A program made the position numbers and the translations under genes. 64,000 nucleotides of DNA from positions 4,154,001 to 4,218,000 of the forward strand of contig NZ_CP036319.1 in the NCBI RefSeq assembly GCF_007752935.1, in the 5' to 3' direction. The notes below the pieces were generated by a model, which saw only the letters and a program-made list of their open reading frames with translations, was not told where the DNA came from and ran no database searches. This DNA is from Crateriforma conspicua (GTDB lineage Bacteria; Planctomycetota; Planctomycetia; Pirellulales; Pirellulaceae). Position 1 is the first letter of the stretch. Every line of letters starts with the position of its first letter. Shown here piece after piece: positions 1 to 64,000 of this stretch.

Positions 1-101
1 TCGTTGGTTCCGCTGGAATCTTTCTGGGCCTGAGCAGCGGCGAGCGCTCCCAGAAGAATCGTGGTGGCACCGGCAGCAATCTGAACGCCAAAGCGTTTCA
101 T
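1..101 (-). CDS. Partial exported protein (N-terminus only)
   Basis: An open frame enters from the left edge and begins at the ATG at 101. The first residues read MKRFGVQIAAG, followed by a hydrophobic alanine/leucine stretch ending in AAAQAQ, which looks like a Sec signal peptide with a cleavage site near residue 25. A purine-rich AAAGGA lies about 9 nt upstream of this ATG. A second in-frame ATG at 110 directly abuts that motif, so 101 is the better start. The rest of the protein is outside the window and its function cannot be inferred. Confidence 0.6.
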   Translation of the reverse strand, partial: MKRFGVQIAAGATTILLGALAAAQAQKDSSGTN

Positions 102-155
102 CGTTCGCATTCCTTTGCGAGGGTTCGTGGTCCTGCGGAGTTTCCCGTACCAAAT

Positions 156-1976
156 TTAGGACTTGAGCGAAAAGGTCAAAAGATCGACAAGTTTCTTGTC
201 GCCCGCCGCCGTTCGCTCGGCTCGCTTCAGATTTGCCAGGGTTTTCCAGGCCGGATGGGTACTGGTGGGACGGTGCTCGTGGGCCAAATCCAAGATCTGG
301 GCGATCGAGATTTTTTCCGCCGGCTTGGCCAACGTCAGCGCCATGTCTTCGCCCGCGCCGCCGCTGACGTGTCGCAGCATGCCGCCTTCGACCAGCCACT
401 GTTCCAACTCGCGGACCACTCGACTGGACAAACCCAGCCGATCCGCCAACTCTTGTCGCCCGACGACACGTCCGTCCTGAAACGCCGCAGCGACCTCCGT
501 CATGATCGGCAGCATCCAATCCGGATCACCGGCGGGTAATTCATCCCGTTCCCGATCATCACGGCTTAGCGGCCGACCGTTCAGCATCTGCAGCGTGTAG
601 GTCAGGATCAGCCCGAACAAGACGATCAGCCACGTGACATAGATCCAAAACAGGAACAACGGAATCAGCCCCAGCGATCCATACAGTGCCGAATAGGGAA
701 CCGCTTTGGCGACATAAACCCGAAAGCCGAACTTGGCCGCTTCCCACATCAATGCACTGACTGCCGCTCCGGCCGCCGCCGCTCGGACCGAAACATGGGT
801 GTTGGGCATCAATGCGTACAGCAAGAACATCAACACCCAACTGGCCAGCATCGACAACAAGTGATTCAACACCACCGCGGCCATGCCCGCACTGCCGCCG
901 ACCCAATCGACGTTGCCCACCCACGCGATCAATTGGCCCGATAAATACAGGCTCATCGCCAACAGTCCGCTGCCCAACGTGATGATCGACCAATGGATCG
1001 CCACGCGGATGTGGATCGGACGCTTGCTGGGTGCGTCGTAGATGCGATTGAACAAGTGTTCGACCGAATCAGCCAACGCGATGGCCGCATAGACAAACAA
1101 CAACAAACCGAACACACCGACCGAAGCGAAATCGACGGTCGCGATCTTGCTGGTCACTTCGTGAAGCGTCTTGCGAATGCTGGCACGTGTTCGCAGCGCT
1201 GTTTCACGCTCGTCGGTTTTGTCCGCGGGATCCGATTCGTCCTCCACCGCTTCGTCGTTTCCGGTGGAATCATTGGACGCACCAGGCTCGGTCGCAACGA
1301 TGTCCGTCGGAAGGGTGGCTACGTCGCCAGCGCCCGATATCGGCCTGGACTGGTCGTCGGACTGGGCCACAAGCGGATCGTCTGGAACATCATCGTCGCC
1401 AGGTGCTTCGTCCGAACCCGATTCGTCGTCATCGCCTTTGGCCGCGGATTCGCCATCAATCAAGTCGGACTTGGGAGGCAACTGGACGTCATCGGCAACC
1501 GTGGCTGCTGGATCGATCGGATCGTCCGTCGGATCGACGTCGACCAATTCCCTGGCGGGCAGCAACGTGGCGTCAACGGTTTCCTGATCGGCAGCTTCCT
1601 GATCGTCGTTTTTCTGACGATCCGATTCTTGGACGTCGACGTCGGAATCCGCGTCGCCAGCCGGTCGCTGGATATAGTCTTCCGGAATTTCGGGGACGCC
1701 GAAGAACGAGTACAGCTGATTCTCGACGCGGTTCTGGACGTCTTCCAAACCGCCAAAGACGCGGAACATGACCAACCCCAGCACAACGACCGGGATCAAC
1801 GAAAAAATCGTGCGGTACGTCAGCTCCGCCGCCATGCCTTCGGCGCGGTGCCGATTCAATTGTCGGCCGCAGTGGATCGCCAGATCCCACGCATAGCGGA
1901 CCTGGTGCTGGCCACGAGTCAGCTGTTCGCGGGGCCGTCGCACCGCATCAAGCAGATAGTTCCAGTATTCAGACAA
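156..1976 (-). CDS. YihY/BrkB-family inner membrane protein with long acidic insert
   Basis: The N-terminal part (RAEGMAAELTYRTIFSLIPVVV, around residues 44-66) and the C-terminal set of membrane segments (about residues 270-460) match the YihY/virulence factor BrkB family, multi-pass inner membrane proteins once mis-named RNase BN. Transported substrate and role are not established for the family. Between the first membrane segment and the rest is an insert of roughly 160 residues (about 103-265). It is dominated by Asp, Glu, Ser, Thr and Pro and looks disordered. The cytoplasmic C-terminal tail (about 470-606) resembles a winged-helix-like extension (QELADRLGLSSRVVRELEQWLVEGG) often seen in this family. 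At 606 aa it is roughly twice the size of simple YihY proteins. Family assignment is secure; the role of the insert is unknown. Confidence 0.85.
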   Translation of the reverse strand: MSEYWNYLLDAVRRPREQLTRGQHQVRYAWDLAIHCGRQLNRHRAEGMAAELTYRTIFSLIPVVVLGLVMFRVFGGLEDVQNRVENQLYSFFGVPEIPEDYIQRPAGDADSDVDVQESDRQKNDDQEAADQETVDATLLPARELVDVDPTDDPIDPAATVADDVQLPPKSDLIDGESAAKGDDDESGSDEAPGDDDVPDDPLVAQSDDQSRPISGAGDVATLPTDIVATEPGASNDSTGNDEAVEDESDPADKTDERETALRTRASIRKTLHEVTSKIATVDFASVGVFGLLLFVYAAIALADSVEHLFNRIYDAPSKRPIHIRVAIHWSIITLGSGLLAMSLYLSGQLIAWVGNVDWVGGSAGMAAVVLNHLLSMLASWVLMFLLYALMPNTHVSVRAAAAGAAVSALMWEAAKFGFRVYVAKAVPYSALYGSLGLIPLFLFWIYVTWLIVLFGLILTYTLQMLNGRPLSRDDRERDELPAGDPDWMLPIMTEVAAAFQDGRVVGRQELADRLGLSSRVVRELEQWLVEGGMLRHVSGGAGEDMALTLAKPAEKISIAQILDLAHEHRPTSTHPAWKTLANLKRAERTAAGDKKLVDLLTFSLKS

Positions 1977-2148
1977 TTCGCTGGGCCAGAATCGGGAAGG
2001 TCACGGGCCGATACCGAAACACCCACGACAGATCAGTCGCAGGGAGGTTTCGGATGCGTCGATGGCATGGTTGCGGCGCCGTAAAGATAGATTACCCCGC
2101 CCGTTTCGTCGCCGAGTCGTTTCGCATGAACCCCGACTGAAAACCCGT

Positions 2149-2634
2149 TCAGGCGGCGCGACGTTCCGAATGATCGTCCTGGACCGACTGGTCGGATTGA
2201 TCCGGCGTCTGAGCCTGGCCGGTAGCGGCCGCGTCAGGCTCAGCCGAGTCCGCCGTCGACATCGCCAGCAGCTTCAGTTCCATGGCCGGCTCGGTCGTCG
2301 CTTCGAAGCTGGCGGCCCAGTGGTCGATGTCTTCCGGTGTCCAGGTTTCCAAACGCATTGCGGTGTCGGCCGAAGTGATTTTCACCTGGTCTTCTTCCAT
2401 GAACCAAACCGCGACCCAATCGGCGTACGCCAAGCGCCGGCCACAAAAGAACCCTTCACGGATCACCATCGATTCAGCGAACCGAATCACGCCGCCCCCC
2501 GGCCCGGTCGCGGACGGGTCACCCGACGTTGTGCTTTCATCGGGCCGGCGAACCGATCCTGGCGCGTCAGGCTGTTGACGGATCCACGCCGTTAGGGCGT
2601 TGCGGATCATTGCCAGTCGTTGTGAATTGGTCAT
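2149..2634 (-). CDS. Hypothetical protein, about 161 aa
   Basis: The frame is open from about 2802, but the most natural start is the ATG at 2634 (MTNSQRLAMIRNALTAWI); the upstream part is low-complexity arginine-rich sequence typical of non-coding frame. The product is soluble, with no signal peptide or membrane segment. It has a Pro/Gly-rich linker around residues 25-55 and an acidic C-terminal tail rich in Gln, Asp and Ser. The conserved-looking centre (FAESMVIREGFFCGRRLAYADW) gives no recognised family. No clear Shine-Dalgarno sequence is visible, so the start is a judgement. Confidence 0.5.
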   Translation of the reverse strand: MTNSQRLAMIRNALTAWIRQQPDAPGSVRRPDESTTSGDPSATGPGGGVIRFAESMVIREGFFCGRRLAYADWVAVWFMEEDQVKITSADTAMRLETWTPEDIDHWAASFEATTEPAMELKLLAMSTADSAEPDAAATGQAQTPDQSDQSVQDDHSERRAA

Positions 2635-3000
2635 GCGATTGATCGCGAAAGATTGCCAAAGTGGATCGTCGGCGAACCGTCGGTGGCACCATTGACGGTG
2701 CACGGCCGTTGAACGGCGGCGAGCCGTGCCGGATTCCGGCGAGCCGCGCCCAGATCGGGCGTGCGATGCCATTTCCCGGGAGGTGCCGAACTCCTTCGCC
2801 AAGTGCTAAATTCGGATCTCGGCGGCCCGCATGTCCGGTTCATCTGGCAGGACAGTCACGTTGTCTCCAGATTGCCCAAAATGCCAATCGGGCGGCGATG
2901 CGATGCCCTCGATGCAATCCCTGCGAAACCGAATCGCTGTCACCGCCGCCAATTCACCCACTCGACGAAGCTCTCTTTTCCCCACCGAAGGCCTTTGGCA
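2635..3000. other. Intergenic region before hpt
   Basis: This 366-bp stretch separates a minus-strand hypothetical from the plus-strand hpt operon and should carry divergent promoters. Overlapping open frames are present, but their Arg/Pro/Cys-rich translations look non-coding. I could not pick a convincing promoter or a structured RNA. Confidence 0.4.
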
Positions 3001-3543
3001 ATGCGCATCTTGTTGGACGAAGACCAGCTGAAGCAGGGCGTGGAAGACTTGGCATCACGGATCGACCGTGACTATGGCCGTTCGGCGCTGACGGTCGTCG
3101 CGGTGATGACCGGATCGCTGGTCTTGTTCGCTGATCTGATCCGCCGTTTGTCGATGCCCCAGCGGGTCGGCGTGATCCAGGCGTCCAGTTATCGCGGCGG
3201 CACCCAGTCGGGCGACTTGCACGTCGATTCGGGCATGTTGATTGATGTGGCTGACCGCGACGTGTTGCTGGTCGATGACATCTTTGACACCGGCAAGACG
3301 CTGGATCGCCTGTGCGGCGTGATGCAAGAAATGGGGGCCCGTTCGGTCCGTACGGCGGTGCTGCTGCACAAGCAACGGGAACACATCACGTCGCTGCGTC
3401 CGGATTATGTGGCGTTTCAAATCCCCGACGAATTCGTCGTCGGATACGGGCTGGATTATCTGGACATGTACCGCAACCTGCCTTACCTGGCGGTCTTGGA
3501 ACCGGAGGAGATTGAAGCGACCGCGGCGGAAGCGAAATCGTGA
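3001..3543 (+). CDS. hpt: Hypoxanthine phosphoribosyltransferase
   Basis: The protein (180 aa) is a type I phosphoribosyltransferase that salvages hypoxanthine/guanine to IMP/GMP using PRPP. The PRPP-binding loop is clear as VLLVDDIFDTGKTL (around residues 90-103), with two acidic residues followed by the DTGKT phosphate-binding loop. The flexible-loop region SSYRGGTQSGDL (about residues 62-73) and the C-terminal purine-binding segment (VAFQIPDEFVVGYGLDY) also match the HPRT family. The ATG at 3001 (MRILLDEDQ) gives the usual family length; the open frame extends further upstream without family resemblance. The stop codon overlaps the GTG start of the next gene by 4 bp, so the two are translationally coupled. 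Confidence 0.93.
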   Translation: MRILLDEDQLKQGVEDLASRIDRDYGRSALTVVAVMTGSLVLFADLIRRLSMPQRVGVIQASSYRGGTQSGDLHVDSGMLIDVADRDVLLVDDIFDTGKTLDRLCGVMQEMGARSVRTAVLLHKQREHITSLRPDYVAFQIPDEFVVGYGLDYLDMYRNLPYLAVLEPEEIEATAAEAKS

Positions 3544-4958
3544 ACCGACCGATCCGGATCCTGTTGATGGGCCGGCATTTCTGGCCCCATGGGTCACACG
3601 ACAGCGCAATGGCGCTGTTGCGTTTGGCGTCCGGTCTGGCGCGACAAGGGATCCACGTGGAAGTCGTCACGCCCAAGCACTCGACGTCATGGACCCCGCG
3701 ATGCCGCTGGGATCGTTTTTCGGTGCATCGCCCCGTGACGTTGCCCCGCCGCGACTGGGGATACGCCCGATACACCCGCCAACTGTCATCGTGGATCACC
3801 CAGCACGGCAGCCACTTTGACGCCATCGTGGTCGATTCAATGCGTGAAGAAGCCAGCGCGGGCGTCGACGCAGCGTCCGCACTGCAAATCCCCTGCATCG
3901 TCACCGATGCGGGATCCGATTGGAACGCCGACCACCAATGGGCGACCCGTTCACGATGGAATCAAAAAGTCTATCGCTCGGCGATGCAAGCCGATCGCAT
4001 CCTGGCCCCCACGGCCGATTCCCATCGTCGGCTGATCGTCGACGGTTGCCCCGCCGACGCCATCGTCCGTCGTGCCGCCGGATTCACTTCGTTGTGTCCT
4101 GCCAACGCAGTTCGCCGCCGCGAAGCACGCACTTCACTGGGGCTGGCCAACCTGGACATGGCCGCGGATCCCGACGTACCGGTCGCCTTGTGCATCGGAT
4201 CGATGACCCATCACAGCGGAATGCTCTTGGCCGTGGAAAACGCTTTCTGGATGATCGGACGTTACCCTCGCATGCGTTTGTGGATGATCGGCGATGGTCC
4301 GGCTCGTGACTTGATGCACCAAGACTTGAAGGCCAACGGTGTCCGACATGCGGTTGCCATGCCCGGGTCGTTTGCCTGCTTGGATGACGTATTCGCGGCC
4401 GCCGATTTGTACTTGCAGTTGGACTCACAAGGCGGCGACTACTTTTTGCCGATGGCCGTTTCTCATGCGATGCCGATGGTCGTCTGTGATTCGACCGACA
4501 ATCGCCAGCGACTGGGCGTTGCACCGGAGATCCACGCGGTGACCGCGTCCGGTATCCCCGACGATACGGATCAAGAATCGATTGCCTGGTTTGCAAGTAC
4601 CGAATCGCAGAAGCCGTTTCGACAAGCCTTCAAACAACAGATGAATCGAATCGTCGCGTCGCTATCCCCCGACAAAGAATCGGCCGTTTCGGATCGCCGG
4701 AACGATGCGGGTGGACACGTTTCCGATGGTCGCGATTGGTATCGACAAATCATCCGCCGACATCCTTACCAAGCGGTCGTCGATCAAGTCGCAGATTTGG
4801 CTGGTCAATTGTGTGCCGATCGGACCGGCAGGTCGTCGGCGTCCGCACCGACGCCGCAACAACGCTCGACCGGCGCCGACGTGGAATCACGCCGCGACGG
4901 GCCCAACGGAAACTCCGGCGGGACGGTCACATCGGGATCAGGAGACGTCACCCGATGA
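3540..4958 (+). CDS. Glycosyltransferase, GT4-like
   Basis: The 472-aa product looks like a GT-B fold glycosyltransferase. The N-terminal domain begins RILLMGRHFWPHGSHDSAM and contains the Rossmann-like VEVVTP. The C-terminal half has the sugar-nucleotide-binding pattern seen in GT4 enzymes: a strand near VALCIGSM, RMWMIGDGPARDLM-type sequence (MRLWMIGDGPARD), then DVFAAADLYLQL and MPMVV. It starts with GTG at 3540, inside the end of hpt, and its TGA overlaps the ATG of the next gene by 4 bp. The last ~60 residues are Ser/Thr/Gly-rich and probably disordered. Donor and acceptor sugars cannot be read from sequence. Its partner downstream suggests a role in cell-surface glycan synthesis. Confidence 0.75.
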   Translation: MNRPIRILLMGRHFWPHGSHDSAMALLRLASGLARQGIHVEVVTPKHSTSWTPRCRWDRFSVHRPVTLPRRDWGYARYTRQLSSWITQHGSHFDAIVVDSMREEASAGVDAASALQIPCIVTDAGSDWNADHQWATRSRWNQKVYRSAMQADRILAPTADSHRRLIVDGCPADAIVRRAAGFTSLCPANAVRRREARTSLGLANLDMAADPDVPVALCIGSMTHHSGMLLAVENAFWMIGRYPRMRLWMIGDGPARDLMHQDLKANGVRHAVAMPGSFACLDDVFAAADLYLQLDSQGGDYFLPMAVSHAMPMVVCDSTDNRQRLGVAPEIHAVTASGIPDDTDQESIAWFASTESQKPFRQAFKQQMNRIVASLSPDKESAVSDRRNDAGGHVSDGRDWYRQIIRRHPYQAVVDQVADLAGQLCADRTGRSSASAPTPQQRSTGADVESRRDGPNGNSGGTVTSGSGDVTR

Positions 4959-6106
4959 ACGCCAGTCATAGCGAAAAGCGTCGAATCCGCGTCGCCCTGA
5001 TCATTCCCACGATGGACCGTGGCGGCGCCGAAAAGCAATTGTGCTTACTGGCATCGGGGCTGGACCATGATGCTTTTGATGTGCATGTGTTTTTGCTGAC
5101 CCGCGGTGGTCCACGACTGGCCGATCTGCAGGACGCCGGGATTCCCGTGACGCTGATCGGCAAACGATTCAAAGCGGACCCGACGGCTCTTTGGCGACTG
5201 AAAAAGGCGCTGCAAGCATTCCGGCCCGACGTGGCCCACACATGGATCTTTGCCGCCAACAGCTTCGGTCGCGCCGCGGCCATCCTGGCCGGCGTCCCGT
5301 CGATTGTGGCCAGCGAACGTTGCGTCGATCCGTGGAAAGGCTGGCGTCACTTGGCGATCGATCGCGTGCTTGCCAAACGGTCCGATGCGATCACCACCAA
5401 CAGCCAAGGCGTCGTGGACTTTTACGCCGGCCACGCCATCGATGCCAATAAGTTCGTCGTCATTCCCAACGGCATCCCGCCTCGCCACGTCGACGACATC
5501 AGCCGCGACGAAGCATTGGATCGTCTGGGAATCGATCCCAGCCGCCGGTTGATCTTGGCCGTCGGACGTCTGTGGCCGCAAAAGCGTTACCGCGATTTGA
5601 TTTGGGCCGCCGAACTGGTCGCCACCGTCCGCGAAGACACCACACTGGTGATCATCGGTGATGGTCCGCAACGTGGGGAATTGTTACGGCATCGCGATGC
5701 CGTCACGCGCCCGGATCGCGTCTGGTTTGCCGGTCAACACGACGACGTCGCCCAGTTGCTGCCGCACGCCGATGTGTTTTGGATCGCCAGCGAATACGAA
5801 GGCCAAAGCAACGCGGTGATCGAAGCGATGCAAGCGGGCGTTCCCGTGGTGGCATCCAACATCCCGGGCAACGTCGACTTGGTCGTGCACGGTGAAACCG
5901 GTTGGCTGGTCAAGCTGGGCGACACCGCCGACTTTGCACGCCAAACGCTGGCCTTGCTGGACGATTCCCAGGAAGCCGAACGTTTGGGCGCCGCCGGCCG
6001 GCAACGGATTGAACAGGAATTTACGGTTGAATCGATGGTCCGGCGCCACGCCGATCTGTACCGCCGACTGTGCGTCGGGAAAGCCGGTCCGACGGTTCCT
6101 GCCTAG
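4955..6106 (+). CDS. Glycosyltransferase, GT4 family
   Basis: This 383-aa protein is a clear GT4 family retaining glycosyltransferase. It starts RVALIIPTMDRGGAEKQL (the usual glycine-rich N-terminal loop) and contains VVIPNGI (about residues 168-174), LILAVGRLWPQKRYRDLI, LVIIGDGPQRGEL, and the catalytic-region motif FWIASEYEGQSNAVIEAMQAGVPVVAS, whose ExxxxxxxE spacing is typical of GT4. The ATG at 4955 overlaps the previous stop and has an AGGAGA about 10 nt upstream, which fixes the start. It is the third gene of an hpt-GT-GT operon. A likely role is transfer of a hexose in surface polysaccharide or glycolipid assembly. Confidence 0.88.
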   Translation: MNASHSEKRRIRVALIIPTMDRGGAEKQLCLLASGLDHDAFDVHVFLLTRGGPRLADLQDAGIPVTLIGKRFKADPTALWRLKKALQAFRPDVAHTWIFAANSFGRAAAILAGVPSIVASERCVDPWKGWRHLAIDRVLAKRSDAITTNSQGVVDFYAGHAIDANKFVVIPNGIPPRHVDDISRDEALDRLGIDPSRRLILAVGRLWPQKRYRDLIWAAELVATVREDTTLVIIGDGPQRGELLRHRDAVTRPDRVWFAGQHDDVAQLLPHADVFWIASEYEGQSNAVIEAMQAGVPVVASNIPGNVDLVVHGETGWLVKLGDTADFARQTLALLDDSQEAERLGAAGRQRIEQEFTVESMVRRHADLYRRLCVGKAGPTVPA

Positions 6107-6203
6107 CGCTGTTCACGCAACTGCGGAAATGCGTCGTCGGCAAAGTTTCGCTCAACCGCCCAAAGCCCACGCGACACTGATAAACAGTTCGGCTTGTAAC
6201 AAT

Positions 6204-6230
6204 CGGGGCAGGATCGGGCCCCTGATTTTT
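6204..6230 (+). terminator. Probable rho-independent terminator of the hpt operon
   Basis: A short GC stem (GGGGC pairing with GCCCC, loop of eight bases) is followed by TGATTTTT, about 100 bp after the glycosyltransferase stop codon. Confidence 0.5.
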
Positions 6231-6431
6231 CGTCTCCGTGCCCACTTTGGCTCAAAAGACGATTGAGAAAGACCGGCGAACGGATAGCTTGGTTAGCGGT
6301 CGCCAGGGGGTCAAAGGACGCGGCGACCGGGCGTAATACCAGCGACCGGACCGGTCGACGCCCCGACGAGTATTCCGTCCCGATGCTGCCAAGAAAGCCG
6401 AATCGGGATCCAGACCTGGGCCATTGCACTG
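6231..6431. other. Intergenic region
   Basis: With the terminator, the gap between the glycosyltransferase operon and the next gene is about 325 bp. The remaining part is GC-rich with several short CGACCGG-type repeats around 6320-6360; no gene, RNA or recognisable promoter was identified. Confidence 0.4.
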
Positions 6432-6992
6432 ATGGATATGAGCGAAACCAGCCGATCGAGCCTCGACGAAGTCGATCTGCTTATGGACAACGCCCGATTG
6501 CGTGACGAACTTGAACCGTACCGCGACGATTCGATCGACGACCCGACGACCCGGCGGATGCCGCTGGTCAAGGAAAACGAGTATTTGGCGTCGATGCTGG
6601 CATGGGAACGAGCCCCCGCAATGCCGATCGCCCAGTGGTTTCACCCGCCATTGGAATTGCCATCGGCCGAATCGCTTGACGATGAACGTCTGTCGCAAAA
6701 GTTGACCGAAACGATCCGTCGTCTTTTTTCACAACACATCGTTCTTCGATACACCGACCACCTTAGTGACCGTGATCTTTATCGCGTTATTCGCCACGAC
6801 ATTCTTCCGTGCTGCGAGAAGAAGGTCGACCTGCCCGGCAAATATCTAGAGTGGCGGTGTATCGAAGACAACGAAACTTGGCTGCGGTTTTACGCCACCG
6901 CCGTGGAGCGTCGCCGGTTCCAAGAAGAACACGACGCGGACCTGCCCAGCGCCGAAACCCCGCGTTATCGCCGCGATCTGCCTGGCACCTGA
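6432..6992 (+). CDS. Hypothetical protein, about 186 aa
   Basis: The product is soluble and charged, with no signal peptide. An N-terminal helical part (EVDLLMDNARLRDELEPYRDD) precedes a segment with a well-conserved appearance (VKENEYLASMLAWERAPAMPIAQWFHPPLELP) and a C-terminal part rich in aromatic and basic residues, including CCEKKVDLPGKYLEWRCIED. Codon use fits neighbouring genes. I do not recognise a named domain. An alternative start is the second Met (MSETSRSS) at 6438. It stands alone between the glycosyltransferase operon and rpmJ. Confidence 0.65.
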   Translation: MDMSETSRSSLDEVDLLMDNARLRDELEPYRDDSIDDPTTRRMPLVKENEYLASMLAWERAPAMPIAQWFHPPLELPSAESLDDERLSQKLTETIRRLFSQHIVLRYTDHLSDRDLYRVIRHDILPCCEKKVDLPGKYLEWRCIEDNETWLRFYATAVERRRFQEEHDADLPSAETPRYRRDLPGT

Positions 6993-7226
6993 TGCCTCGG
7001 CCCTGAACCGAGCCCGAGAACAAGATCTCCGGTTCAATCTCCCACCGGGTGTGTCGCGTCAAAACACGCTGGCAAAACGGATCGGCCCGCAACCGCCGCC
7101 GATCGTGGCTCCGAATTTCCATCAACCTCCCTCCGGGAGGGTCCAGCCACGGCGAGGTCAGGGCGTCGCTTTGACTGCCCAGGACCTCACGAAAACCGAA
7201 AAAACGCGGCCCAAGACGATCTGGCG

Positions 7227-7254
7227 TTGATGTTTCGCCCCATCCCGGTATACT
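7227..7254 (+). promoter_or_regulatory. Sigma-70-type promoter for the bL36 gene
   Basis: TTGATG at 7227-7232 and TATACT at 7249-7254 are separated by 16 bp, a good match to a housekeeping -35/-10 pair. Transcription would start near 7261, leaving a leader of about 42 nt before the bL36 ATG. The rest of the 310-bp gap (6993-7302) shows no gene. Confidence 0.6.
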
Positions 7255-7302
7255 CTGCCGCTTCAAATTAGAACCTTTCTAAAAGACGCCCGAGGCCACA
7301 CG

Positions 7303-7455
7303 ATGAAAGTTGTCAGCAGCATCGGCGCCCTGAAATACCGCCACCCGGATTGCCAGGTGGTCAAGCGACGCGGGCGCATCTACGTGATTTGCAAAAGCAA
7401 TCCGAAATTCAAAGTCCGCCAAGGCGGCGCAAAGATCAAAAAGGCTCGCCGCTAA
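7303..7455 (+). CDS. rpmJ: 50S ribosomal protein bL36 (zinc-site-deficient type)
   Basis: This 50-aa protein reads [18 protein letters not shown] and continues with the family core [23 protein letters not shown]. It is a bL36 protein of the large ribosomal subunit. In canonical zinc-binding bL36 the ligands are C-x2-C, a later C and a final H. Here the first Cys is replaced (HPDC) and the final His is Phe (NPKFK), so this is the C-minus type that does not bind zinc in the usual way. A GAGG lies about 7 nt before the ATG. The gene is monocistronic, with its own promoter upstream and terminator downstream, and is not embedded in a ribosomal protein operon. The C-terminal tail ([10 protein letters not shown]) is longer than in most family members. 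Confidence 0.93.
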
Positions 7456-7489
7456 CCCGGCTTGACCTGACGCACAAAGAACACAACGT

Positions 7490-7522
7490 GGCCGCGCGAC
7501 TGGATCGCTGCGGCCCGTTTTT
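7490..7522 (+). terminator. Rho-independent terminator of rpmJ
   Basis: GGCCGC at 7490-7495 pairs with GCGGCC at 7510-7515 and is followed by CGTTTTTA, 35 bp after the bL36 stop codon. Confidence 0.65.
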
Positions 7523-7567
7523 ATGCGCCCAACGCGAGGATTTCTCGCCGCCGCCGCGGCGGGTCGC

Positions 7568-10507
7568 TTAACGGCTCGTGGCCCCGGTCGCCGTCAACGT
7601 CTCGGCTTCGCCGGGCGACACAAAGTCTCGGCCCAGGTCATAGATGACGACCTTTTCCGCCGCCCGGTTCGCCGCCGGATACTGGCGACGTGCGACGGGG
7701 ATCGCCACCTCCGCCGCGTTATCGTCCGGCTTGTAACGCTCGTGCAGAATGCGATGCCGGTCGGCCGATTCGGTCTGCCCCGTCGCCGCATAAATCTCCG
7801 CCAAGTTGGCATGGGCGGTGACGTTTTCCGCGTCGATGTCGATCACCTGATGGAAATGGTCTTCGGCCTGGGCGTACCACTTCTGGGCCTGATCTTCGTC
7901 GCCCATGATTTCCGATCGCTGAGCCAAATCGATCAGCGCCAGCCCCAGTTCATTGCGAACCACATAGTCTTTGGAAAAATCAAATCCGCGGCTGGGCACC
8001 CGAGTGTTCAAGACGCTTTCCAGACTTTCCGCCGCCTGTTCCAAATTGCCTTGTTGCCGATTCACCATCCCGCTTAACCAAGCGTGCGTCCAAGCCGGCG
8101 GCGGGGGCTCCATCGTCGCCGCAACCGCCAGGGATTCGGTCGCCCCGGTCAAATCGCCTTCGGTGAATTGCACACGCGCCAAATTCAGCGGGCCGTCGTA
8201 CCGGCCCATTCGCTGCACGGCCGCGAAAGCTTCGGCCGCCTGCTTCAATTCGGCTTTGCCCTTCAGCAACAATCCGATGCCGTAATCGTTGAACCGCTGC
8301 CACGTTGGAATGAACTGCTTCGACGCGACCGCCGTGCCGTCGCCGCCGGCGATCGCCAACGTGATTTCGTCACGAGCGATTTCAATGATCGGCAAATCAT
8401 TCGGATCACCCACCCGGCCCAAGTCCAAGGGGTCACGATCCGGGTCGCGGTCGGCACGAATGTAGTCCAAGTATTCCGTATCAAACTTGCGATACAACAA
8501 GCGGGCCGAAATCCGCAGCGTGTCCCCGACGTCTTCCGGAACATCCAATCGATAGTGAATCGTTTGACCGGCACCGGGCGGAATTTGATGGTTGTACAGC
8601 GGCGTGAAGATGTCTTGCGCGTTGCGGCGATTGATCCGGTTGCCGTGACGGTCCAAGATGAAGTTGTTGACGAAATGCGACCACGGGTCGACCACTTCGC
8701 GTTCATCACGCTGACCACTGGCCCCGATCAGTTTGTCGCCGTCATGGACCAAAACTTCCACCCAGACTTGGTTGCTGTCAGTCGTTCCTTGGGTGAAGTG
8801 ATGCCCCAACGTCAGCGTCCGCAAAACGGTTTCGATCAAGTAAGTCTGGCCGGGCTCCAATTCGGGCAACTCGGGTCCCAAAGGCGCAACCAACTCCGCG
8901 TCGATCGATTCGCCACGTCGAATACCGAACAAGTCGACCCGCAGTGATCCCTTCAAGATCTTTTCGTGCGCTGCGATGCCATCCGTATCACCGAACCAGT
9001 GGCTGAGTGCACTGTTTGCGCTGGGAAAATGGTGATTGTGAACGGCCAACGACTCCAATTCATCGGAATACCTTGCCCCAAAACCATCGCTGGCCATCGG
9101 CGGCATGTGGCATCCGTTGCAATTGGTTTGTGCGACTTCGGGGTAGTAAAAGCTGCGTGCACCGTGGCCGGAAACACCGCTTAGCAGATAGCTGTCATAG
9201 TGATTCTGGCCCCGCAAAAATTCCTTGTACTGTGTCAGTTCACCCGGCAGGAATACCTTGTGGCAGGTTCCACAGAACTGATCCGTCTTGTGAAACGGCT
9301 TCAGCATTTCACGTTTGTGGAACGCCGGCTTGGCCTGCACCATCAATTCGTTCAACGATTGCAGCCATTCGTTGTCGCTGTACGTGAAAGGGTAATGCTT
9401 GGGCTCGTCGATCGTATAATCCGCGTTGCCCCGATCACTGTCGATCGATTGGATCGCATGGCATGACACGCACGTGATCCCCGCATGCGCGGTCGGGTTG
9501 GCGACGTCGTCATAATCGGGGTTATCAAATTCGCCCGCGAAGAACGGGACCGGATCGTGACACCCGGCACAAAAACGCGCCGCTTTGACGGTCCCGCTAT
9601 GGTCGCTGGCGACTTGACGGGTTTCGCGAACGCTGGCGCGATAGGCCGGATTATTGAAGCTGCTTAACTTGTGAGCGCTGTGCAGCCAACTGTCATAAAT
9701 GTCTTCGTGGCACCGCAAACAGTAGTCATCGTTCATCAAAGTCTGTGACGCGATGAAATTTCCGGTCGCGGTCTTGGCCAACGAGGGCAAGAAATACGCG
9801 CGACCTTCTTCCGGTCCCGAATCGTCACTGATCGTTGCATCGGAGGCTTGAAAGCCGACCATCACGGCAACGAATCCGGCGATCACCAACGCGACCCGTC
9901 GGCCGACATGCCACTTGATCCGTGGACCGACCAGACGATGCAGCCAATACAGCCAGATTGCCACCAGCGGCGCCACCAAGTGCATCCAATACACCAACCG
10001 CCGGGCCGACGGATCAACGATCCGGAATCCGCCCAGACGCGTCAACAAGACGCCACTGATCAAGATCACGATCGCGACGACTAACAACCCGTAACCGATC
10101 CGCACCGCACGCCGGTTGCGTCGGTTTCGGGCACGCCACATGTGGGCGAAACCAAAGACCAACGTGGGAACGATCAACAACAATCCCAAACCGATGTGCC
10201 CCAAAAACATCAGTTGATAAAAGTGATCCTCCAACACTCGACCGGTGAAATGCTGAATCCATGTCACGCTGGTTAGGTACAAACCGTTGGCGGCCAAAAT
10301 TCCGAACAACGCCAGAACGATCACCAGCATCACCCGCAACCGCGGTGTGATCACTCGTTTTGCCACCGGTTTGCGGGCGACCGGTTGCTCTTTTTCCGAA
10401 ATGTCGGTCGGCGGCGTTGGCGCGTTGGTCTCGCTCACGGATTTCGATTTTTCGTTGGCGGGAATCAAAAGGGGAAAAGTCGCCGATCGGCTCAAGGACG
10501 TTGCCAA
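7568..10507 (-). CDS. Five-haem cytochrome c / TPR membrane protein
   Basis: The N-terminal 230 residues hold about five hydrophobic segments, one being LGHIGLGLLLIVPTLVFGFAHM, suggesting a membrane anchor with possible b-type haem histidines. A periplasmic part follows with five CxxCH motifs at about residues 262 (CLRCH), 312 (CAGCH), 345 (CVSCH), 411 (CGTCH) and 462 (CNGCH), arranged as in cytochrome c554-type multihaem domains. The C-terminal third (about 720-930) is TPR-like. An electron-transfer role at the membrane is likely; the partner is unknown. The open frame begins with TTG at 10507, overlapping the upstream gene by 16 bp. A GTG at 10438 (MSETNAPTPP) is an equally plausible start. 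It follows the ASPIC/FG-GAP gene on the same strand, so the pair is probably one transcript. Confidence 0.8.
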   Translation of the reverse strand: MATSLSRSATFPLLIPANEKSKSVSETNAPTPPTDISEKEQPVARKPVAKRVITPRLRVMLVIVLALFGILAANGLYLTSVTWIQHFTGRVLEDHFYQLMFLGHIGLGLLLIVPTLVFGFAHMWRARNRRNRRAVRIGYGLLVVAIVILISGVLLTRLGGFRIVDPSARRLVYWMHLVAPLVAIWLYWLHRLVGPRIKWHVGRRVALVIAGFVAVMVGFQASDATISDDSGPEEGRAYFLPSLAKTATGNFIASQTLMNDDYCLRCHEDIYDSWLHSAHKLSSFNNPAYRASVRETRQVASDHSGTVKAARFCAGCHDPVPFFAGEFDNPDYDDVANPTAHAGITCVSCHAIQSIDSDRGNADYTIDEPKHYPFTYSDNEWLQSLNELMVQAKPAFHKREMLKPFHKTDQFCGTCHKVFLPGELTQYKEFLRGQNHYDSYLLSGVSGHGARSFYYPEVAQTNCNGCHMPPMASDGFGARYSDELESLAVHNHHFPSANSALSHWFGDTDGIAAHEKILKGSLRVDLFGIRRGESIDAELVAPLGPELPELEPGQTYLIETVLRTLTLGHHFTQGTTDSNQVWVEVLVHDGDKLIGASGQRDEREVVDPWSHFVNNFILDRHGNRINRRNAQDIFTPLYNHQIPPGAGQTIHYRLDVPEDVGDTLRISARLLYRKFDTEYLDYIRADRDPDRDPLDLGRVGDPNDLPIIEIARDEITLAIAGGDGTAVASKQFIPTWQRFNDYGIGLLLKGKAELKQAAEAFAAVQRMGRYDGPLNLARVQFTEGDLTGATESLAVAATMEPPPPAWTHAWLSGMVNRQQGNLEQAAESLESVLNTRVPSRGFDFSKDYVVRNELGLALIDLAQRSEIMGDEDQAQKWYAQAEDHFHQVIDIDAENVTAHANLAEIYAATGQTESADRHRILHERYKPDDNAAEVAIPVARRQYPAANRAAEKVVIYDLGRDFVSPGEAETLTATGATSR

Positions 10508-13500
10508 AATCGCCGGAACGATTGTCGGCGATTGCGTGAGGTGGCATGCGATCGCATCACCTGCGCGGCGGCATCTTGGTCGGCCAGCGTCGGGGGATAG
10601 GATTTCATATGACGAAAGGGCAACGGGTCGGCGGATTGACCGGCCAGCGTGTTCAAGTCAGCGTCCTTATCCCAACCGACACAATGCAAGACAAAATCAC
10701 GCACATATCCGTCGGGCACCGGCGAATCGGGAACCTTAAACGTTAATCGAATTTCATCGCCGCCGCTGATCACCACCATCTTATCGTCCCATTGGGACAG
10801 CATGTCCGACACATCACCGGGTCCGGTCAACGATCCTTGCAGAGGTGGCCAACGCGGATCGGCGTCCGCAATGTGATAGTCATAGGTTTCGGGCTGTTGT
10901 AGTGATGTACGGATGCGACGTGAAAAACCGCGATAGCCGACCTCCGCGGTGTCCATCGTCAAGTCGTGAACGACCAAAGCGTCATCGCCACGACGGTTCG
11001 TGAATTTTGCGGCGTCCCAGTAGATTTGGGCTGATGTTCGAATCCGCAACCGAGGATCTTCGGGCACCAACGCATCGGTCACGTCCACCACAATCGTTTT
11101 CGTTTTCCCGCCCGGAAATCCCATTGATGCGATCGCTGGTCGCCAGCCCGGCATTTTGGTTTCTGCCGCATCGCCGTCGGGAACCCAAACTCCGGGGAAC
11201 TCGATCGGTGGCATTTCATCGTTCTGGTCGATCTGAATGTTCAGCGAAGTGTCGGTCGGCAAAATCCATCCGGTCAAAACCATGTACACCGCTTCACCGG
11301 CGTCGCGACGCTGCAACGCCTGATCGGGTACCGTCAATTCGATCCAGTGCGGCGGACACAGACCCTGAACAATGCGACGATCAAAGCCTTGGACGTATCG
11401 CCCATCGACGTCGGCCAACCGATCCGCGACATCGTTCCCACGGGTGTCCCGCGCCGCCACAGCCGGTTGCATGTCGGCCTGATCAAACGCATAGATGGTC
11501 GGCTGGGCGATCGATGGCGGTCCGACCTTTTCGTTGGTCTCGATCTGGACGCCGGGCGGGTGATCCACGGCGGTGAAGGCGACGTGATCAAAGTAAGCGA
11601 TTTCCCAAAGCTCTTCCGTCAGTCGCAAGTGATACCGACCGTCCTTTTCCGCCACGAAACGGCCGTCCACTTTCAAGTATTCCCAAGGCCGATCCTTGGC
11701 GACGACACCGGCGGCCACCTGTAATCCCAACGGTGCCGCCCATAAACAGTCGGTCACGAAAGCAAACTTTTCACCGTCCCACGCATACAGGTAGGGACAA
11801 GAGCCCTTCAGCGTCTGTTCTTCTTCCACCAACGTGTCAACGGCCGGTGAACGGGTCGTCTGGGTCAACCCGTTGGGAAAGATGATCCGCAGCGAATCGG
11901 CTCGGTCGATTCCGTCCAAACCGAAGTGCGTCATCGGGCTGGTGATGACTTTGGAACGATAATGCGGCCCGAAACGAAGTTCCAACGTCGACCCGATCGC
12001 ATAGTGATTGACACGGCCGCTGGCGGCATTGTTGTCGTCAATCCCTTTCATGCGTACTTGCAAGTAATGGGCATCGTTTTCGGTGGTGTTCATGCCCAAG
12101 ACGATGCCGCGCTGGTCAACGCCGCAACGATCGATGCGTCCGTTGTTGTCAAAGTCGGCGGCATGCCAGACATCGCCGACCATGCCGTCACCTTGCACCG
12201 CCTTGGTCGCCCCAAAACCATCGGACGTCAAATGCGTGCACTTCAGCGAACCGTCGTCGGTGGCATGCAACAATTCGCCGAAGGAATCATTGTCGAAATC
12301 GACCAGCAGGCCGTTGATCATCGGGCCATCGTTCTGGGAAACCGAATCGACGGTCCACATGCCCGCGTCAGCGGTTTGAGACCAAACGATTTGGCCACCT
12401 GTTTTGCCGGAAACCACCAAGTCCCATGAAACATTTCCGTCGACGTCATCGACGAAGACACGCTGGGCATCGGCCATCGCGGGAGCACCCGACAGTGCAC
12501 GGTACCGAAATTGCAAATGCAACAAATTTTCCAGCAATCCAATGGTCCCCGAGCCTTCTTCCACCGCGACGATGTCCAAGTCCAAGTCGCGATCGATATC
12601 AACGATGGCCAAGTCGACCATCGTGCCGGTCGCCGGCGCTTCGACCTCAAAGAAACGCCGCGTCCCTCGGTTGACGAACAGACGCAAGCCATCGTTTCGT
12701 GTGGCGACAACCAGATCCAAATCCCCGTCGCCTTCCAAGTCACCGGCGACGACTTTGACGACATCACGAACGTCCTCCAGCCCCGTCGCCGCATCCACCG
12801 CAAACAACCGCCGATCGTCCGCCGTCGTGTCACGACCGTCCATCCCGAACAATCGGATCCCTTCGTCGCCGTAAACGACCAAGGTGGGAACCACGTTGTG
12901 ACGCAGACCGACCGAAAAATCGGGCGTCGCCGTGGCATCCGGATCCGCCGGCGGCAATACCTTGACCTTGTCCGGTGCGGCACGATCCACCATGAACAAG
13001 TCCGTCGCAATCATCCCCGCGACGTTGATTCCGGCTGCATCATCGGCGATCCTTTTAAAGTCGCCACTGTCGCTTTGTCGCCACAGCGTGATTTCGTTCT
13101 GATCCGAAACGGAAACCAAATCGGGTCGCAAATTGACGTTCAAATCGACGGGAATCACCGACCTCGCATCGGTCGAATCATCGATGACGACATGTCGGAA
13201 CGAAAGTGTCGCATCGAATGCTTGCACCGGAGATTCGTCTTGGGCTTCCATGCTCAACTGGCGGATCGTTTCGAAGCTGATCCGATCCAACGGGTGCGGT
13301 GATGCTCGTCGCCGGTCCGCCTTCATCAATTCCGACGCGTTGACCAGGTTGAACCAGATGCCAAAGCCGCGATTGGCCGTCTGCCAATCCTGCTGGGCGA
13401 TGTCATCCGTCATTTGCGTGACCAGCCCGTCAATCGACTCGATCGCGCCACCGGCCCGAGCTTTCATTTCCGGCTGGATGGCTTTCGCCAAGCGTGCCGC

Positions 13501-14265
13501 GTTTTCTATCGCCTGTGCCGCGGCAGGTCGCTGGGCGGCAAGGTTCAACTGGGCCGCTTGAACGGCGACAAACAGGTTGTCTGGATTGGATTCGGCAAGC
13601 TGGGTCAACGCATCGGCAGCTTTGTCTCGCAAATCCGCCGGCAAATCTTCGATGATGCCCATGCGATTGACCAAGTCCCAAATCGTACCGGCCAAGATCA
13701 CGGTGTCTTTGTCGGGATGTTTCAAAACGAAATCGGCAAGGTCATCGAAAACGCGTCGCGTCGCCCCGCGCGCGATCGCCGCGGGAAGCAGGGCGGCTTG
13801 GCGAACATCCACACGAGCCTTCATCCATCGCGTCAGAACATCGGCGTCGGGCTGCAGAGATCCAAAAGCGTCCACCGCCGCGTTGGCTTCGGCGATACGA
13901 TCGGGCAGGGCGGTCCGTGCGGCTTGACGCTGGTCGGCCGACAGCGATCGGTTTTCAGTCTGCTCCGCCAGGCGGTCGACAATTAACAGTCGGTTCAATG
14001 CCCAGTTCCGCGTGACCGCCACATCATCAGGACGCATCTGTCGCAATCGCGACCAAGCCTTATCCGCCGCGTCACCGTCCAGATCCTCCGTGGCGGCCAA
14101 GGCGACCCGCACCGTCTGCAACGCATTTTCGTCGTCAGCGGCCGGTGTCGATGAATCGTCGCCCGTGCGGTTGGCGGCCCACCAAAGCGCCGCGGCGATG
14201 GCCACGACAACGACCGCCAACAATGTGAAGGGCACGAACCGACGCTGCGTTTGGTTGGACTTCAT
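10492..14265 (-). CDS. CRTAC1-like protein with FG-GAP repeats and ASPIC/UnbV domain
   Basis: This 1257-aa protein starts with a short positive segment and one hydrophobic helix (about residues 11-31), a signal anchor, so the bulk is outside the cytoplasm. Residues about 50-330 are helical and TPR-like. Residues about 370-740 form FG-GAP/VCBS beta-propeller repeats with Ca2+-loop patterns such as DLEGDGDLDLVV, DIDRDLDLDIVAV and DFDNNGRID. An ASPIC/UnbV domain follows (about 745-830; YLQVRMKG, then GSTLELRFG and DSLRIIFPNG). The remainder (about 840-1240) is a large beta-rich region I do not recognise. It is first in a two-gene unit with the multihaem cytochrome, and co-occurrence suggests a shared extracytoplasmic redox function. 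No catalytic residues can be named. Confidence 0.8.
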   Translation of the reverse strand: MKSNQTQRRFVPFTLLAVVVVAIAAALWWAANRTGDDSSTPAADDENALQTVRVALAATEDLDGDAADKAWSRLRQMRPDDVAVTRNWALNRLLIVDRLAEQTENRSLSADQRQAARTALPDRIAEANAAVDAFGSLQPDADVLTRWMKARVDVRQAALLPAAIARGATRRVFDDLADFVLKHPDKDTVILAGTIWDLVNRMGIIEDLPADLRDKAADALTQLAESNPDNLFVAVQAAQLNLAAQRPAAAQAIENAARLAKAIQPEMKARAGGAIESIDGLVTQMTDDIAQQDWQTANRGFGIWFNLVNASELMKADRRRASPHPLDRISFETIRQLSMEAQDESPVQAFDATLSFRHVVIDDSTDARSVIPVDLNVNLRPDLVSVSDQNEITLWRQSDSGDFKRIADDAAGINVAGMIATDLFMVDRAAPDKVKVLPPADPDATATPDFSVGLRHNVVPTLVVYGDEGIRLFGMDGRDTTADDRRLFAVDAATGLEDVRDVVKVVAGDLEGDGDLDLVVATRNDGLRLFVNRGTRRFFEVEAPATGTMVDLAIVDIDRDLDLDIVAVEEGSGTIGLLENLLHLQFRYRALSGAPAMADAQRVFVDDVDGNVSWDLVVSGKTGGQIVWSQTADAGMWTVDSVSQNDGPMINGLLVDFDNDSFGELLHATDDGSLKCTHLTSDGFGATKAVQGDGMVGDVWHAADFDNNGRIDRCGVDQRGIVLGMNTTENDAHYLQVRMKGIDDNNAASGRVNHYAIGSTLELRFGPHYRSKVITSPMTHFGLDGIDRADSLRIIFPNGLTQTTRSPAVDTLVEEEQTLKGSCPYLYAWDGEKFAFVTDCLWAAPLGLQVAAGVVAKDRPWEYLKVDGRFVAEKDGRYHLRLTEELWEIAYFDHVAFTAVDHPPGVQIETNEKVGPPSIAQPTIYAFDQADMQPAVAARDTRGNDVADRLADVDGRYVQGFDRRIVQGLCPPHWIELTVPDQALQRRDAGEAVYMVLTGWILPTDTSLNIQIDQNDEMPPIEFPGVWVPDGDAAETKMPGWRPAIASMGFPGGKTKTIVVDVTDALVPEDPRLRIRTSAQIYWDAAKFTNRRGDDALVVHDLTMDTAEVGYRGFSRRIRTSLQQPETYDYHIADADPRWPPLQGSLTGPGDVSDMLSQWDDKMVVISGGDEIRLTFKVPDSPVPDGYVRDFVLHCVGWDKDADLNTLAGQSADPLPFRHMKSYPPTLADQDAAAQVMRSHATSRNRRQSFRRFWQRP

Positions 14266-14315
14266 TCCACCTGACTTCCCAACGCAAACCCTCCCGAGAC
14301 GGTGCGATCTGCGAT

Positions 14316-15197
14316 ATGTTTTCTGCCATGAACGAACGACAATTTACCGTAGCAAAGTTTATCGACGACACCGGGTCCGTTCGAATCGGCCGGATCGACG
14401 GGAACCAATTGTTTCCGTTGACGCCCACCGGTTCGGTGAAGCGTTTGATCGACATCATCGCGGCCGACGATCCGATCGGCACGGCGTCGTCTTTGGCCAC
14501 CGAATCACCCGTCGCGATCGAATCCGTGGGCCAGTGGTTGCCGCCGATCGACGACCAAGAAGTTTGGGCGGCCGGCGTGACCTACAAACGCAGCCAGACG
14601 GCGCGGATGGAAGAATCCGAAGCCGCCGCGTCATGCTATGACCGCGTCTATCAAGCCGATCGTCCGGAATTGTTTTTCAAAGCGACCCCGCGACGCGTCA
14701 GCGGACACGGCCAAAGCGTTCGCATTCGAAAAGACGCGACCTGGAACGTCCCCGAACCGGAAGTCACGTTGGTCATCAGTCCGGCGATGAAAATCGTCGG
14801 TCTGACGGTCGGTAACGACATGAGTTCGCGTGACATCGAAGGCGAAAACCCGCTGTATTTGCCCCAAGCCAAATGTTACGACCAATCCGCGGCGCTGGGG
14901 CCTTGGATCACTTTGTACGACCAATTGCCACCGCCGGCGCAAATCCAAGTCGACCTCAAAATTCACCGCGACGGCCAGATCGTTTTCGACCAACAAACCG
15001 CCGCCGACCAAATGGCACGCGGATTCGAAGACTTGGTTGGATGGCTCGGTCGCGACAATTCCTTTGACGACGGTGCGTTCCTGATGACCGGCACCGGCAT
15101 CGTCCCGACCAGCGACTTTACGCTTCATCCCGGTGACCGAATCGACATTTCAATTTCCGGCATCGGCACGCTTTCCAACACGGTCGTCCAGGGCTAG
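14316..15197 (+). CDS. FAH-family 2-keto-3-deoxy-pentonate dehydratase (probable)
   Basis: The product (293 aa) belongs to the fumarylacetoacetate hydrolase superfamily. The metal-site motifs are visible as EPEVTLVI (about residues 149-156) and GNDMSSRDIEGENPLYLPQAK (about 167-187). The latter, with its ENPLYLPQAK extension, resembles 2-keto-3-deoxy-D-arabinonate/D-xylonate dehydratases (KdaD, Caulobacter XylX) rather than true FAH. These convert the 2-keto-3-deoxy acid to 2,5-dioxopentanoate. The next gene encodes the expected following enzyme, which supports the assignment. The start could also be the ATG at 14328 (MNERQF). Only about 50 bp separate it from the divergent minus-strand gene, so the promoters must overlap. 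Exact substrate stereochemistry cannot be read. Confidence 0.75.
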   Translation: MFSAMNERQFTVAKFIDDTGSVRIGRIDGNQLFPLTPTGSVKRLIDIIAADDPIGTASSLATESPVAIESVGQWLPPIDDQEVWAAGVTYKRSQTARMEESEAAASCYDRVYQADRPELFFKATPRRVSGHGQSVRIRKDATWNVPEPEVTLVISPAMKIVGLTVGNDMSSRDIEGENPLYLPQAKCYDQSAALGPWITLYDQLPPPAQIQVDLKIHRDGQIVFDQQTAADQMARGFEDLVGWLGRDNSFDDGAFLMTGTGIVPTSDFTLHPGDRIDISISGIGTLSNTVVQG

Positions 15198-15261
15198 CCC
15201 ACACAAGCGACGATCGTCCTTTCCTTGCCCACCACGCATACGAATATCCCCAGCCATCGTT

Positions 15262-16857
15262 ATGTCCACCGCTGCACCCGCCGTCGCACAAGTCTTGATC
15301 AACGGAACCTGGAAAGACGCCGACACCCAATCGACGTTCCAAGCGACCGACCCGAACCAGAACCAAACACTGGACGCAACGTTTCCCGTCAGCAGTTGGT
15401 CCGACTGTGATGCGGCCCTGGACGCGGCGGCCGATGCGGCGCGAAAAATCCGTCGATTACCCGCGGCAAAGATCGCCGAGTTTCTTCGCGCGTACGCCGA
15501 CGAAATCGAATCGGCAAAAGATGATTTGGTGAACGCCGCCTTTGCGGAAACCGGCCTGGCGAAATCACCTCGCTTGGCCGATGTCGAACTGCCCCGTACC
15601 ACCAACCAACTGCGTCTTGCCGCCGACGCCTGTGAAAGTGGCGACTGGGCGATGGCAACGATCGATACGGCCACCGGCATCCGCAGTTGCTTTGAACCGA
15701 TCGGTCCGGTCGCGGTGTTCGGTCCGAACAATTTCCCGTTTGCTTTCGGCAGCGTTTCCGGAGGCGATTTTGCCGCCGCCATCGCCGCCGGTAATCCGGT
15801 CATCGGCAAAGCCAACAGTTCACATCCCGAAACCACGCGTCTGTTCGCCGTCGCCGCCCTCAAAGCGATCCAGCAAACGGGCATGCCCGCCGCCACGGTG
15901 CAATTGATTTATCGCACCAGCCACGCCGACGGCGAACGCTTGGTCGCCGACCCGCGTTTGGCAGCCACCGGATACACCGGCAGCCGTTCGGCCGGATTGA
16001 AATTGAAAGCGGCCGCCGACGCCGCGGGCAAACCAATCTATCTGGAACTTTCCAGCGTCAATCCGGTGGTCATCACCCCCAATGCGTTGGCCGAACGCGG
16101 GGATGCGATCGTCGATGAATTTGTCACCAGCGTGTTGATGGGAACCGGCCAATTTTGCACCAATCCCGGCATGGTGATGCTGGTCCGCGGTGAATCCAGC
16201 GACCAGTTCATCGATGCGGTACGACAAAAGTTTGAATCCACCGCGGCGGGCACGTTGTTGTCGCCCGCGGTCGCGAAAAGCCTGTCGTCCAGCGTCCAGA
16301 CTTTGGTCGACTACGGCGCCAAGTTGATCACCGGTGGTGGTGACGTCGAATCGGATCGCTGCGCGATGGCCAACACATTGATGACCGTCGACGGCAAATC
16401 ATTCCTGGGAAATCCCGATGGCTTTCAGACCGAAGCCTTCGGCAACGCATCGCTGATGGTCGTTTGCGACGACTTGGAACAGCTGTGCCAAGCGATCAGC
16501 CATTTGGAAGGCAATCTGACCGGCTGCGTTTATTCGGCAACGGGCAGCAGCGATGAAGACGTGTACCGGAAAGTCGAATTCGAATTGAAACCCAAAGTCG
16601 GCCGCTTGCTGAACGACAAAATGCCCACCGGTGTGGCCGTCAGCCCCGCGATGAACCACGGCGGCCCCTATCCGTCGACTGGTCACCCTGGATTCACCGC
16701 CGTCGGAATCCCGGCGTCGATGATCCGTTTCGGCAAACTGACTTCGTTCGACAACATTCGCGCCGAACGTTTGCCCGCATTGCTGGCGAACGCCAACCCG
16801 ACCGGCAAGACCTGGCGCCGCATCGATGGCACTTGGTCCGCCGGCGACGTCAGCTGA
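15262..16857 (+). CDS. 2,5-dioxovalerate (alpha-ketoglutaric semialdehyde) dehydrogenase-like ALDH
   Basis: This 531-aa enzyme is an NAD(P)+-dependent aldehyde dehydrogenase. The cofactor-domain motif GPVAVFGPNNFPFAFG (about residues 148-163), the catalytic general base in PIYLELSSVNPVV and the nucleophile in GTGQFCTNPG are all present. LELSSVNP in place of the common LELGGK, together with GQFCTNPG, is characteristic of the alpha-ketoglutaric semialdehyde dehydrogenase branch, the last step before 2-oxoglutarate in oxidative (Weimberg-type) pentose degradation. The ATG at 15262 (MSTAAPAVAQ) is preferred; the frame extends upstream into the preceding gene without resemblance. The gene follows the FAH-family dehydratase by 64 bp on the same strand, forming a two-step module. 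Confidence 0.85.
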   Translation: MSTAAPAVAQVLINGTWKDADTQSTFQATDPNQNQTLDATFPVSSWSDCDAALDAAADAARKIRRLPAAKIAEFLRAYADEIESAKDDLVNAAFAETGLAKSPRLADVELPRTTNQLRLAADACESGDWAMATIDTATGIRSCFEPIGPVAVFGPNNFPFAFGSVSGGDFAAAIAAGNPVIGKANSSHPETTRLFAVAALKAIQQTGMPAATVQLIYRTSHADGERLVADPRLAATGYTGSRSAGLKLKAAADAAGKPIYLELSSVNPVVITPNALAERGDAIVDEFVTSVLMGTGQFCTNPGMVMLVRGESSDQFIDAVRQKFESTAAGTLLSPAVAKSLSSSVQTLVDYGAKLITGGGDVESDRCAMANTLMTVDGKSFLGNPDGFQTEAFGNASLMVVCDDLEQLCQAISHLEGNLTGCVYSATGSSDEDVYRKVEFELKPKVGRLLNDKMPTGVAVSPAMNHGGPYPSTGHPGFTAVGIPASMIRFGKLTSFDNIRAERLPALLANANPTGKTWRRIDGTWSAGDVS

Positions 16858-17010
16858 TCCAGTGATTCGCCGCGGGCCCGGTCATCGTCCCGCCGGCAAG
16901 TCGTTGGGGCGAGCCGTTTTCACGGCCACATCGGCAATGCGATTGGGCTAAACTGCGTTTCCTTCGATCGCTTTTCCAGCCACGCCTGCCTAAACGCCCC
17001 GCCAATCCGG

Positions 17011-20000
17011 ATGATGACCTTTGCTTCCTGCGCACCGATGTGCGCCGCCGCTGCGCTATTGTCGACCCTTTGCTTCGCGTCAGTTCACGCCGCTGATGCC
17101 CGGGACGACAGCAAACCCGACATTTTGATGATCGCCGGATCACGCAGCCACGGCTATGGTGCCCACGAGCACTATGCGGGGCTAAAGATCCTGGAAGAAG
17201 CCATCGTCGCGTCGACCGATCGTGTCAACGTTCGTGTGGTTCGGGGTTGGCCAGAAGACAAAGCATTGGTGGACGATGCCGAATCGATCGTCATCTACTG
17301 CGACGGCGGTGGCCGGCATTTGGCTCTTGAGCACCGCGATGCCTTGGCCGAAAAGATGGCGGCGGGATGCGGTTTCGTGTGTCTGCATTACGCCGTAGAA
17401 GTTCCGCCGTCGGCTCAAGACGATTGGCTGGCATGGCTGGGCGGTAATTTCGAATTGAATTACAGCGTCAATCCGCACTGGCATGCCGATTTTGCCAACC
17501 TGCCCGATCACCCCGTCACCGCCGGCGTGAAACCATTCGGAAGTGAAGACGAATGGTATTTTCACTTACGTTTCACCGACCAACCCGGGCTGCAACCGAT
17601 CCTGTCGGCGGTGGCGCCGCCAGAAACAATGCGTCGCAAAGACGGCGCCCACAGCGGAAATCCGCACGTTCGCAAGAGCGTCGCCCGCGGCGATTCGCAA
17701 ACGGTCGCCTGGGTGTTCGATCGTCCCGATGGCGGACGTTCATTTGGTTTCACCGGTGGGCATTTCCATTGGAACTGGGGACATGCTCCGGTGCGTCGAT
17801 TGGTTACCAACGCGATCCGCTGGACGGCGGGTGAATCCCTGGACGCCGATGGATCACAATTGCAATCGGTCAAGTTTGACGACCTGCTGGAAAACCAGGA
17901 CTACGATCCGCCAAAGAACTTCAACAAGGATGACGTGTTCGAAAAATTCGAACTCCAAAACATCTCTTCGGTCACGCCGATGCGCTCCATCACCGGTGCT
18001 GGGATGCTGGTCCGAACCGAAGACCCGCGTCACCCCGAAAACGCCATCGCGGGGATCGATGTCGCACCGGGCGTCGCGGCAACGCTGGTCGCGTCCGAAC
18101 CAACCCTACGCAGTCTGACCAACTTGGACATCGACGACCGCGGACGCATCTGGCTCTGCGACGTCATGAACTATCGCCGACGCCAAGGTGCACGCCCCGA
18201 GGGCGACCGCATCTTGATTTTGGAAGACACCGACGGGGATGGCGTCGCCGATGATGTCAAAACGTTTTACCAGGGTCGCGATATTGATTCAGCGATGGGC
18301 ATTTGCGTGCTGGGAAATGAAATCATCGTCTCGGCATCGCCATCGATTCTGAAATTCACCGACACCAATGGCGACGACGTGCCGGACAGGAAAGAAGTCA
18401 TCTATACCGACGTCGGCCAGCCTCAACACGACCATTCGGCGCACTCGTTTCTATTCGGTGACGATGGCAAGCTGTACTGGAACTTTGGCAACACCGGAAT
18501 GCAGGTGAAAGACGCCAAGGGGCAAACGGTCGTCGACATTCATGGGCGTCCTGTGGTGGACAACGGCCAACCGTTTTATGGCGGCATGCCGTTTCGCACC
18601 GATTTGGACGGGTCGAATTTCGAAGTCTTGGCACACAACTTTCGTAACAACTGGGAAACAACCGTCGATTCGTTCGGCACGCTTTGGCAAAGCGACAACG
18701 ATGACGACGGCAACCGAGGGACGCGCATCAACTTTGTGATGCAACACGGCAATTATGGCTATCGCGACGAATTAACCGGTGCCTCGTGGAAAGCACAGCG
18801 GATCACGATGGATGACGAAATCCCGCTTCGGCACTGGCACTTGAACGACCCCGGCGTGGTTCCCAACGTCCTGCAAACCGGTGCGGGTTCGCCCAGCGGG
18901 ATCTGTATGTACGAAGGCCAGTTGTTGCCCAAAAGGTTTTGGAATCAAGTCATTCACTGCGACCCCGGCCCCAACGTTGTTCGCGCGTATCCGATGAAAT
19001 CCGATGGAGCAGGGTACACCGCCGATATCGATCCGATCCTGACGGGAACTCGCGATCAGTGGTTCCGTCCCGCGGATGTTTGCGTTGCACCCGACGGATC
19101 GTTGTTTGTCACCGACTGGTACGATCCCGGTGTCGGTGGACACCGCCAAGAAGACAGTGATCGCGGCCGCTTGTTCCGCGTCGCACCGCCGCGATCGAAG
19201 TATCAGGTTCCGACGTTTGATTATTCCACCGCGGACGGTGCCATCGCCGCGATGAAGAATCCGGCCCGTTCGGTCCGCTTCAAGGCTTGGCAAGCCCTGC
19301 ACGCGATGGGGACCGACGCAGAAGCCGCTTTGTTGGATGTGTATCGTCATGATCCCAATCCGCGTTACCGTGCTCGCGCGCTTTGGCTGTTGGGAAAAAC
19401 CGATGGTCGTGGACCACACTACGTGGACGAAGCGTCCAAGGATGCCGACCCGAACATCCGCATCGTTTCCATCCGCCTGGCCGGGCAACTGGGGATGTCG
19501 ACCGCTCAAACACTTGGTCAGCTTGCCGAAGACCCCGATCCGCAAGTCCGACGTGAACTTGCGGTATCGTTGCGGTTCGATGACACCGATGCGATGCCCG
19601 GCGTTTTTGCAACTCTGGCCGCTGGTTATGACGGTCAAGATCGCTGGATGCTGGAAGCCTTGGGGATCGCCAGCGATTTGCGAGCCGCCGATTGTTTCGC
19701 CGCGTGGATGCAACATATCGATGGACAATGGGATTCCCCCTCGGGGCGCGAATTGGTCTGGCGTCTGAGGGCTCCCGAATCGGCCGATCTGATTGCCGAC
19801 CTTTTGTCAAAGGCGGATCTGTCCGATTCGGACGAGCGGCGGTACTTTCGCGCGATGGAGTATCACTCCGATGATGTCCGCGCCGCGTCGCTATCACGCC
19901 TGGTCAACCATCTGATCGACTGTGATCTGGACGACACCATCGCGGACCGTCGAATCGTACGTTCGGTACAACGCATCCGCGACTTCGACGCGGCAAACCG

Positions 20001-20985
20001 ATCACCGAAGATCGCCGCGGCCATTGATCGACATGTCCAATCCCAACGCGGCACGGCCAACTACCTGACGCTGATCAAGCGTTTCCAACCACAGAAGCTG
20101 GAATCGGCCTTTGAATCGTTGATGCTTTCCGATGGCAACTCGTCTGCCGCCGTCGAAGCCCTTTCGACCGTGTTGCAAGAACAATCCGGCATCGACCGTA
20201 TCAATCGGTGGATGCGCGACGCGGATACCGCAAAGGCGACACGAACGATTCGGCTGGTCGGCATGCTGGGCAATCCGCGCGCGATGTCGATGCTGTCGTC
20301 ATTGGTCGCCAACGCCAATCAACCCTTTGCGACTCGCTCGGCTGCGATCGCATCCATGGCGGGCAACAACATCGGCCAAAAGAAACTTTTGGAATTGGCG
20401 ACGGGTGGAAAACTGCCCGCCGACACTCGTCTGCTGGTCGGTGGACGCTTGGCATCCGTTTCCAATGCGGACATTCGCAATCAAGCGGCCAAGATCTTGC
20501 CGCTGCCCCAACAAGCCGATCACGAACCGCTGGCCCCGCTGGATCAAATGGCCAAGATGAACGGCGACGTCGAACAGGGACGCAAACTATTTCGGGGCGT
20601 CGCGACGTGCAGCAATTGTCACCTGGTCGACGGTTTCGGCAAAACCGTGGGCCCGGACCTTTCGGAAATCGGCAGCAAGCTGTCCCGCGAAGCCATGTTT
20701 ACATCCATCTTGGATCCCAGCGCGGGCATCAGCCACAACTATGAAAACTATGTCGCGCTTCTGGATTCCGGCCAGATCATCACCGGCGTGATGGTCAGCG
20801 AAACCGACGATTCGGTCACGCTGCGGACCGCCGAAGCGATCGATCGCGAAATTGACAAGGACGAATTGGAAGAAATCATCAAAAGCGAAAAATCCATCAT
20901 GCCGGAAAATCTGCACCACACCACCGACCAACAGGGTTTGGTCGACTTGGTGGAATACCTGATGACGCTGACCAAAAAAGAATAG
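17011..20985 (+). CDS. PVC-type ThuA / propeller / HEAT / cytochrome c fusion protein
   Basis: This 1324-aa exported protein has a signal peptide (first ~27 residues, ending SVHAADA). A ThuA-like glutamine-amidotransferase-fold domain follows (about 33-260, starting DILMIAGSRSHGYG). Next is the planctomycete membrane-bound-dehydrogenase-type beta-propeller (about 340-730) with GDRILILEDTDGDGVAD and APDGSLFVTDWYDPG. HEAT-like helical repeats run over about 750-1150. A C-terminal cytochrome c domain has the haem site CSNCH at about residue 1202, near the GRKLFRG start of the domain. Such fusions are abundant in Planctomycetes and are thought to oxidise sugars or related carbon in the periplasm, but activity is not demonstrated. 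It is monocistronic by spacing (about 150 bp before, 200 bp after). Confidence 0.88.
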   Translation: MMTFASCAPMCAAAALLSTLCFASVHAADARDDSKPDILMIAGSRSHGYGAHEHYAGLKILEEAIVASTDRVNVRVVRGWPEDKALVDDAESIVIYCDGGGRHLALEHRDALAEKMAAGCGFVCLHYAVEVPPSAQDDWLAWLGGNFELNYSVNPHWHADFANLPDHPVTAGVKPFGSEDEWYFHLRFTDQPGLQPILSAVAPPETMRRKDGAHSGNPHVRKSVARGDSQTVAWVFDRPDGGRSFGFTGGHFHWNWGHAPVRRLVTNAIRWTAGESLDADGSQLQSVKFDDLLENQDYDPPKNFNKDDVFEKFELQNISSVTPMRSITGAGMLVRTEDPRHPENAIAGIDVAPGVAATLVASEPTLRSLTNLDIDDRGRIWLCDVMNYRRRQGARPEGDRILILEDTDGDGVADDVKTFYQGRDIDSAMGICVLGNEIIVSASPSILKFTDTNGDDVPDRKEVIYTDVGQPQHDHSAHSFLFGDDGKLYWNFGNTGMQVKDAKGQTVVDIHGRPVVDNGQPFYGGMPFRTDLDGSNFEVLAHNFRNNWETTVDSFGTLWQSDNDDDGNRGTRINFVMQHGNYGYRDELTGASWKAQRITMDDEIPLRHWHLNDPGVVPNVLQTGAGSPSGICMYEGQLLPKRFWNQVIHCDPGPNVVRAYPMKSDGAGYTADIDPILTGTRDQWFRPADVCVAPDGSLFVTDWYDPGVGGHRQEDSDRGRLFRVAPPRSKYQVPTFDYSTADGAIAAMKNPARSVRFKAWQALHAMGTDAEAALLDVYRHDPNPRYRARALWLLGKTDGRGPHYVDEASKDADPNIRIVSIRLAGQLGMSTAQTLGQLAEDPDPQVRRELAVSLRFDDTDAMPGVFATLAAGYDGQDRWMLEALGIASDLRAADCFAAWMQHIDGQWDSPSGRELVWRLRAPESADLIADLLSKADLSDSDERRYFRAMEYHSDDVRAASLSRLVNHLIDCDLDDTIADRRIVRSVQRIRDFDAANRSPKIAAAIDRHVQSQRGTANYLTLIKRFQPQKLESAFESLMLSDGNSSAAVEALSTVLQEQSGIDRINRWMRDADTAKATRTIRLVGMLGNPRAMSMLSSLVANANQPFATRSAAIASMAGNNIGQKKLLELATGGKLPADTRLLVGGRLASVSNADIRNQAAKILPLPQQADHEPLAPLDQMAKMNGDVEQGRKLFRGVATCSNCHLVDGFGKTVGPDLSEIGSKLSREAMFTSILDPSAGISHNYENYVALLDSGQIITGVMVSETDDSVTLRTAEAIDREIDKDELEEIIKSEKSIMPENLHHTTDQQGLVDLVEYLMTLTKKE

Positions 20986-21187
20986 CCGGGGTGTCGTCCG
21001 TGATGGACAGATCCTGCGAATCGAAAACCTTATCGATGATGTCGACTTTGCCGTCTGCGCCGGACCTTGCCGGCGTCTTCGGTTGACAACACCCGTTCAA
21101 GGTGAGCACTTCCCCCACTCGACGCCGATGGGAACGTCACCCCATGACGTGCCCCACGGTTCCTTCCCCCATGGAGAGTCGAGTTCT

Positions 21188-22078
21188 ATGCCCACCCTAT
21201 TGATGATCAACCTGAAAGGCGGCGTCGGCAAGACTGCGTCGACCGTCGCAATCGCTGAAACGTTCGCAGAAGTCGGTTATAAGACGCTGGTGATTGACGC
21301 CGACCACCAAAGCATGGCCGGCGAATTGTTGCTGGGTCAAAGCCGAATGCTCAGCTGCGAAAAAGCACACCGGACACTGCATGATGTTTTTCTTGCCATG
21401 TCGGATGTTGATTTCGATGTGCATTCGGTCGCGAACTACATCATCCCCAGCTCATCCAGTGTTGCCGCGTCACGCCCCAATCTATTTGTACTGCCGTGTT
21501 CGTTTCGCATTGATGATTTTTACAGCAACGTGTTTCGATCCAAACGCTGTTGCCGAACGTTCGTGACCGAGCGCGAATTGGGTCACCATTTGAAAAAGCA
21601 GATGCCCAAGGTCAAAAAGATCTTGGAAAGCATTTTTGATCTGATCATCGTCGATTGCCCTCCCAGCATCGCGATGCAAGTCAAGATGTTCCTGCGCATC
21701 GCCGACGGTTGCATCATCCCCAGTATCCCCGACCAGCTTTCGGTTCGTGGTTCGTTCAATTTGGTCCAGCGTCTGAAACGTCACAAAACGAATTGCCTGG
21801 GCACCCTTTGGACGCTGTATCGTCAACAAACCGTCCTGCATCGCGAAATGGTCTTGGAACCATTCGAAGGATTGCCTGAACCCTTTGGAAGCATCATCCC
21901 GAATGCCAGCCAGCTTGCCGGTGCGGTTGATCCACGGTTGGTCGACCAACCGGTGGCGAGTTGTGAAACCAAGTACGGAAAAGAATTCTCGCTGCGTTAC
22001 GCACAGTTATGTAGCGAGATTTTGCAGCGGATGAAGAAGGCCAACATCCCGGTGCCGCAGTTGGCCCAAGCAGCTTGA
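21188..22078 (+). CDS. ParA/MinD-family ATPase (orphan)
   Basis: The 296-aa protein carries the deviant Walker A motif KGGVGKT at residues 10-16, the switch/Walker A' region VIDADHQSMAGELLLG, and the Walker B strand LIIVDCPPSIAMQ (about residues 160-172), all diagnostic of ParA/Soj-type ATPases. The frame opens at 21083, but GGAGAG 9 nt before the ATG at 21188 and the family-like start MPTLLMINLKGG fix the beginning. A Cys/His-rich stretch (FRSKRCCRTFVTERELGHH) sits between the first and second motifs. No parB, parS or partner gene lies nearby, so it may position a membrane or protein cargo rather than segregate DNA. The function is unassigned. Confidence 0.82.
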   Translation: MPTLLMINLKGGVGKTASTVAIAETFAEVGYKTLVIDADHQSMAGELLLGQSRMLSCEKAHRTLHDVFLAMSDVDFDVHSVANYIIPSSSSVAASRPNLFVLPCSFRIDDFYSNVFRSKRCCRTFVTERELGHHLKKQMPKVKKILESIFDLIIVDCPPSIAMQVKMFLRIADGCIIPSIPDQLSVRGSFNLVQRLKRHKTNCLGTLWTLYRQQTVLHREMVLEPFEGLPEPFGSIIPNASQLAGAVDPRLVDQPVASCETKYGKEFSLRYAQLCSEILQRMKKANIPVPQLAQAA

Positions 22079-22226
22079 CCGGCAGCTTGCAGAATCGGAA
22101 CGTCGCTGGGCCAACAATTCCCACGACGAATTGCAGACGTGCCATGAGTGATGAATCCATTCACAATGCGACTCAGCCAAGCTGTTAGAATGTCGCGATT
22201 CCGGATTCTCACCATGGCACCTTCTG

Positions 22227-23657
22227 ATGTTGCAAAATCGAATTTGCTTTTGGATCTTCTGCATCGCATTGTCCATTACGACGCAGTTGATCCTGCATGG
22301 CCCCACACGGTTGACCGCGGCTGACACAACCACGGACATCGCCCCCACGTCGGATCGGCCGAATCTGGTTTTTGTTTTGGCCGATGACTTGGGCTACGGC
22401 GATCTTGGATGCTATGGTCGCAAAGACATCCAAACCCCACGGCTCGACCAGATGGCAGCCGATGGGGTCAGGTTCACCGCACACTACGCCAACGGCGCGG
22501 AATGCTCGCCGACCCGCGCGGCATTCTTGACCGGTCGCTATCAACAATGGATCGGCGGACTGGAATGCGCGATAGGTACGGGAAACGTCGGCCGCTATGA
22601 CGACGCCATTCGCCTGCGCGACACCCACGATCTGGGACTTCCCGTTTCAATCCCGACCTTGCCGGCCCAGTTGAAATCCGCCGGATACGAAACGGCGATT
22701 TTCGGAAAATGGCACCTGGGTTATGAACCAAAGTTCGCGCCCCACCTGCACGGCTTTGACCACACGTATTATTGCATCGGTGGTGAAATGGACTATTTCC
22801 ATTACACCGACAACGTTGCCGGATACAACCTTTTTCGTGATGGCAAACCGATCCGTGACGAGGGATATTTCACAGACTTGATCACCGACGAAGCGGTCAA
22901 GTTCATCAACGGCGGACACGAACGTCCCTATTTTTTGTATCTGCCATACACCTGCCCGCATTCGCCATTCCAAGGTCCGGATGACCGACAAACGCATCCT
23001 TTGCCCCTAGATTCGCCGTTATGGAAACAGGGCAGCGCACCGCCCGATGTTTATCGCGCGATGATCCAGCGGATGGACCAACAGCTCGGACGTGTCCTCG
23101 ATTCCGTCGACGCAAACACGTTGGTCATCTTTGCCAGTGACAACGGCGGAACCAAGAGCGCCAGAAACGATCCGTATCGCGGGATTAAGGGCAGCACCTT
23201 TGAAGGCGGTATCCGCGTTCCGGCGATCGCCTATTGGCCCGGCAAACTTCCAGCCGGCACGGTGTGCGACGTTCCAACGCTGACGTTCGATTGGACACGA
23301 ACGTTTTCCGATCTGGCCCAAGCCGACTTCCCCGAGTCGCACCAACTGGAAGGCGTCAACGTGATGGACATTCTTGACGGCGAACATCCCGATCGCGTGC
23401 TGTATTGGCGAAAGCCACGCGGTGAATCGATTTGGAAAGGTGTTCGAGACGGCGATTGGAAGTATGTCGTCGACCGTCGCGGTGACCGCGAAAAAACCTA
23501 CCTTTTCCAATTGGCGGACGACGAATCGGAAAGTCAAAACCTGATCGACCAGTATCCCGACACGGCCAAGCGATTGCGTGCGTTATACGATTCCTGGGAA
23601 TCGACCACGCGTCGCAATCGACGTGGACGCCCCGATGCCAAGACCGCGACGGAGTGA
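22227..23657 (+). CDS. S1 family sulfatase
   Basis: This 476-aa exported enzyme has an N-terminal signal peptide (about residues 1-32). It has the S1 metal-binding start NLVFVLADDLGYGDLGCYG and the formylglycine motif C-S-P-T-R around residue 92, embedded in ECSPTRAAFLTGRY. FGKWHLGY and FASDNGGTKS are the other conserved active-site blocks. It would hydrolyse a sulfate ester after maturation by a formylglycine-generating enzyme, which is not encoded in the window. The substrate is not predictable by eye. It stands apart from the main sulfatase/GH cluster, facing the two-component system convergently with only 32 bp between stop codons. Confidence 0.92.
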   Translation: MLQNRICFWIFCIALSITTQLILHGPTRLTAADTTTDIAPTSDRPNLVFVLADDLGYGDLGCYGRKDIQTPRLDQMAADGVRFTAHYANGAECSPTRAAFLTGRYQQWIGGLECAIGTGNVGRYDDAIRLRDTHDLGLPVSIPTLPAQLKSAGYETAIFGKWHLGYEPKFAPHLHGFDHTYYCIGGEMDYFHYTDNVAGYNLFRDGKPIRDEGYFTDLITDEAVKFINGGHERPYFLYLPYTCPHSPFQGPDDRQTHPLPLDSPLWKQGSAPPDVYRAMIQRMDQQLGRVLDSVDANTLVIFASDNGGTKSARNDPYRGIKGSTFEGGIRVPAIAYWPGKLPAGTVCDVPTLTFDWTRTFSDLAQADFPESHQLEGVNVMDILDGEHPDRVLYWRKPRGESIWKGVRDGDWKYVVDRRGDREKTYLFQLADDESESQNLIDQYPDTAKRLRALYDSWESTTRRNRRGRPDAKTATE

Positions 23658-23689
23658 ATTGCATCTGAAATCAGATTCAGACACCGCAT

Positions 23690-25057
23690 CTAGTGCAATC
23701 CATAGCGGTTCATCTTGTAGTGCAAGGTCCGCACGCTGACACCAAGCAATTTGGCCGTTCGTTCACGGTGGAAATCGTTGACCGCCAGGGCGGATTGAAT
23801 CGCCGACCTTTCGGCGGCTTCGGTGACCTCCGCCAGCGTCACCGGTTCGGAAAGCCCTGGTGACGTCGCCGCTTGCAAATCGGCGGGCAGGTGGTTCGCT
23901 TCGATCGTATCGTTGGCGACGGTGACAACCAGCCGCTCGATCACATTGCGAAGCTGGCGTACGTTTCCGGGCCAACTGGACTGGACCAACAGGGTCATCG
24001 CCGAATCATGAATCGTCTTGGCGGGACGACGATGTCGGGCACAGAAATGTTCCAGGAAGTGGTCGGCTAACAAAGGAATGTCTTCCCGCCGCTGACGTAA
24101 TGGCGGGACTTCGATCGGCACGATGTTCAAACGATAAAACAGGTCTTCGCGAAACTCGCCGTCATCGACCATCTGCTGGATGTCACGATTTGTTGCCGAC
24201 AAAATTCGCGCATCGGACTCCAAGACTTCTTCTCCGCCGACTCGCGCAAAGTGTCCCGTTTCCAACACACGCAACAAATCGACCTGACTCTTGGCCGGAA
24301 TCTCGGTGATTTCGTCCAAGAACAGCGTTCCGCCGGTGGACTGTTCAAAGCACCCAGGTTTCTGACGCGAAGCGCCGGTGAAAGCGCCCTGTTCGTGGCC
24401 AAACAATTCGCTTTCCAAAAGGGTTTCGGGCAGCGCGCCCAGGTTCACTGCAATGAAACGTCCGCCTGACCGATTGCTAAGGTCGTGAACGGCCCGCGCG
24501 ATCAACTCTTTTCCCGTACCGCTTTCGCCACGAATTAAGACGGTCGCATCGGTGTCGGCCACTTGGCGAATCTGTGTCAACACGTCTTGCAGTGCGCGAC
24601 AATTCCCCACGATCCCCGATACTTCACCCGCTTCGGCCAAGCGGTCACGCAATTCCCGATTTTCCGATTGCAGCCGATGGTGTTCGCGGGCCTTGGTGAT
24701 TTGTTGGCGGATCAGGTTCAGATCGACCGGTTTGGTGATGAAGTCGAAGGCGCCGCGTCGCATCGCATCAACCGCCGTTTCAACCGTTCCATGGGCGGTG
24801 ATCACGATCGCCGTCGTGCCGGGTTTTCGTTGTTGCACCAACGACACGAGTTCCAAACCGTCGCGATCACCCGGCAAACGAACATCCGCGATCACCAATT
24901 GGAAATCGCCCGCATCAAATTTGTCCAGCGCCTCGTTGACCGTGCCGGCCGTATCAATGTGCGTGGCTTCCTTTTCCAAACCTCGCGCCAGGCCCGACCG
25001 AATGTTCGGTTCGTCATCGACGATCAATACTTGAAATTCATCTTCCATGACGTTCAC
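23690..25057 (-). CDS. Sigma-54-dependent NtrC-family response regulator
   Basis: The 455-aa protein has three parts. A receiver domain (1-120) has an acidic pair in LIVDDEPN, phosphoacceptor D58 in VIADVRLPG and the Lys in ITKPVDL. A central AAA+ domain has Walker A GESGTGKE near residue 180, an intact sigma-54 contact loop GAFTGA and Walker B GGTLFLDEI. A C-terminal Fis-type helix-turn-helix includes ERTAKLLGVSVRTLHYKMN. All elements needed to activate sigma-54 RNA polymerase are present. It overlaps the upstream kinase gene by 4 bp, so they form one unit. The divergent operon beginning at 27021 has a consensus sigma-54 promoter, which makes it the best candidate target. An internal ATG at 25048 is an alternative start. 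Confidence 0.93.
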   Translation of the reverse strand: MNVMEDEFQVLIVDDEPNIRSGLARGLEKEATHIDTAGTVNEALDKFDAGDFQLVIADVRLPGDRDGLELVSLVQQRKPGTTAIVITAHGTVETAVDAMRRGAFDFITKPVDLNLIRQQITKAREHHRLQSENRELRDRLAEAGEVSGIVGNCRALQDVLTQIRQVADTDATVLIRGESGTGKELIARAVHDLSNRSGGRFIAVNLGALPETLLESELFGHEQGAFTGASRQKPGCFEQSTGGTLFLDEITEIPAKSQVDLLRVLETGHFARVGGEEVLESDARILSATNRDIQQMVDDGEFREDLFYRLNIVPIEVPPLRQRREDIPLLADHFLEHFCARHRRPAKTIHDSAMTLLVQSSWPGNVRQLRNVIERLVVTVANDTIEANHLPADLQAATSPGLSEPVTLAEVTEAAERSAIQSALAVNDFHRERTAKLLGVSVRTLHYKMNRYGLH

Positions 25058-26445
25058 TCTTGATTGTCAAACTCGGAACCGATTGGCAGGGTGATTTCGA
25101 AGGTGGTGCCCCCCGAACCGGAATGAAAATGCAGACTGCCTTCATGCTGGCGAATGATCTTGTCGCAAAAGGCGAGCCCCAGTCCGTTCCCCGAACCCTT
25201 GGTTGTGAAATAGGCATCAAAAACCTTTTCGCTCAGTTCGTCGGGAATACCGGTCCCGGAATCGACCACGTTGATCTTCACTGTGTCGGAGGTTGTACTG
25301 CCGTGGTTGTCGATGGCCTGGACCGACAGATGGCCACCGTCGGGCATCGCTTCCAATGCATTCATCAACAAGTTCAACAAGACCTGTTCCAACCGGACCG
25401 GATCCAGCATCACTTCCGGCAAATCATTCTCGGGACAGCGCACTTCGACGACCACTCTCTGTTTTTCTGCCGTCGGTCGGATCAAGTCGACTTGACGATG
25501 GATCAACTGTTTCAAATCGACCGGCTGCAGATTCAAACGATCGATGGACGCGAAATCACGAAAGACCTCCAGCACACCACCGATTCGAACCACTTCGCTG
25601 CGGATCACACGCAGCATTTGTCGCACATCATCCGTTTCGTCTTTCCCATCCAATTGTTCTTCCAACAGTTGGACGTGTAGCGACAGTGCCGCCAAAGGGT
25701 TTTTGATCTCATGATGCAACCCAGCCGCCAGTGACCCCAAACCCATGTATCGTTCCATCCGTCGCACCCGTTCTTCGATCATGATGCGATCGGTCACGTC
25801 GCGCAACTGGATCACATAGCCGATTTCCTGGTCATCGATATCGCACAACGTTTGACAGAATCCCTGCAGCACCAGGTCGTCGTCACGGATCGTCGTTTCA
25901 AAATCGTCCGACTGTTTGCCGCCTTCTCGGTCCTCTCGTCCTTGACGAAACTCGTCCAGCGGCACCCATGGCGCCAGGTCACGTAAAGACCGTCCGACGG
26001 GTTCACTGGGAGGGTCCAGTAATTCCAATCCACGACGATTCATACTGGTGACTCGGCCGTCACGGTCCGTCGTGATCACCGCCTGATCGATGCTGCTTAG
26101 AATGTCGCCGGCCAACGCTTTAAGGTCACGCAGGCTTCGCAACGACGAACGATACGCCCGTGACAGCAACACCACGGCGATCCCGGTCACGACAAGGTTC
26201 AACACGACCAAGATGGTCAGTCGAAATTGCCAGCGTAGTTCCCCGGCCAAGACCTGGGCCGATTCGCGGCCGTCGCGTGGCAATTGGCCGATTAAGTCTT
26301 CGACAATTTGCTGTTCACGCAGAAAGTCCACCATCACCCAAATGGTGATCGCCAGCGCAGCGGCACTACCCAGCAGCAGACCGATCACGGCCAGCCGGTA
26401 CGTTTTTTCGTTCTCTTCGGATCGTGCGCGAAACATCGGGTGCAA
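25054..26445 (-). CDS. Membrane sensor histidine kinase (NtrB-like)
   Basis: This 463-aa kinase has two membrane segments (about residues 18-41 and 76-97) enclosing a short periplasmic loop of about 35 residues. A PAS domain follows (about 110-230; LSSIDQAVITTDRDGRVTSMNRRGLELL). The HisKA domain has the phospho-accepting His near residue 244 in HHEIKNPLAAL. The HATPase domain has NLLMNALEAMP (N box), DSGTGIP (G1) and GSGNGLGLAF (G2). The tiny periplasmic loop suggests that sensing is in the membrane or through the PAS domain. The gene is cotranscribed with the NtrC-type regulator (4-bp overlap) and divergent from the dab operon. Signal unknown; inorganic carbon or pH-related cues are an inference from context only. 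Confidence 0.92.
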   Translation of the reverse strand: MHPMFRARSEENEKTYRLAVIGLLLGSAAALAITIWVMVDFLREQQIVEDLIGQLPRDGRESAQVLAGELRWQFRLTILVVLNLVVTGIAVVLLSRAYRSSLRSLRDLKALAGDILSSIDQAVITTDRDGRVTSMNRRGLELLDPPSEPVGRSLRDLAPWVPLDEFRQGREDREGGKQSDDFETTIRDDDLVLQGFCQTLCDIDDQEIGYVIQLRDVTDRIMIEERVRRMERYMGLGSLAAGLHHEIKNPLAALSLHVQLLEEQLDGKDETDDVRQMLRVIRSEVVRIGGVLEVFRDFASIDRLNLQPVDLKQLIHRQVDLIRPTAEKQRVVVEVRCPENDLPEVMLDPVRLEQVLLNLLMNALEAMPDGGHLSVQAIDNHGSTTSDTVKINVVDSGTGIPDELSEKVFDAYFTTKGSGNGLGLAFCDKIIRQHEGSLHFHSGSGGTTFEITLPIGSEFDNQE

Positions 26446-26742
26446 TCGTATCGTTACTGCGGGCCAATGGGTCTCAACGTGCGCGGCGCACTAACGGGGA
26501 AACGTTCAACGGTTGTCCATCACACCATTGCTGTCCAGCGTCCGCTGTGTCTGCCGTTGATCACGGACGATACGGCGAACCCGGGACGACGACCAGACCG
26601 AGCAAACCGGCGACCGCGGTGGCCGCCAACCAATCGAGGCAGACAAACGCTCGAGCCCCTTCGACGCTAACGCCACCCATCCGTGCGAACGCCGCACCAG
26701 TCGGTGAAATCAGCCGACTTCGCTGTTTTGGCTGGCATCATC

Positions 26743-26779
26743 GTGCAAGCCGGTGCAGAAGATCTGCAAAGTCTTGCAC
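26743..26779. promoter_or_regulatory. 37-bp imperfect dyad, candidate enhancer (UAS) for the NtrC-type regulator
   Basis: Four TGCA half-sites start at 26744, 26754, 26765 and 26775, that is at 10-11-bp helical spacing and symmetric about position 26761. The two arms share GTGCAAG, four variable bases, then TGCAGA; 14 of 18 arm positions are complementary. The centre lies about 190 bp upstream of the expected sigma-54 start point. Confidence 0.5.
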
Positions 26780-26924
26780 AACCACGGTGGGGTGATCCGC
26801 CGCGCCAACCAGCTTCAAGGAACTGTTCGCAAACTTGTTCGCCGACTTTGCAGATGCATTTTCACGGTGAACCAGGGAAGTCATCGCACATTGCCGCCGT
26901 CCAGTGTGCGGAGTGTTCCGCCGA

Positions 26925-26939
26925 TGGCACGACGGTTGC
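26925..26939 (+). promoter_or_regulatory. Sigma-54 (-24/-12) promoter of the dab operon
   Basis: TGGCACGACGGTTGC matches the RpoN consensus TGGCACGRNNNTTGC at every defined position, with the invariant GG (26926-26927) and GC (26938-26939) 10 bp apart. Transcription should begin near 26951, about 70 nt before the dabA start used here. Confidence 0.75.
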
Positions 26940-27020
26940 GTTTGGGCGCACCCCATCGGTCCGCGACGTCGTAGGGTCGCCGGTATGGATCGCCGTTCCT
27001 TTGGATGTCTGTCGTTGCCA

Positions 27021-30000
27021 ATGAACATGCCCGCTTTGGAAATGGACGCCGCGATTGGTCGTTCCACACCACCGCATGATCCGCTGACATCGCTGCGTCA
27101 ACAGATCGAACACGCCGCACACCTGCTGCCATCGCAAGGCCCGATCACGGTCTTCGTGCACCACAACACACTGCATGCTTTCGAAGATTTGGATTTTGAT
27201 GGTGGTGTTCAAGCCGGCGGACGCACGTTTGGATGCCAAGCGTATCTTCCCGAAGACCGATATCGAACGATGTTGGAAGAAGGTCGGATCCGCGTCGAAG
27301 ACCTCGAAGCGGTCTTGCACGAAGACCTGGAAGACGAAGCGGACCGATTGGTTTCTGTGTTCTGCACCCGCTATGCATTGCGTCTGTCCATGATGCAGTT
27401 TCCTCTGCATGCCGGGTCCACGCACGAACTGCGTTGGGTGGTCGCCGAAACCGATGCCCTGCGACGCTTTCGTGACGAAGTTTCGCCAGCGGTTCGTGAA
27501 GAAATGCTGACCGACACCCGCGCGGCCGTCCAGCAACGTATTCAAAAGCCATCCCCCATGCGGGACACGATGGATGAAGTGCTTCAGCAATTTGATTCGT
27601 CCAAGAATCAATCATGGAGCGACCGTCGCTGGGAGGCTTTCGTTCTGAATTACCTGTGGCGTGTCTGTTGCGAAGGCGTTCGCATCGCGGATCCGCCTGT
27701 CGAAACGATGGACGCACACAGCGGAGTGTTCGAACAAAGGATTCGACACCGCGACGTGCTGATCCAGACGGGTGCCGACGACGCTGACGTCCCGGTACAC
27801 GAAACGCTGATTCGATTTTGCGCGGCCTTTTTGGACCAGGGATTCGCAGCGTGGAACCTGCCCCATCGCAGCCAAGGGTTCTATCGCTGTTTCTTGTCCC
27901 ATCACGTTGATGGGCCGGCACCGACGCGTTGGCTGCGATCGGTGCAACGTGAATGCCGGCGACTCTCAGATCATCACGTTCAACCGTTGCAATCGATCCG
28001 CGAATCGTTGCAACTATTGGGCGTTGAAGAATCCGAACAGGAACCGTTCATCACGCAAACGCTGTTGGCATTGCGGGGTTGGTCGGGCATGGTTTGGCAA
28101 ATGGAAACCAATGCCGAATGGACACCCCATCCCGCACCACCGGGAAGTCTGGTGGAGTTTCTGGCGATTCGTCTGATGCTCGATCGTATCGCCATTGCTG
28201 AAGTTGCACGCAATCTTTCGGGCCATCACGTTCCGCTGAACAAACTACGTCCGACTTTTCGGCGTGACGACACAGCCGCACCGGCCAATCATTTTGAACA
28301 GCGTGCCTACACCGTCTTCCAGCTGGCCCAGGTCTTGGGGTGGCGTCCCCGAGATCTGGAAAACCTGGCACCCCAACAGTGGAACGCTCTACTGGCAGAG
28401 ATTGAGTCGTTTCCGGCGTTGGAACGACGACGCATCTATCATCGCGCGTTTGAACGCAAGTATCGCAATGAAACGCTGGACGCCGTCATCGCGCACAGCC
28501 GACGGCCCAATCATCGGTCGAATCAACGCCCAGTGTTTCAGATCGTTTGTTGTCTGGATGAACGCGAAGAATCGTTTCGGCGTCATCTGGAGGAAGTTCA
28601 ACCGGATTGCGAAACGTTTGGGATTGCGGGCTTCTTTGGTGTCGCCATGTATTATCGGGGTGCAGCCGACGCCCACTACACGCCACTGTGTCCGGTCAAC
28701 GTCAAACCCGATCACTTCGTCGTCGAAACGCCGGTCTATTCGGCGGTGGAAGCGGAACGTCGTCGCGCCGACGCACGTCGGACTTTGGGTCACGCCACCC
28801 ATCGCGCACACCTGGGCTCGCGTTCTTTTCTGGGCGGTGCGTTGACGGGCATCTTCGGGTCAATCGCCGCGGTACCTTTGGTCGCTCGGATCATGTTTCC
28901 GCGAACCACGGCGCAAATCCGTCGCTGGTTCGGCTCCATCGTGCGAACCCAGTCGACCGAACTGTGTTTGGAAAGATTGCAACCGGATCCAGGATCAGAC
29001 AACGGCCATATCGGCTACAGCGTCGAAGAAATGGCCGGCATCGTTGAAGGTGGTCTGAGGGCCCTCGGGCTTGCCAACCCTGACTTGTTATCCGAATTGG
29101 TGGTCATCTGTGGCCACGGTTCGGCCAGTCTGAACAACCCACACGAAGCCGCCCATGACTGCGGCGCATGTGGCGGTGGTCGCGGCGGCCCCAACGCCCG
29201 CGCATTCGCCCAGATGGCCAACGATGTACGTGTGCGTTCCCGCTTGGCCGAACGTGGTCTGACCATCCCGGATTCGACCTTCTTTATCGGTGGCTATCAC
29301 AACACATGTGACGACACCATGTCTTGGTATGACCTGGATCGCGTACCGCTTGTCCAACGCAAACGGTTCGAAGCAGCCAAAGCCGATATCGACGAAGCAC
29401 GAAAACGCAGTGCCCACGAACGATGCCGGCGTTTCGAATCGGCCGGTGATTCGTTGGACTTTGATGAAGCCCTGCGACACGTCGAAGGACGCGCCGAAGA
29501 CCTGTCTCAAACACGACCGGAATACGGCCACGCGACCAATGCGTTGTGTTTCGTCGGCCGACGTGAATGGAGTCGCGGATTGTTCTTGGACCGCCGCGCG
29601 TTTTTGACGTCCTATGACCCGACACAAGATGACGATCGCAGTTCCATTCTGGAACAGATGCTGCAAGCGGTCATCCCAGTCTGTGCCGGGATCAACCTGG
29701 AATACTATTTCTCCTACGTGGATCCGATCGGCTACGGATGCGGCACCAAGCTTCCACACAACATCACGTCCTTGCTGGGTGTGATGGACGGAGCCGAAAG
29801 CGATCTGCGGCCCGGTTTGCCCTGGCAGATGGTCGAAATTCACGAACCGGTTCGTCTGTTGTTCGTGATCGAAACCACGCCACAAGCGATGAAACGAATC
29901 ATCGATGACAACGAAGCAATCGCGAGATTGGTCAAAGGCGGCTGGGTGCAACTGGCCATCTTCGATCCTGATTCGGGCCGCATCCGACGCTGGTTCAAAG

Positions 30001-30143
30001 ACGACTTTGTGCTTTACGCACCACACGAGCGAGAAATCCCAGCGGTGAATTCTTCTCCTGACTGGTACGCCGGAAAGCGCGAACACTTGGGATTCGCATC
30101 CATTCTGTCGGCAAGCGCCGCCCAACCAGGAGACGTGGCATGA
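27021..30143 (+). CDS. dabA: DabA-like inorganic carbon transporter subunit (DUF2309)
   Basis: This roughly 1040-aa protein belongs to the DUF2309/DabA family, the cytoplasmic, beta-carbonic-anhydrase-like subunit of the DAB bicarbonate/CO2 uptake complex. The four active-site residues of the family are visible: Cys and Asp in VCCLDERE (about residue 510), His in VICGHGSAS (about 697) and Cys in [11 protein letters not shown] (about 712). The N-terminus ([32 protein letters not shown]) is typical. The frame opens at 26904, before the predicted transcription start, so that start is unlikely; 27021 (MNMPALEMD) is used, and 26985 (MDRRSFG) is a possible alternative with AGGG upstream. The stop overlaps the next start by 4 bp. 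It presumably couples ion flux through its membrane partners to one-way CO2 hydration. Confidence 0.9.
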
Positions 30144-31531
30144 CACTGGATCAATGCTTCTTTGCGCTCGGATTGATCGTCGTGATCAGTCCCGCGGTTC
30201 TGTTGGCGGTGCTGGCCGTCACATCATTGCTGGATCGCACGATCAGCGAACGATCGTCGGCGAAGTTGACGGAAGCCTCCGTCGTCGTTGGCTTGGTAGC
30301 GATCGTCGCGATCTTGGTACTCATGCTGGGAACCGGTCGTCGACACGTTCCCATCGAACTGGGTAACTGGGTCGTCATTCCCCAGCAACACTTTCATTTT
30401 CACCTGAAGTTCGTCTTTGACCGCCTGTCGGTCCCATTCACGATACTTTCCTTCGTCCTGTGCGGCATCATCAGTGCTTTTGCAAGTCGCTATCTGCACC
30501 GCGAACCGGGATACAACCGATTCTTTGTTTTGTTCAGTGTGTTTCTGCTGGGCATGGTTTTGTCCTCGCTTGCCGGAACCATCGAGACGTTGTTTTTCGG
30601 TTGGGAATTGGTCGGCCTGTCTTCCGCGCTGCTGGTCGCCTATTTCCACGAACGCACCAACCCGGTCCGAAACGGACAGCGTGTCTGGAGCATCTATCGC
30701 ATTTCAGACGCCGCATTCCTGATCGCCGCGTTGACGCTGCACCATTTGACCGGTGCCGGTGACTTTGACGCACTGATGGGAACCGGCGTCTGGCCCGAAG
30801 GCCACGTTTCGATCACTCAATCGCATGCGTTGTTCGTCGGTGCTTTGTTGCTGTTGGCGGCGATGGGCAAGTCCGCATTGGTGCCATTTTCTGGCTGGTT
30901 ACCCCGCGCGATGGAAGGCCCCACCCCGTCAAGCGCCATCTTCTATGGCGCATTGTCGGTGCACTTGGGTGCGTACCTTTTGCTTCGTGTCGGTCCGCTG
31001 TTGGAAGCATCCACGTTGCTGCAGATAGCCGTTGTCTTCGTTGGTCTGATCTCCGCCATTTTTGGAACACTGACCGCGCGAGTTCAAACCGACATCAAGA
31101 GTGCACTCGCATTCGCTTCGCTGACGCAAGTCGGCATCATCGTTGTCGAGATCGGTTGTGGTCTTCGGTATCTGGCTTTGGTCCACATCATCGGTCATGC
31201 CTGCCTGCGGACACTTCAACTGCTGCGGGCTCCAACGCTGTTGCACGATTACCACACGTTGGAAAACGCGATCGGCGGACACTTGCAACGCAACGAAACA
31301 ATACTGGCACGATGGTTGCCGACGCGTCTTCGCGCGGGTCTGTATGCCACCGCGATCGAGCGTGGTTACTTGGACGGATCAATAGGCGACATGGTGGTTC
31401 GGCCTTTCACGCGTCTATTTCGCTGGTGCGACAACTTGGAACGGCGTTGGACGAACCTTCTTTCGGGCGGCCAGTCGCGAGAATCCGATGACGTTCGTCC
31501 GCATGTCGAATCGCTGGAGGAATTCGTCTGA
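30140..31531 (+). CDS. dabB: DabB-like proton-conducting membrane subunit (NuoL-like)
   Basis: This 463-aa polytopic protein belongs to the NADH-quinone oxidoreductase subunit L/Mrp antiporter family and resembles DabB. The buried Glu is in [14 protein letters not shown] (about residue 155). The channel Lys is in [31 protein letters not shown] (about residue 243), and the [12 protein letters not shown] variant in place of HAATMV is typical of Dab partners. It is shorter than many NuoL proteins and lacks the long lateral helix. It starts four bases inside dabA, so equal synthesis is expected. It likely supplies proton or sodium flux that energises DabA. The C-terminal ~70 residues are polar and cytoplasmic. 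Confidence 0.87.
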
Positions 31532-33057
31532 TGCAAGAATTACATTTGCCATGGATGGAACTATCGATTGTGATCCCAATCCTGGGCGCGATCATCGTTT
31601 CTCGTCTGCGAGACTCCGCGATCGCTCGGATCGCCTGCTTGATCACATGCAGCCTGACGTTGGCTTGTGCCACGGGCGAATGGATCGACTTCGTTCGCCT
31701 GGGAACCTTCGAAGCCCACGATCACTGGGATTTGATCGAGACGATCTTTCATCAAGACGTCTTTGTCATCGATGAATTGAACGCACCGCTTTTGCCACTG
31801 GCCGCGCTGCTGTGTTTATTGACGGCGTTGTCGACGCTGCGTACCAAAGCCAATCGGTTTTCCTTCAACGCAATGTTGGCGTCAGAAGCCATCTTGATGG
31901 CGACCCTTAGTTGCCGAAACGCGTTGGGCATCGTTGGACTGTTGATCGCGGCAGTCGTCCCCGTCTGGTTGGAGTTGCGTCAGCGAGGTCGATGCACGCG
32001 AGTCTTCACCATTCACATGTCGCTGTTCGCGGCACTGTTGCTGTGCGGGCAGTGGATGGTTGCCGCCGGCGCGGTGTTTATCGGTGGGGCACTACTGACC
32101 GTCGCCGCACTGCTACGAACCGGAATCGTTCCCCTGCACTGCTGGATGACGGACCTGTTCGAAAAGGCCACCTTGGGCACCGCGTTGCTGTTCGTCACGC
32201 CCATGACCGGTGCGTATGCGGTGATGCGACTGGTGCTTCCCATCGCACCGGACTGGGCGTTGCAAAGCATTGCGGTTGTTTCGCTGATCACGGCCGTCTA
32301 TGCGGGTTGCATGGCGTTGGTCCAGCATGAAGCCCGTCGCTTCTTCTGCTACTTGCTGCTCAGCCAATCCTCGTTGGTTTTGGTCGGCCTGGAAATCGCC
32401 ACACCGATCGGTTTGACCGGCGCGTTGTGTGTTTGGATATCCGTTGGATTGTCGCTGGGCGGTTTCGGATTGACGTTGCGAAGCGTCGAAGCCCGAGTGG
32501 GACGCATCTCTCTGGACGAATTTCACGGGCTGTACGAACACATGCCCACCCTTGCCGCCCTGTTTCTTCTGACCGGTCTGGCATCGATCGGATTCCCCGG
32601 AACCATCGGGTTCATCGGCATTGAACTGTTGGTCGAAAGCGCGGTCGAAGTCTATCCATGGATCGGAATGACTGTGGTGCTGGCAGCCGCCCTCAATGGC
32701 ATCGCGATACTGCAAGCCTACTTTCGAATTTTCACCGGCCATCGGCACATGGCAACGTTTTCCTTGCGTGCACGCCGATCCGAAAAGATTGCCGTTTTCG
32801 TACTGTCCTTTTTGATCATCTTCGGCGGCCTGTATCCCCAATGGAGCGTAGCGTCACGCTACCACGCCGCCATCGAACTGATTCGACAACGCACCGCCGC
32901 TCTTGGAAGTGGTTCCGATCAGCCCGGACACGCCGACCACCAAACGAACACCAAATCTGCGATTCCAAACCAAACCACAGACGCCACCAAAGCTCCCATC
33001 ACCAACATCGCCGCGGCCACGGCCCAAGAATCTTCGAAGACCGAAAATGAGCGATAA
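31531..33057 (+). CDS. Second proton-channel-like membrane subunit (NuoM/N-like)
   Basis: The 508-aa product has at least twelve hydrophobic segments and belongs to the same complex I antiporter-like superfamily. The recognisable core is [28 protein letters not shown] (about residues 190-217), the counterpart of the K-x-P-x-H-x-W-L-P motif, followed by [29 protein letters not shown]. The usual channel Lys before VPLH is not present (Arg-Thr-Gly instead) and no WEL-type Glu motif is evident, so its proton path may be altered. It shares one base with the previous stop codon. Standard DAB systems have one such subunit, so this is an additional component. The C-terminal ~60 residues are a Thr/Pro/Asn-rich tail. 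Confidence 0.8.
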
Positions 33058-35062
33058 CAACACTCCTGCCGAATCGCCCGAATCCCATGCGATACCACGC
33101 GGCGACGCGTCGGGCTTTGTGAAGTATTTCAAGCACGACTTTTTGTCCGGCTTGCTGGTCTTTCTGATCGCATTGCCGCTGTGCTTGGGCATCTCACTGG
33201 CTTGTGGCTATCCGCCCATCGCCGGGATCTTCACTGCCATCATCGGTTCGATCTTAACCACGTTCATCAGCAACAGCGAACTGACGATCAAAGGTCCCGC
33301 GGCTGGTCTGATTGTGATCGCGATCGGATGCATCGAAGACTTTGGCGGCGACGGAATGACCGGCGGATGGACGGACGCTGATATCACGGCCTATCAAGCA
33401 GCCCTTGCCGTTGGCGTCGCCGCCGCGGTGATCCAGATTCTCTTTGGGCTGTTTCGCGGAGGCATCTTGGGTGAATTTTTCCCGATCTCCGCGGTACACG
33501 GAATGCTTGCCGCCATCGGCGTGATCATCATCATCAAACAGTTCCCCGTGGCATTGGGTGTCTCCGCCGGCGGCGAACCTTTGGAAATGCTCAGGGAAAT
33601 TCCCCACTACGTTGCCGAAGCCAACCCGGCGATCGCGGCCATCGGGATGACCAGCATTCTGATCATGTTTTTATGGCCACTGGCCGGACAACGTGTCGGT
33701 CTTTTGAAGAAGATCCCGTCGCCGATGATTGTCCTGCTGGTCACGGTTCCGATGGGCTTGATGTTCGACCTATTGCACGAACATTCCTACACGCTTCAAG
33801 GGCATCAGTACCAGCTCGGCGAACAGTATTTGGTCAAGATGCCCGAACGAATTTTCGGGATGTTCGATGACATCACCGCGCCTGACTTCAACGCCCTGAC
33901 GCAGGGCAAGGCTTGGAAATGGGTGATGATGTTTTTCATCATCGGAAGCCTGGAATCCTTGCTTAGTGCCAAGGCGATCGACTTGTTGGATCCTTGGAAA
34001 CGAAAGACCAACATGAACCGTGACTTGGTCGCCGTTGGGATCGGAAACTTGGGTGCGTCCATGGTCGGCGGACTTCCGATGATCTCCGAAATCGTGCGTT
34101 CCAAAGCGAACATCGATAACGGTGCACGCACGCGATTTGCCGATATGTGGCATGGGATCTTTCTGCTCGCATGCGTGGCACTGATTCCAACGGTGTTGCA
34201 TGAAATCCCACTCGCCGCCCTGGCTGGGATGCTGGTTTACACCGGATACCGACTGGCACACCCGGCCGAATTTGTGCACGTCTGGCGAATCGGAAAAGAA
34301 CAGCTCGCGATCTTTGTCACCACGCTAATTGTCGTCTTGGCGACCGATTTGCTGATCGGCGTCGCTGCTGGAATCCTGTTGAAGCTGATCATTCACGTTG
34401 CCAATGGCGTTCCTTTGAAAAGCCTGTTCAAGCCTTTCATCGAAGTCCAAGAATTCGACGACAACACCAGCCTGATCGTTGCCAAAGAATCGGCCGTCTT
34501 TAGCAACTGGATCCCGTTTCGTCGCCAAATCGAACAGATCGGATTGGTCCAGAAACGCAACCTGATCATCGACGTGTCCGACACAAAACTGGTCGATCAC
34601 AGCGTGATGGAAAAGCTGGAAGAGATGGAACGGGATTTCCAGCAGGAAGGCCTGCAATTCCATATTCGGGGTTTGTCGCAGATGAAGCCGCTGGCGGCCA
34701 GCCCGCAGTCGGCACGCAAAGGCGGTCTTTCCACAATGCGAAGGGTGACCGTGGTCGCTGATCATGATCTGGAATCACGACTGGTCGATCGCTTCGTCGA
34801 ACTGGGCGCCACCGGTTTCACGTCAACACCTTGCAGCGGAGCCGGACGCCATCGGCTGCGCTGTGGGGACGGGCCGTCCGAATCACAGGTCCGCATCGAA
34901 GTGGTGGTGACGCCGGAAACCGGTGATGACGTCCTGCGGTTCCTGCGCACCGATGTGTTCCCCAGCCACAGCGTTGCGGTTTGGTGCGAAGACGTCGATG
35001 TGGTTCGTCGCGACCATTTCGATTCCTCCGTCGCCGCTGCTGTATCCGCCACGCCTGTCTAG
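33047..35062 (+). CDS. SulP anion (bicarbonate?) transporter fused to STAS and PII-like domains
   Basis: This 671-aa protein has a SulP/SLC26 membrane domain (about residues 30-450; [25 protein letters not shown] near the start, [15 protein letters not shown] and [23 protein letters not shown] later). A STAS domain follows (about 467-545; [20 protein letters not shown]). A C-terminal domain (about 565-650) reads like a PII-like protein: [26 protein letters not shown], a loop, then [19 protein letters not shown] and a final strand [18 protein letters not shown]-like SbtB and CPII proteins regulate bicarbonate transporters by binding adenine nucleotides. BicA, a cyanobacterial bicarbonate importer, is a SulP protein. 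The gene overlaps the previous one by 11 bp and ends the dab operon. Bicarbonate as substrate is inferred from context; the PII-like call is by pattern and needs a structure check. Confidence 0.8.
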
Positions 35063-35141
35063 AAGGCACGATTGAACCATCGCTCATTCATTTTTTCGTA
35101 TCGCCAACGCTGTACAAGCTTCGTTCGATTCCGGAGACACC

Positions 35142-35936
35142 ATGAACCCCTTGCGTCTGATTTGCTTTTCATCCCTGGTGACAGCGGCGATGGCTTGGTT
35201 TCCCAAGATTCCCGCGGATGACACCATCGGTCGGCCCAAGAATCTGCCGTCGGTCAGCCAGCAGTTGATTGACCTGGGAGCCGGGAACGTACGCCAGATC
35301 AATGGCGAACTTTCCTACGTGCACTTGAAGGGTTCGCGGTTCACCGATGATGCCGCCGGATTGCTGGCCGGCCAACGTTCCCTGGTTTTCCTTTCTCTGG
35401 CACAGACGCCGATCACCGACGCAACCCTACGCATTGTCTGTGACCTTGACCAACTGAAATGGCTGTTTCTGGACCACACGAAAATCACCGACCAAGCGGC
35501 GGCGGGGCTGGCGAAACTTTCGAATCTCCGCACGCTGTCACTGGCGAGATGTGGCGTGACGGACAAAACGTTTACCCACGTCTCTTGGCCTCGCCTGCAC
35601 ACGCTGGATCTGTCGCAATCCCGCATCAGCGACACGACCGTCGGACGCCTTTCTGGACACCAAGCGATTCAGCATTTGAATCTAAGCCGCACCGCGGTAA
35701 CGGATCGTTGCATGAACGACCTAGTCACCATGCCGAAAATCACCCGCTTGAACCTGGCCGGGACCAAGATCACCGACTCTGGATTCGCCAAGCTACAGAC
35801 GCTCGGCAACCTTCGTGAAGTGGACGTGACGGGGACACAAGTGACCGCGTCGGCAATCCTGGGTTTCAGTGCCCAGCATCCCGAATGCCTGGTCCATGGA
35901 CCGGAACTGGCAATCGATAGCCTTGCGCACCATTAG
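35142..35936 (+). CDS. Exported leucine-rich-repeat protein
   Basis: The 264-aa product has an N-terminal hydrophobic leader (MNPLRLICFSSLVTAAMAW) and about seven LRR units of 23-24 residues with the pattern L-x-x-L-x-L-x-x-T-x-I-T-D, for example LKWLFLDHTKITDQAAAGLAKL and ITRLNLAGTKITDSGFAKLQTL. This cysteine-poor, ITD-containing repeat resembles the LRR proteins abundant in Planctomycetes. It is expected to be a binding protein outside the cytoplasm; the partner is unknown. It lies 79 bp after the SulP gene on the same strand. It could be cotranscribed, but nothing else ties it to that operon. Confidence 0.8.
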   Translation: MNPLRLICFSSLVTAAMAWFPKIPADDTIGRPKNLPSVSQQLIDLGAGNVRQINGELSYVHLKGSRFTDDAAGLLAGQRSLVFLSLAQTPITDATLRIVCDLDQLKWLFLDHTKITDQAAAGLAKLSNLRTLSLARCGVTDKTFTHVSWPRLHTLDLSQSRISDTTVGRLSGHQAIQHLNLSRTAVTDRCMNDLVTMPKITRLNLAGTKITDSGFAKLQTLGNLREVDVTGTQVTASAILGFSAQHPECLVHGPELAIDSLAHH

Positions 35937-35954
35937 CGAATCGGGTGACCAAGC

Positions 35955-36006
35955 TGCGACGCCCCGACAGGTGACGTCTATTGGTCGCCCCATCTTGGGC
36001 GTCGCA
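35955..36006. repeat. 10-bp perfect inverted repeat with 32-bp loop
   Basis: TGCGACGCCC at 35955-35964 is mirrored by GGGCGTCGCA at 35997-36006, followed by AAAACATT. It lies shortly after the LRR gene stop codon and might be a terminator-like or protein-binding site. The rest of the gap to 36285 (349 bp in total) shows no gene or RNA I can support. Confidence 0.4.
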
Positions 36007-36285
36007 AAACATTAACGGCGTGTCGTCCCGAACTCTCGACACCCCTGTCGTCACGAGGGAAATTCGAGGCACGCCCCACACCAATGCGAAGCACGTCATC
36101 TGCGTGACCTCGGTCCTTTCACAGACCGGAGTCATCGGATCGGCCGTTTTCTCGTTTTTCTGGCTCGCAACCGAGCACCCGGTGATTTCCGACTTTCCGC
36201 CATCCGGTGGATCGGATAACGCTGCCTGTGGCGGCGTCGTATTCCTTGGTGCCAACGCCCGAAGACGAAAGAAGCGATTGACGGG

Positions 36286-39200
36286 ATGACGAAAAATCTT
36301 CAACGCTCATCCGGCGACACGACGCACTGTGGCTGTGCTTCATCCGCGGACTGCGGTCCGACACCACTACCCCGCCGTCGCCTGATCCAAGCCGCCGGCT
36401 TGAACGCCGCACTTTTGCTTTCAGGGCGCGGCAATGTCATGGCGGGACCTTTCGCTGCGAACGATTTTGATCCGGTCATTCCCGCGGACAAGAAGCTTAG
36501 CGAGGATTGGATCGCCAGTTTGTACGACCGCGGCAATCCGTTGTCAGCATCCGGCGAAGACCTTCGGTTCATCGGAATGCCGATCAATGGCATCTGCACC
36601 GGACAAGTCTATTTGGGCGGCGACGGAAGGTTGTGGTACTGGAATCTGGACGGCCATCGCGACCGAAAACAGATTGGTGCCGGGCCACGCTTTACCGACC
36701 CGGACACGTTCCAATCGCCGATGGACCAGGGGTTTGCCATCGACGTTCGCTCCGACGATTCGGCGACAACGTTCACGTTGGATTCCAATGGTTTCCATGA
36801 CGTGGTCTTCACCAACCGCTATCCGATGGCCAACGTCACGTATGCCGACAACGCATGTCCGATCAAAGTCGAATTGGATGCGTACACGCCATACATTCCT
36901 TTGAATCGCGATGATTCCAGCTTTCCCGTCATCGTGATGCGATACACGCTGCGCAATCAATCCAGTTCAAATCAAGAAGTCTCCATCGCCGGATGGATCG
37001 AAAACCTGTCGAACTTTCGCAGCGGAAAAGGACGTCAAGGACGCAGGTTCAGTCGGTTTACTGAGCGAGACGGTTTGTCAGCCGTCGAATGCTGGGCCGG
37101 TTCCATTCCGGATGATGGAGCCGAAGAACAAGTTGACGTCTTCGCGGATTTCGAAGACGGCGATTACAGCGATTGGAAAGTCGAAGGAGACGCATTTGGT
37201 AATGGCCCGGCAACCGGTCCGCGCACCATCCAAAAATTGTCCGGCTTTGACGGAAAAGGCCTGGTCAATTCATGGACCGGTTCCGACAAACCGCAAGGTA
37301 AGTTGACGTCACCCGTTTTCACGATTCAAAAACCGTTCATCAACTTCTTGATCGGCGGCGGTAACAACACAAAATCATTGGGAATGCACCTGTGGGTCGA
37401 CGGACGAAAGGTCCGATCGGCATCGGGCAATCGGTCCGATGCGATGACATGGGCCAGTTGGGACGTTAAAGAATTAGCGGGCAAGACGGCCCATCTGGAG
37501 ATTGTCGATGCATCATCCAGCGGATGGGGACACATCGATATCGACCAGATCGTCTTTTCGACCAAACCGGCAAGTGGAAACTCCGATACGCCCTTGGAAC
37601 GAGCGACCGATTTTGGATCGATCGCATTAGGGTTGCTGAGCAGCGAACCGGCAGAATTCGTGGACATCCAACGCTCTGCCACCGGTTCGACGGATCTCTT
37701 CAGTCGAACACATTCCAAAGTCGTCGATGGCGACACGTTCCAACGCCCGCTGAGTGACCGAGCGTTTGCATCGCTGGGCAGGACCACAAAGCTTGGCCCC
37801 GGCGAAAACGCCGTCGTAACCTTCACGCTCTCCTGGCGTTTTCCCAATGCCAATTATGTCACCAAGTTTGGTCGGAGTCCCGGTGATCACGACATCAACG
37901 ATTACTCCACGCGTTGGCCGACATCCGTCGACTCAGCTGCCAATGTCGCGGTGCGACAGGCGGAACTGACCGACGCCTCCCAAACTTGGACAGATACCTG
38001 GTACGACTCCACGTTACCCTATTGGTTTTTGGAGCGAACCCTGATCCCACTAAATTGCATGCAGACGCAGGTTGCGGAACGTCTGGCATTGCAAGACGGC
38101 ATGTACAACTTGGACGAAGGCGTCAACTGCTGTCCCGGTAACTGCACCCACGTCTGGCAGTACGCGCAAGGATTAGCCCGCATTTTCCCAGTCATTGAAC
38201 GCGAATGTCGTGACAAGGTGGAGTACGGGAAAGGATTTCGTGCCAGCGACGGTGCCATCAATTTCCGTCACAGCATCGGCGAATTCCGTGACGCCATCGA
38301 TGGTCAGTGCGGCACCATTCTGCGTGTCTTACGCGAAAGCCAAATGACAACCGACGACCGGTTCCTAGAAAGCATTTGGGACCGCACACGCCAATCGATG
38401 GAACATGTGATCCGCAAATGGGACAAGGATGAAAACGGATTGCTGTCGGGCGCCCAGCACAACACGTTGGATGAACCTTGGTTCGGCCAAGTCCATTGGT
38501 TGATCAACTTGTACCACGCTGCCTTGAAAGCATCTGCGTCCATGGCGCGGCAAATGAATCAGCCCGCCGTTGCCGATCGATATGAACGTATCGTGGCCAA
38601 CGGCGCGCCGGCGATGGTCGACATGTTGTGGAATGAGGACTTCGGGTACTTCATTCACAATCCGGGCCCCGGCGACGATGAAAAGCATGGATCGGTCAAC
38701 GGTTGTCACATCGATCAAGTGCTGGGCGAATTCTGGCTCAGAAACGTTGGCCTTGATCCGGTGCTACCGCAAGACAAAACGCGTCGCGCCTTGGAATCGT
38801 TGTGGACGTACAACTTTTCGCCCAACGTGGGCGATTACCGCAAAGTCATGACCGCGGGTCGATGGTACGCCGTCGAAGGCAACGCGGGACTGATCATGTG
38901 CTCGTTTCCACACGGAAAGATCGAAGCTAAAAGTGGCAAGAAGAATTATGCGGGCTACCTGAACGAGTGCATGACCGGCTTCGAATGGCAGGTCGCCGCG
39001 CACATGATCTGGGAAGGCATGTTGGAAAAGGGTTTGGCGATCGGCAAGGCGATTTACGACCGATACCAACCCAAGGATCGCAACCCCTACAACGAAATCG
39101 AATGTAGCGATCACTATGCCCGCGCCATGTCCAGTTACAGCGCGTTCATGGCAGTTTGTGGTTATCAGTATGATGGCCCCGCAGGCCGACTGGCTTTCGG

Positions 39201-39504
39201 CCCCAAAATGCAACATGACAATTTTCGTGCCGCATTCACCACGGCCGAAGGCTGGGGCCGATTCACGCAAACCGTTCAAGACGCCCGTCAAGAAAATGGC
39301 ATCGAACTGCGGTACGGAAAACTCCGGCTTCAAAAACTCGCCCTCGACCGAACTCCCGAAACCAAACCGGGCCAGGCAACCGCAACGTTGGACGGGCGAA
39401 CAATCCCCGCGGTGTTCAAAGCCGATGGTACCCGTCTGGTCGCGACGTTCCCCGGCGGCTTGAACATCACCAGCGGCCAAACTCTGCGAGTGAAACATGC
39501 GTAA
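36286..39504 (+). CDS. GH116-like glycoside hydrolase with inserted beta-sandwich module
   Basis: This 1072-aa protein has a twin-arginine-like leader ([20 protein letters not shown], about residues 26-47) and then the GH116 (DUF608/GBA2-type) two-domain architecture: [27 protein letters not shown] in the N-domain, [22 protein letters not shown] and [12 protein letters not shown] in the catalytic (alpha/alpha)6 barrel. The Asp of HIDQ fits the acid/base position known from GH116. Residues about 284-426 are an insert absent from the paralogue at 43431. They begin [12 protein letters not shown], contain FLIGGGNN and end [19 protein letters not shown], which resembles the beta-sandwich module attached to GH32 enzymes. 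Substrate likely a beta-glucoside or beta-xyloside within a sulfated glycan. It overlaps the next gene by 8 bp. Confidence 0.82.
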   Translation: [1072 protein letters not shown]

Positions 39505-41839
39505 CTTATCGAGAAATTCTCATCACGCGGACACGCTGCGTTTTCACGGCCTCCGCCGGCCGAAGACATGGCGAACACGCCTGTCCCCTTACGGCCCAGC
39601 GTTGAAGTTGACTTCGTCTGGCGATCGCAGCGTCAACCGCAGTGTTCTTCTGACGGCGATGATTCTGCTTCTCGCTGGTTCCAGCGTCCTGGGAATCTCC
39701 TCGGTCTGTGATGCAGCAGACGATTCAATTTCCCAACAGGTCGACCCGAATAGCCCCAACCAGACTTCAAGCAAACACCGGTCTGCTGATTCGGTCGTGA
39801 CGATCCAGACCCTGCTAAAAGACATGGTCGATCGCGATGGGATCGCACGGTTTCCCGCCAAGAATTTTCGGCTTCGACAACACAGCAGTTACAACCGAGA
39901 TTCCAAAACCCCCGACGATCCCAAAGGTTGGTTCGCCAATGGCGATTTCAATCGCCCTCCCAATGGCAAGAATTTCATTCGCACCGAAGTGATCAATGGT
40001 AAGAAGGAATGGGTGCTGATGGATCACGACGGCCCCGGTGCGATCGTGCGGACTTGGATGCCATGGCAGAATCAGAAAAACGGTGGCACCGACCTGGTCA
40101 TGCGGATCTACTTGGATGGTGAATCCGAACCAGCGTTGGAAGGCAACATGCTGGGCATGTTCGATGGCACCGGTGTGATCCCGTATCCGTTCGCGCACCC
40201 ATCCTTGCGTTCGGCGGTGAATTTCTTCCCGATACCTTACGCCAAGTCTTGCAAGGTCACGGTGTCACAGATGCCGTTCTTCTATCAATTCACCTTTCGC
40301 GAATATGATGAGGGCACCACCGTCGAAACATTCACGCTGGACGATTTCCGGGCCGCAGAAAACGTCATCAATGATGTCGGTAATGCTCTATTGCATCCGA
40401 ATGCCACAGGAACAACGGACCGCCAGCGTTTTCGAGTGAAAATGGCTGGCAGCGAAACGATGGCGTACGACTTGCCACCGGGAACCGCCGCCGTGCGTGA
40501 GCTTTCCGTCAAGCTGGCCGACTATGACGACGCTATGATCACACGCAATGTCGTGTTGAAAATGGACTTTGATGGGAAGGAAACCGTCTGGTGTCCGATC
40601 GGTGAGTTTTTCGGGACCGGCATCGGCTTGAACCCATTCCAAGGTTGGTACCGCACCGTCGCCAAAGACGGGACGATGACGTGTCGTTGGGTGATGCCCT
40701 ATCAAACCCATGGAACCGTTTCCCTGATCAATCTTGGCAGCGACGATGTGGTCGCCGATCTGGAGTTCAAAACAGGGCGTTGGAACTGGGATGAACGGTC
40801 CATGTATTTTCATGCCAATTGGCGGGGCCAGTGTCCGGTTCCCACCCGGCCCTTTTCCGATTGGAACTATGTCACGTTGAAAGGCCGTGGCGTTTACGTC
40901 GGTGATACGCTGACGGTGATGAATCCAGTCGAACGATGGTGGGGCGAGGGTGATGAGAAGATCTTCGTCGACGGCGAAGCCTTTCCGTCGATCTTCGGAA
41001 CCGGAACCGAGGACTACTACGGATATTCATGGGGCGGTCGCAGCACCGATTTCTACGAACATCCATTCCACGCACAACCGTTCAGCCACCGGTACAACAA
41101 ACAGAACCGAAAGCCCAACACGGACGAAAGAAACACGCTGGGCTATAGCACGGAGACTCGCACACGCGTTTTGGACACGATGCCGTTTTCCGAATCGCTT
41201 CAGTTGGACATGGAAGTCTGGAGCTGGTCCGAATGTGACATGGGATACGCGGCCGGAACCTACTGGTATGGCTTTTCCGGCACGACCAGCAACCGTCAAC
41301 CCGCTCCGGATGACGCCACCCAGCGTTGGGTGGTGCCGCCACGCCCGCCTTCGTCCGAATCAACTTCTTCATCCGACGCGACGCAATATTTTGAGAATGC
41401 GATCGAATGCGAAAGCCTTTCGGCGGTCGCCAATCGTGAGGGAGTGAAGCTCATTCGCGACCAAAACTTGGGTCGCTATGGAAAGCACCAATGGAGCGGT
41501 GGCCGGCACTTGTTTGTCCGCGACACCGAGGCCGGAGACTTTGTCGATTTGAAAGTCGCCGTCCCATCCGAACGCCCGTTCGAACTTCGGATTCACGCGA
41601 CCACCAGCTTTGATTACGGCATTCTAGATTTCAGCGTCGACGGACAAACCGTCGGAAAATCCCTTGACACCTATTCGGCGAAGGTTGGCGTTACCGGCCC
41701 CGTCACTCTTGGCCGTTTCACTTCGAACGATAAAGAAATCACCATTCGCATCGAAGTGGCCGGATCCAACCCGAATGCCAAGGTCCCCGGTACCTTCTTT
41801 GGCCTGGATTGCCTGATCATTGAACCCGTCACACCATGA
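39497..41839 (+). CDS. GH172-like (DUF2961) glycoside hydrolase
   Basis: The 780-aa product has an N-terminal membrane/leader segment (VLLTAMILLLAGSSVLG, about residues 50-66, possibly a late or mis-set start; the first ~40 residues are basic). The DUF2961 core, now GH172, is visible as WVLMDHDGPGAIVRTWMPW, YLDGESEPALEG, FPIPYAKSCKVTV, WYRTVAKDGTMTCRWVMPY and GTGTEDYYGYSWGG. GH172 members include alpha-D-arabinofuranosidases and difructose-anhydride enzymes. The C-terminal ~150 residues form a separate beta-rich domain with IRIEVAGSNP and FFGLDCLIIEP near the end, possibly a carbohydrate-binding module. Starts inside the preceding GH116 gene and overlaps the following sulfatase by 4 bp, so the three are coupled. 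Confidence 0.82.
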   Translation: MRNLSRNSHHADTLRFHGLRRPKTWRTRLSPYGPALKLTSSGDRSVNRSVLLTAMILLLAGSSVLGISSVCDAADDSISQQVDPNSPNQTSSKHRSADSVVTIQTLLKDMVDRDGIARFPAKNFRLRQHSSYNRDSKTPDDPKGWFANGDFNRPPNGKNFIRTEVINGKKEWVLMDHDGPGAIVRTWMPWQNQKNGGTDLVMRIYLDGESEPALEGNMLGMFDGTGVIPYPFAHPSLRSAVNFFPIPYAKSCKVTVSQMPFFYQFTFREYDEGTTVETFTLDDFRAAENVINDVGNALLHPNATGTTDRQRFRVKMAGSETMAYDLPPGTAAVRELSVKLADYDDAMITRNVVLKMDFDGKETVWCPIGEFFGTGIGLNPFQGWYRTVAKDGTMTCRWVMPYQTHGTVSLINLGSDDVVADLEFKTGRWNWDERSMYFHANWRGQCPVPTRPFSDWNYVTLKGRGVYVGDTLTVMNPVERWWGEGDEKIFVDGEAFPSIFGTGTEDYYGYSWGGRSTDFYEHPFHAQPFSHRYNKQNRKPNTDERNTLGYSTETRTRVLDTMPFSESLQLDMEVWSWSECDMGYAAGTYWYGFSGTTSNRQPAPDDATQRWVVPPRPPSSESTSSSDATQYFENAIECESLSAVANREGVKLIRDQNLGRYGKHQWSGGRHLFVRDTEAGDFVDLKVAVPSERPFELRIHATTSFDYGILDFSVDGQTVGKSLDTYSAKVGVTGPVTLGRFTSNDKEITIRIEVAGSNPNAKVPGTFFGLDCLIIEPVTP

Positions 41840-43347
41840 ACCGCGAACTTGGAAACCCTCCAATGCGATACGACAGGTTGCAACGCGTGACAAACATCAT
41901 TGCAATCATCGCCATCATGCTGGGGTCAGCGCTCGCAATTCAGCAAACACCAGCGGACGAACCGCCGCCCAACATTCTGCTGATCTATGTGGACGACCTG
42001 GGCTATAACGACCTGGAATGCTACGACGCGCAAGATCCGGGAATCAAAACGCCGAACATCAACCGTTTGGCGGCCGACGGAATTCGTTTCACCAATTACC
42101 TTTCCGCTTGCAGCGTTTGTTCGCCAAGTCGCGGTGCCGTTTTGACCGGACGTTATCCCCAAAGAAACGGTTTACCGGTGTGCCCCAACGACCGTCCGGA
42201 TTACCCCGACTGGTACCAGTATGTGGGTCTGCCACAAAGTGAAATCACCATTGCCGAACTGTTGAAACCCATCGGCTACGCAACGGCGGCGTTTGGGAAA
42301 TGGCATTTGGGTGACGCGGATCAATTTGCGCCGCGACAACAGGGCTTTGATCGCTACGTCGGTCGCAAACACAATTTCCATGTGGGCAAGGTCGGCACCT
42401 GGTTTGAAAACGAAACCCCGCAAGATGAAATCATGTTTCGCGAAGCCCACCAGCGGCTAACCGACGCGACGATTGAATTCATGCAACGCCAACATGCGGC
42501 CGAGAAACCGTTCTTTGTTTACCTGGCACACTACCTGGTCCATGGGCCTTGGTCACCGAACCAAGAATTCTGCACGAAACAAGAATGGGCATCGGTTCAA
42601 AAGTCGAAAGGCCGCATGAACCCGACGGCGTTGCCCGCCATGGTGCGTGAACTGGACCATCATATCGGATGCGTGCTTGACCAGTTGTCGGCATTGGACA
42701 TCGAAGATGACACGCTTGTGATTTTCGCATCCGACAATGGACCTTGGCTGCCCGCCGGATCGGCCTACCCATTGTCCGGATGGAAATACACGACAATGGA
42801 AGGCGGACACCGTGTCCCTGCGATCATCCGTTGGCCCAAGACGATCACCGCCGGACAGGTCTGCGATGAAATGGTCAGTGCTTTGGATGTCATGCCAACG
42901 ATCGCGGCGGCGACCGGCGCTACGTTGCCGAGCGATCGCACCTATGACGGATACAGTCTGTTGCCACTGCTAACGGGACAGACCGACCAAAGCCCCAGAG
43001 AAGAATTCCTCTACTACAACGGTTTGACCTTAGAAGCCGCTCGACTCGGACCTTGGAAACTGCATTTACCACGCACCGCTGACCAGCGTGTCTATTGGGC
43101 TCGTCATCCAAGAAAGACCTATTTGAATTTGGACCATCCGGTGCTGAATCATCTGCCCGATGATCTGTCGGAAACCAAGGACGTGGCAGCAAGGTATCCG
43201 GACCAAACCAGCAGGCTGCAGTCATTGGCTGACGAAGCCCGGCAAGATCTTGGGGACTGGAATCGCGACGGTACGGACCGCGCCGACTTTGCCTATCCCG
43301 GCGACCTGAACGAGGGAATGAAAAAGTCCCGAAAGCAAGCGTTCTGA
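41836..43347 (+). CDS. S1 family sulfatase
   Basis: This 503-aa exported sulfatase has a leader around residues 20-38 (IIAIIAIMLGSALAI), the metal-site start NILLIYVDDLGYNDLECYD, and the formylglycine motif C-S-P-S-R near residue 95 (SVCSPSRGAVLTGRYPQ). FGKWHLGD and FASDNGPWLPAG complete the active site. The ATG at 41836 overlaps the GH172 stop codon by 4 bp; MRYDRLQRV at 41863 is an alternative start that would place the leader nearer the N-terminus. Coupling to GH116 and GH172 genes argues that it desulfates the same glycan that those enzymes cleave. Confidence 0.9.
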   Translation: MNRELGNPPMRYDRLQRVTNIIAIIAIMLGSALAIQQTPADEPPPNILLIYVDDLGYNDLECYDAQDPGIKTPNINRLAADGIRFTNYLSACSVCSPSRGAVLTGRYPQRNGLPVCPNDRPDYPDWYQYVGLPQSEITIAELLKPIGYATAAFGKWHLGDADQFAPRQQGFDRYVGRKHNFHVGKVGTWFENETPQDEIMFREAHQRLTDATIEFMQRQHAAEKPFFVYLAHYLVHGPWSPNQEFCTKQEWASVQKSKGRMNPTALPAMVRELDHHIGCVLDQLSALDIEDDTLVIFASDNGPWLPAGSAYPLSGWKYTTMEGGHRVPAIIRWPKTITAGQVCDEMVSALDVMPTIAAATGATLPSDRTYDGYSLLPLLTGQTDQSPREEFLYYNGLTLEAARLGPWKLHLPRTADQRVYWARHPRKTYLNLDHPVLNHLPDDLSETKDVAARYPDQTSRLQSLADEARQDLGDWNRDGTDRADFAYPGDLNEGMKKSRKQAF

Positions 43348-43430
43348 CCGCAGCCCGAGGGAACCATCACCTTCGCATGGTTGCCCCAACTTTACCGCTA
43401 TCTGACTCCATTTCCTTTCGCGGCAATCGC

Positions 43431-46322
43431 ATGAACACCGAAGCAAACCCTCACGACACCAACCGCTGCGACGACCTTGAATCATGTTGCTCGTCGGCGT
43501 GCGGATGTGGACCGTCGATCGAACGTCGAAGCTTCTTAACGACGCTCGGTGCCAGCGGTGGCGCAGCCGTGCTTCCGGCCGGACGCAACGCGATGGCCGG
43601 TCCGTTCAACGAAGCGGATGTTTCCGATAATGGGCACGCGTCCGGTCACCTAATTCCCGCCGACAAAAGACTAACGCCACAGTGGCTGGCTTCATTGACC
43701 CGGCGCGACCAACCGGAGGTCTATACCGGATCACAACTGAAGTACATCGGTATGCCGATCGGTGGTATCGGGTGTGGACAGATCTACTTGGGTGGTGATG
43801 GGCGTTTGTGGCTGTGGGACATCTTCAAGTGCAACTACACCCGCGAACGGGGCCACGGTCAACGGATCGCTGCGTTCACCTTGGGTGGCCATTACGCGCA
43901 TCCGGTTCCCGCCGGCGAAACATACACCGATCGCAATGGCGCGGATGTCTCGCAAGGCTTCTTGATCCGCGCGACCGCTGATGGCAAGAGCGATACTCGT
44001 ACGCTGGATCAGATCGGCTTTCCCGACGTGAATTTTCGCGGGGAATACCCGATCGGCAAGGTTGGTTACAGCGACCGCGGTTTTCCAGCCAGGATTGATT
44101 TGGACGCGTTCAGTCCCTTCATTCCGCTGAACTCCAAGGACTCTGCGTTGCCCGCGACGGTGATGAGCTTCACGGTTACCAACACATCCCAATCACCGAT
44201 CACCATTGATTTAGGCGGTTGGATGCAGAACGCGACCTGTCCCTACACCACCGCGTCCGGACAGGGTCAGCGGACCAATCGGTGTGTGCAGGCTGATGGA
44301 CGAGTCGAAATCCTAAGTTCGATCAAAGGTGCGGGCGTCGAAACCAAGCACGGCTTCGGATCGATGGCCCTGACAGTTTTGCACGACCGGAAAACAGACG
44401 ACAGTGTTTCGATTGGCGCTGCGACATCCCTGACCGATCCTGACAGCCCCGATGGATTGTGGGAACAAATCAACTGGCGACAAGTGGATACCGTTGAAAA
44501 GCCATTGGACGAACTGCTGGTCGGCGGACTGGCAACGACGTTTGAACTAGCGTCACAGGAATCGCGAACGATCGACTTTGCCATCACTTGGTTCTTCCCC
44601 GACTACAACGAAAAGGGCCGTGGTCGAGCGCAAATGCTTGGGATTCGTGATTTCGGCACGCTACGCCGCCATTACGCCGCGTGGTTTGATTCGGCCGACG
44701 ACCTTGCCAACTACTTGACCGAAAACAAATCGCGTTTGTTGCGTGACACACGATTGTGGAGCCAAACTTGGTACGACAGCACACTGCCGCACTGGTTGCT
44801 GGATCGTAGTTTCATTCCGATCGACTGCATCGCCACCCAGACATTTCATTGGTTCGACAACGGTCGACCCTACGGTTGGGAAGGCGTCGATTGTTGCCCC
44901 GGCACGTGCACCCACGTTTGGCACTACGCACAAGCATTGGCACGAATCTTTCCCGACATCGAACGTGCGTTTCGTGAAAAGGTCGACTATCAGGAAGGCA
45001 TCGGATTCCATTCCGACACTGGCATCATTGGACATCGTGCTGAAAATCACCACACCCCCGCGATCGACGGCCAAGCCGGAACCATTCTACGTGCGTACCG
45101 CGAGCACCAGATCGCAGCCGATAACGAATTCCTGAAGCGAATCTGGCCGAACGTCAAGAAGTCGATCCAATATCTGATTGACCAAGATGGTGACGCAAAT
45201 GGACTGTTGGAAGGAAAACAGCCTCATACCCTGGACGCATCCTGGTATGGTCCGATCGCGTGGCTAAGCGGCATGTATTTGGCCGCGCTGGCTGCCGGTC
45301 GGGCGATGGCCGTGGAAATGGGCGACGATGTTTTTGCCAACCAATGTCGGACGATCATCGACCGTGGATCCAAGACAATCGTCGACGAACTGTTTGACGG
45401 CGAATACTTCATTCACAAACCGGACCCAAACGTCACGGCACTGAACTCCAACAAAGGCTGTCATATCGACCAAGTGTTGGGCGAAGCTTGGGTCCGACAA
45501 GTCGGTCTGGATCGAGTGATCCCCAAACGGGAAACTGTTTCAGCACTGAACAGCCTTTGGAAATACAATTTCGCACCCAATGCGGGGCAGTACTCACTGG
45601 ATCACATCCAGATTGAAAAAGCGTTCCGGTGGTATGCAATGCCGGGCGAAGCCGGCTTGCTAATGTGCACTTGGCCCAAAGGCGGTGCGACCCAGGCCAT
45701 TCCCGGCGACGGTTTGCGGACCAAAGAAAACCCAGGCGTGTACACCGGACCAGGCGGCTACTTCAACGAATGCATGAACGGATTCGAATACCAAGTCGCG
45801 GCCCACATGATCTATGAGGGCGAACCCGATAGCCAACTGGTTCAACAGGGCCTGGCCATCGCCAAGTCGGTGCACGAAAGATACGCCGCCGATAAACGCA
45901 ATCCCTACAACGAAATCGAATGCAGCGATCACTACGCGCGATCGATGGCAAGCTACGGTGTTTTCCTGGCGACGTGTGGCTTTCATTATCATGGTCCCAA
46001 AGGTCATCTGGGTTTCGCACCTCGCGTTTCACCCGATCACTTCAAAGCCGCATTCACGACGGCCGAAGGTTGGGGCACGTTCACCCAGAAAACGAATCAG
46101 CACACATTGTCCGCGTCGGTTGCGTTACGTTACGGGACGCTGCGTTTGAATCAACTGTCGTTACAGTCCGTTGCTGGTGCGCCAGCCACCAATGCGACCG
46201 CGCGGCTGAATGACCAAGACGTTCCGGTGGTTTTGGAAACCGATGGATCACAGCAGGTCCTTCGTTTTTCCAATGGTTTGGACATAAATGCCGGACAATC
46301 ACTGGACGTGGAAGTGTTCTAA
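43431..46322 (+). CDS. GH116-like glycoside hydrolase (paralogue without insert)
   Basis: The 963-aa product has an N-terminal Cys-rich segment ([11 protein letters not shown]) followed by a Tat-type leader [14 protein letters not shown]. It aligns with the 36286 gene throughout: [67 protein letters not shown] and [20 protein letters not shown]. It lacks the ~140-residue beta-sandwich insert of that paralogue. The ATG at 43431 (MNTEANPHD) is chosen over an upstream in-frame start at 43377, because the family leader begins just after it. The two GH116 genes flank a GH172 and a sulfatase gene, suggesting duplication inside a polysaccharide locus with divergence in substrate specificity. Confidence 0.82.
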   Translation: [963 protein letters not shown]

Positions 46323-46427
46323 AATCCCCTACTTTTCACGCCTGTCACTCCTATCGCATTCTCGCCCACCACTTTCGCCACCCCAGCGGCGACCACTGCC
46401 CCGATCTCATCTTTCGAGGTTCCCACC

Positions 46428-48554
46428 GTGCCAACCCATCTCCGGTTCATCACTCTGCTTGTTCCATGCGTCCTTGGGTTTTTGCCACTGTCTCATGCCG
46501 ATGCTGCAGACGCCCCACCCAATGTGATTTTGATTTTCGCCGATGACCTGGGTTATGGTGACCTGGGTTGCTACGGTGCGACAAAGGTCCAAACGCCGAA
46601 CATCGACAAACTGGCGGCCGAAGGTCGGCGTTTCACCGATGCCCATTCGGTATCCGCCGTCTGTACGCCGTCTCGCTATGCGCTACTGACGGGCCAATAC
46701 CCGGTTCGTGCCAACAATGGCCAGGGTGTGTGGGGCCCCGCACCGATCACTTCGCCATTGATTGTCGACACCGAAAAGACCACGATCGCCGACGTCTTCA
46801 AGACCCGCGGATACGAAACCGCCGTCTTGGGAAAATGGCATTTGGGTTTCAAATCAGGGACCAACGACTGGCAACCGCCCTTGCGCCCGGGGCCGCAAGA
46901 CCTGGGATTCGATTACTACTTTGGCATGCCGGTCGTCAACAGCGCACCGCCCTATGTCTATGTCGAAAACGATCGCATTGTCGGCAGTGATCCCGACGAC
47001 CCGCTGGTTTATGTCGGACGCAACGCGAAGAACGCCACACCGATCACGCCCATTCCACCGGAAGCCGCCCAGCGTAGCGCCAACGCTTTCACCGGAGCCA
47101 TCGAAGCACACAAGCTGTTCAACGACTATGACCTGGGCACCAAGTTTGCCGAAAAATCGGTCAAGTGGATTGAGCAGAACAAAAACCATCCGTTCTTTCT
47201 ATATTTGGCAACCACCAACATCCATCACCCATTCACTCCGGCAAAGCGGTTTCAAGGTACCAGCCAGTGCGGATTGTACGGTGATTCGATTCACGAACTG
47301 GACTGGATGGTCGGTCGGGTTTTGCAGTGCCTGGATGAAAACCAGTTGACCGATAACACCCTGGTGATTTTCACCAGTGACAACGGCGGTATGTTCAACT
47401 TCGGCGGCCAGGCCGCCTTCAAAGCAGGGCACCGTCAGAACGGCGAATTGCTTGGCTTCAAATTCGGCGTCTGGGAAGGTGGCCACCGTGTGCCGATGAT
47501 CGTTCGTTGGCCTGGCAAAGTGAAAGCCGGCACGACGTCGGACCAATTGATCGGCCATGTCGACATGCTGGCGACTTTCGCGGCACTGACGGGCCAATCA
47601 CTGACCAAGGAACAACAGGCCGACAGCTTGAACATGCTGCCGGCATGGATCGACCAACCCGCCGAACCGATCCGCGAACAACTGGTCTTGGCACCCCACA
47701 AAGGTACCCACCTGTCGCTACGCAAAGGCAAGTGGAAATACATTCCCGCCAAAGGCAGCGGCGGATTCGGGGGGCGAAAGCCCAGCGACCACGCGTTCGC
47801 CGGTCCGCCAGCGGTCACCTTTGTCGGTTCGGTCAACAGCGATATCGAAGACGGAAAGATCCGCAAGGATGCGCCGCCCGCACAGCTTTACGATCTGGAG
47901 TTTGATGTTCGGGAAACCCAGAACCTGTATCAGGATTATCCGCAAGTTGTCGAACAGATGAGCGAAATTCTGAAGGACTACGCTCCTGCCAAACCGACGC
48001 CGTCACGACAAGGCAGGCAAAAGCCAAAGGGATCGCCAGCGAAAATGATTCCCGCCACCCCCAGTGATCGCAGTGCGTCGTTCGATTTTGAATCTGGCAA
48101 GCTGCAGCCTTGGCGAATCGTGAAAGGTAGCTTTGGCCACATCATCGGAAATCGTGCGAAGTTTTTTCACAACGGTCGTGATTACAACAAGCAGGGTCAG
48201 TATTACCTTTCGACATTGGAAACGTCTGCCGACGCCGAAAAGGGCGACGACAAGCAAACCGGCGTGATCGTGTCACCATTGTTTGTCCCCCAAGGCGACA
48301 CCATGACCTTTCGCATCGGTGGCGGCGGAGGCCCGAAGACTTACGTCGCACTGTGCACCGCCGATGGCGAAGAAGTCAGCCGGGCTCATGGCATCAACGA
48401 TCAAACCATGCAGAACGCAGCCTTCGATCTTCGGCCGTTCGGGGGCAAACAGATGTTCTTGAAGATTGTCGACCGTTCGACGACCGGATGGGGCCACGTG
48501 ACCGCTGACAACTTCCAAATGGATGCCCAGATCTTGAATCAGTATCCCGAATAG
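46428..48554 (+). CDS. S1 family sulfatase with C-terminal beta-sandwich module
   Basis: This 708-aa exported enzyme has a signal peptide (first ~26 residues). The S1 core has NVILIFADDLGYGDLGCYG, C-T-P-S-R near residue 79 (AVCTPSRYALLTGQYP), LGKWHLGF and FTSDNGGMFNFGG. After the catalytic domain comes a basic linker rich in Lys, Pro and Gln (about residues 525-545). The final ~155-residue module runs from FDFESGKLQPW through FRIGGGGGP to KIVDRSTTGWGHVTADNF. That module is homologous in pattern to the insert in the GH116 protein at 36286. Translation starts with GTG at 46428, with GAGG about 8 nt upstream. The module probably binds a carbohydrate or stabilises the enzyme on its polymer. Confidence 0.9.
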   Translation: MPTHLRFITLLVPCVLGFLPLSHADAADAPPNVILIFADDLGYGDLGCYGATKVQTPNIDKLAAEGRRFTDAHSVSAVCTPSRYALLTGQYPVRANNGQGVWGPAPITSPLIVDTEKTTIADVFKTRGYETAVLGKWHLGFKSGTNDWQPPLRPGPQDLGFDYYFGMPVVNSAPPYVYVENDRIVGSDPDDPLVYVGRNAKNATPITPIPPEAAQRSANAFTGAIEAHKLFNDYDLGTKFAEKSVKWIEQNKNHPFFLYLATTNIHHPFTPAKRFQGTSQCGLYGDSIHELDWMVGRVLQCLDENQLTDNTLVIFTSDNGGMFNFGGQAAFKAGHRQNGELLGFKFGVWEGGHRVPMIVRWPGKVKAGTTSDQLIGHVDMLATFAALTGQSLTKEQQADSLNMLPAWIDQPAEPIREQLVLAPHKGTHLSLRKGKWKYIPAKGSGGFGGRKPSDHAFAGPPAVTFVGSVNSDIEDGKIRKDAPPAQLYDLEFDVRETQNLYQDYPQVVEQMSEILKDYAPAKPTPSRQGRQKPKGSPAKMIPATPSDRSASFDFESGKLQPWRIVKGSFGHIIGNRAKFFHNGRDYNKQGQYYLSTLETSADAEKGDDKQTGVIVSPLFVPQGDTMTFRIGGGGGPKTYVALCTADGEEVSRAHGINDQTMQNAAFDLRPFGGKQMFLKIVDRSTTGWGHVTADNFQMDAQILNQYPE

Positions 48555-48614
48555 GGGGCCAATTCATGATCGCTTGATCGCATCGCCAACACCGCACCGG
48601 GATCACTGCATTCC

Positions 48615-50144
48615 ATGGTTTCCGAATTTCACATGCAGCTTGCACCTTGGGCCGTGCGCATCAGCGTGCTGGCATGCCTTCTGTTTTCCGCTATGTCCGT
48701 CCGTGCCGACGCCACGACCCAGCCCAATTTCGTGGTCATCTTCACCGATGACCAGGGATATCAGGATGTCGGCTGTTTCGGGTCGCCCGACATACGCACG
48801 CCACGTCTGGATGCGATGGCGTCGCAGGGGATGAAGTTCACCAGTTTCTATGCGCAACCGATTTGCGGTCCGTCGCGGGCCGCTTTGATGACCGGTTGTT
48901 ATCCAATGCGAGTCGCCGAACGAGGCAATACCAAGCAAGTTCACCCGATTCTGCATCAGGATGAAATCACCGTCGCCGAAGTCTTGAAAACACAAGGCTA
49001 TGCCACCGCATGCTTTGGAAAATGGGACTTGGCCAAGCATTCGCAAACGGATTTCTTTTTGGATCTGTTTCCGACGCGTCAGGGGTTCGACTATTTCTAT
49101 GGCACCCCCACCAGCAACGACCGCTTTGCCAATCTGTACCGCAACGAAAATCTGATCGAACCCAAAACCGACATGGCGACGCTGACGCGGCGTTACACCG
49201 ACGAGGCGATCGGGTTCATGGAGCGTCACCGTGACGAACCATTTTTCGTCTATCTGCCTCACACCATGCCGCACACTCGCCTTGCGGCATCGGACGACTT
49301 CAAAGGATCCAGTCCGCGTGGTTTGTATGGTGATGTGATCGAAGAGATCGATTTCAATGTGGGGCGAATCCTTGATACGGTTGAATCGCTGAAACTCGAC
49401 GATCGCACCTATGTGTTGTTCACCAGCGACAACGGCCCTTGGCTGAACAAAAACAAGAACTTTTCCGATGGGCATTTACCAAAAGATTATGGTGGTTCGG
49501 CCGGACCACTTCGCAGCGGCAAAGTGTCCGTCTTCGAAGGCGGCGTGCGGGTTCCCGCCATCCTTTGGGGACCGGGTCGCGTGCCTGCCGGAACCACGTG
49601 CGAATCGATTGCAACCACCATGGATGTGCTGCCGACCTTTGCCGCATTGTCCGGCGCGGAGGTTCCCTCGGACCGAGTGATCGACGGCAAAGATATTCGC
49701 CATCTATTCCACGGTGACTTTTCCGCGGCCGATCCCGATCGGGCGTACTTTTACTACTTGCGCATTCATTTACAGGCGGTCCGCCAAGGCAAATGGAAAC
49801 TTCACTTGCCGCGGGCAAAGGAACCGATCGGCGCCGCCCCGTTCGGTCGCAACACGCACATCGCGCCGGCGGATCGCGTTGGCTTTGCACAGCCCTTCCT
49901 GGTCGACCTGGAAAACGATCTTGGTGAAACCACCGATGTTTCCGACCAGAATCCCCAAGTCGTCCGGCGGCTGGTCGCCCTTGCCGACGCCATGCGAAAG
50001 GACTTGGGTGACTTCGACCGTGTCGGGGACAAGATGCGATTCTTTGATCTGACGGGTCCACGTCCAACACGACCTCCGGTTCCCGCCCCGCGCAAACCCG
50101 CTGCAAAACAATCGAAGCATCTATCCACTGACAAGGCAAAATAG
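48615..50144 (+). CDS. S1 family sulfatase
   Basis: The 509-aa product has a leader (VRISVLACLLFSAMSVRADA), NFVVIFTDDQGYQDVGCFG, and the formylglycine motif C-G-P-S-R near residue 84 (PICGPSRAALMTGCYPMR). The usual GKWHLG block is GKWDLAK, a less common variant in which the active-site His is replaced by Asp. FTSDNGPW is present. A Lys/Pro-rich tail ends the protein. An alternative start at 48633 (MQLAPWAV) would shorten the leader. It is separated from the next sulfatase by only two bases. Confidence 0.88.
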   Translation: MVSEFHMQLAPWAVRISVLACLLFSAMSVRADATTQPNFVVIFTDDQGYQDVGCFGSPDIRTPRLDAMASQGMKFTSFYAQPICGPSRAALMTGCYPMRVAERGNTKQVHPILHQDEITVAEVLKTQGYATACFGKWDLAKHSQTDFFLDLFPTRQGFDYFYGTPTSNDRFANLYRNENLIEPKTDMATLTRRYTDEAIGFMERHRDEPFFVYLPHTMPHTRLAASDDFKGSSPRGLYGDVIEEIDFNVGRILDTVESLKLDDRTYVLFTSDNGPWLNKNKNFSDGHLPKDYGGSAGPLRSGKVSVFEGGVRVPAILWGPGRVPAGTTCESIATTMDVLPTFAALSGAEVPSDRVIDGKDIRHLFHGDFSAADPDRAYFYYLRIHLQAVRQGKWKLHLPRAKEPIGAAPFGRNTHIAPADRVGFAQPFLVDLENDLGETTDVSDQNPQVVRRLVALADAMRKDLGDFDRVGDKMRFFDLTGPRPTRPPVPAPRKPAAKQSKHLSTDKAK

Positions 50145-50146
50145 CC

Positions 50147-51559
50147 ATGAGCCGAATCAAGACGACCGCTTTTGCATCGATCTGGTTGATCTTGCTGTGT
50201 TTGCATCGTGTCCCGGTCGATGCCGCACAGCCCAACTTTGTGGTGATCTTTACCGACGATCAAGGTTACGGCGACCTTGGCTGTTTCGGCGGTGACCATA
50301 TCGACACGCCGAACATCGATCAGATGGCGACCGAAGGCATGAAGCTGACCAGCTTTTATGTGGCCGCCCCCGTTTGCACACCGTCACGCGCCGCATTGAT
50401 GACCGGGTGCTATCCCAAGCGGATCGATATGGCGACCGGTTCAAATTTCGGTGTCTTGCTTGCCGGCGATCGAAAAGGAATGAATCCGGACGAGATAACG
50501 ATCGCCGAAGTCATGCGGTCCGCCGGATACAGCACAGGGATCTTCGGCAAGTGGCACCTGGGTGACCAGCCGGCGTTTTTGCCGACCAAACAGGGCTTCG
50601 ACGAATACTTTGGAATCCCTTACAGCCACGACATCCATCCGTTTCACCCCCGACAAAGCCATTACAACTTTCCGCCACTGCCGCTGCTGAAAAACGACAC
50701 GGTGGTGGAAATGGAACCCGACGCCGACTTCCTGACCAAGCGTGTCACCGAGGCCGCGGTCTCGTTCATCGAACGTCATCAAAATGCACCGTTCTTTCTG
50801 TACGTCCCGCACCCGATTCCCCACGCACCGCTGCACGCATCACCCCCGTTCATGAAAGGCGTCGCCGAGGAAACGCTCGACGCAATCAACGCCGAAGACG
50901 GAAACATTGACTATCGCACACGTGACAAGATCTATCATCAAGCCATCGCGGAAATCGATTGGTCCGTGGGACAGATCCTTAGCACATTGAAAGCCAACGG
51001 CCTGGACGAAAACACGTTCGTCCTGTTCACCTCCGACAACGGACCGCCCAAAAACTCGTTGTTCGCCAGTGCGGGCCCGCTACGAGGCAACAAGGGAACC
51101 ACGTTCGAAGGCGGAATGCGAGAGCCCACGGTGGTTCGGTGGCCCGGCAAAATCCCGGCCGGTCAGACCAATGACGAACTGATGACGACGATGGATTTGC
51201 TGCCCACGTTCGCGAAGTTGGCCGGAGCATCCGTTCCCAGCGATCGCGTGATCGATGGCAAAGACATTTGGCCCACGCTGATCGGCAAGACTGCGACACC
51301 GCACGAGTGTTTCTTTTACCACCGCGGCAACACGCTTGCGGCGGTTCGGTGCGGCAATTGGAAATTGCACACCAATCTTGGCAAGGCCACGCAGTTGTTT
51401 GATTTGTCGACGGACGTCGGCGAAACGAAGAACGTGATCGGCTCGCACCCCGATGTAGTCGCTCGCCTGCAACGGCACCTTGCCGCATTCGCCCGGGACA
51501 TCGCCGACAACAGTCGCCCCGCCGCGTTCGTCGACGATCCCAAACCGCTGTCGAAGTAG
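50147..51559 (+). CDS. S1 family sulfatase
   Basis: This 470-aa exported sulfatase has a signal peptide (about residues 1-25, ending VPVDAA), NFVVIFTDDQGYGDLGCFG, the motif C-T-P-S-R near residue 77 (APVCTPSRAALMTGCYPKR), FGKWHLGDQ, and FTSDNGPPKNS. It resembles the immediately preceding sulfatase in the N-terminal and active-site blocks, suggesting they derive from a tandem duplication. It is the last gene of the glycan cluster; downstream lies a degenerate region. No sulfatase-maturing enzyme is in the window, so maturation depends on one encoded elsewhere. Confidence 0.91.
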   Translation: MSRIKTTAFASIWLILLCLHRVPVDAAQPNFVVIFTDDQGYGDLGCFGGDHIDTPNIDQMATEGMKLTSFYVAAPVCTPSRAALMTGCYPKRIDMATGSNFGVLLAGDRKGMNPDEITIAEVMRSAGYSTGIFGKWHLGDQPAFLPTKQGFDEYFGIPYSHDIHPFHPRQSHYNFPPLPLLKNDTVVEMEPDADFLTKRVTEAAVSFIERHQNAPFFLYVPHPIPHAPLHASPPFMKGVAEETLDAINAEDGNIDYRTRDKIYHQAIAEIDWSVGQILSTLKANGLDENTFVLFTSDNGPPKNSLFASAGPLRGNKGTTFEGGMREPTVVRWPGKIPAGQTNDELMTTMDLLPTFAKLAGASVPSDRVIDGKDIWPTLIGKTATPHECFFYHRGNTLAAVRCGNWKLHTNLGKATQLFDLSTDVGETKNVIGSHPDVVARLQRHLAAFARDIADNSRPAAFVDDPKPLSK

Positions 51560-51660
51560 GCTTGAATCAACCATGGCATCGGAAAGTCGCATCTTCGTCG
51601 CAGAGTGCGATTTTGGCTCGAATGCGGTGTCATCAACAACGACGCCACCAATTCAGAGGA

Positions 51661-51882
51661 TCTTCTTCAACTTCTTTGAACCGCGCATGGTGCATGCAAT
51701 CCGTCGCAGCGGCACTTCCCACAGACCACCCACTTCGCGAGCCTATCAGCAAAAGCGCCCAAATGCATCGGAGCGACGGGCTGGCATACATCAACAGCGG
51801 ACACTACGAGGGTGATCACTGGCTGGAGACCTTTGGTCTTTACGTGGTCAAGCGTGTCGGTGTCAGCAGTGTCGGCAATTGA
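51661..51882 (+). pseudogene. C-terminal remnant of a DUF2891-family protein
   Basis: The frame encodes NRAWCMQSVAAALPTDHPLR, and later SGHYEGDHWLETFGLYVV before a TGA at 51880. This is the pattern of the DUF2891 C-terminus (a RAWC block followed by GxHWLATFAVY). The expected ~250 N-terminal residues are missing: the sequence before 51661 has no matching frame and abuts the sulfatase stop codon. An upstream ATG at 51562 keeps the frame open but adds unrelated residues. It is therefore a 5'-truncated relic. Confidence 0.6.
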
Positions 51883-52185
51883 TTGTGCCGATTCATCCAG
51901 CAAGACCAACCGCGGTTTTTCGCTTGAGTCTCGGGCTGCTGATCACCGCTGCATTCATCGAACCGGGGACCGGGATCCACGCATGCGTCGGCGGAAATAG
52001 CAGCCCGTACTGACGCACTGCTTCCCCAACTCCTCTCCGGTGAACTTCCCGTTCCCGAAGCCCTCCCACAGGCCGAGGAGATGCCCGCGTGATGATATGG
52101 AAACGGAGAGACGCCGAGTTCGCAGAGCAGGGATCGATCCAGAGTCCTCTGCGCTCTCCTTGTTTCAAACCACAATGGCGATGTA
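51883..52185. other. Degenerate intergenic sequence
   Basis: About 300 bp between the DUF2891 relic and the octamer element. The minus strand reads PRLVLLDESAQS near 51895, faintly like an ABC-ATPase Walker B, but nothing else supports a gene. No RNA or regulatory element was identified. Confidence 0.35.
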
Positions 52186-52401
52186 TTTTTGAACGCAAAG
52201 ACGCAAAGACGCAAAGACGCAAAGACGCAAAGACGCAAAGACGCGAAGACGCGAAGACGCGAAGACGCGAAGACGCAGGGACGCAAAGATTTTTAACAAG
52301 CTACGGACCTACGGAACAAAATTCACATAATCGTTGGTCAAGGAATGAAAAAACAAACCACCCTTTGCGTCTTACCGTCCTTGCGTCTTTGCGTTCAAAA
52401 A
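52186..52401. repeat. Inverted-repeat element containing a 12-unit octamer array
   Basis: The left arm at 52186-52211 starts TTTTTGAACGCAAAGACG, and its reverse complement recurs at 52376-52401 with 24 of 26 positions matching. The left arm runs into a tandem array of the 8-mer ACGCAAAG at 52193-52288: six copies, then four ACGCGAAG variants, ACGCAGGG and a final ACGCAAAG. The element ends ten bases before the start codon of the hsdR relic. Such CGCAAAGA octamer tracts occur as dispersed repeats in planctomycetes and other bacteria. No transposase gene is associated. Confidence 0.8.
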
Positions 52402-52830
52402 GCCCGATCAATGATCACAAAAGGCCAGCTCAAACAGCTTTCTCTCGACTGGTTCCGCGAGACGGGCTGTGCATATGCTAACGGCGTGGACATATCGCCC
52501 GACGGAGACGATCCAGAACGGGATGACTATCGATTCATCATCTATAAAGATCGATTGGCCGAAGCAGTGGCTTGACTGAATCCTGATCTTCCGCAATCGG
52601 CCGTCGATGATGTCGAGCACGTTGACGCCAATCCCGTTCATCCCAGCTTGGAACAAAACAACCGACAACTGCACAGGCTTTACACCAGCGACGTCAAAGT
52701 CGAATACAACGCCGATGATGGCAAGGAAACGATCCACGCTGAAATCATCGACTTTCGAAACTCGGCGGGCGACGACTTGCTGGTCATCAATCAGTTCCAC
52801 CGAGTCCGCGAACTCCGAGCCAGCTGCGTA

Positions 52831-53030
52831 CCGGCGGCTAGCGCCTTGCCGCTCACAAAAAATGAAGTGCAACCCGGATCGCGAAAGGCGGGCGTGTTCT
52901 GGCACACGCAGGGCAGCGGCAGGGCGCATTTTCATGTGCCGCTATGCGGGAAAGCGGCTGCCTCGATTTCTGAGCGGCATGGCGCTAGCCGCCGGTTTGA
53001 TGGTAGTGAGTTAAAACGTTGCGCAACGAA
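52831..53030 (+). repeat. 200-bp repeat unit, copy 1
   Basis: The unit starts CCGGCGGCTAGCGCCTTGCC and is followed immediately by copy 2. It carries a 25-bp arm at 52831-52855 whose reverse complement lies at 52971-52995 (one mismatch). Between the arms is the hsdR Walker A segment, here with GSGR in place of GSGK. Confidence 0.85.
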
Positions 53031-53230
53031 CCCGCGGCTAGCGCCTTGACGCTCACAAAAGATGAAGTGCAACCCGGTTCGCGAAAGGCGGGTGTGTTCT
53101 GGCACACGCAGGGCAGCGGCAAGACCCATTTCCATGTGCCGCTATGCGGGAAAGCGGCTGCCTCGATTTCTGAGCGGCATGGCGCTAGCCGCCGGTTTGA
53201 TGGTAGTGAGTTAAAACGTTGCGCAACGAA
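53031..53230 (+). repeat. 200-bp repeat unit, copy 2 (tandem)
   Basis: Offset from copy 1 by exactly 200 bp and differing from it at only about a dozen positions. It encodes the intact GSGKT form. A further copy of just the left end follows at 53231-53257, after which the similarity stops. Confidence 0.85.
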
Positions 53231-53388
53231 CCCGCGGCTAGCGCCTTGCGGCTCACAAGTCTGTTGGGCTGTTTCTGAATTTCATGCGGTACTTCGTCCT
53301 GTTTCAGGATGATGGAGACTTGCTGAACAGAAAGATCGCCGGCTACGATCAGTTCCACGGAGTCCGCGAACGCCGAGCCAACCACGTA

Positions 53389-53588
53389 CCGGCGGCTAGC
53401 GCCTTGCCGCTCACAAAAAATGAAGTGCATCCCGGTTCGCGAAAGGCGGGTGTGTTCTGGCACACGCAGGGCAGCGGCAAGACCCATTTCCATGTGCCGC
53501 TATGCGGGAAAGCGGCTGCCTCGATTTCTGAGCGGCAAGGCGCTAGCCGCCGGTTTGGTCGTAGTGAGTTCAAACGTTGCCCAACGAA
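53389..53588 (+). repeat. 200-bp repeat unit, copy 3
   Basis: Separated from copy 2 by hsdR-derived sequence. Its inverted arms (53389-53413 and 53529-53553) are a perfect 25-bp match. Similarity to copy 1 extends about 40 bp further upstream, into the QFHxVRExRA-coding part of hsdR, showing that the copied unit included host gene sequence. A left-end copy follows again at 53589-53614. Confidence 0.85.
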
Positions 53589-53837
53589 CCCGCGGCTAGC
53601 GCCTTGCGGCTCACTAGTTTCTGAACCCGACGCTGGTCGTGGTCACTGACCGCAACAAATTTGGACGGCCAACTTTACCAACAATTCTGCATGGACATCG
53701 GCAGCTAGCGGCTTGCGGCTCAAGACTTTAGACGCCGCGATCGTGAAGAACACAACGGTCGACCAAAAGCTCATCCACGGGTTTGCAACCGTGGCTACAA
53801 CATGGCGTCCCATCGGGACGAACGCGCGCTCACCGAG

Positions 53838-53965
53838 TCGCTACGTCGGAGCCGAAGAGGTGGAAGATGACGACGCCCATTTTGCCGAAAAGATAAAGGA
53901 ACCCGCCCGCGAGTTAGCCACTCAATTTCACGAGTCCGAAAAACTGCACGCAGCGCAAGAAAAGA
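53838..53965 (+). pseudogene. hsdM: C-terminal remnant of a type I DNA methyltransferase subunit (hsdM)
   Basis: The frame reads SRYVGAEEVEDDDAHFAEKI and continues to LATQFHESEKLHAAQEK, the pattern of the HsdM C-terminus (GRYVG, EDDGxPFEEK, then LxxQFxES). No methyltransferase motifs (NPPF and so on) remain anywhere nearby. It is in the same orientation as the hsdR relic, consistent with a lost type I restriction-modification locus. It runs into the terminator hairpin at 53961. Confidence 0.6.
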
Positions 53966-53998
53966 GCCAAACGCCTGTATTTTCGGCGTTTGGCTTTT
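53961..53998. terminator. Bidirectional-looking terminator after the tRNA gene
   Basis: An 11-bp perfect stem (AGCCAAACGCC at 53965-53975 with GGCGTTTGGCT at 53985-53995) is flanked by A-rich and T-rich runs. Read on the minus strand it follows the tRNA and ends GGCTCTTTTCTT. Confidence 0.7.
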
Positions 53999-54025
53999 CA
54001 AGTCTGGGCGCGTCTTGCCCTGGAA

Positions 54026-54099
54026 TAGCGGCAGAGGGACTCGAACCCCCGACACGCGGATTATGATTCCGCTGCTCTAACCAGCTGAGCTATGCCGCC
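54026..54099 (-). tRNA. tRNA with CAT anticodon, probably elongator tRNA-Met
   Basis: The minus strand folds as a cloverleaf: acceptor GGCGGCA/TGCCGCT with A discriminator, D arm GCTCAGCTGGTTAGAGC, anticodon arm GCGGA-ATCATAA-TCCGC with anticodon CAT, and T arm containing GGTTCGAGTCC. CCA is not encoded. The anticodon stem GCGGA/TCCGC is typical of elongator tRNA-Met; tRNA-Ile2 (lysidine-modified CAT) cannot be wholly excluded, nor can initiator by anticodon alone, though the three G-C pairs of initiator stems are absent. Confidence 0.92.
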
Positions 54100-54255
54100 G
54101 TGGTGGCTGATTCGGCGAGGCGTTGAACGCCGTCGGCCGAACGTGACGTGGAAGGCTGCCCGTCGCCAGGCTGGCCGCGTCAAGCCGGGGATTCTAGCGT
54201 CACACCGGCCTGGTCGCCAAGGCCACAATGCCACAAAACTGGCGGGCCCAATCCG

Positions 54256-54975
54256 CTACTGCAGGACCAGCACGCCGGGGTCGATTCGCAGGATCATCAC
54301 GCTGCGGTGCCCGTCTTGCACATGCGTCGGATGGATCGCTCGTGTCTCCGCGGCCCCCAACAACACCCAACGACCGACCGGCACTCGAGTGGTCGTGTCC
54401 AACTGGAACGGTGACGGGTTCTGGGTCTGCAATTTCGCGGCAATTTGCAATTCCCCAACATCAGTGGTGTTCAACAACGTCAGCGACACATTTAGCGATC
54501 CGTAGCGTCCGGTCCCGCTGACCATCGCCCGCTGGCCGACCGACGTCGTCAACGCGTTGGACGCGCCGATCACCATCCGTCCGAACCCGGCCGCGGCCAA
54601 ACCGTCGGCTGCTGGACCGTCATAGGCCGCACGGTTTGCGTCGTCGGATTCGATCAACCACAACACCTGCACACGAGCTTCCTTCATCGGGATTTGACCT
54701 CCCCGATCCTGGACGACCATTCCCGAAGGATTGGTCACAGCACGCCGGTCCGCGGCAACATTGGCGGATGTGACATTTGCCGGCTGAACGCTTGCCCGCG
54801 AAACGCTGGCCGGAGCTTCGCCGAAGCGGGTCGACGACGGAGTGGATGCCTGTGAGTCGGCGCGGAGGTCACTCGGTTGGGACTGACCGAGACGTGGAGG
54901 CTGTGCAACGGCCACCGTCCAACACAATGCCGTCAGTGCGATCCCTGTCAAAGCTGGAAACATCACACGCCGCAT
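54256..54975 (-). CDS. Exported protein of unknown function, about 239 aa
   Basis: The frame is open from 55428, but the likely start is the ATG at 54975 (MRRVMFPALTGIALTALCWTVAVAQ), which begins a good signal peptide cleaved near residue 25. A Ser/Ala/Gln-rich low-complexity part (about 26-95) follows. The C-terminal beta-rich domain contains ARVQVLWLIESDD, GSLNVSLTLLNTTDVGELQIAAKLQTQ and PVGRWVLLGAAETR, a pattern reminiscent of the C-terminal part of secretin-like or secretin-associated planctomycete proteins, but not strongly enough to name. It stands alone between the tRNA and the AI-2E permease gene. Confidence 0.6.
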   Translation of the reverse strand: MRRVMFPALTGIALTALCWTVAVAQPPRLGQSQPSDLRADSQASTPSSTRFGEAPASVSRASVQPANVTSANVAADRRAVTNPSGMVVQDRGGQIPMKEARVQVLWLIESDDANRAAYDGPAADGLAAAGFGRMVIGASNALTTSVGQRAMVSGTGRYGSLNVSLTLLNTTDVGELQIAAKLQTQNPSPFQLDTTTRVPVGRWVLLGAAETRAIHPTHVQDGHRSVMILRIDPGVLVLQ

Positions 54976-55244
54976 CGTGGTATCCCTATTTTGGTGGCTT
55001 GTCATTTTTCGGTGGCTTGTCATTGCCGATTGTCTTGAAGGTTCCTTCGCGACCATCGCCGTGCTGAATCGTGTTCCGACGGATCCTGCGATGGCATCAC
55101 GCGATCGAAATCCTGGTGCACCACCCCCGCCCCATCTCTGTCGATTGATGACGTCTGTCACCATGATAGTCGTTCTCGGACGCGTGCTTTGACTTTGGAC
55201 GCTCGATTGGCCCGGCGGGTTCCCCGATACGGCGAAGCTTTCTT

Positions 55245-56459
55245 CTACGCGGCCGACGATCCCGAGTCGATCGGGGTGAATCGCTGTCGCACCAACTGCA
55301 GCAATGCATAGAAGAACGCGGCGATCATTGGCCCCAAAAAGATTCCCCAAAGCCCCAAAAACTGAACAGCACCGATGACCGAAACCAGTGCGACCAGTGG
55401 ATGCAACGACGCCTCGGTACCGATCCATTTTGCTTTGATGATGTTGTCGACCGAGCCGACCACGATGAACCCGTAGATCAACAAACCCGCGCAGGCGGCG
55501 TAACGACCGTCGAAGGCAAGATAGATGGAGATCGCCGTCACCACCGAACCGGCACCCAAGAACGGAACGAACGAAAAGAACATCGTCAGCGCGGCCATCA
55601 AAAAGACGTTCGGAACGCCGGCCACCGCATAGCCGATGCCCGCCAAGACGGCTTGGGCCAGTCCCGCAACGACGCTGCCCATGACGACGCCGCGACAGAC
55701 ACGCCCGAAACGATCGATCAACTTGTCTTCGTCGCGACGGCCCAGCGGCGAAAGCCGATGCAATTCTGCCATGATCGAATCGCCATCGGCAAAGAAGTAG
55801 TACAACGCCATCATGGCCACAAAGATGCTGATCCCCAGATGAATCAAGTTGGCGATCAAACCAGCCGTCTTTTCGTACAGCCCCGATGCCATCCCCTGCA
55901 TCCCCTTGCCCGCGAATTCGCGCAGTCGAACTTTGTCGTCATCACCGATACGCCCATAGGCTTGCATGCCTTTGCGGACGATCCAATGCTGTTCCCATTG
56001 GTCGATTCGTTTGGCCCAAACCGAATGCTCGGGATCTTCGACGACCTGCATCAAAGATTCGCTGATGTCGAACAACTGGGTCCCGGCAACAGCCAACGCG
56101 CCGGCGATGGGCAGACAGATCAGAAAAAAGATGATCGACGCGGCTATCCCCGCGGCAACACGCCGGTGACCACCGACCTTGCTTTGAATCCAGTCGTGGA
56201 AAGGATGAAACAGTACCGCAAGAATCGCCGCAGAGACCAATGCCATCAGGAACGGTTGCACGATTCGATAAAACACCACACCGACCAGCAAGCACAACGC
56301 GATCAGCGCATAACCGGAAAGGTTCAGCCGACCGCTGCCTTCCGCGGGTTGCGATTCTTGCCCCCGGTTGTCTTCGCCGGATGACCGGCGGGAAGCTTGA
56401 TCGGTCGATCGGACTTCCGCGCCGCTGCCGTCTGCAGATTTGTCGTTGGACTGGTTCAT
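55245..56459 (-). CDS. AI-2E family transporter (PerM/YdiK-like)
   Basis: This ~404-aa protein has eight or so hydrophobic segments in the AI-2E exporter arrangement: two at the N-terminus (LSGYALIALCLLVGVVFYRIVQPFLMALVSAAILAVLFHPFHDWI), one pair around VAAGIAASIIFFLICLPIAGALAVAG, a long soluble region, then the C-terminal cluster with VMGSVVAGLAQAVLAGIGYAVAG and FLGLWGIFLGPMIAAFFYALLQ. The GIFLGPxI motif is typical. Family members export small molecules or act as ion antiporters; no substrate can be assigned. The start is ATG at 56459 (MNQSNDKSADG); an in-frame GTG at 56504 would add 15 residues. The first ~50 residues are polar and probably disordered. Confidence 0.85.
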   Translation of the reverse strand: MNQSNDKSADGSGAEVRSTDQASRRSSGEDNRGQESQPAEGSGRLNLSGYALIALCLLVGVVFYRIVQPFLMALVSAAILAVLFHPFHDWIQSKVGGHRRVAAGIAASIIFFLICLPIAGALAVAGTQLFDISESLMQVVEDPEHSVWAKRIDQWEQHWIVRKGMQAYGRIGDDDKVRLREFAGKGMQGMASGLYEKTAGLIANLIHLGISIFVAMMALYYFFADGDSIMAELHRLSPLGRRDEDKLIDRFGRVCRGVVMGSVVAGLAQAVLAGIGYAVAGVPNVFLMAALTMFFSFVPFLGAGSVVTAISIYLAFDGRYAACAGLLIYGFIVVGSVDNIIKAKWIGTEASLHPLVALVSVIGAVQFLGLWGIFLGPMIAAFFYALLQLVRQRFTPIDSGSSAA

Positions 56460-56504
56460 CGACGCTTCGTCTTCGCGTTGCAAAGGTTCTGATGGTCTTG
56501 CCAC

Positions 56505-56897
56505 GTTCGGTTTTGCCGCGTCGAACCACCTATGATCGGATCATCCGTTCAAATCTTCCGCCGTTCATGCGGATCCGCCATTGGCTTTCATATCAGTCGA
56601 CCGCTGCGGTCACCAGATGACGGCGAACGGCGAACCGTTCGTCGGTATTCGCGTCGATCGCCATGCCCACTTGTCCAGCGGCTTGCAAAGTTTCCCCTTG
56701 AAGCTTTTCAGAATGGTCGACGTTGCACCGCATTGGGCGATCATCCGACAACCGCGTGGATCTGCCGCGCCGGCTGGGAATGATCGACGGCGTGTTTTTG
56801 CATTGAGACGACTGTGGCACGTCAGTTGCGATTCTTCGAACAGTGATGGCCGCGATGATTTTGGTCATCGAAGCAACCAAACTTGGAATGAAGAGAA
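56505..56897. other. Intergenic region between divergent genes
   Basis: About 390 bp between the AI-2E permease gene and the small membrane protein gene. Frames open here have no family resemblance. Promoters for both sides are expected but none was convincing by eye. Confidence 0.35.
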
Positions 56898-57065
56898 ATG
56901 GCAGACAAAAGCGCGTTTGAAAGCACGAAAGAGGCGATGACGGACAACAATCATTCGGTCGGCGAGGCCGCACCGGGAACCCCCTTCGCATTGGTCGCAT
57001 TAAGCTACTTGGTGATCCTGGCGGGTGTCGTCGGAATCGCCGCATTGGTTTACTGGACGTTTTGA
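56898..57065 (+). CDS. Small single-span membrane protein, 55 aa
   Basis: The frame starts MADKSAFESTKEAMTDNNHS, followed by a short Gly/Pro linker and one hydrophobic helix (FALVALSYLVILAGVVGIAALVYW) reaching the C-terminus. A GAAGAGA precedes the ATG by a few bases and a strong terminator follows 36 bp after the stop. A free-standing transcription unit with a defined terminator supports it as a real gene despite its size. Its function is unknown; the C-terminal anchor with a soluble N-terminal tail would face the cytoplasm if it follows the usual tail-anchored topology. Confidence 0.65.
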   Translation: MADKSAFESTKEAMTDNNHSVGEAAPGTPFALVALSYLVILAGVVGIAALVYWTF

Positions 57066-57100
57066 TCCGGATTCTTTATAGCCCCAACGATCTTCGCCAC

Positions 57101-57138
57101 CCCGTGCAACATGACTGGTTTGCACGGGATTTTTTTTC
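57101..57138 (+). terminator. Rho-independent terminator of the 55-aa gene
   Basis: CCCGTGCAA at 57101-57109 pairs perfectly with TTGCACGGG at 57120-57128 around a 10-base loop and is followed by a run of eight T. Confidence 0.88.
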
Positions 57139-57182
57139 GCCTGTTCAACTTTGAAACAACGCCCCCAAAACAACGGCGCATG

Positions 57183-57221
57183 AAAAACGGCTTGTCACTG
57201 TCAGATGACAACGACAAGCCG
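57183..57221 (-). terminator. Rho-independent terminator of the GS26-like gene
   Basis: On the minus strand CGGCTTGTC (57221-57213) pairs with GACAAGCCG (57196-57188) and is followed by TTTTT, just after the stop codon of the gene at 57250-57735. Confidence 0.78.
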
Positions 57222-57249
57222 ATTGCAATGTTAGCACCGAAGGTGATGT

Positions 57250-57735
57250 CTATTTCATGTCCACGGTCGCGTTGATCGAATCATCGGTTTCCGGCGTATC
57301 GCCCTGCAGATAGGCCTTGCCCGCTTTGATCAGATAGCGAACGCCGGACAACCCCGAGTTATCCCAGTATTCACCGATTTCCGGATCGACACGAAGCAAC
57401 GTCAATGAAGGATCTGACGGACCACCGGGGAACCAGACCTTCCAGGCCTCTTTCCACAAATCTTCGATCTTTGCCTGATCATCGACGACGTGGCATTGCC
57501 CGCTGACGGTGGCAAAGCGTCGGTCTGACTGGAACGTAACGGCAACGTCACTGTCCAGCATCAGATCGGCGATCTTTCCCGAACTGCGGTCGGTTACAAA
57601 CCACAGTTGCCCGTCCTCCGTAGCTTCGGCAATCGCCATGGGACGCCCGTGCAATTTGGCATCGTCGGTCTTGGTGACCAGCATGGCGTTGTCGAACGAT
57701 TGGATGATATCGACAAGTTTTTCTTCAGTATTCAT
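57250..57735 (-). CDS. Pyridoxamine 5'-phosphate oxidase-fold general stress protein (GS26-like)
   Basis: This 161-aa protein has the split-barrel flavin-binding fold. The core includes AMLVTKTDDAKLHGRPMAIAEATEDGQLWFVTD, VAVTFQSDRRFATVSGQCHVVDD and the Trp-rich KEAWKVWFPGGPSDPSLTLLRVDPEIGEYWD, a strong match to general stress protein 26-type proteins. These bind FMN/FAD but have no established PNPOx activity. The ATG at 57735 (MNTEEKLVD) has AAGGAA about 8 nt upstream and is preferred to 57753. Located among Dps, GlsB-like and YflT-like genes, it fits a general stress set. It has its own terminator. Confidence 0.85.
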   Translation of the reverse strand: MNTEEKLVDIIQSFDNAMLVTKTDDAKLHGRPMAIAEATEDGQLWFVTDRSSGKIADLMLDSDVAVTFQSDRRFATVSGQCHVVDDQAKIEDLWKEAWKVWFPGGPSDPSLTLLRVDPEIGEYWDNSGLSGVRYLIKAGKAYLQGDTPETDDSINATVDMK

Positions 57736-57813
57736 TTTCAGTTTCCTTTTCATCTCGCGGTGATTCGCGACGGATGTGTGGATGGCAGTTCAGCAGAGTG
57801 TCTGTCCGGTCGA

Positions 57814-58074
57814 TCAGCCGGTTGCCCTGCTGGGCGAACGAATCGCGATCAATAGAACCACAACAGCACCCAGGATCGATCCGATCCAACCGGATGCTTG
57901 CAGCGGAGAACCGCCGAACAATAGCCAGCCGCCGAAACCACCGACGAACGATCCGACGATTCCCAAAAGCATGGTTCGCAGCATTCCGATGTCTTGACGA
58001 CCGGGAACGACCAACCGTGCGATGGCACCGATGATCAAACCAAAAAGGATCCAACCCAAAATGGGCACCAACAT
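57814..58074 (-). CDS. GlsB/YeaQ/YmgE family stress membrane protein
   Basis: The 86-aa protein has three hydrophobic helices in the transglycosylase-associated (GlsB/YeaQ/YmgE) arrangement: ILGWILFGLIIGAIARLVVPGRQ, GMLRTMLLGIVGSFVGGFGGWLLFG and GWIGSILGAVVVLLIAI. The GAIAR and PGRQ positions and GxxGSxxGG are family hallmarks. The ATG at 58074 (MLVPILGW) is chosen over 58116, since the hydrophobic domain starts directly after it and a GGAG lies about 12 nt upstream. The family is linked to general and acid stress, but a biochemical role is not known. Confidence 0.85.
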   Translation of the reverse strand: MLVPILGWILFGLIIGAIARLVVPGRQDIGMLRTMLLGIVGSFVGGFGGWLLFGGSPLQASGWIGSILGAVVVLLIAIRSPSRATG

Positions 58075-58346
58075 GGCTAGAAAGCTCCTGTTCGAAGGTT
58101 GTGTTTGATTCGCCAACCCACGTGGCTTTGGAAAATGCCAAATCCTGCGGGTTCGCCTGACACTGGCATAGCAATCGCAATCACCGTGCCGAAAGCTTGG
58201 CCGTCGGCGAAGATTTGTGACCGGAAAAATGGGGAACGTGAAGATTCGCCGCCGGCAGATCCGTGCAGACGACCGGCCGCTACACTAACGTCGCGATCGC
58301 ATCGCAATTTTCGCTTTGCCCCTTTTTGAACACCTCAATCGCAAAC

Positions 58347-59732
58347 ATGATCTGGATCGTCGCTTATCTGAGCAGTGTCCTCGGCGCTTTGTTGACCCTG
58401 GTCGCGATGACGATCATCCGCAACGACACCCGCCACAACGTCGGACGTTTGGGCTGGATGGGGCTGATTCTTTTGACACCACCCATTGGTCTGCTGTTGT
58501 TCTTGTGGCTGGGAGGCCGAAAGATCTCCGCCGAACACGCGTCCCGACGCTTGGTCGATTTGCCCAAGGATGATGAAGACGTTCCTGATCACGGCGACGG
58601 GTTCGAATCGCTGTTACAGGCCCGCGGGCTGCGTCCACCGACGATCGGGAACCAGTTCGAGATTTTGACCGAAGTCCACAATGTCTATAACGCTTATCTG
58701 GACATGATCGATCAGGCCGAGGAAGCGATTTACGTCATGACCTTTATCATGGATGAACGTGAATCGTCTGAGGAGATCGTTGAACGACTGTGCCGCAAAG
58801 CCCGGGACGGGGTTCAAGTTCGATTATTGTGCGACGGTTTCGGGTCGTTCCAGATGTCCGACGACCAGCTGGAAGCAATCCGGGAAGCCGGCGGGAAAGC
58901 TAGACGTTTTAAACCGCTATCGAAGCTCAGCCGTTTGGCGTATTTGAACTATCGAAACCACCGCAAGTTGATGGTGGTCGATGGAAAGAAGGCCATTCTG
59001 GGCGGCGCGAATTTGGTGCAGGAAGAAATCGCGGAAGACCCACCGAAAGACGCTTGGGTCGACCTGAGCGTACGTATCGAAGGCCCGGCGGCGGCACAGT
59101 TGCAGGCGGTCTTTTGCAGCGATTGGAACTTTGTGACCGACGAAACGCTGCCGCCCAGCAAGATTGAAACTCCCGCCGAAGGTGCCGACTGTGAATCAGC
59201 CCGCTTGACCGTCGTTCCGATCGGCCCCGATGGGCCGGAAGAAATCCTGGAAGACTTTTGGCAGTATTCCATCCACCAAGCGGAACATCGGGTGTGGATT
59301 TGCACACCTTACTTGGTCCCGTCACCCAGCGCGATGCGTTCGCTGGAATTGGCATGTCGCCGCGGCTTGGATGTCCGGTTGCTGGTCCCCAGCCGCAGCG
59401 ATTTGTGGCCGGTCGATTATGCACGGTACGACTATATGAAAGACCTGATTGAGGTCGGCGCGAAACTGTATCGCTACACCGACGGCATGGTGCACGCCAA
59501 AGTCGGCTTGGTCGACGACGAAGTGGCTTTGGTCGGTTCGGCCAACTTTGACATTCGCTCGTTCTTTTTGAACTACGAACTGTCCGTCGCCGTTCACGAT
59601 CGGGAAACGATCGAAAAGTTAAAAGCGTGGTACGAAAACCTATTGGAAAAGAGCGAATGCGGCGTGATCGATGATTCGCTGTTTCGTCGGACGATGTCCG
59701 TGCTGGTGCGATTGTTCGCTTCCGAACTGTGA
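58347..59732 (+). CDS. cls: Cardiolipin synthase (phospholipase D family)
   Basis: The 461-aa product has two N-terminal membrane segments (IVAYLSSVLGALLTLVAMTII and LGWMGLILLTPPIGLLLFLWLGG) and two PLD phosphodiesterase motifs. The HxKxxxxD signatures are HRKLMVVDGKKAILGGANL near residue 205 and HAKVGLVDDEVALVGSANFD near residue 383. This is the architecture of bacterial cardiolipin synthases, which join two phosphatidylglycerols at the inner membrane. The preferred start is ATG at 58347 (MIWIVAYLSS); the frame extends upstream without resemblance. A Met codon for a third in-frame start is not needed, as length matches the family. Confidence 0.9.
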   Translation: MIWIVAYLSSVLGALLTLVAMTIIRNDTRHNVGRLGWMGLILLTPPIGLLLFLWLGGRKISAEHASRRLVDLPKDDEDVPDHGDGFESLLQARGLRPPTIGNQFEILTEVHNVYNAYLDMIDQAEEAIYVMTFIMDERESSEEIVERLCRKARDGVQVRLLCDGFGSFQMSDDQLEAIREAGGKARRFKPLSKLSRLAYLNYRNHRKLMVVDGKKAILGGANLVQEEIAEDPPKDAWVDLSVRIEGPAAAQLQAVFCSDWNFVTDETLPPSKIETPAEGADCESARLTVVPIGPDGPEEILEDFWQYSIHQAEHRVWICTPYLVPSPSAMRSLELACRRGLDVRLLVPSRSDLWPVDYARYDYMKDLIEVGAKLYRYTDGMVHAKVGLVDDEVALVGSANFDIRSFFLNYELSVAVHDRETIEKLKAWYENLLEKSECGVIDDSLFRRTMSVLVRLFASEL

Positions 59733-59836
59733 TCGCGAATCTCAATCGCAACGGCGCATCGCTGTAGACTTATCGCTGAAAATTTGGATGCACGGCCGGT
59801 GCAATGATTGAATCACCGATCGGATCGATCGGCGCA

Positions 59837-59866
59837 TAAAAAACGGCCGGTCCAATGGATCGGCCG
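59837..59866 (-). terminator. Rho-independent terminator of dps
   Basis: On the minus strand CGGCCGATCCA pairs with TGGACCGGCCG (one mismatch in 11) and is followed by TTTTTT. It lies about 40 bp after the dps stop codon. Confidence 0.8.
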
Positions 59867-59903
59867 CTGTGGTATCAAAATTTCGGCGGGATGCCGTAGC
59901 GAA

Positions 59904-60395
59904 TCAGACGTCCGCTTGCTGGGCTTGCACCATCCAAAGGTGTTTTTCAAGCGGTGCGGAGATGCCGATCAGCATGTCTTCGCTGATCGGATCCAAATCA
60001 CCGACCGTTTCGATGCCGGTGCGAAGGCCTTCGATCGCCGTCTTCAGTGCATCGGCCACTTTGTCGACCGTTTGCTTCACGGAGACGAATCCGGCGTCGT
60101 ACTGTGCCAAGTCGCTGTCGGAGGCGACAGTGCCCGCACGTCCGTCCGGTGCAACGCCCAGGGTGCTGAGTCGTTCGGCCACTTCGTCGCTGCCGTCACG
60201 CACGGTTTCAATGATTTCGTCAAGCTGCAGGTGGACGCTGCGGAAATTGGGGCCAACCACGTTCCAGTGAGCTTGCTTCAGCACCAGAGCCAAGTCGACC
60301 AAGTTTGTCAGGTTCGACTGCAGAGCTTCAGCGGTCTTTTCGTTATCGCTGTCGGCCAAGATGTTGCGTTTAAAAACGGTTGTCGTCGTGGACAT
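59904..60395 (-). CDS. dps: Dps-family DNA-protecting ferritin-like protein
   Basis: This 163-aa protein shows the Dps ferroxidase signature QAHWNVVGPNFRSVHLQLDEIIE (about residues 41-63), with the His, Asp and Glu ligands shared between subunits. The C-terminal helix includes EDMLIGISAPLEKHLWMVQAQ. It would form a dodecamer that oxidises and stores iron and shields DNA during starvation or peroxide stress. AAAGGAAA precedes the ATG at good distance, and a strong terminator follows. The N-terminal tail is short with few Lys/Arg, so DNA binding might be weak. It sits among other stress genes on the same and opposite strand. Confidence 0.95.
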   Translation of the reverse strand: MSTTTTVFKRNILADSDNEKTAEALQSNLTNLVDLALVLKQAHWNVVGPNFRSVHLQLDEIIETVRDGSDEVAERLSTLGVAPDGRAGTVASDSDLAQYDAGFVSVKQTVDKVADALKTAIEGLRTGIETVGDLDPISEDMLIGISAPLEKHLWMVQAQQADV

Positions 60396-60475
60396 TCGAT
60401 TTCCTTTGTTTGAAACAAAAATGGAGAGGGAGTGTGACTAATAAGTCAGGACAAATTCGGTCGCCGTTTTCCGCG

Positions 60476-61288
60476 TCATCCCTGTTGAAGATATGACTTT
60501 CGGAAGGCGCTAGCCGCCAACGGCGCGGCGACTTTCAGGCCGCCATCAACGACCCAACTGGCACCGGTAACAAACCCGGCGTCGTCGGATGCCAGGAACC
60601 GTACCGCGGCGGCAATCTCACTGGGTTTTCCGGCACGCCGGACGGGAATCGCGGGACGGTCGACGTCGTCGAAGTCGTCCGCATCCATGCCGTTGATCGG
60701 AGTCGCAACCTCGCCGGGGGCGATCGCATTGACCGTAATGTTTCGTGGCGACAGGTCCAGCGACAAACACTTCACCAGGCCGCCAAGGGCGTGCTTGGTC
60801 ATCGTGTAAAGCGTGTCCTGTGGATTAGCGATTGTTTCGTGGACGCTGGTGACAACGATGACACGACCCGGCGTCGAACGTGACTGCGAATAATCACCGT
60901 CGGGGACCATGTGCTGCACGCCACGCTGGATCAGCATGGCGGCGCCGATCGCGTTGACATCGAAGATTTTTCGTGCCGTCTCCAGGTCCAAGTCCGGCAT
61001 CGTTTTTCGAACCATCATGCCGGCATTGCTGACCAGCACATCCAGACCGCCCAACTGATCAACCGCTTGGTCGACCACCGGACCGGCGGTTTCGGGCGAT
61101 GACAGATCAAGTTGGTGGATAAAGCACCGGCCGCCCGCCGCTTTCACCGCATCAGCCGTTTTTTGGGCTTCGTCACGACTGGATCGATACGTGATCGCAA
61201 CGTCATGACCGTGCTTGGCCAATTCGATCGCGATCGCCCGTCCAATGCCGGTGCTTCCGCCGGTCACGATGGCTGTTCGACGATTCAT
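60476..61288 (-). CDS. SDR family oxidoreductase (glucose-1-dehydrogenase-like)
   Basis: The 270-aa enzyme is a classical short-chain dehydrogenase/reductase. The nucleotide-binding TGGSTGIG (residues 9-16), NAG at about residue 88, and the catalytic Tyr-Lys in TLYTMTKHAL (Y-x-x-x-K) are all present, with the catalytic Ser in VVTSVHE. C-terminal VTGASWVVDGGL is the usual final block. SDRs of this type reduce or oxidise small alcohols, and stress-induced ones are often annotated as glucose-1-dehydrogenases. Substrate is not determinable. The gene lies just upstream of dps on the same strand, 80 bp apart, so cotranscription is plausible. Confidence 0.88.
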   Translation of the reverse strand: MNRRTAIVTGGSTGIGRAIAIELAKHGHDVAITYRSSRDEAQKTADAVKAAGGRCFIHQLDLSSPETAGPVVDQAVDQLGGLDVLVSNAGMMVRKTMPDLDLETARKIFDVNAIGAAMLIQRGVQHMVPDGDYSQSRSTPGRVIVVTSVHETIANPQDTLYTMTKHALGGLVKCLSLDLSPRNITVNAIAPGEVATPINGMDADDFDDVDRPAIPVRRAGKPSEIAAAVRFLASDDAGFVTGASWVVDGGLKVAAPLAASAFRKSYLQQG

Positions 61289-61508
61289 TCGGTGAATTTC
61301 CGTGTGAGTTGCTTTCAGTCCAACGAATCTCAGCGGTCTTCGGTCACGGTGTGGCCGTCAACGCCCGGATTCACATGAAAGATCACTGAATGCAGATATC
61401 GCGCCAAAGTGTTTTCGGGCTTCATCGGCATGGCCCTTGCATCGCCACGAACAATGAAACGTCCCAACCAAGGAAAACACCCGAGTCTCCATCAATACGG
61501 TGATTGTC

Positions 61509-61709
61509 ATGAATTCTAAATCAGCACCGCTGAACCGCGTGCGATGCCCCAACTGTCAGCAGTCGGTCGATGACCGCGCCGTTGCCTGTCCCAATTGTGG
61601 AAACAAAATCTACGTGGAACATCCCGGTGACATCACGCCGACCAAACATCCACCGCTGCGATACCCCGGTGAGTCTGACAAGACATCCGGCAGTCATCCG
61701 CGTCGTTGA
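61509..61709 (+). CDS. Small zinc-ribbon protein
   Basis: The 66-aa product contains two CxxC knuckles, CPNCQQ (about residues 14-19) and CPNCGN (about 28-33), separated by SVDDRAVA, which is a zinc-ribbon of the kind found at the N-terminus of many membrane or regulatory proteins. The rest is a polar, Pro-rich tail without a membrane segment. ATG at 61509 (MNSKSAPLNRV) is preferred to the GTG at 61500. Its role is unknown. It precedes the YflT-like gene by about 130 bp on the same strand. Confidence 0.65.
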   Translation: MNSKSAPLNRVRCPNCQQSVDDRAVACPNCGNKIYVEHPGDITPTKHPPLRYPGESDKTSGSHPRR

Positions 61710-61837
61710 TCGCCAACATCGGCGATTGCAATCCACTTCAAGGGAAGCGCATCCGGTTTCATCAACTCCGGTGCGCATTTCACGGAATTCGATTGCCGAC
61801 CACTCTGTTTCATTTTTTTCATCCAAGGATGTTTTTC

Positions 61838-62374
61838 ATGTCCAGCATCACCCCCCGCCAACATTCGGCTGTCGACAAAAATTGCCTGATCGCGGAATTT
61901 CGCCGCGACGAAGCGTTTCGCAACGGTCTTTTGGCGTTGCAGAAAGCACGCTTCGACGAACAACAAATCTCGACCGTTGTGAGATCCGACGAACTCGACA
62001 ACACGAAGACTCCGAAAACGGGCCAAAGAACCGCTAACAAGGTCGACAGCGAAAAACTGACCTCCGCAACCACGATGACCGGTGGCCTGGTCGGTGGTGC
62101 GATCGGCGCTGCAAGTTTGGTCGGCCCTTTTCTAGTCGCCGGACCGATCGCGGGAATGGCCGTAGGTGCGGTCGGCGGTGGGTTGATCGCCGCACTGACC
62201 AATACCGGCGTTCAAACCGAGAATGCGAAGACGTATCAGCAACGCGTGGAGGAAGGTTCGCGGTTGATCATCATGGAAGATGAACCGTTGAAGTTGCGTG
62301 AAGCGGAACGCATCTTAAAGACCGTCGACCCTGTGACGCTGGAAGTCTTCCTTCGCGAAGGAGATGCGGCGTAG
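61838..62374 (+). CDS. YflT/GS17M-like stress protein with glycine-zipper membrane segment
   Basis: This 178-aa protein has a helical N-terminal region (AVDKNCLIAEFRRDEAFRNGLLALQKARFDE) and a central glycine-rich hydrophobic part (TTMTGGLVGGAIGAASLVGPFLVAGPIAGMAVGAVGGGLIAAL, about residues 78-120). The helical C-terminal half has VEEGSRLIIMEDEPLKLREAERIL. The general architecture, a conserved alpha/beta flank around a Gly-zipper, is seen in general stress protein 17M/YflT-like and DUF1269-type proteins. AAGGA about 8 nt upstream fixes ATG at 61838 over an upstream in-frame ATG at 61829. The hydrophobic part may form a membrane hairpin. The context of stress genes supports the assignment, which is otherwise tentative. 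Confidence 0.7.
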   Translation: MSSITPRQHSAVDKNCLIAEFRRDEAFRNGLLALQKARFDEQQISTVVRSDELDNTKTPKTGQRTANKVDSEKLTSATTMTGGLVGGAIGAASLVGPFLVAGPIAGMAVGAVGGGLIAALTNTGVQTENAKTYQQRVEEGSRLIIMEDEPLKLREAERILKTVDPVTLEVFLREGDAA

Positions 62375-62378
62375 GCGC

Positions 62379-62498
62379 TGTTTATCAATTCAACACGAAG
62401 GCCAACGGAAACGGTAACCCGACGCGTCAGCGAGGGATTCTTGATGAATGAATAACTTCGGCCCCTCGCTGACGCTTCGGGTTACCAATTGATAAACA
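62379..62498. repeat. 120-bp inverted-repeat element (planctomycete dispersed repeat type)
   Basis: An outer pair (TGTTTATCAATT at 62379-62390, AATTGATAAACA at 62487-62498) and an inner pair (GGTAACCCGACGCGTCAGCG at 62413 onward, with CGCTGACGCTTCGGGTTACC ending at 62486, one mismatch) form a long hairpin. Translated, the inner part gives the RSVSEG and SLADAS peptides that are commonly mis-annotated in planctomycete genomes. Confidence 0.8.
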
Positions 62499-62616
62499 AT
62501 TCCTAGCATCGTTGCGTCCGCGTTGGCCGATGCCGTGCAGCATGCAAGGTGCGGCAACCTGCGACACCGACTGCGACGCAAAGCAAGTTGCCTTGCGTCG
62601 CCAGAACTGAAGCCGA

Positions 62617-62979
62617 TCAGGCGTCCGTCGCGGAACTGATATTGGCCGCTTTGGCTTGGTTGTCCGATTGAGGATTGTCGCTGTTCCATTTGGCCAAGCG
62701 ATCGAACCGGTCCTGAAGATTCTTAGTCAGCCCCGACAGTTCGCCGCCACGATGCATTGCCGATTCACGACAGCTATCTTTCGCGCGGGCTTCGATTTCC
62801 GCTTGGATGCTGCCGTCTTTCCGAGCGTAGCCGTTCTGAATCAGCGACTTCAACAATGCTTCGGATCGATCGGCCATTTGGGATTGATCGCCTTGCAAGC
62901 ACTGGCAACACAGCTGTGCAAGCTCATCGAACAATTCATCGATCTGCGGGTTGGATTCGCTAGGTTTGGGATCTGCCAT
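62617..62979 (-). CDS. Hypothetical protein, about 120 aa
   Basis: The product is soluble and strongly charged, with helical segments (PQIDELFDELAQLCCQCLQGDQSQMADRSEALLKSLIQNGY, about residues 11-51). It is followed by a Lys/Glu-rich part with AEIEARAKDSCRESAMH and LQDRFDRLAKWNSD. Three Cys residues occur close together, as CCQC, which could bind metal. It reads in the direction opposite to its upstream neighbour and ends close to the inverted-repeat element. I do not recognise a family. Confidence 0.5.
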   Translation of the reverse strand: MADPKPSESNPQIDELFDELAQLCCQCLQGDQSQMADRSEALLKSLIQNGYARKDGSIQAEIEARAKDSCRESAMHRGGELSGLTKNLQDRFDRLAKWNSDNPQSDNQAKAANISSATDA

Positions 62980-63236
62980 GGTGGACTCCGTTGCATCAAG
63001 TTGCGGTGAAATTGAACGGCCGCCAAATCAAGAGCGGCTCCAGTGAATCAGTGACGCAATCGACATGCCGCGATGCTGATGATCCGAGGAATTGCCTGTC
63101 GATCGCGAAGACATGGACGACACGGCTTCCCTGTCGCGTTTCGTCGAGAGCCGTTCATTCCTCAAGTCCTTTCCTCCGGCCAATCGCAACGCTTCGGTGT
63201 CACGTGACGGCGCGTCTGTTGCAGCCGACCAAGGGC

Positions 63237-64000
63237 ATGTTTGAATTCCAACAGCTTTCGATCCCCACCAATGTGGTCATCTTTTTCGTTGCGGCCTGCG
63301 TCGTTTGGTTGGCGGGTACGAAACTAAGCCGCTACGTCGACTTGTTTGCCGAACGCACGGGTGTCGGCGAAGCCTTCGCCGGCGCGATGCTATTGGGCGG
63401 TGCGACCAGCTTGCCGGAACTTGCAACAACGGTCACCGCCGGATGGTCGGGCGCCGCCACCCTAGCAGGATCCAACCTGCTGGGCGGTATCGTCATGCAG
63501 ATCGCTGTTTTGGCGTTCATTGATGCCTTTGTGTTGCGAGGCAAACCGCTGACGATGTTTTCACCGCGATCATCCCTACTGCTGGTCGGCATCGTGTTGA
63601 TTGCGATGATCGCACTTGCCTGTGCCGCGATCGCCAGCGGAGACCGTTACGTGTGGCAGGGCATTGGAATTTGGCCGCCGCTGCTGTTTGTCGCCTATGT
63701 GGCGTCGATGGCCGTGATCTATCGCTATGAAGGCAGCCCCCGCTGGGAACCGCGTGGTGAAGTGGCCCAGCCACCCGAGTCGGCCAAAGACCTAAAGGAC
63801 AGCTTTCACGAAGCGTTCGACAACGTCAGCACGAAAACGATCATAGGATTGTTTTGCATGAGCGGTCTGGCGGTTTTGATCGGCGGGTATTTCGTCGCGC
63901 GAAGTGGCGAAGCATTGGCGAACCAGACGGGAATCAGCCAAGGTTTCATCGGTGCCACTTTGGTTGCCGTGGCCACCAGTCTGCCTGAATTAAGCACGAC
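63237..64000 (+). CDS. Ca2+/cation exchanger (NCX/YrbG-like), partial at right edge
   Basis: The open frame begins ATG at 63237 (MFEFQQLSIPTNVVIFFVA), with AAGGG close upstream, and runs off the window. Two alpha-repeat motifs of the CaCA superfamily are visible: GATSLPELATTVTAG (about residues 58-72) and, near the edge, ATLVAVATSLPELSTT (about residues 240-254), the paired ion-binding repeats. Hydrophobic segments lie between them. A Pro/Glu-rich loop (about residues 170-195) links the two halves, as in sodium/calcium antiporters. It is most likely a Ca2+:H+ or Ca2+:Na+ exchanger. The stop codon is outside. Confidence 0.85.
   Translation, partial: MFEFQQLSIPTNVVIFFVAACVVWLAGTKLSRYVDLFAERTGVGEAFAGAMLLGGATSLPELATTVTAGWSGAATLAGSNLLGGIVMQIAVLAFIDAFVLRGKPLTMFSPRSSLLLVGIVLIAMIALACAAIASGDRYVWQGIGIWPPLLFVAYVASMAVIYRYEGSPRWEPRGEVAQPPESAKDLKDSFHEAFDNVSTKTIIGLFCMSGLAVLIGGYFVARSGEALANQTGISQGFIGATLVAVATSLPELST

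Follow-up and report, generated by a model that had tools for sequence, protein, structure and literature searches.

What does a four-gene block that joins a DAB-type and a SulP-type system supply to a heterotrophic planctomycete, and does its pump work as the solved DAB2 complex does? The block occupies positions 27021 to 35062 of the window, the 64,000-nucleotide stretch of the Crateriforma conspicua genome analysed here. Carbonic anhydrase (CA)-deficient E. coli is rescued by DAB2 and by DAB1 (PMC13144422 and PMC7714395), and a 2026 structure paper proposes that proton flow past a glutamate in the DabA "finger" unlocks a latent carbonic anhydrase. Among the papers listed in the literature covered, which takes in few subscription journals, none treats a DAB operon of planctomycetes or a DAB system with a SulP-PII protein. 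The reading that we favour, and consider rather likely, is an inorganic-carbon acquisition operon in which a DAB complex operating by a non-DAB2 mechanism is joined to a PII-gated SulP transporter and switched on by sigma54.

Operon architecture

Four genes follow one another on the forward strand.

27021..30143, + strand: dabA, class II zinc/CA-like subunit, 1040 aa; PF10070, 799 bits; aligned to 9rd0_A (DabA2)
30140..31531, + strand: NuoL-like DabB, 463 aa; PF00361 and PF00662, 141 and 39 bits
31531..33057, + strand: NuoM-like third subunit, 508 aa; PF00361, 90 bits
33047..35062, + strand: sulP, SulP-family anion transporter, 671 aa; PF00916, 197 bits

The ORF coordinates bear out the order and the overlaps of 4, 1 and 11 bp given in a preliminary description of the locus, and these overlaps support its claim of a single operon. 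Membership in the DAB/DAC family is indicated by a DabA match far above the Pfam cut-off of 25 bits beside a PF00361 gene that exceeds its cut-off of 21.5 bits. An alternative GTG start at 26904, upstream of the ATG at 27021, is possible for dabA; the ATG is favoured because a sigma54-like site sits at 26925-26939.

Active site and finger of DabA

Alignment with DabA2 locates the following elements.

28551..28565, + strand: Cys511-x-Asp513-x-Arg515, corresponding to DabA2 Cys351, Asp353 and Arg355
28818..28898, + strand: "finger" hydrophobic segment, aa 600-626, without DabA2 Glu444
29115..29162, + strand: His699 ... Cys714, zinc ligands, corresponding to DabA2 His524 and Cys539
29529..29531, + strand: His837, aligned with DabA2 Leu658 at the Gln/His site of canonical beta-CAs

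The claim that the zinc/CA site is complete proved correct: Cys511, Asp513, Arg515, His699 and Cys714 align with the solved DabA2, the active-site residues of which are named in PMC13144422. All five are present in 117/117 DabA rows longer than 700 aa (shorter rows, including both halves of the TGA-interrupted DabA L047/L109, were left out of the counts) and in 21/21 rows of a family set compiled later, the window among them. In phylogenetic trees, the window DAB belongs to a separate class, termed class II, apart from the solved DAB2 type.

The classes differ at two DabA sites. No Glu occupies finger column 444 among the class II DabA rows, whereas 11 of 13 class I rows carry it. Two class I rows, L033 and L034, have Gly instead; both are among the rows nearest DabA2 (L034 is 55% identical), so Glu444 appears dispensable even near DAB2. 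In DAB2, replacement of Glu444 by Ala or Gln abolishes activity (PMC13144422). At site 658, the three-gene group has His in 86 and Asn in 7 of 93 rows, the fused rows have His (11/11) and class I has Leu (13/13); these residue counts, like those for the zinc site above and for DabB and the NuoM-like subunit below, still include three duplicate loci that were removed from the locus and sigma54 counts. Section 9 of PMC13144422 describes Leu658 as strictly conserved across 150 DabA2 homologues, with L658 variants still functional in vivo and L658Q gaining no activity in vitro. Since L658Q gained none, a histidine at this site alone need not make a free carbonic anhydrase.

The NuoL-like DabB

Three further class-specific residues lie in the second gene product.

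within 30140..31531, + strand: DabB Glu156, Tyr269 and Arg357, at DabB2 sites Ile151, His260 and Lys347; protein truncated after ~TM11

The DabB-like assignment stands with respect to the PF00361/PF00662 match and requires correction at the C-terminus. In the profile search, the NuoL model matched only over positions 8-356 of 615, so the last NuoL helices are absent. At 463 aa, the protein is not a 15-helix full-length NuoL-like DabB; approximately 106 residues follow the Lys347 site, compared with at least 184 in 10 class I rows. The counterparts of DabB2 Lys235, Asp185, Ser256, Lys310 and His339 are kept in the alignment of window-type DabB. When rows were sorted into classes by their adjacent GPTPSS or PTPV motif, which left 7 of 109 in neither class (among them L095, L139 and L147, all with the three-gene layout), class II rows carried Tyr at 260 (92/92), Arg at 347 (91/91 lettered rows) and Glu at 151 (92/92), versus 0/10 class I rows in each case. 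In DAB2, Ala at His260 or Lys347 impairs the complex, and the growth yield drops by half with I151E (PMC13144422). As several residues essential to DAB2 are consistently changed, the class II mechanism is probably a modified one.

The NuoM-like subunit

The third subunit carries a conserved acid.

32623-32625, + strand: conserved Glu365 in the TM12 region of the NuoM-like subunit (alignment)

An acid occupies this site in 75 of 78 lettered NuoM-like rows (70 Glu, 5 Asp), next to a variable site 364, in 21/21 rows of the later set, window included, and, by eye, in the corresponding motif of the 11 fused chains. As references, we take the TM12 motif of NuoL to be Lys-Asp-Glu and use the TM7 and TM8 lysines of NuoM. 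Among 80 lettered rows, 70 have Met or Leu opposite the TM7 lysine and 74 have Arg opposite the TM8 lysine, so the N-terminal half of the subunit looks inactive. For NuoL itself, Lys399/Asp400 are named in PMC13144422.

The two substituted lysine sites are also what would be expected were the NuoM-like subunit only a scaffold, with the TM12 acid a relic and protons in class II taking a different path, if they move at all. We regard this as unlikely, although it is the strongest of the alternatives: the acid is retained in nearly every row while its neighbour varies, and the fused chains show it by eye. In the preferred reading, drawn from alignment, the TM12 acid probably replaces the lost finger glutamate, and the proton gate may now lie in the NuoM-like subunit rather than in DabA.

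Genomic data and structure models address the pairing of this subunit with DabB. The NuoM-like gene is present in 38/80 genomes of the window's family, 1.6-1.8 kb from the dabA match in 36 of the 38; the other two are at most 1.7 kb from a contig start. The DabB of four related loci is longer, and its end matches the C-terminal part of the NuoM-like family (domain i-E 2e-15 to 4e-17). AlphaFold modelling of the linked NuoL-like/NuoM-like pair, from an alignment (A2) in which the single rows L054 and L115 span both halves, gave a mean pLDDT of 83.6 and a pTM of 0.86. The model of the natural fusion L057, from alignment A4 with trimmed NuoL-like rows, gave 63.5 and 0.58, the C-terminal part being mostly below 50. 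DabB2 was not among the best 50 of 552 Foldseek matches.

Putative promoter and regulators

A two-component pair, overlooked earlier together with the sigma54-like site and the divergent class of the DAB system, lies upstream.

23690..25057, - strand: NtrC-type response regulator (REC, sigma54 AAA+ and Fis-type HTH), divergent; PF00158 (230 bits), PF00072, PF02954
25054..26445, - strand: sensor histidine kinase with a PAS domain, its gene overlapping that of the regulator; Pfam PAS_4, HisKA, HATPase_c
26925..26939, + strand: sigma54 (-24/-12) promoter-like site TGGCACgacggTTGC, ~80 nt before the dabA ATG

Sites with at most one mismatch occurred in 18/87 regions upstream of class II dabA genes, versus 0/87 inside dabA and 2.1 predicted from shuffled sequences; the 87 rows are DabA of the three-gene group, some on contigs that end before the partners, and include Schlesneria rows without partners. 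A second set, the 20 family loci described below, gave 7/20 versus 1/20. Of 16 loci at which a homologue of the kinase or the regulator was found, 10 have the site; the 16 come from a hand-set list that takes in loci with a kinase match only. Only some relatives have such homologues close to dabA, and the sigma54 sites are likewise confined to a part of the clade. A sigma70 scan returned fewer sites than the shuffles. These patterns suggest that the operon is probably sigma54-controlled via the divergent kinase/regulator pair.

Control of the sigma54/NtrBC type usually goes with nutrient supply, which argues against a role in pH or ion homeostasis, in which DAB would make bicarbonate and protons and SulP would swap bicarbonate for another anion, trimming cytosolic pH rather than feeding carboxylases. 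This role would suit the SulP family, which includes anion exchangers among its solved relatives, the kinship of DabB and the NuoM-like subunit with Mrp antiporters, and the name Mps, which denotes membrane-potential generation (PMC8552792). We nevertheless judge it improbable, as PII-like regulators of bicarbonate transporters indicate carbon/energy sensing (PMC13249358 and PMC10117731).

The SulP transporter and its PII-like domain

The fourth product combines a transporter with a putative regulatory domain.

34736..35014, + strand: PII-like domain of SulP, aa 564-656; PF00543, 43.3 bits (cut-off 25), E 4.9e-11

Assignment to the SulP family is sound (PF00916 cut-off, 23.2 bits), the C-terminal PII-like domain having been missed. 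A weak STAS-like region is also present. The label "BicA-type" was rejected, since the protein reaches 102 bits where the NCBIfam BicA model NF050096 demands 880; within NCBIfam it scores best with the general SulP and DauA models. The nearest solved chain to the PII-like domain is TTHA0516 (2cz4; E 1.6e-13), with SbtB matching weakly (E 0.11). By a crude test for an SbtB-like CGPxGC redox loop, 0/33 domains combined CG with two or more Cys in the final 40 residues. Among plasmids, 1690 records matched SulP; four were inspected among the 15 matches listed, and a carbonic anhydrase gene adjoins two of the three annotated relatives inspected. The substrate cannot be read from sequence; we infer that it is bicarbonate.

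Distribution and synteny

The three-gene DAB block was found in 75 loci (76 less the duplicate L047 = L109), and comparison across relatives, which the preliminary description had proposed as a check, confirmed a recurring sulP neighbour. After 30 of the 76 loci without room on both sides were dropped, 46 with 2.5 kb on either side were kept, neither L047 nor L109 among them, and sulP adjoins the block on the same strand in 27: downstream with PII in 13, downstream without a PII match in 8 and upstream in 6. In the window's family, adjacency holds for 17/20 loci, including the one same-genus genome; these 20 were chosen non-randomly among the 38 positives, for the room on their contigs, and three (L170, L171, L175) repeat L137, L134 and L100. 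The earlier view that this is not a standard layout was therefore abandoned. An adjacent sulP is missing in 19/46 loci, and in two Schlesneria loci dabA has no recognised partner within ~10 kb on either side, so parts of the operon can live apart. For 14 loci lacking sulP, the first part of a single downstream ORF was inspected by eye: the proteins were of various kinds, but the related L043 and L070 share one kind there.

Adjacency also bears on whether gene 4 is a sulfate transporter for a sulfatase-rich planctomycete metabolism, merely co-transcribed with DAB. The family name, the best fit to general SulP models and a nearby gene would accord with this.

22227-23657: sulfatase gene near the operon (Pfam)

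In the loci examined, however, SulP is the commonest co-directional neighbour of three-gene DAB on either side, the adjacent SulPs come from at least two SulP lineages, and relatives adjoin carbonic anhydrase genes as described above. We hold a sulfate role to be very improbable.

Comparison with known systems

The window operon shares with DAB2 of Halothiobacillus neapolitanus (PDB 9rd0; PMC13144422) the DabA family, the five active-site residues and a NuoL-like partner. It differs in its NuoM-like third gene, sulP-PII and sigma54-like promoter, in a DabA without Glu444 and with His at 658 and Glu at 356, and in a DabB with Glu151, Tyr260 and Arg347 that lacks the last helices. An ordinary DAB2-type pump altered by neutral drift would fit the common family, the intact zinc site, the in vivo function of DabA2 L658 variants and the two rows close to DabA2 without Glu444, but it is very doubtful given that the DabB substitutions are class-wide and that changes at His260, Lys347, Glu444 and Ile151 all harm DAB2 (PMC13144422).

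A DAB1-like locus on a Nitrobacter hamburgensis plasmid (L154) resembles the window operon in three ways: its DabA is ~1040 aa long, an additional gene separates dabB from dabA, and a PII gene lies beside dabA. The extra gene of H. neapolitanus DAB1 is called PF00361 (PMC7714395), as is gene 3 here. The Nitrobacter extra protein differs from it in length (253 aa) and, by eye, has no such TM12 acid; its PII is free-standing, and no sulP was seen within 20 kb. Unlike the window operon, L154 keeps the finger Glu and Leu658 in DabA and His260 and Lys347 in DabB. A DAB1 identity was rejected on these DabA/DabB residues, L154 being the sole DAB1 stand-in compared.

The staphylococcal MpsAB system, made up of two genes, likewise provides a heterotroph with inorganic carbon through a DabA/NuoL-like pair (PMC8552792); in the S. 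pettenkoferi plasmid copy, DabA 444 and 658 and DabB 260 and 347 carry the class I residues. BicA and SulP-CA pairs, such as can-sulP of Acidithiobacillus ferrooxidans (PMC6458275), share the SulP family and a CA-like partner; in the window, the score lies far below the BicA cut-off, the partner is DAB rather than a soluble CA, and a PII-like domain is fused. SbtA-SbtB similarly places a bicarbonate transporter under a PII-like regulator (PMC13249358 and PMC10117731), whereas the window has another transporter family with the regulator fused to it.

Discussion

The genome contains no RuBisCO large-subunit match and no PEP-carboxylase match and has two PYC_OADA (pyruvate/oxaloacetate carboxylase-type) matches, in keeping with the suggestion of carbon supply in a heterotroph; the shared function of the four genes is a prediction. 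Besides the class II operon, the genome encodes a class I DAB and shows two beta-carbonic-anhydrase matches, of which one is fused to a SulP, so the need for the operon is not obvious.

Carbon uptake by class II DAB is the function predicted from these sequences. Most likely, DabA, the NuoL-like DabB and the NuoM-like subunit would form one three-subunit complex in which the hydration of CO2 to bicarbonate in the cytosol is linked to ions moving through the membrane arm. SulP would most likely import bicarbonate, with its fused PII-like domain acting as a gate on the inner side in the way that SbtB does for SbtA. DAB, from CO2, and SulP, from bicarbonate, would thus feed one cytosolic pool supplying pyruvate, acetyl-CoA and carbamoyl-phosphate carboxylations. 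The divergent kinase/regulator pair would probably switch the operon on through sigma54 upon a presumed induction signal. More tentatively, class II may represent a second DAB mechanism, with the canonical His in the CA site, the proton gate on TM12 of the NuoM-like subunit and coupling by subunit contact instead of an inserted finger Glu; together with the PII-gated SulP, it would form one unit that supplies heterotrophic planctomycetes with carbon from two substrates under sigma54 control.

Class II amounts to a natural experiment, in which the finger Glu, the latent-site Leu and two channel residues are replaced clade-wide and a NuoM-like TM12 acid is gained. Since one genome holds both DAB classes, they can be compared side by side. 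The locus would also provide a recognisable control logic, sigma54 and PII, for carbon supply in heterotrophs.

Organization and conservation of the operon

The four genes at 27021-35062 form a real, conserved operon, and the overlaps of 4, 1 and 11 bp that the preliminary description had reported between them were confirmed by ORF analysis. Pfam identifies the first product as DabA (799 bits), the second as a NuoL-like protein (PF00361/PF00662), the third as a second PF00361 protein and the fourth as SulP; the top NCBIfam models are NuoL for gene 2 and NuoM for gene 3. Residues 564-656 at the C-terminal end of the SulP match PF00543 (E 4.9e-11) and form a PII-like domain; among solved chains TTHA0516 is the closest to it (E 1.6e-13), SbtB reaching only E 0.11. 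Two genes assigned by Pfam lie upstream of the operon and are divergent from it:

25054-26445, divergent, PAS histidine kinase
23690-25057, divergent, NtrC-type sigma54 regulator

Downstream, a leucine-rich-repeat protein (35142-35936) and a GH116-type glycosidase (36286-39504) follow, neither gene showing any sign of operon membership. Further along the window, the 16-base stretch TGGCACACGCAGGGCA is present three times within 600 bases (52900-53473), which hints at a repeat array.

Among 244 genomes sampled across the Planctomycetota, 33 contain DabA. Searching the genome-contig collection with 12 aligned DabA rows returned at least 572 relatives; the best 80 loci were kept and derive, by their titles, mostly from planctomycetes, with a few from Verrucomicrobiota and one from a 'Gammaproteobacteria' genome bin. 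Comparison across these relatives, which the preliminary description had proposed, bore out conserved synteny: the DabA, NuoL-like and NuoM-like genes stand as a block in 75 loci with duplicates removed (76 before the last duplicate). Within the Pirellulaceae, DabA occurs in 44 of 80 genomes and the NuoM-like gene in 38 (E <= 1e-40). In 36 of these 38 the NuoM-like gene lies 1.6-1.8 kb from DabA, a distance that accommodates gene 2; the remaining two have it no more than 1.7 kb from the beginning of a contig.

SulP is a same-strand neighbour of the three-gene block in 27 of the 46 loci that leave 2.5 kb free on both flanks. It lies downstream with PII in 13, downstream with no PII match in 8 and upstream in 6; the remaining 19 have none. 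Among 20 chosen family loci, three of them repeats from the first locus set, SulP stands beside the block in 17, 15 of these with PII and one (L163) across a gap of 0.8 kb. A FastTree phylogeny of 44 SulP rows places the window SulP in one main clade, while block-associated SulPs such as those of loci L099 and L120 and the Verrucomicrobiota set fall in a second; the SulP slot has thus probably been filled more than once. Outside the window, at G000:C1:6509258-6511399 (L150, L153), a SulP and a beta-carbonic anhydrase share a single 746-aa frame, a fusion.

Several relatives depart from the common layout. Two Schlesneria loci (L089 and L093, ~9950-13099) contain a class II (window-type) dabA with no recognised DabB, NuoM-like protein or SulP in ~10 kb on either side. 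Three loci of one family, f42 (L057, L058 and L059), have two different class II DAB pairs placed back to back and divergent. The class II dabA at L047:7361-10516 (also L109) is split into two open frames by a TGA. In two genomes a 573-aa DabA-like protein (L067:7264-8985 and L068:7031-8752) covers only positions ~1-280 and 570-747 of the Pfam model, its two ends, which would fit an internal deletion.

Two classes of DAB

In a FastTree phylogeny, 99 DabA rows fall into two classes that are separated with full local support. Class I holds 18 rows, 13 of them study rows and five plasmid-borne (Nitrobacter, Mycolicibacterium, Azospirillum, Haloarcula and Staphylococcus); class II holds 81, of which 70 belong to the three-gene group and 11 are fused. 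One of the 13 study rows in class I is a second DabA copy from the window's own genome:

G000:C1:4395768-4398218 (L003:4682-7336), minus strand, outside the window, class I DAB; DabA of 884 aa with the finger Glu and Leu658, DabB of 579 aa

In a second tree of 100 rows that included the printed part of DabA2, from the solved pump of Halothiobacillus neapolitanus, DabA2 joined class I with full local support, its row filling only 44% of the tree columns and long branches being flagged in both DabA trees.

The 2026 DAB2 paper (PMC13144422) identifies residues that matter, and their class-wide pattern is among the strongest new facts. The zinc and dyad residues are kept in all 117 DabA rows. Loss of the DabA finger Glu444 is reported to abolish DAB2 activity (PMC13144422); at the aligned position this Glu is kept by 11 of 13 class I rows and by none of class II, where some rows carry an acid at one end of the finger segment. 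L033 and L034, the rows that lack it in class I, belong to those nearest DabA2, and this weakens the case for an indispensable glutamate. Both have Gly at this site, and L034 is 55% identical to DabA2. Leu658, described in the same paper as strictly conserved in 150 DabA2 homologues, is Leu in 13/13 class I rows; the three-gene group has His (86/93) or Asn (7/93) and the fused group His (11/11). The Ser356 site is Glu in 102 of 104 class II rows, three-gene and fused groups together.

Class II DabB has Glu at 151 and Tyr at 260 (each 92/92) and Arg at 347 (91/91 rows with a residue there), and none of the 10 class I rows has any of the three; DabB classes were assigned by the neighbouring motif, 7 of 109 rows fitting neither. 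The pattern agrees in 21/21 rows of a later family set that includes the window, and the five plasmid references match class I at 444, 658, 260 and 347.

A probable third subunit

DAB1, which complements a carbonic anhydrase-free strain, is accompanied by an unnamed interstitial PF00361 gene according to PMC7714395; PMC13144422 calls the extra gene a small hypothetical membrane protein. A literature search of partial coverage found no report of an operon such as the present one.

The three-gene class II DabB ends ~106 residues past the Lys347 site, versus at least 184 in class I. A linked-pair prediction of genes 2 and 3 from locus L100 (alignment of 32 rows, 4 linked) gave a mean pLDDT of 83.6 and a pTM of 0.86. 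Among the best 50 of 552 Foldseek matches, NuoM, MrpD and related chains match ~480-515 columns (target TM 0.75-0.82), consistent with a full NuoM-like fold; the NuoL chains match just ~354-381 (target TM ~0.47-0.56). Covalent linkage imposes proximity on the two chains, and complex I was surely in the training data, so the model is support rather than proof. In loci L056-L059, a longer single DabB chain has an end that matches (i-E 2e-15 to 4e-17) the C-terminal portion of the NuoM-like proteins; for the other fused DabB group this match is weak.

Position 365 of the NuoM-like family is an acid in 75 of 78 rows with a residue there. It aligns one residue past the NuoM-type glutamate and, by the NuoL motif, presumably meets NuoL Asp400. 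DabA2 Glu444 occupies the place of NuoL Lys399 and Asp400, according to PMC13144422. Taken together, these alignments suggest that the gate may have moved from DabA to the NuoM-like subunit, the weakest link of the interpretation.

Probable sigma54 control

A candidate promoter element precedes the operon:

26925-26939, sigma54 element TGGCACgacggTTGC, ~80 nt upstream of the dabA ATG

If two mismatches are allowed, the element occurs 46 times in the whole window versus 34.6 expected, mildly above chance, so its weight rests on place and conservation. The ~530 nt around dabA starts were scanned for the -24/-12 element with GG and GC fixed. With at most one mismatch it occurs upstream of 18 of 87 class II three-gene-group dabA genes versus 0/87 in an equal stretch inside dabA, dinucleotide shuffling giving an expectation of 2.1; near the dabA start it was found in 0/12 class I and 0/11 fused loci. 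The element is present in 10 of 16 loci having a kinase or regulator homologue nearby. The chosen family loci, sharing three with the first set, gave 7/20 upstream versus 1/20 inside dabA. A same-genus locus (L161) repeats the entire arrangement, including kinase, regulator and a perfect sigma54 site. Most loci scanned have no element of that kind; there is good evidence for sigma54 control in part of the clade, window included, and this signal is also among the strongest new facts.

Possible carbon role

A carbonic anhydrase gene adjoins two of three annotated plasmid relatives of the window SulP that were inspected (Sphingomonas and Caballeronia); the Methylomagnum relative is not beside one, and a fourth plasmid record carries no annotation. 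These neighbourhoods favour bicarbonate over sulfate as the SulP substrate, without proving it.

The window's genome has no match to the RuBisCO large subunit or PEP carboxylase and has two PYC_OADA matches, making anaplerosis a reasonable use for bicarbonate. It also has two beta-carbonic-anhydrase matches, one of which is the 746-aa fusion with a SulP, and the class I DAB, which offers a natural internal control for class II within the same genome.
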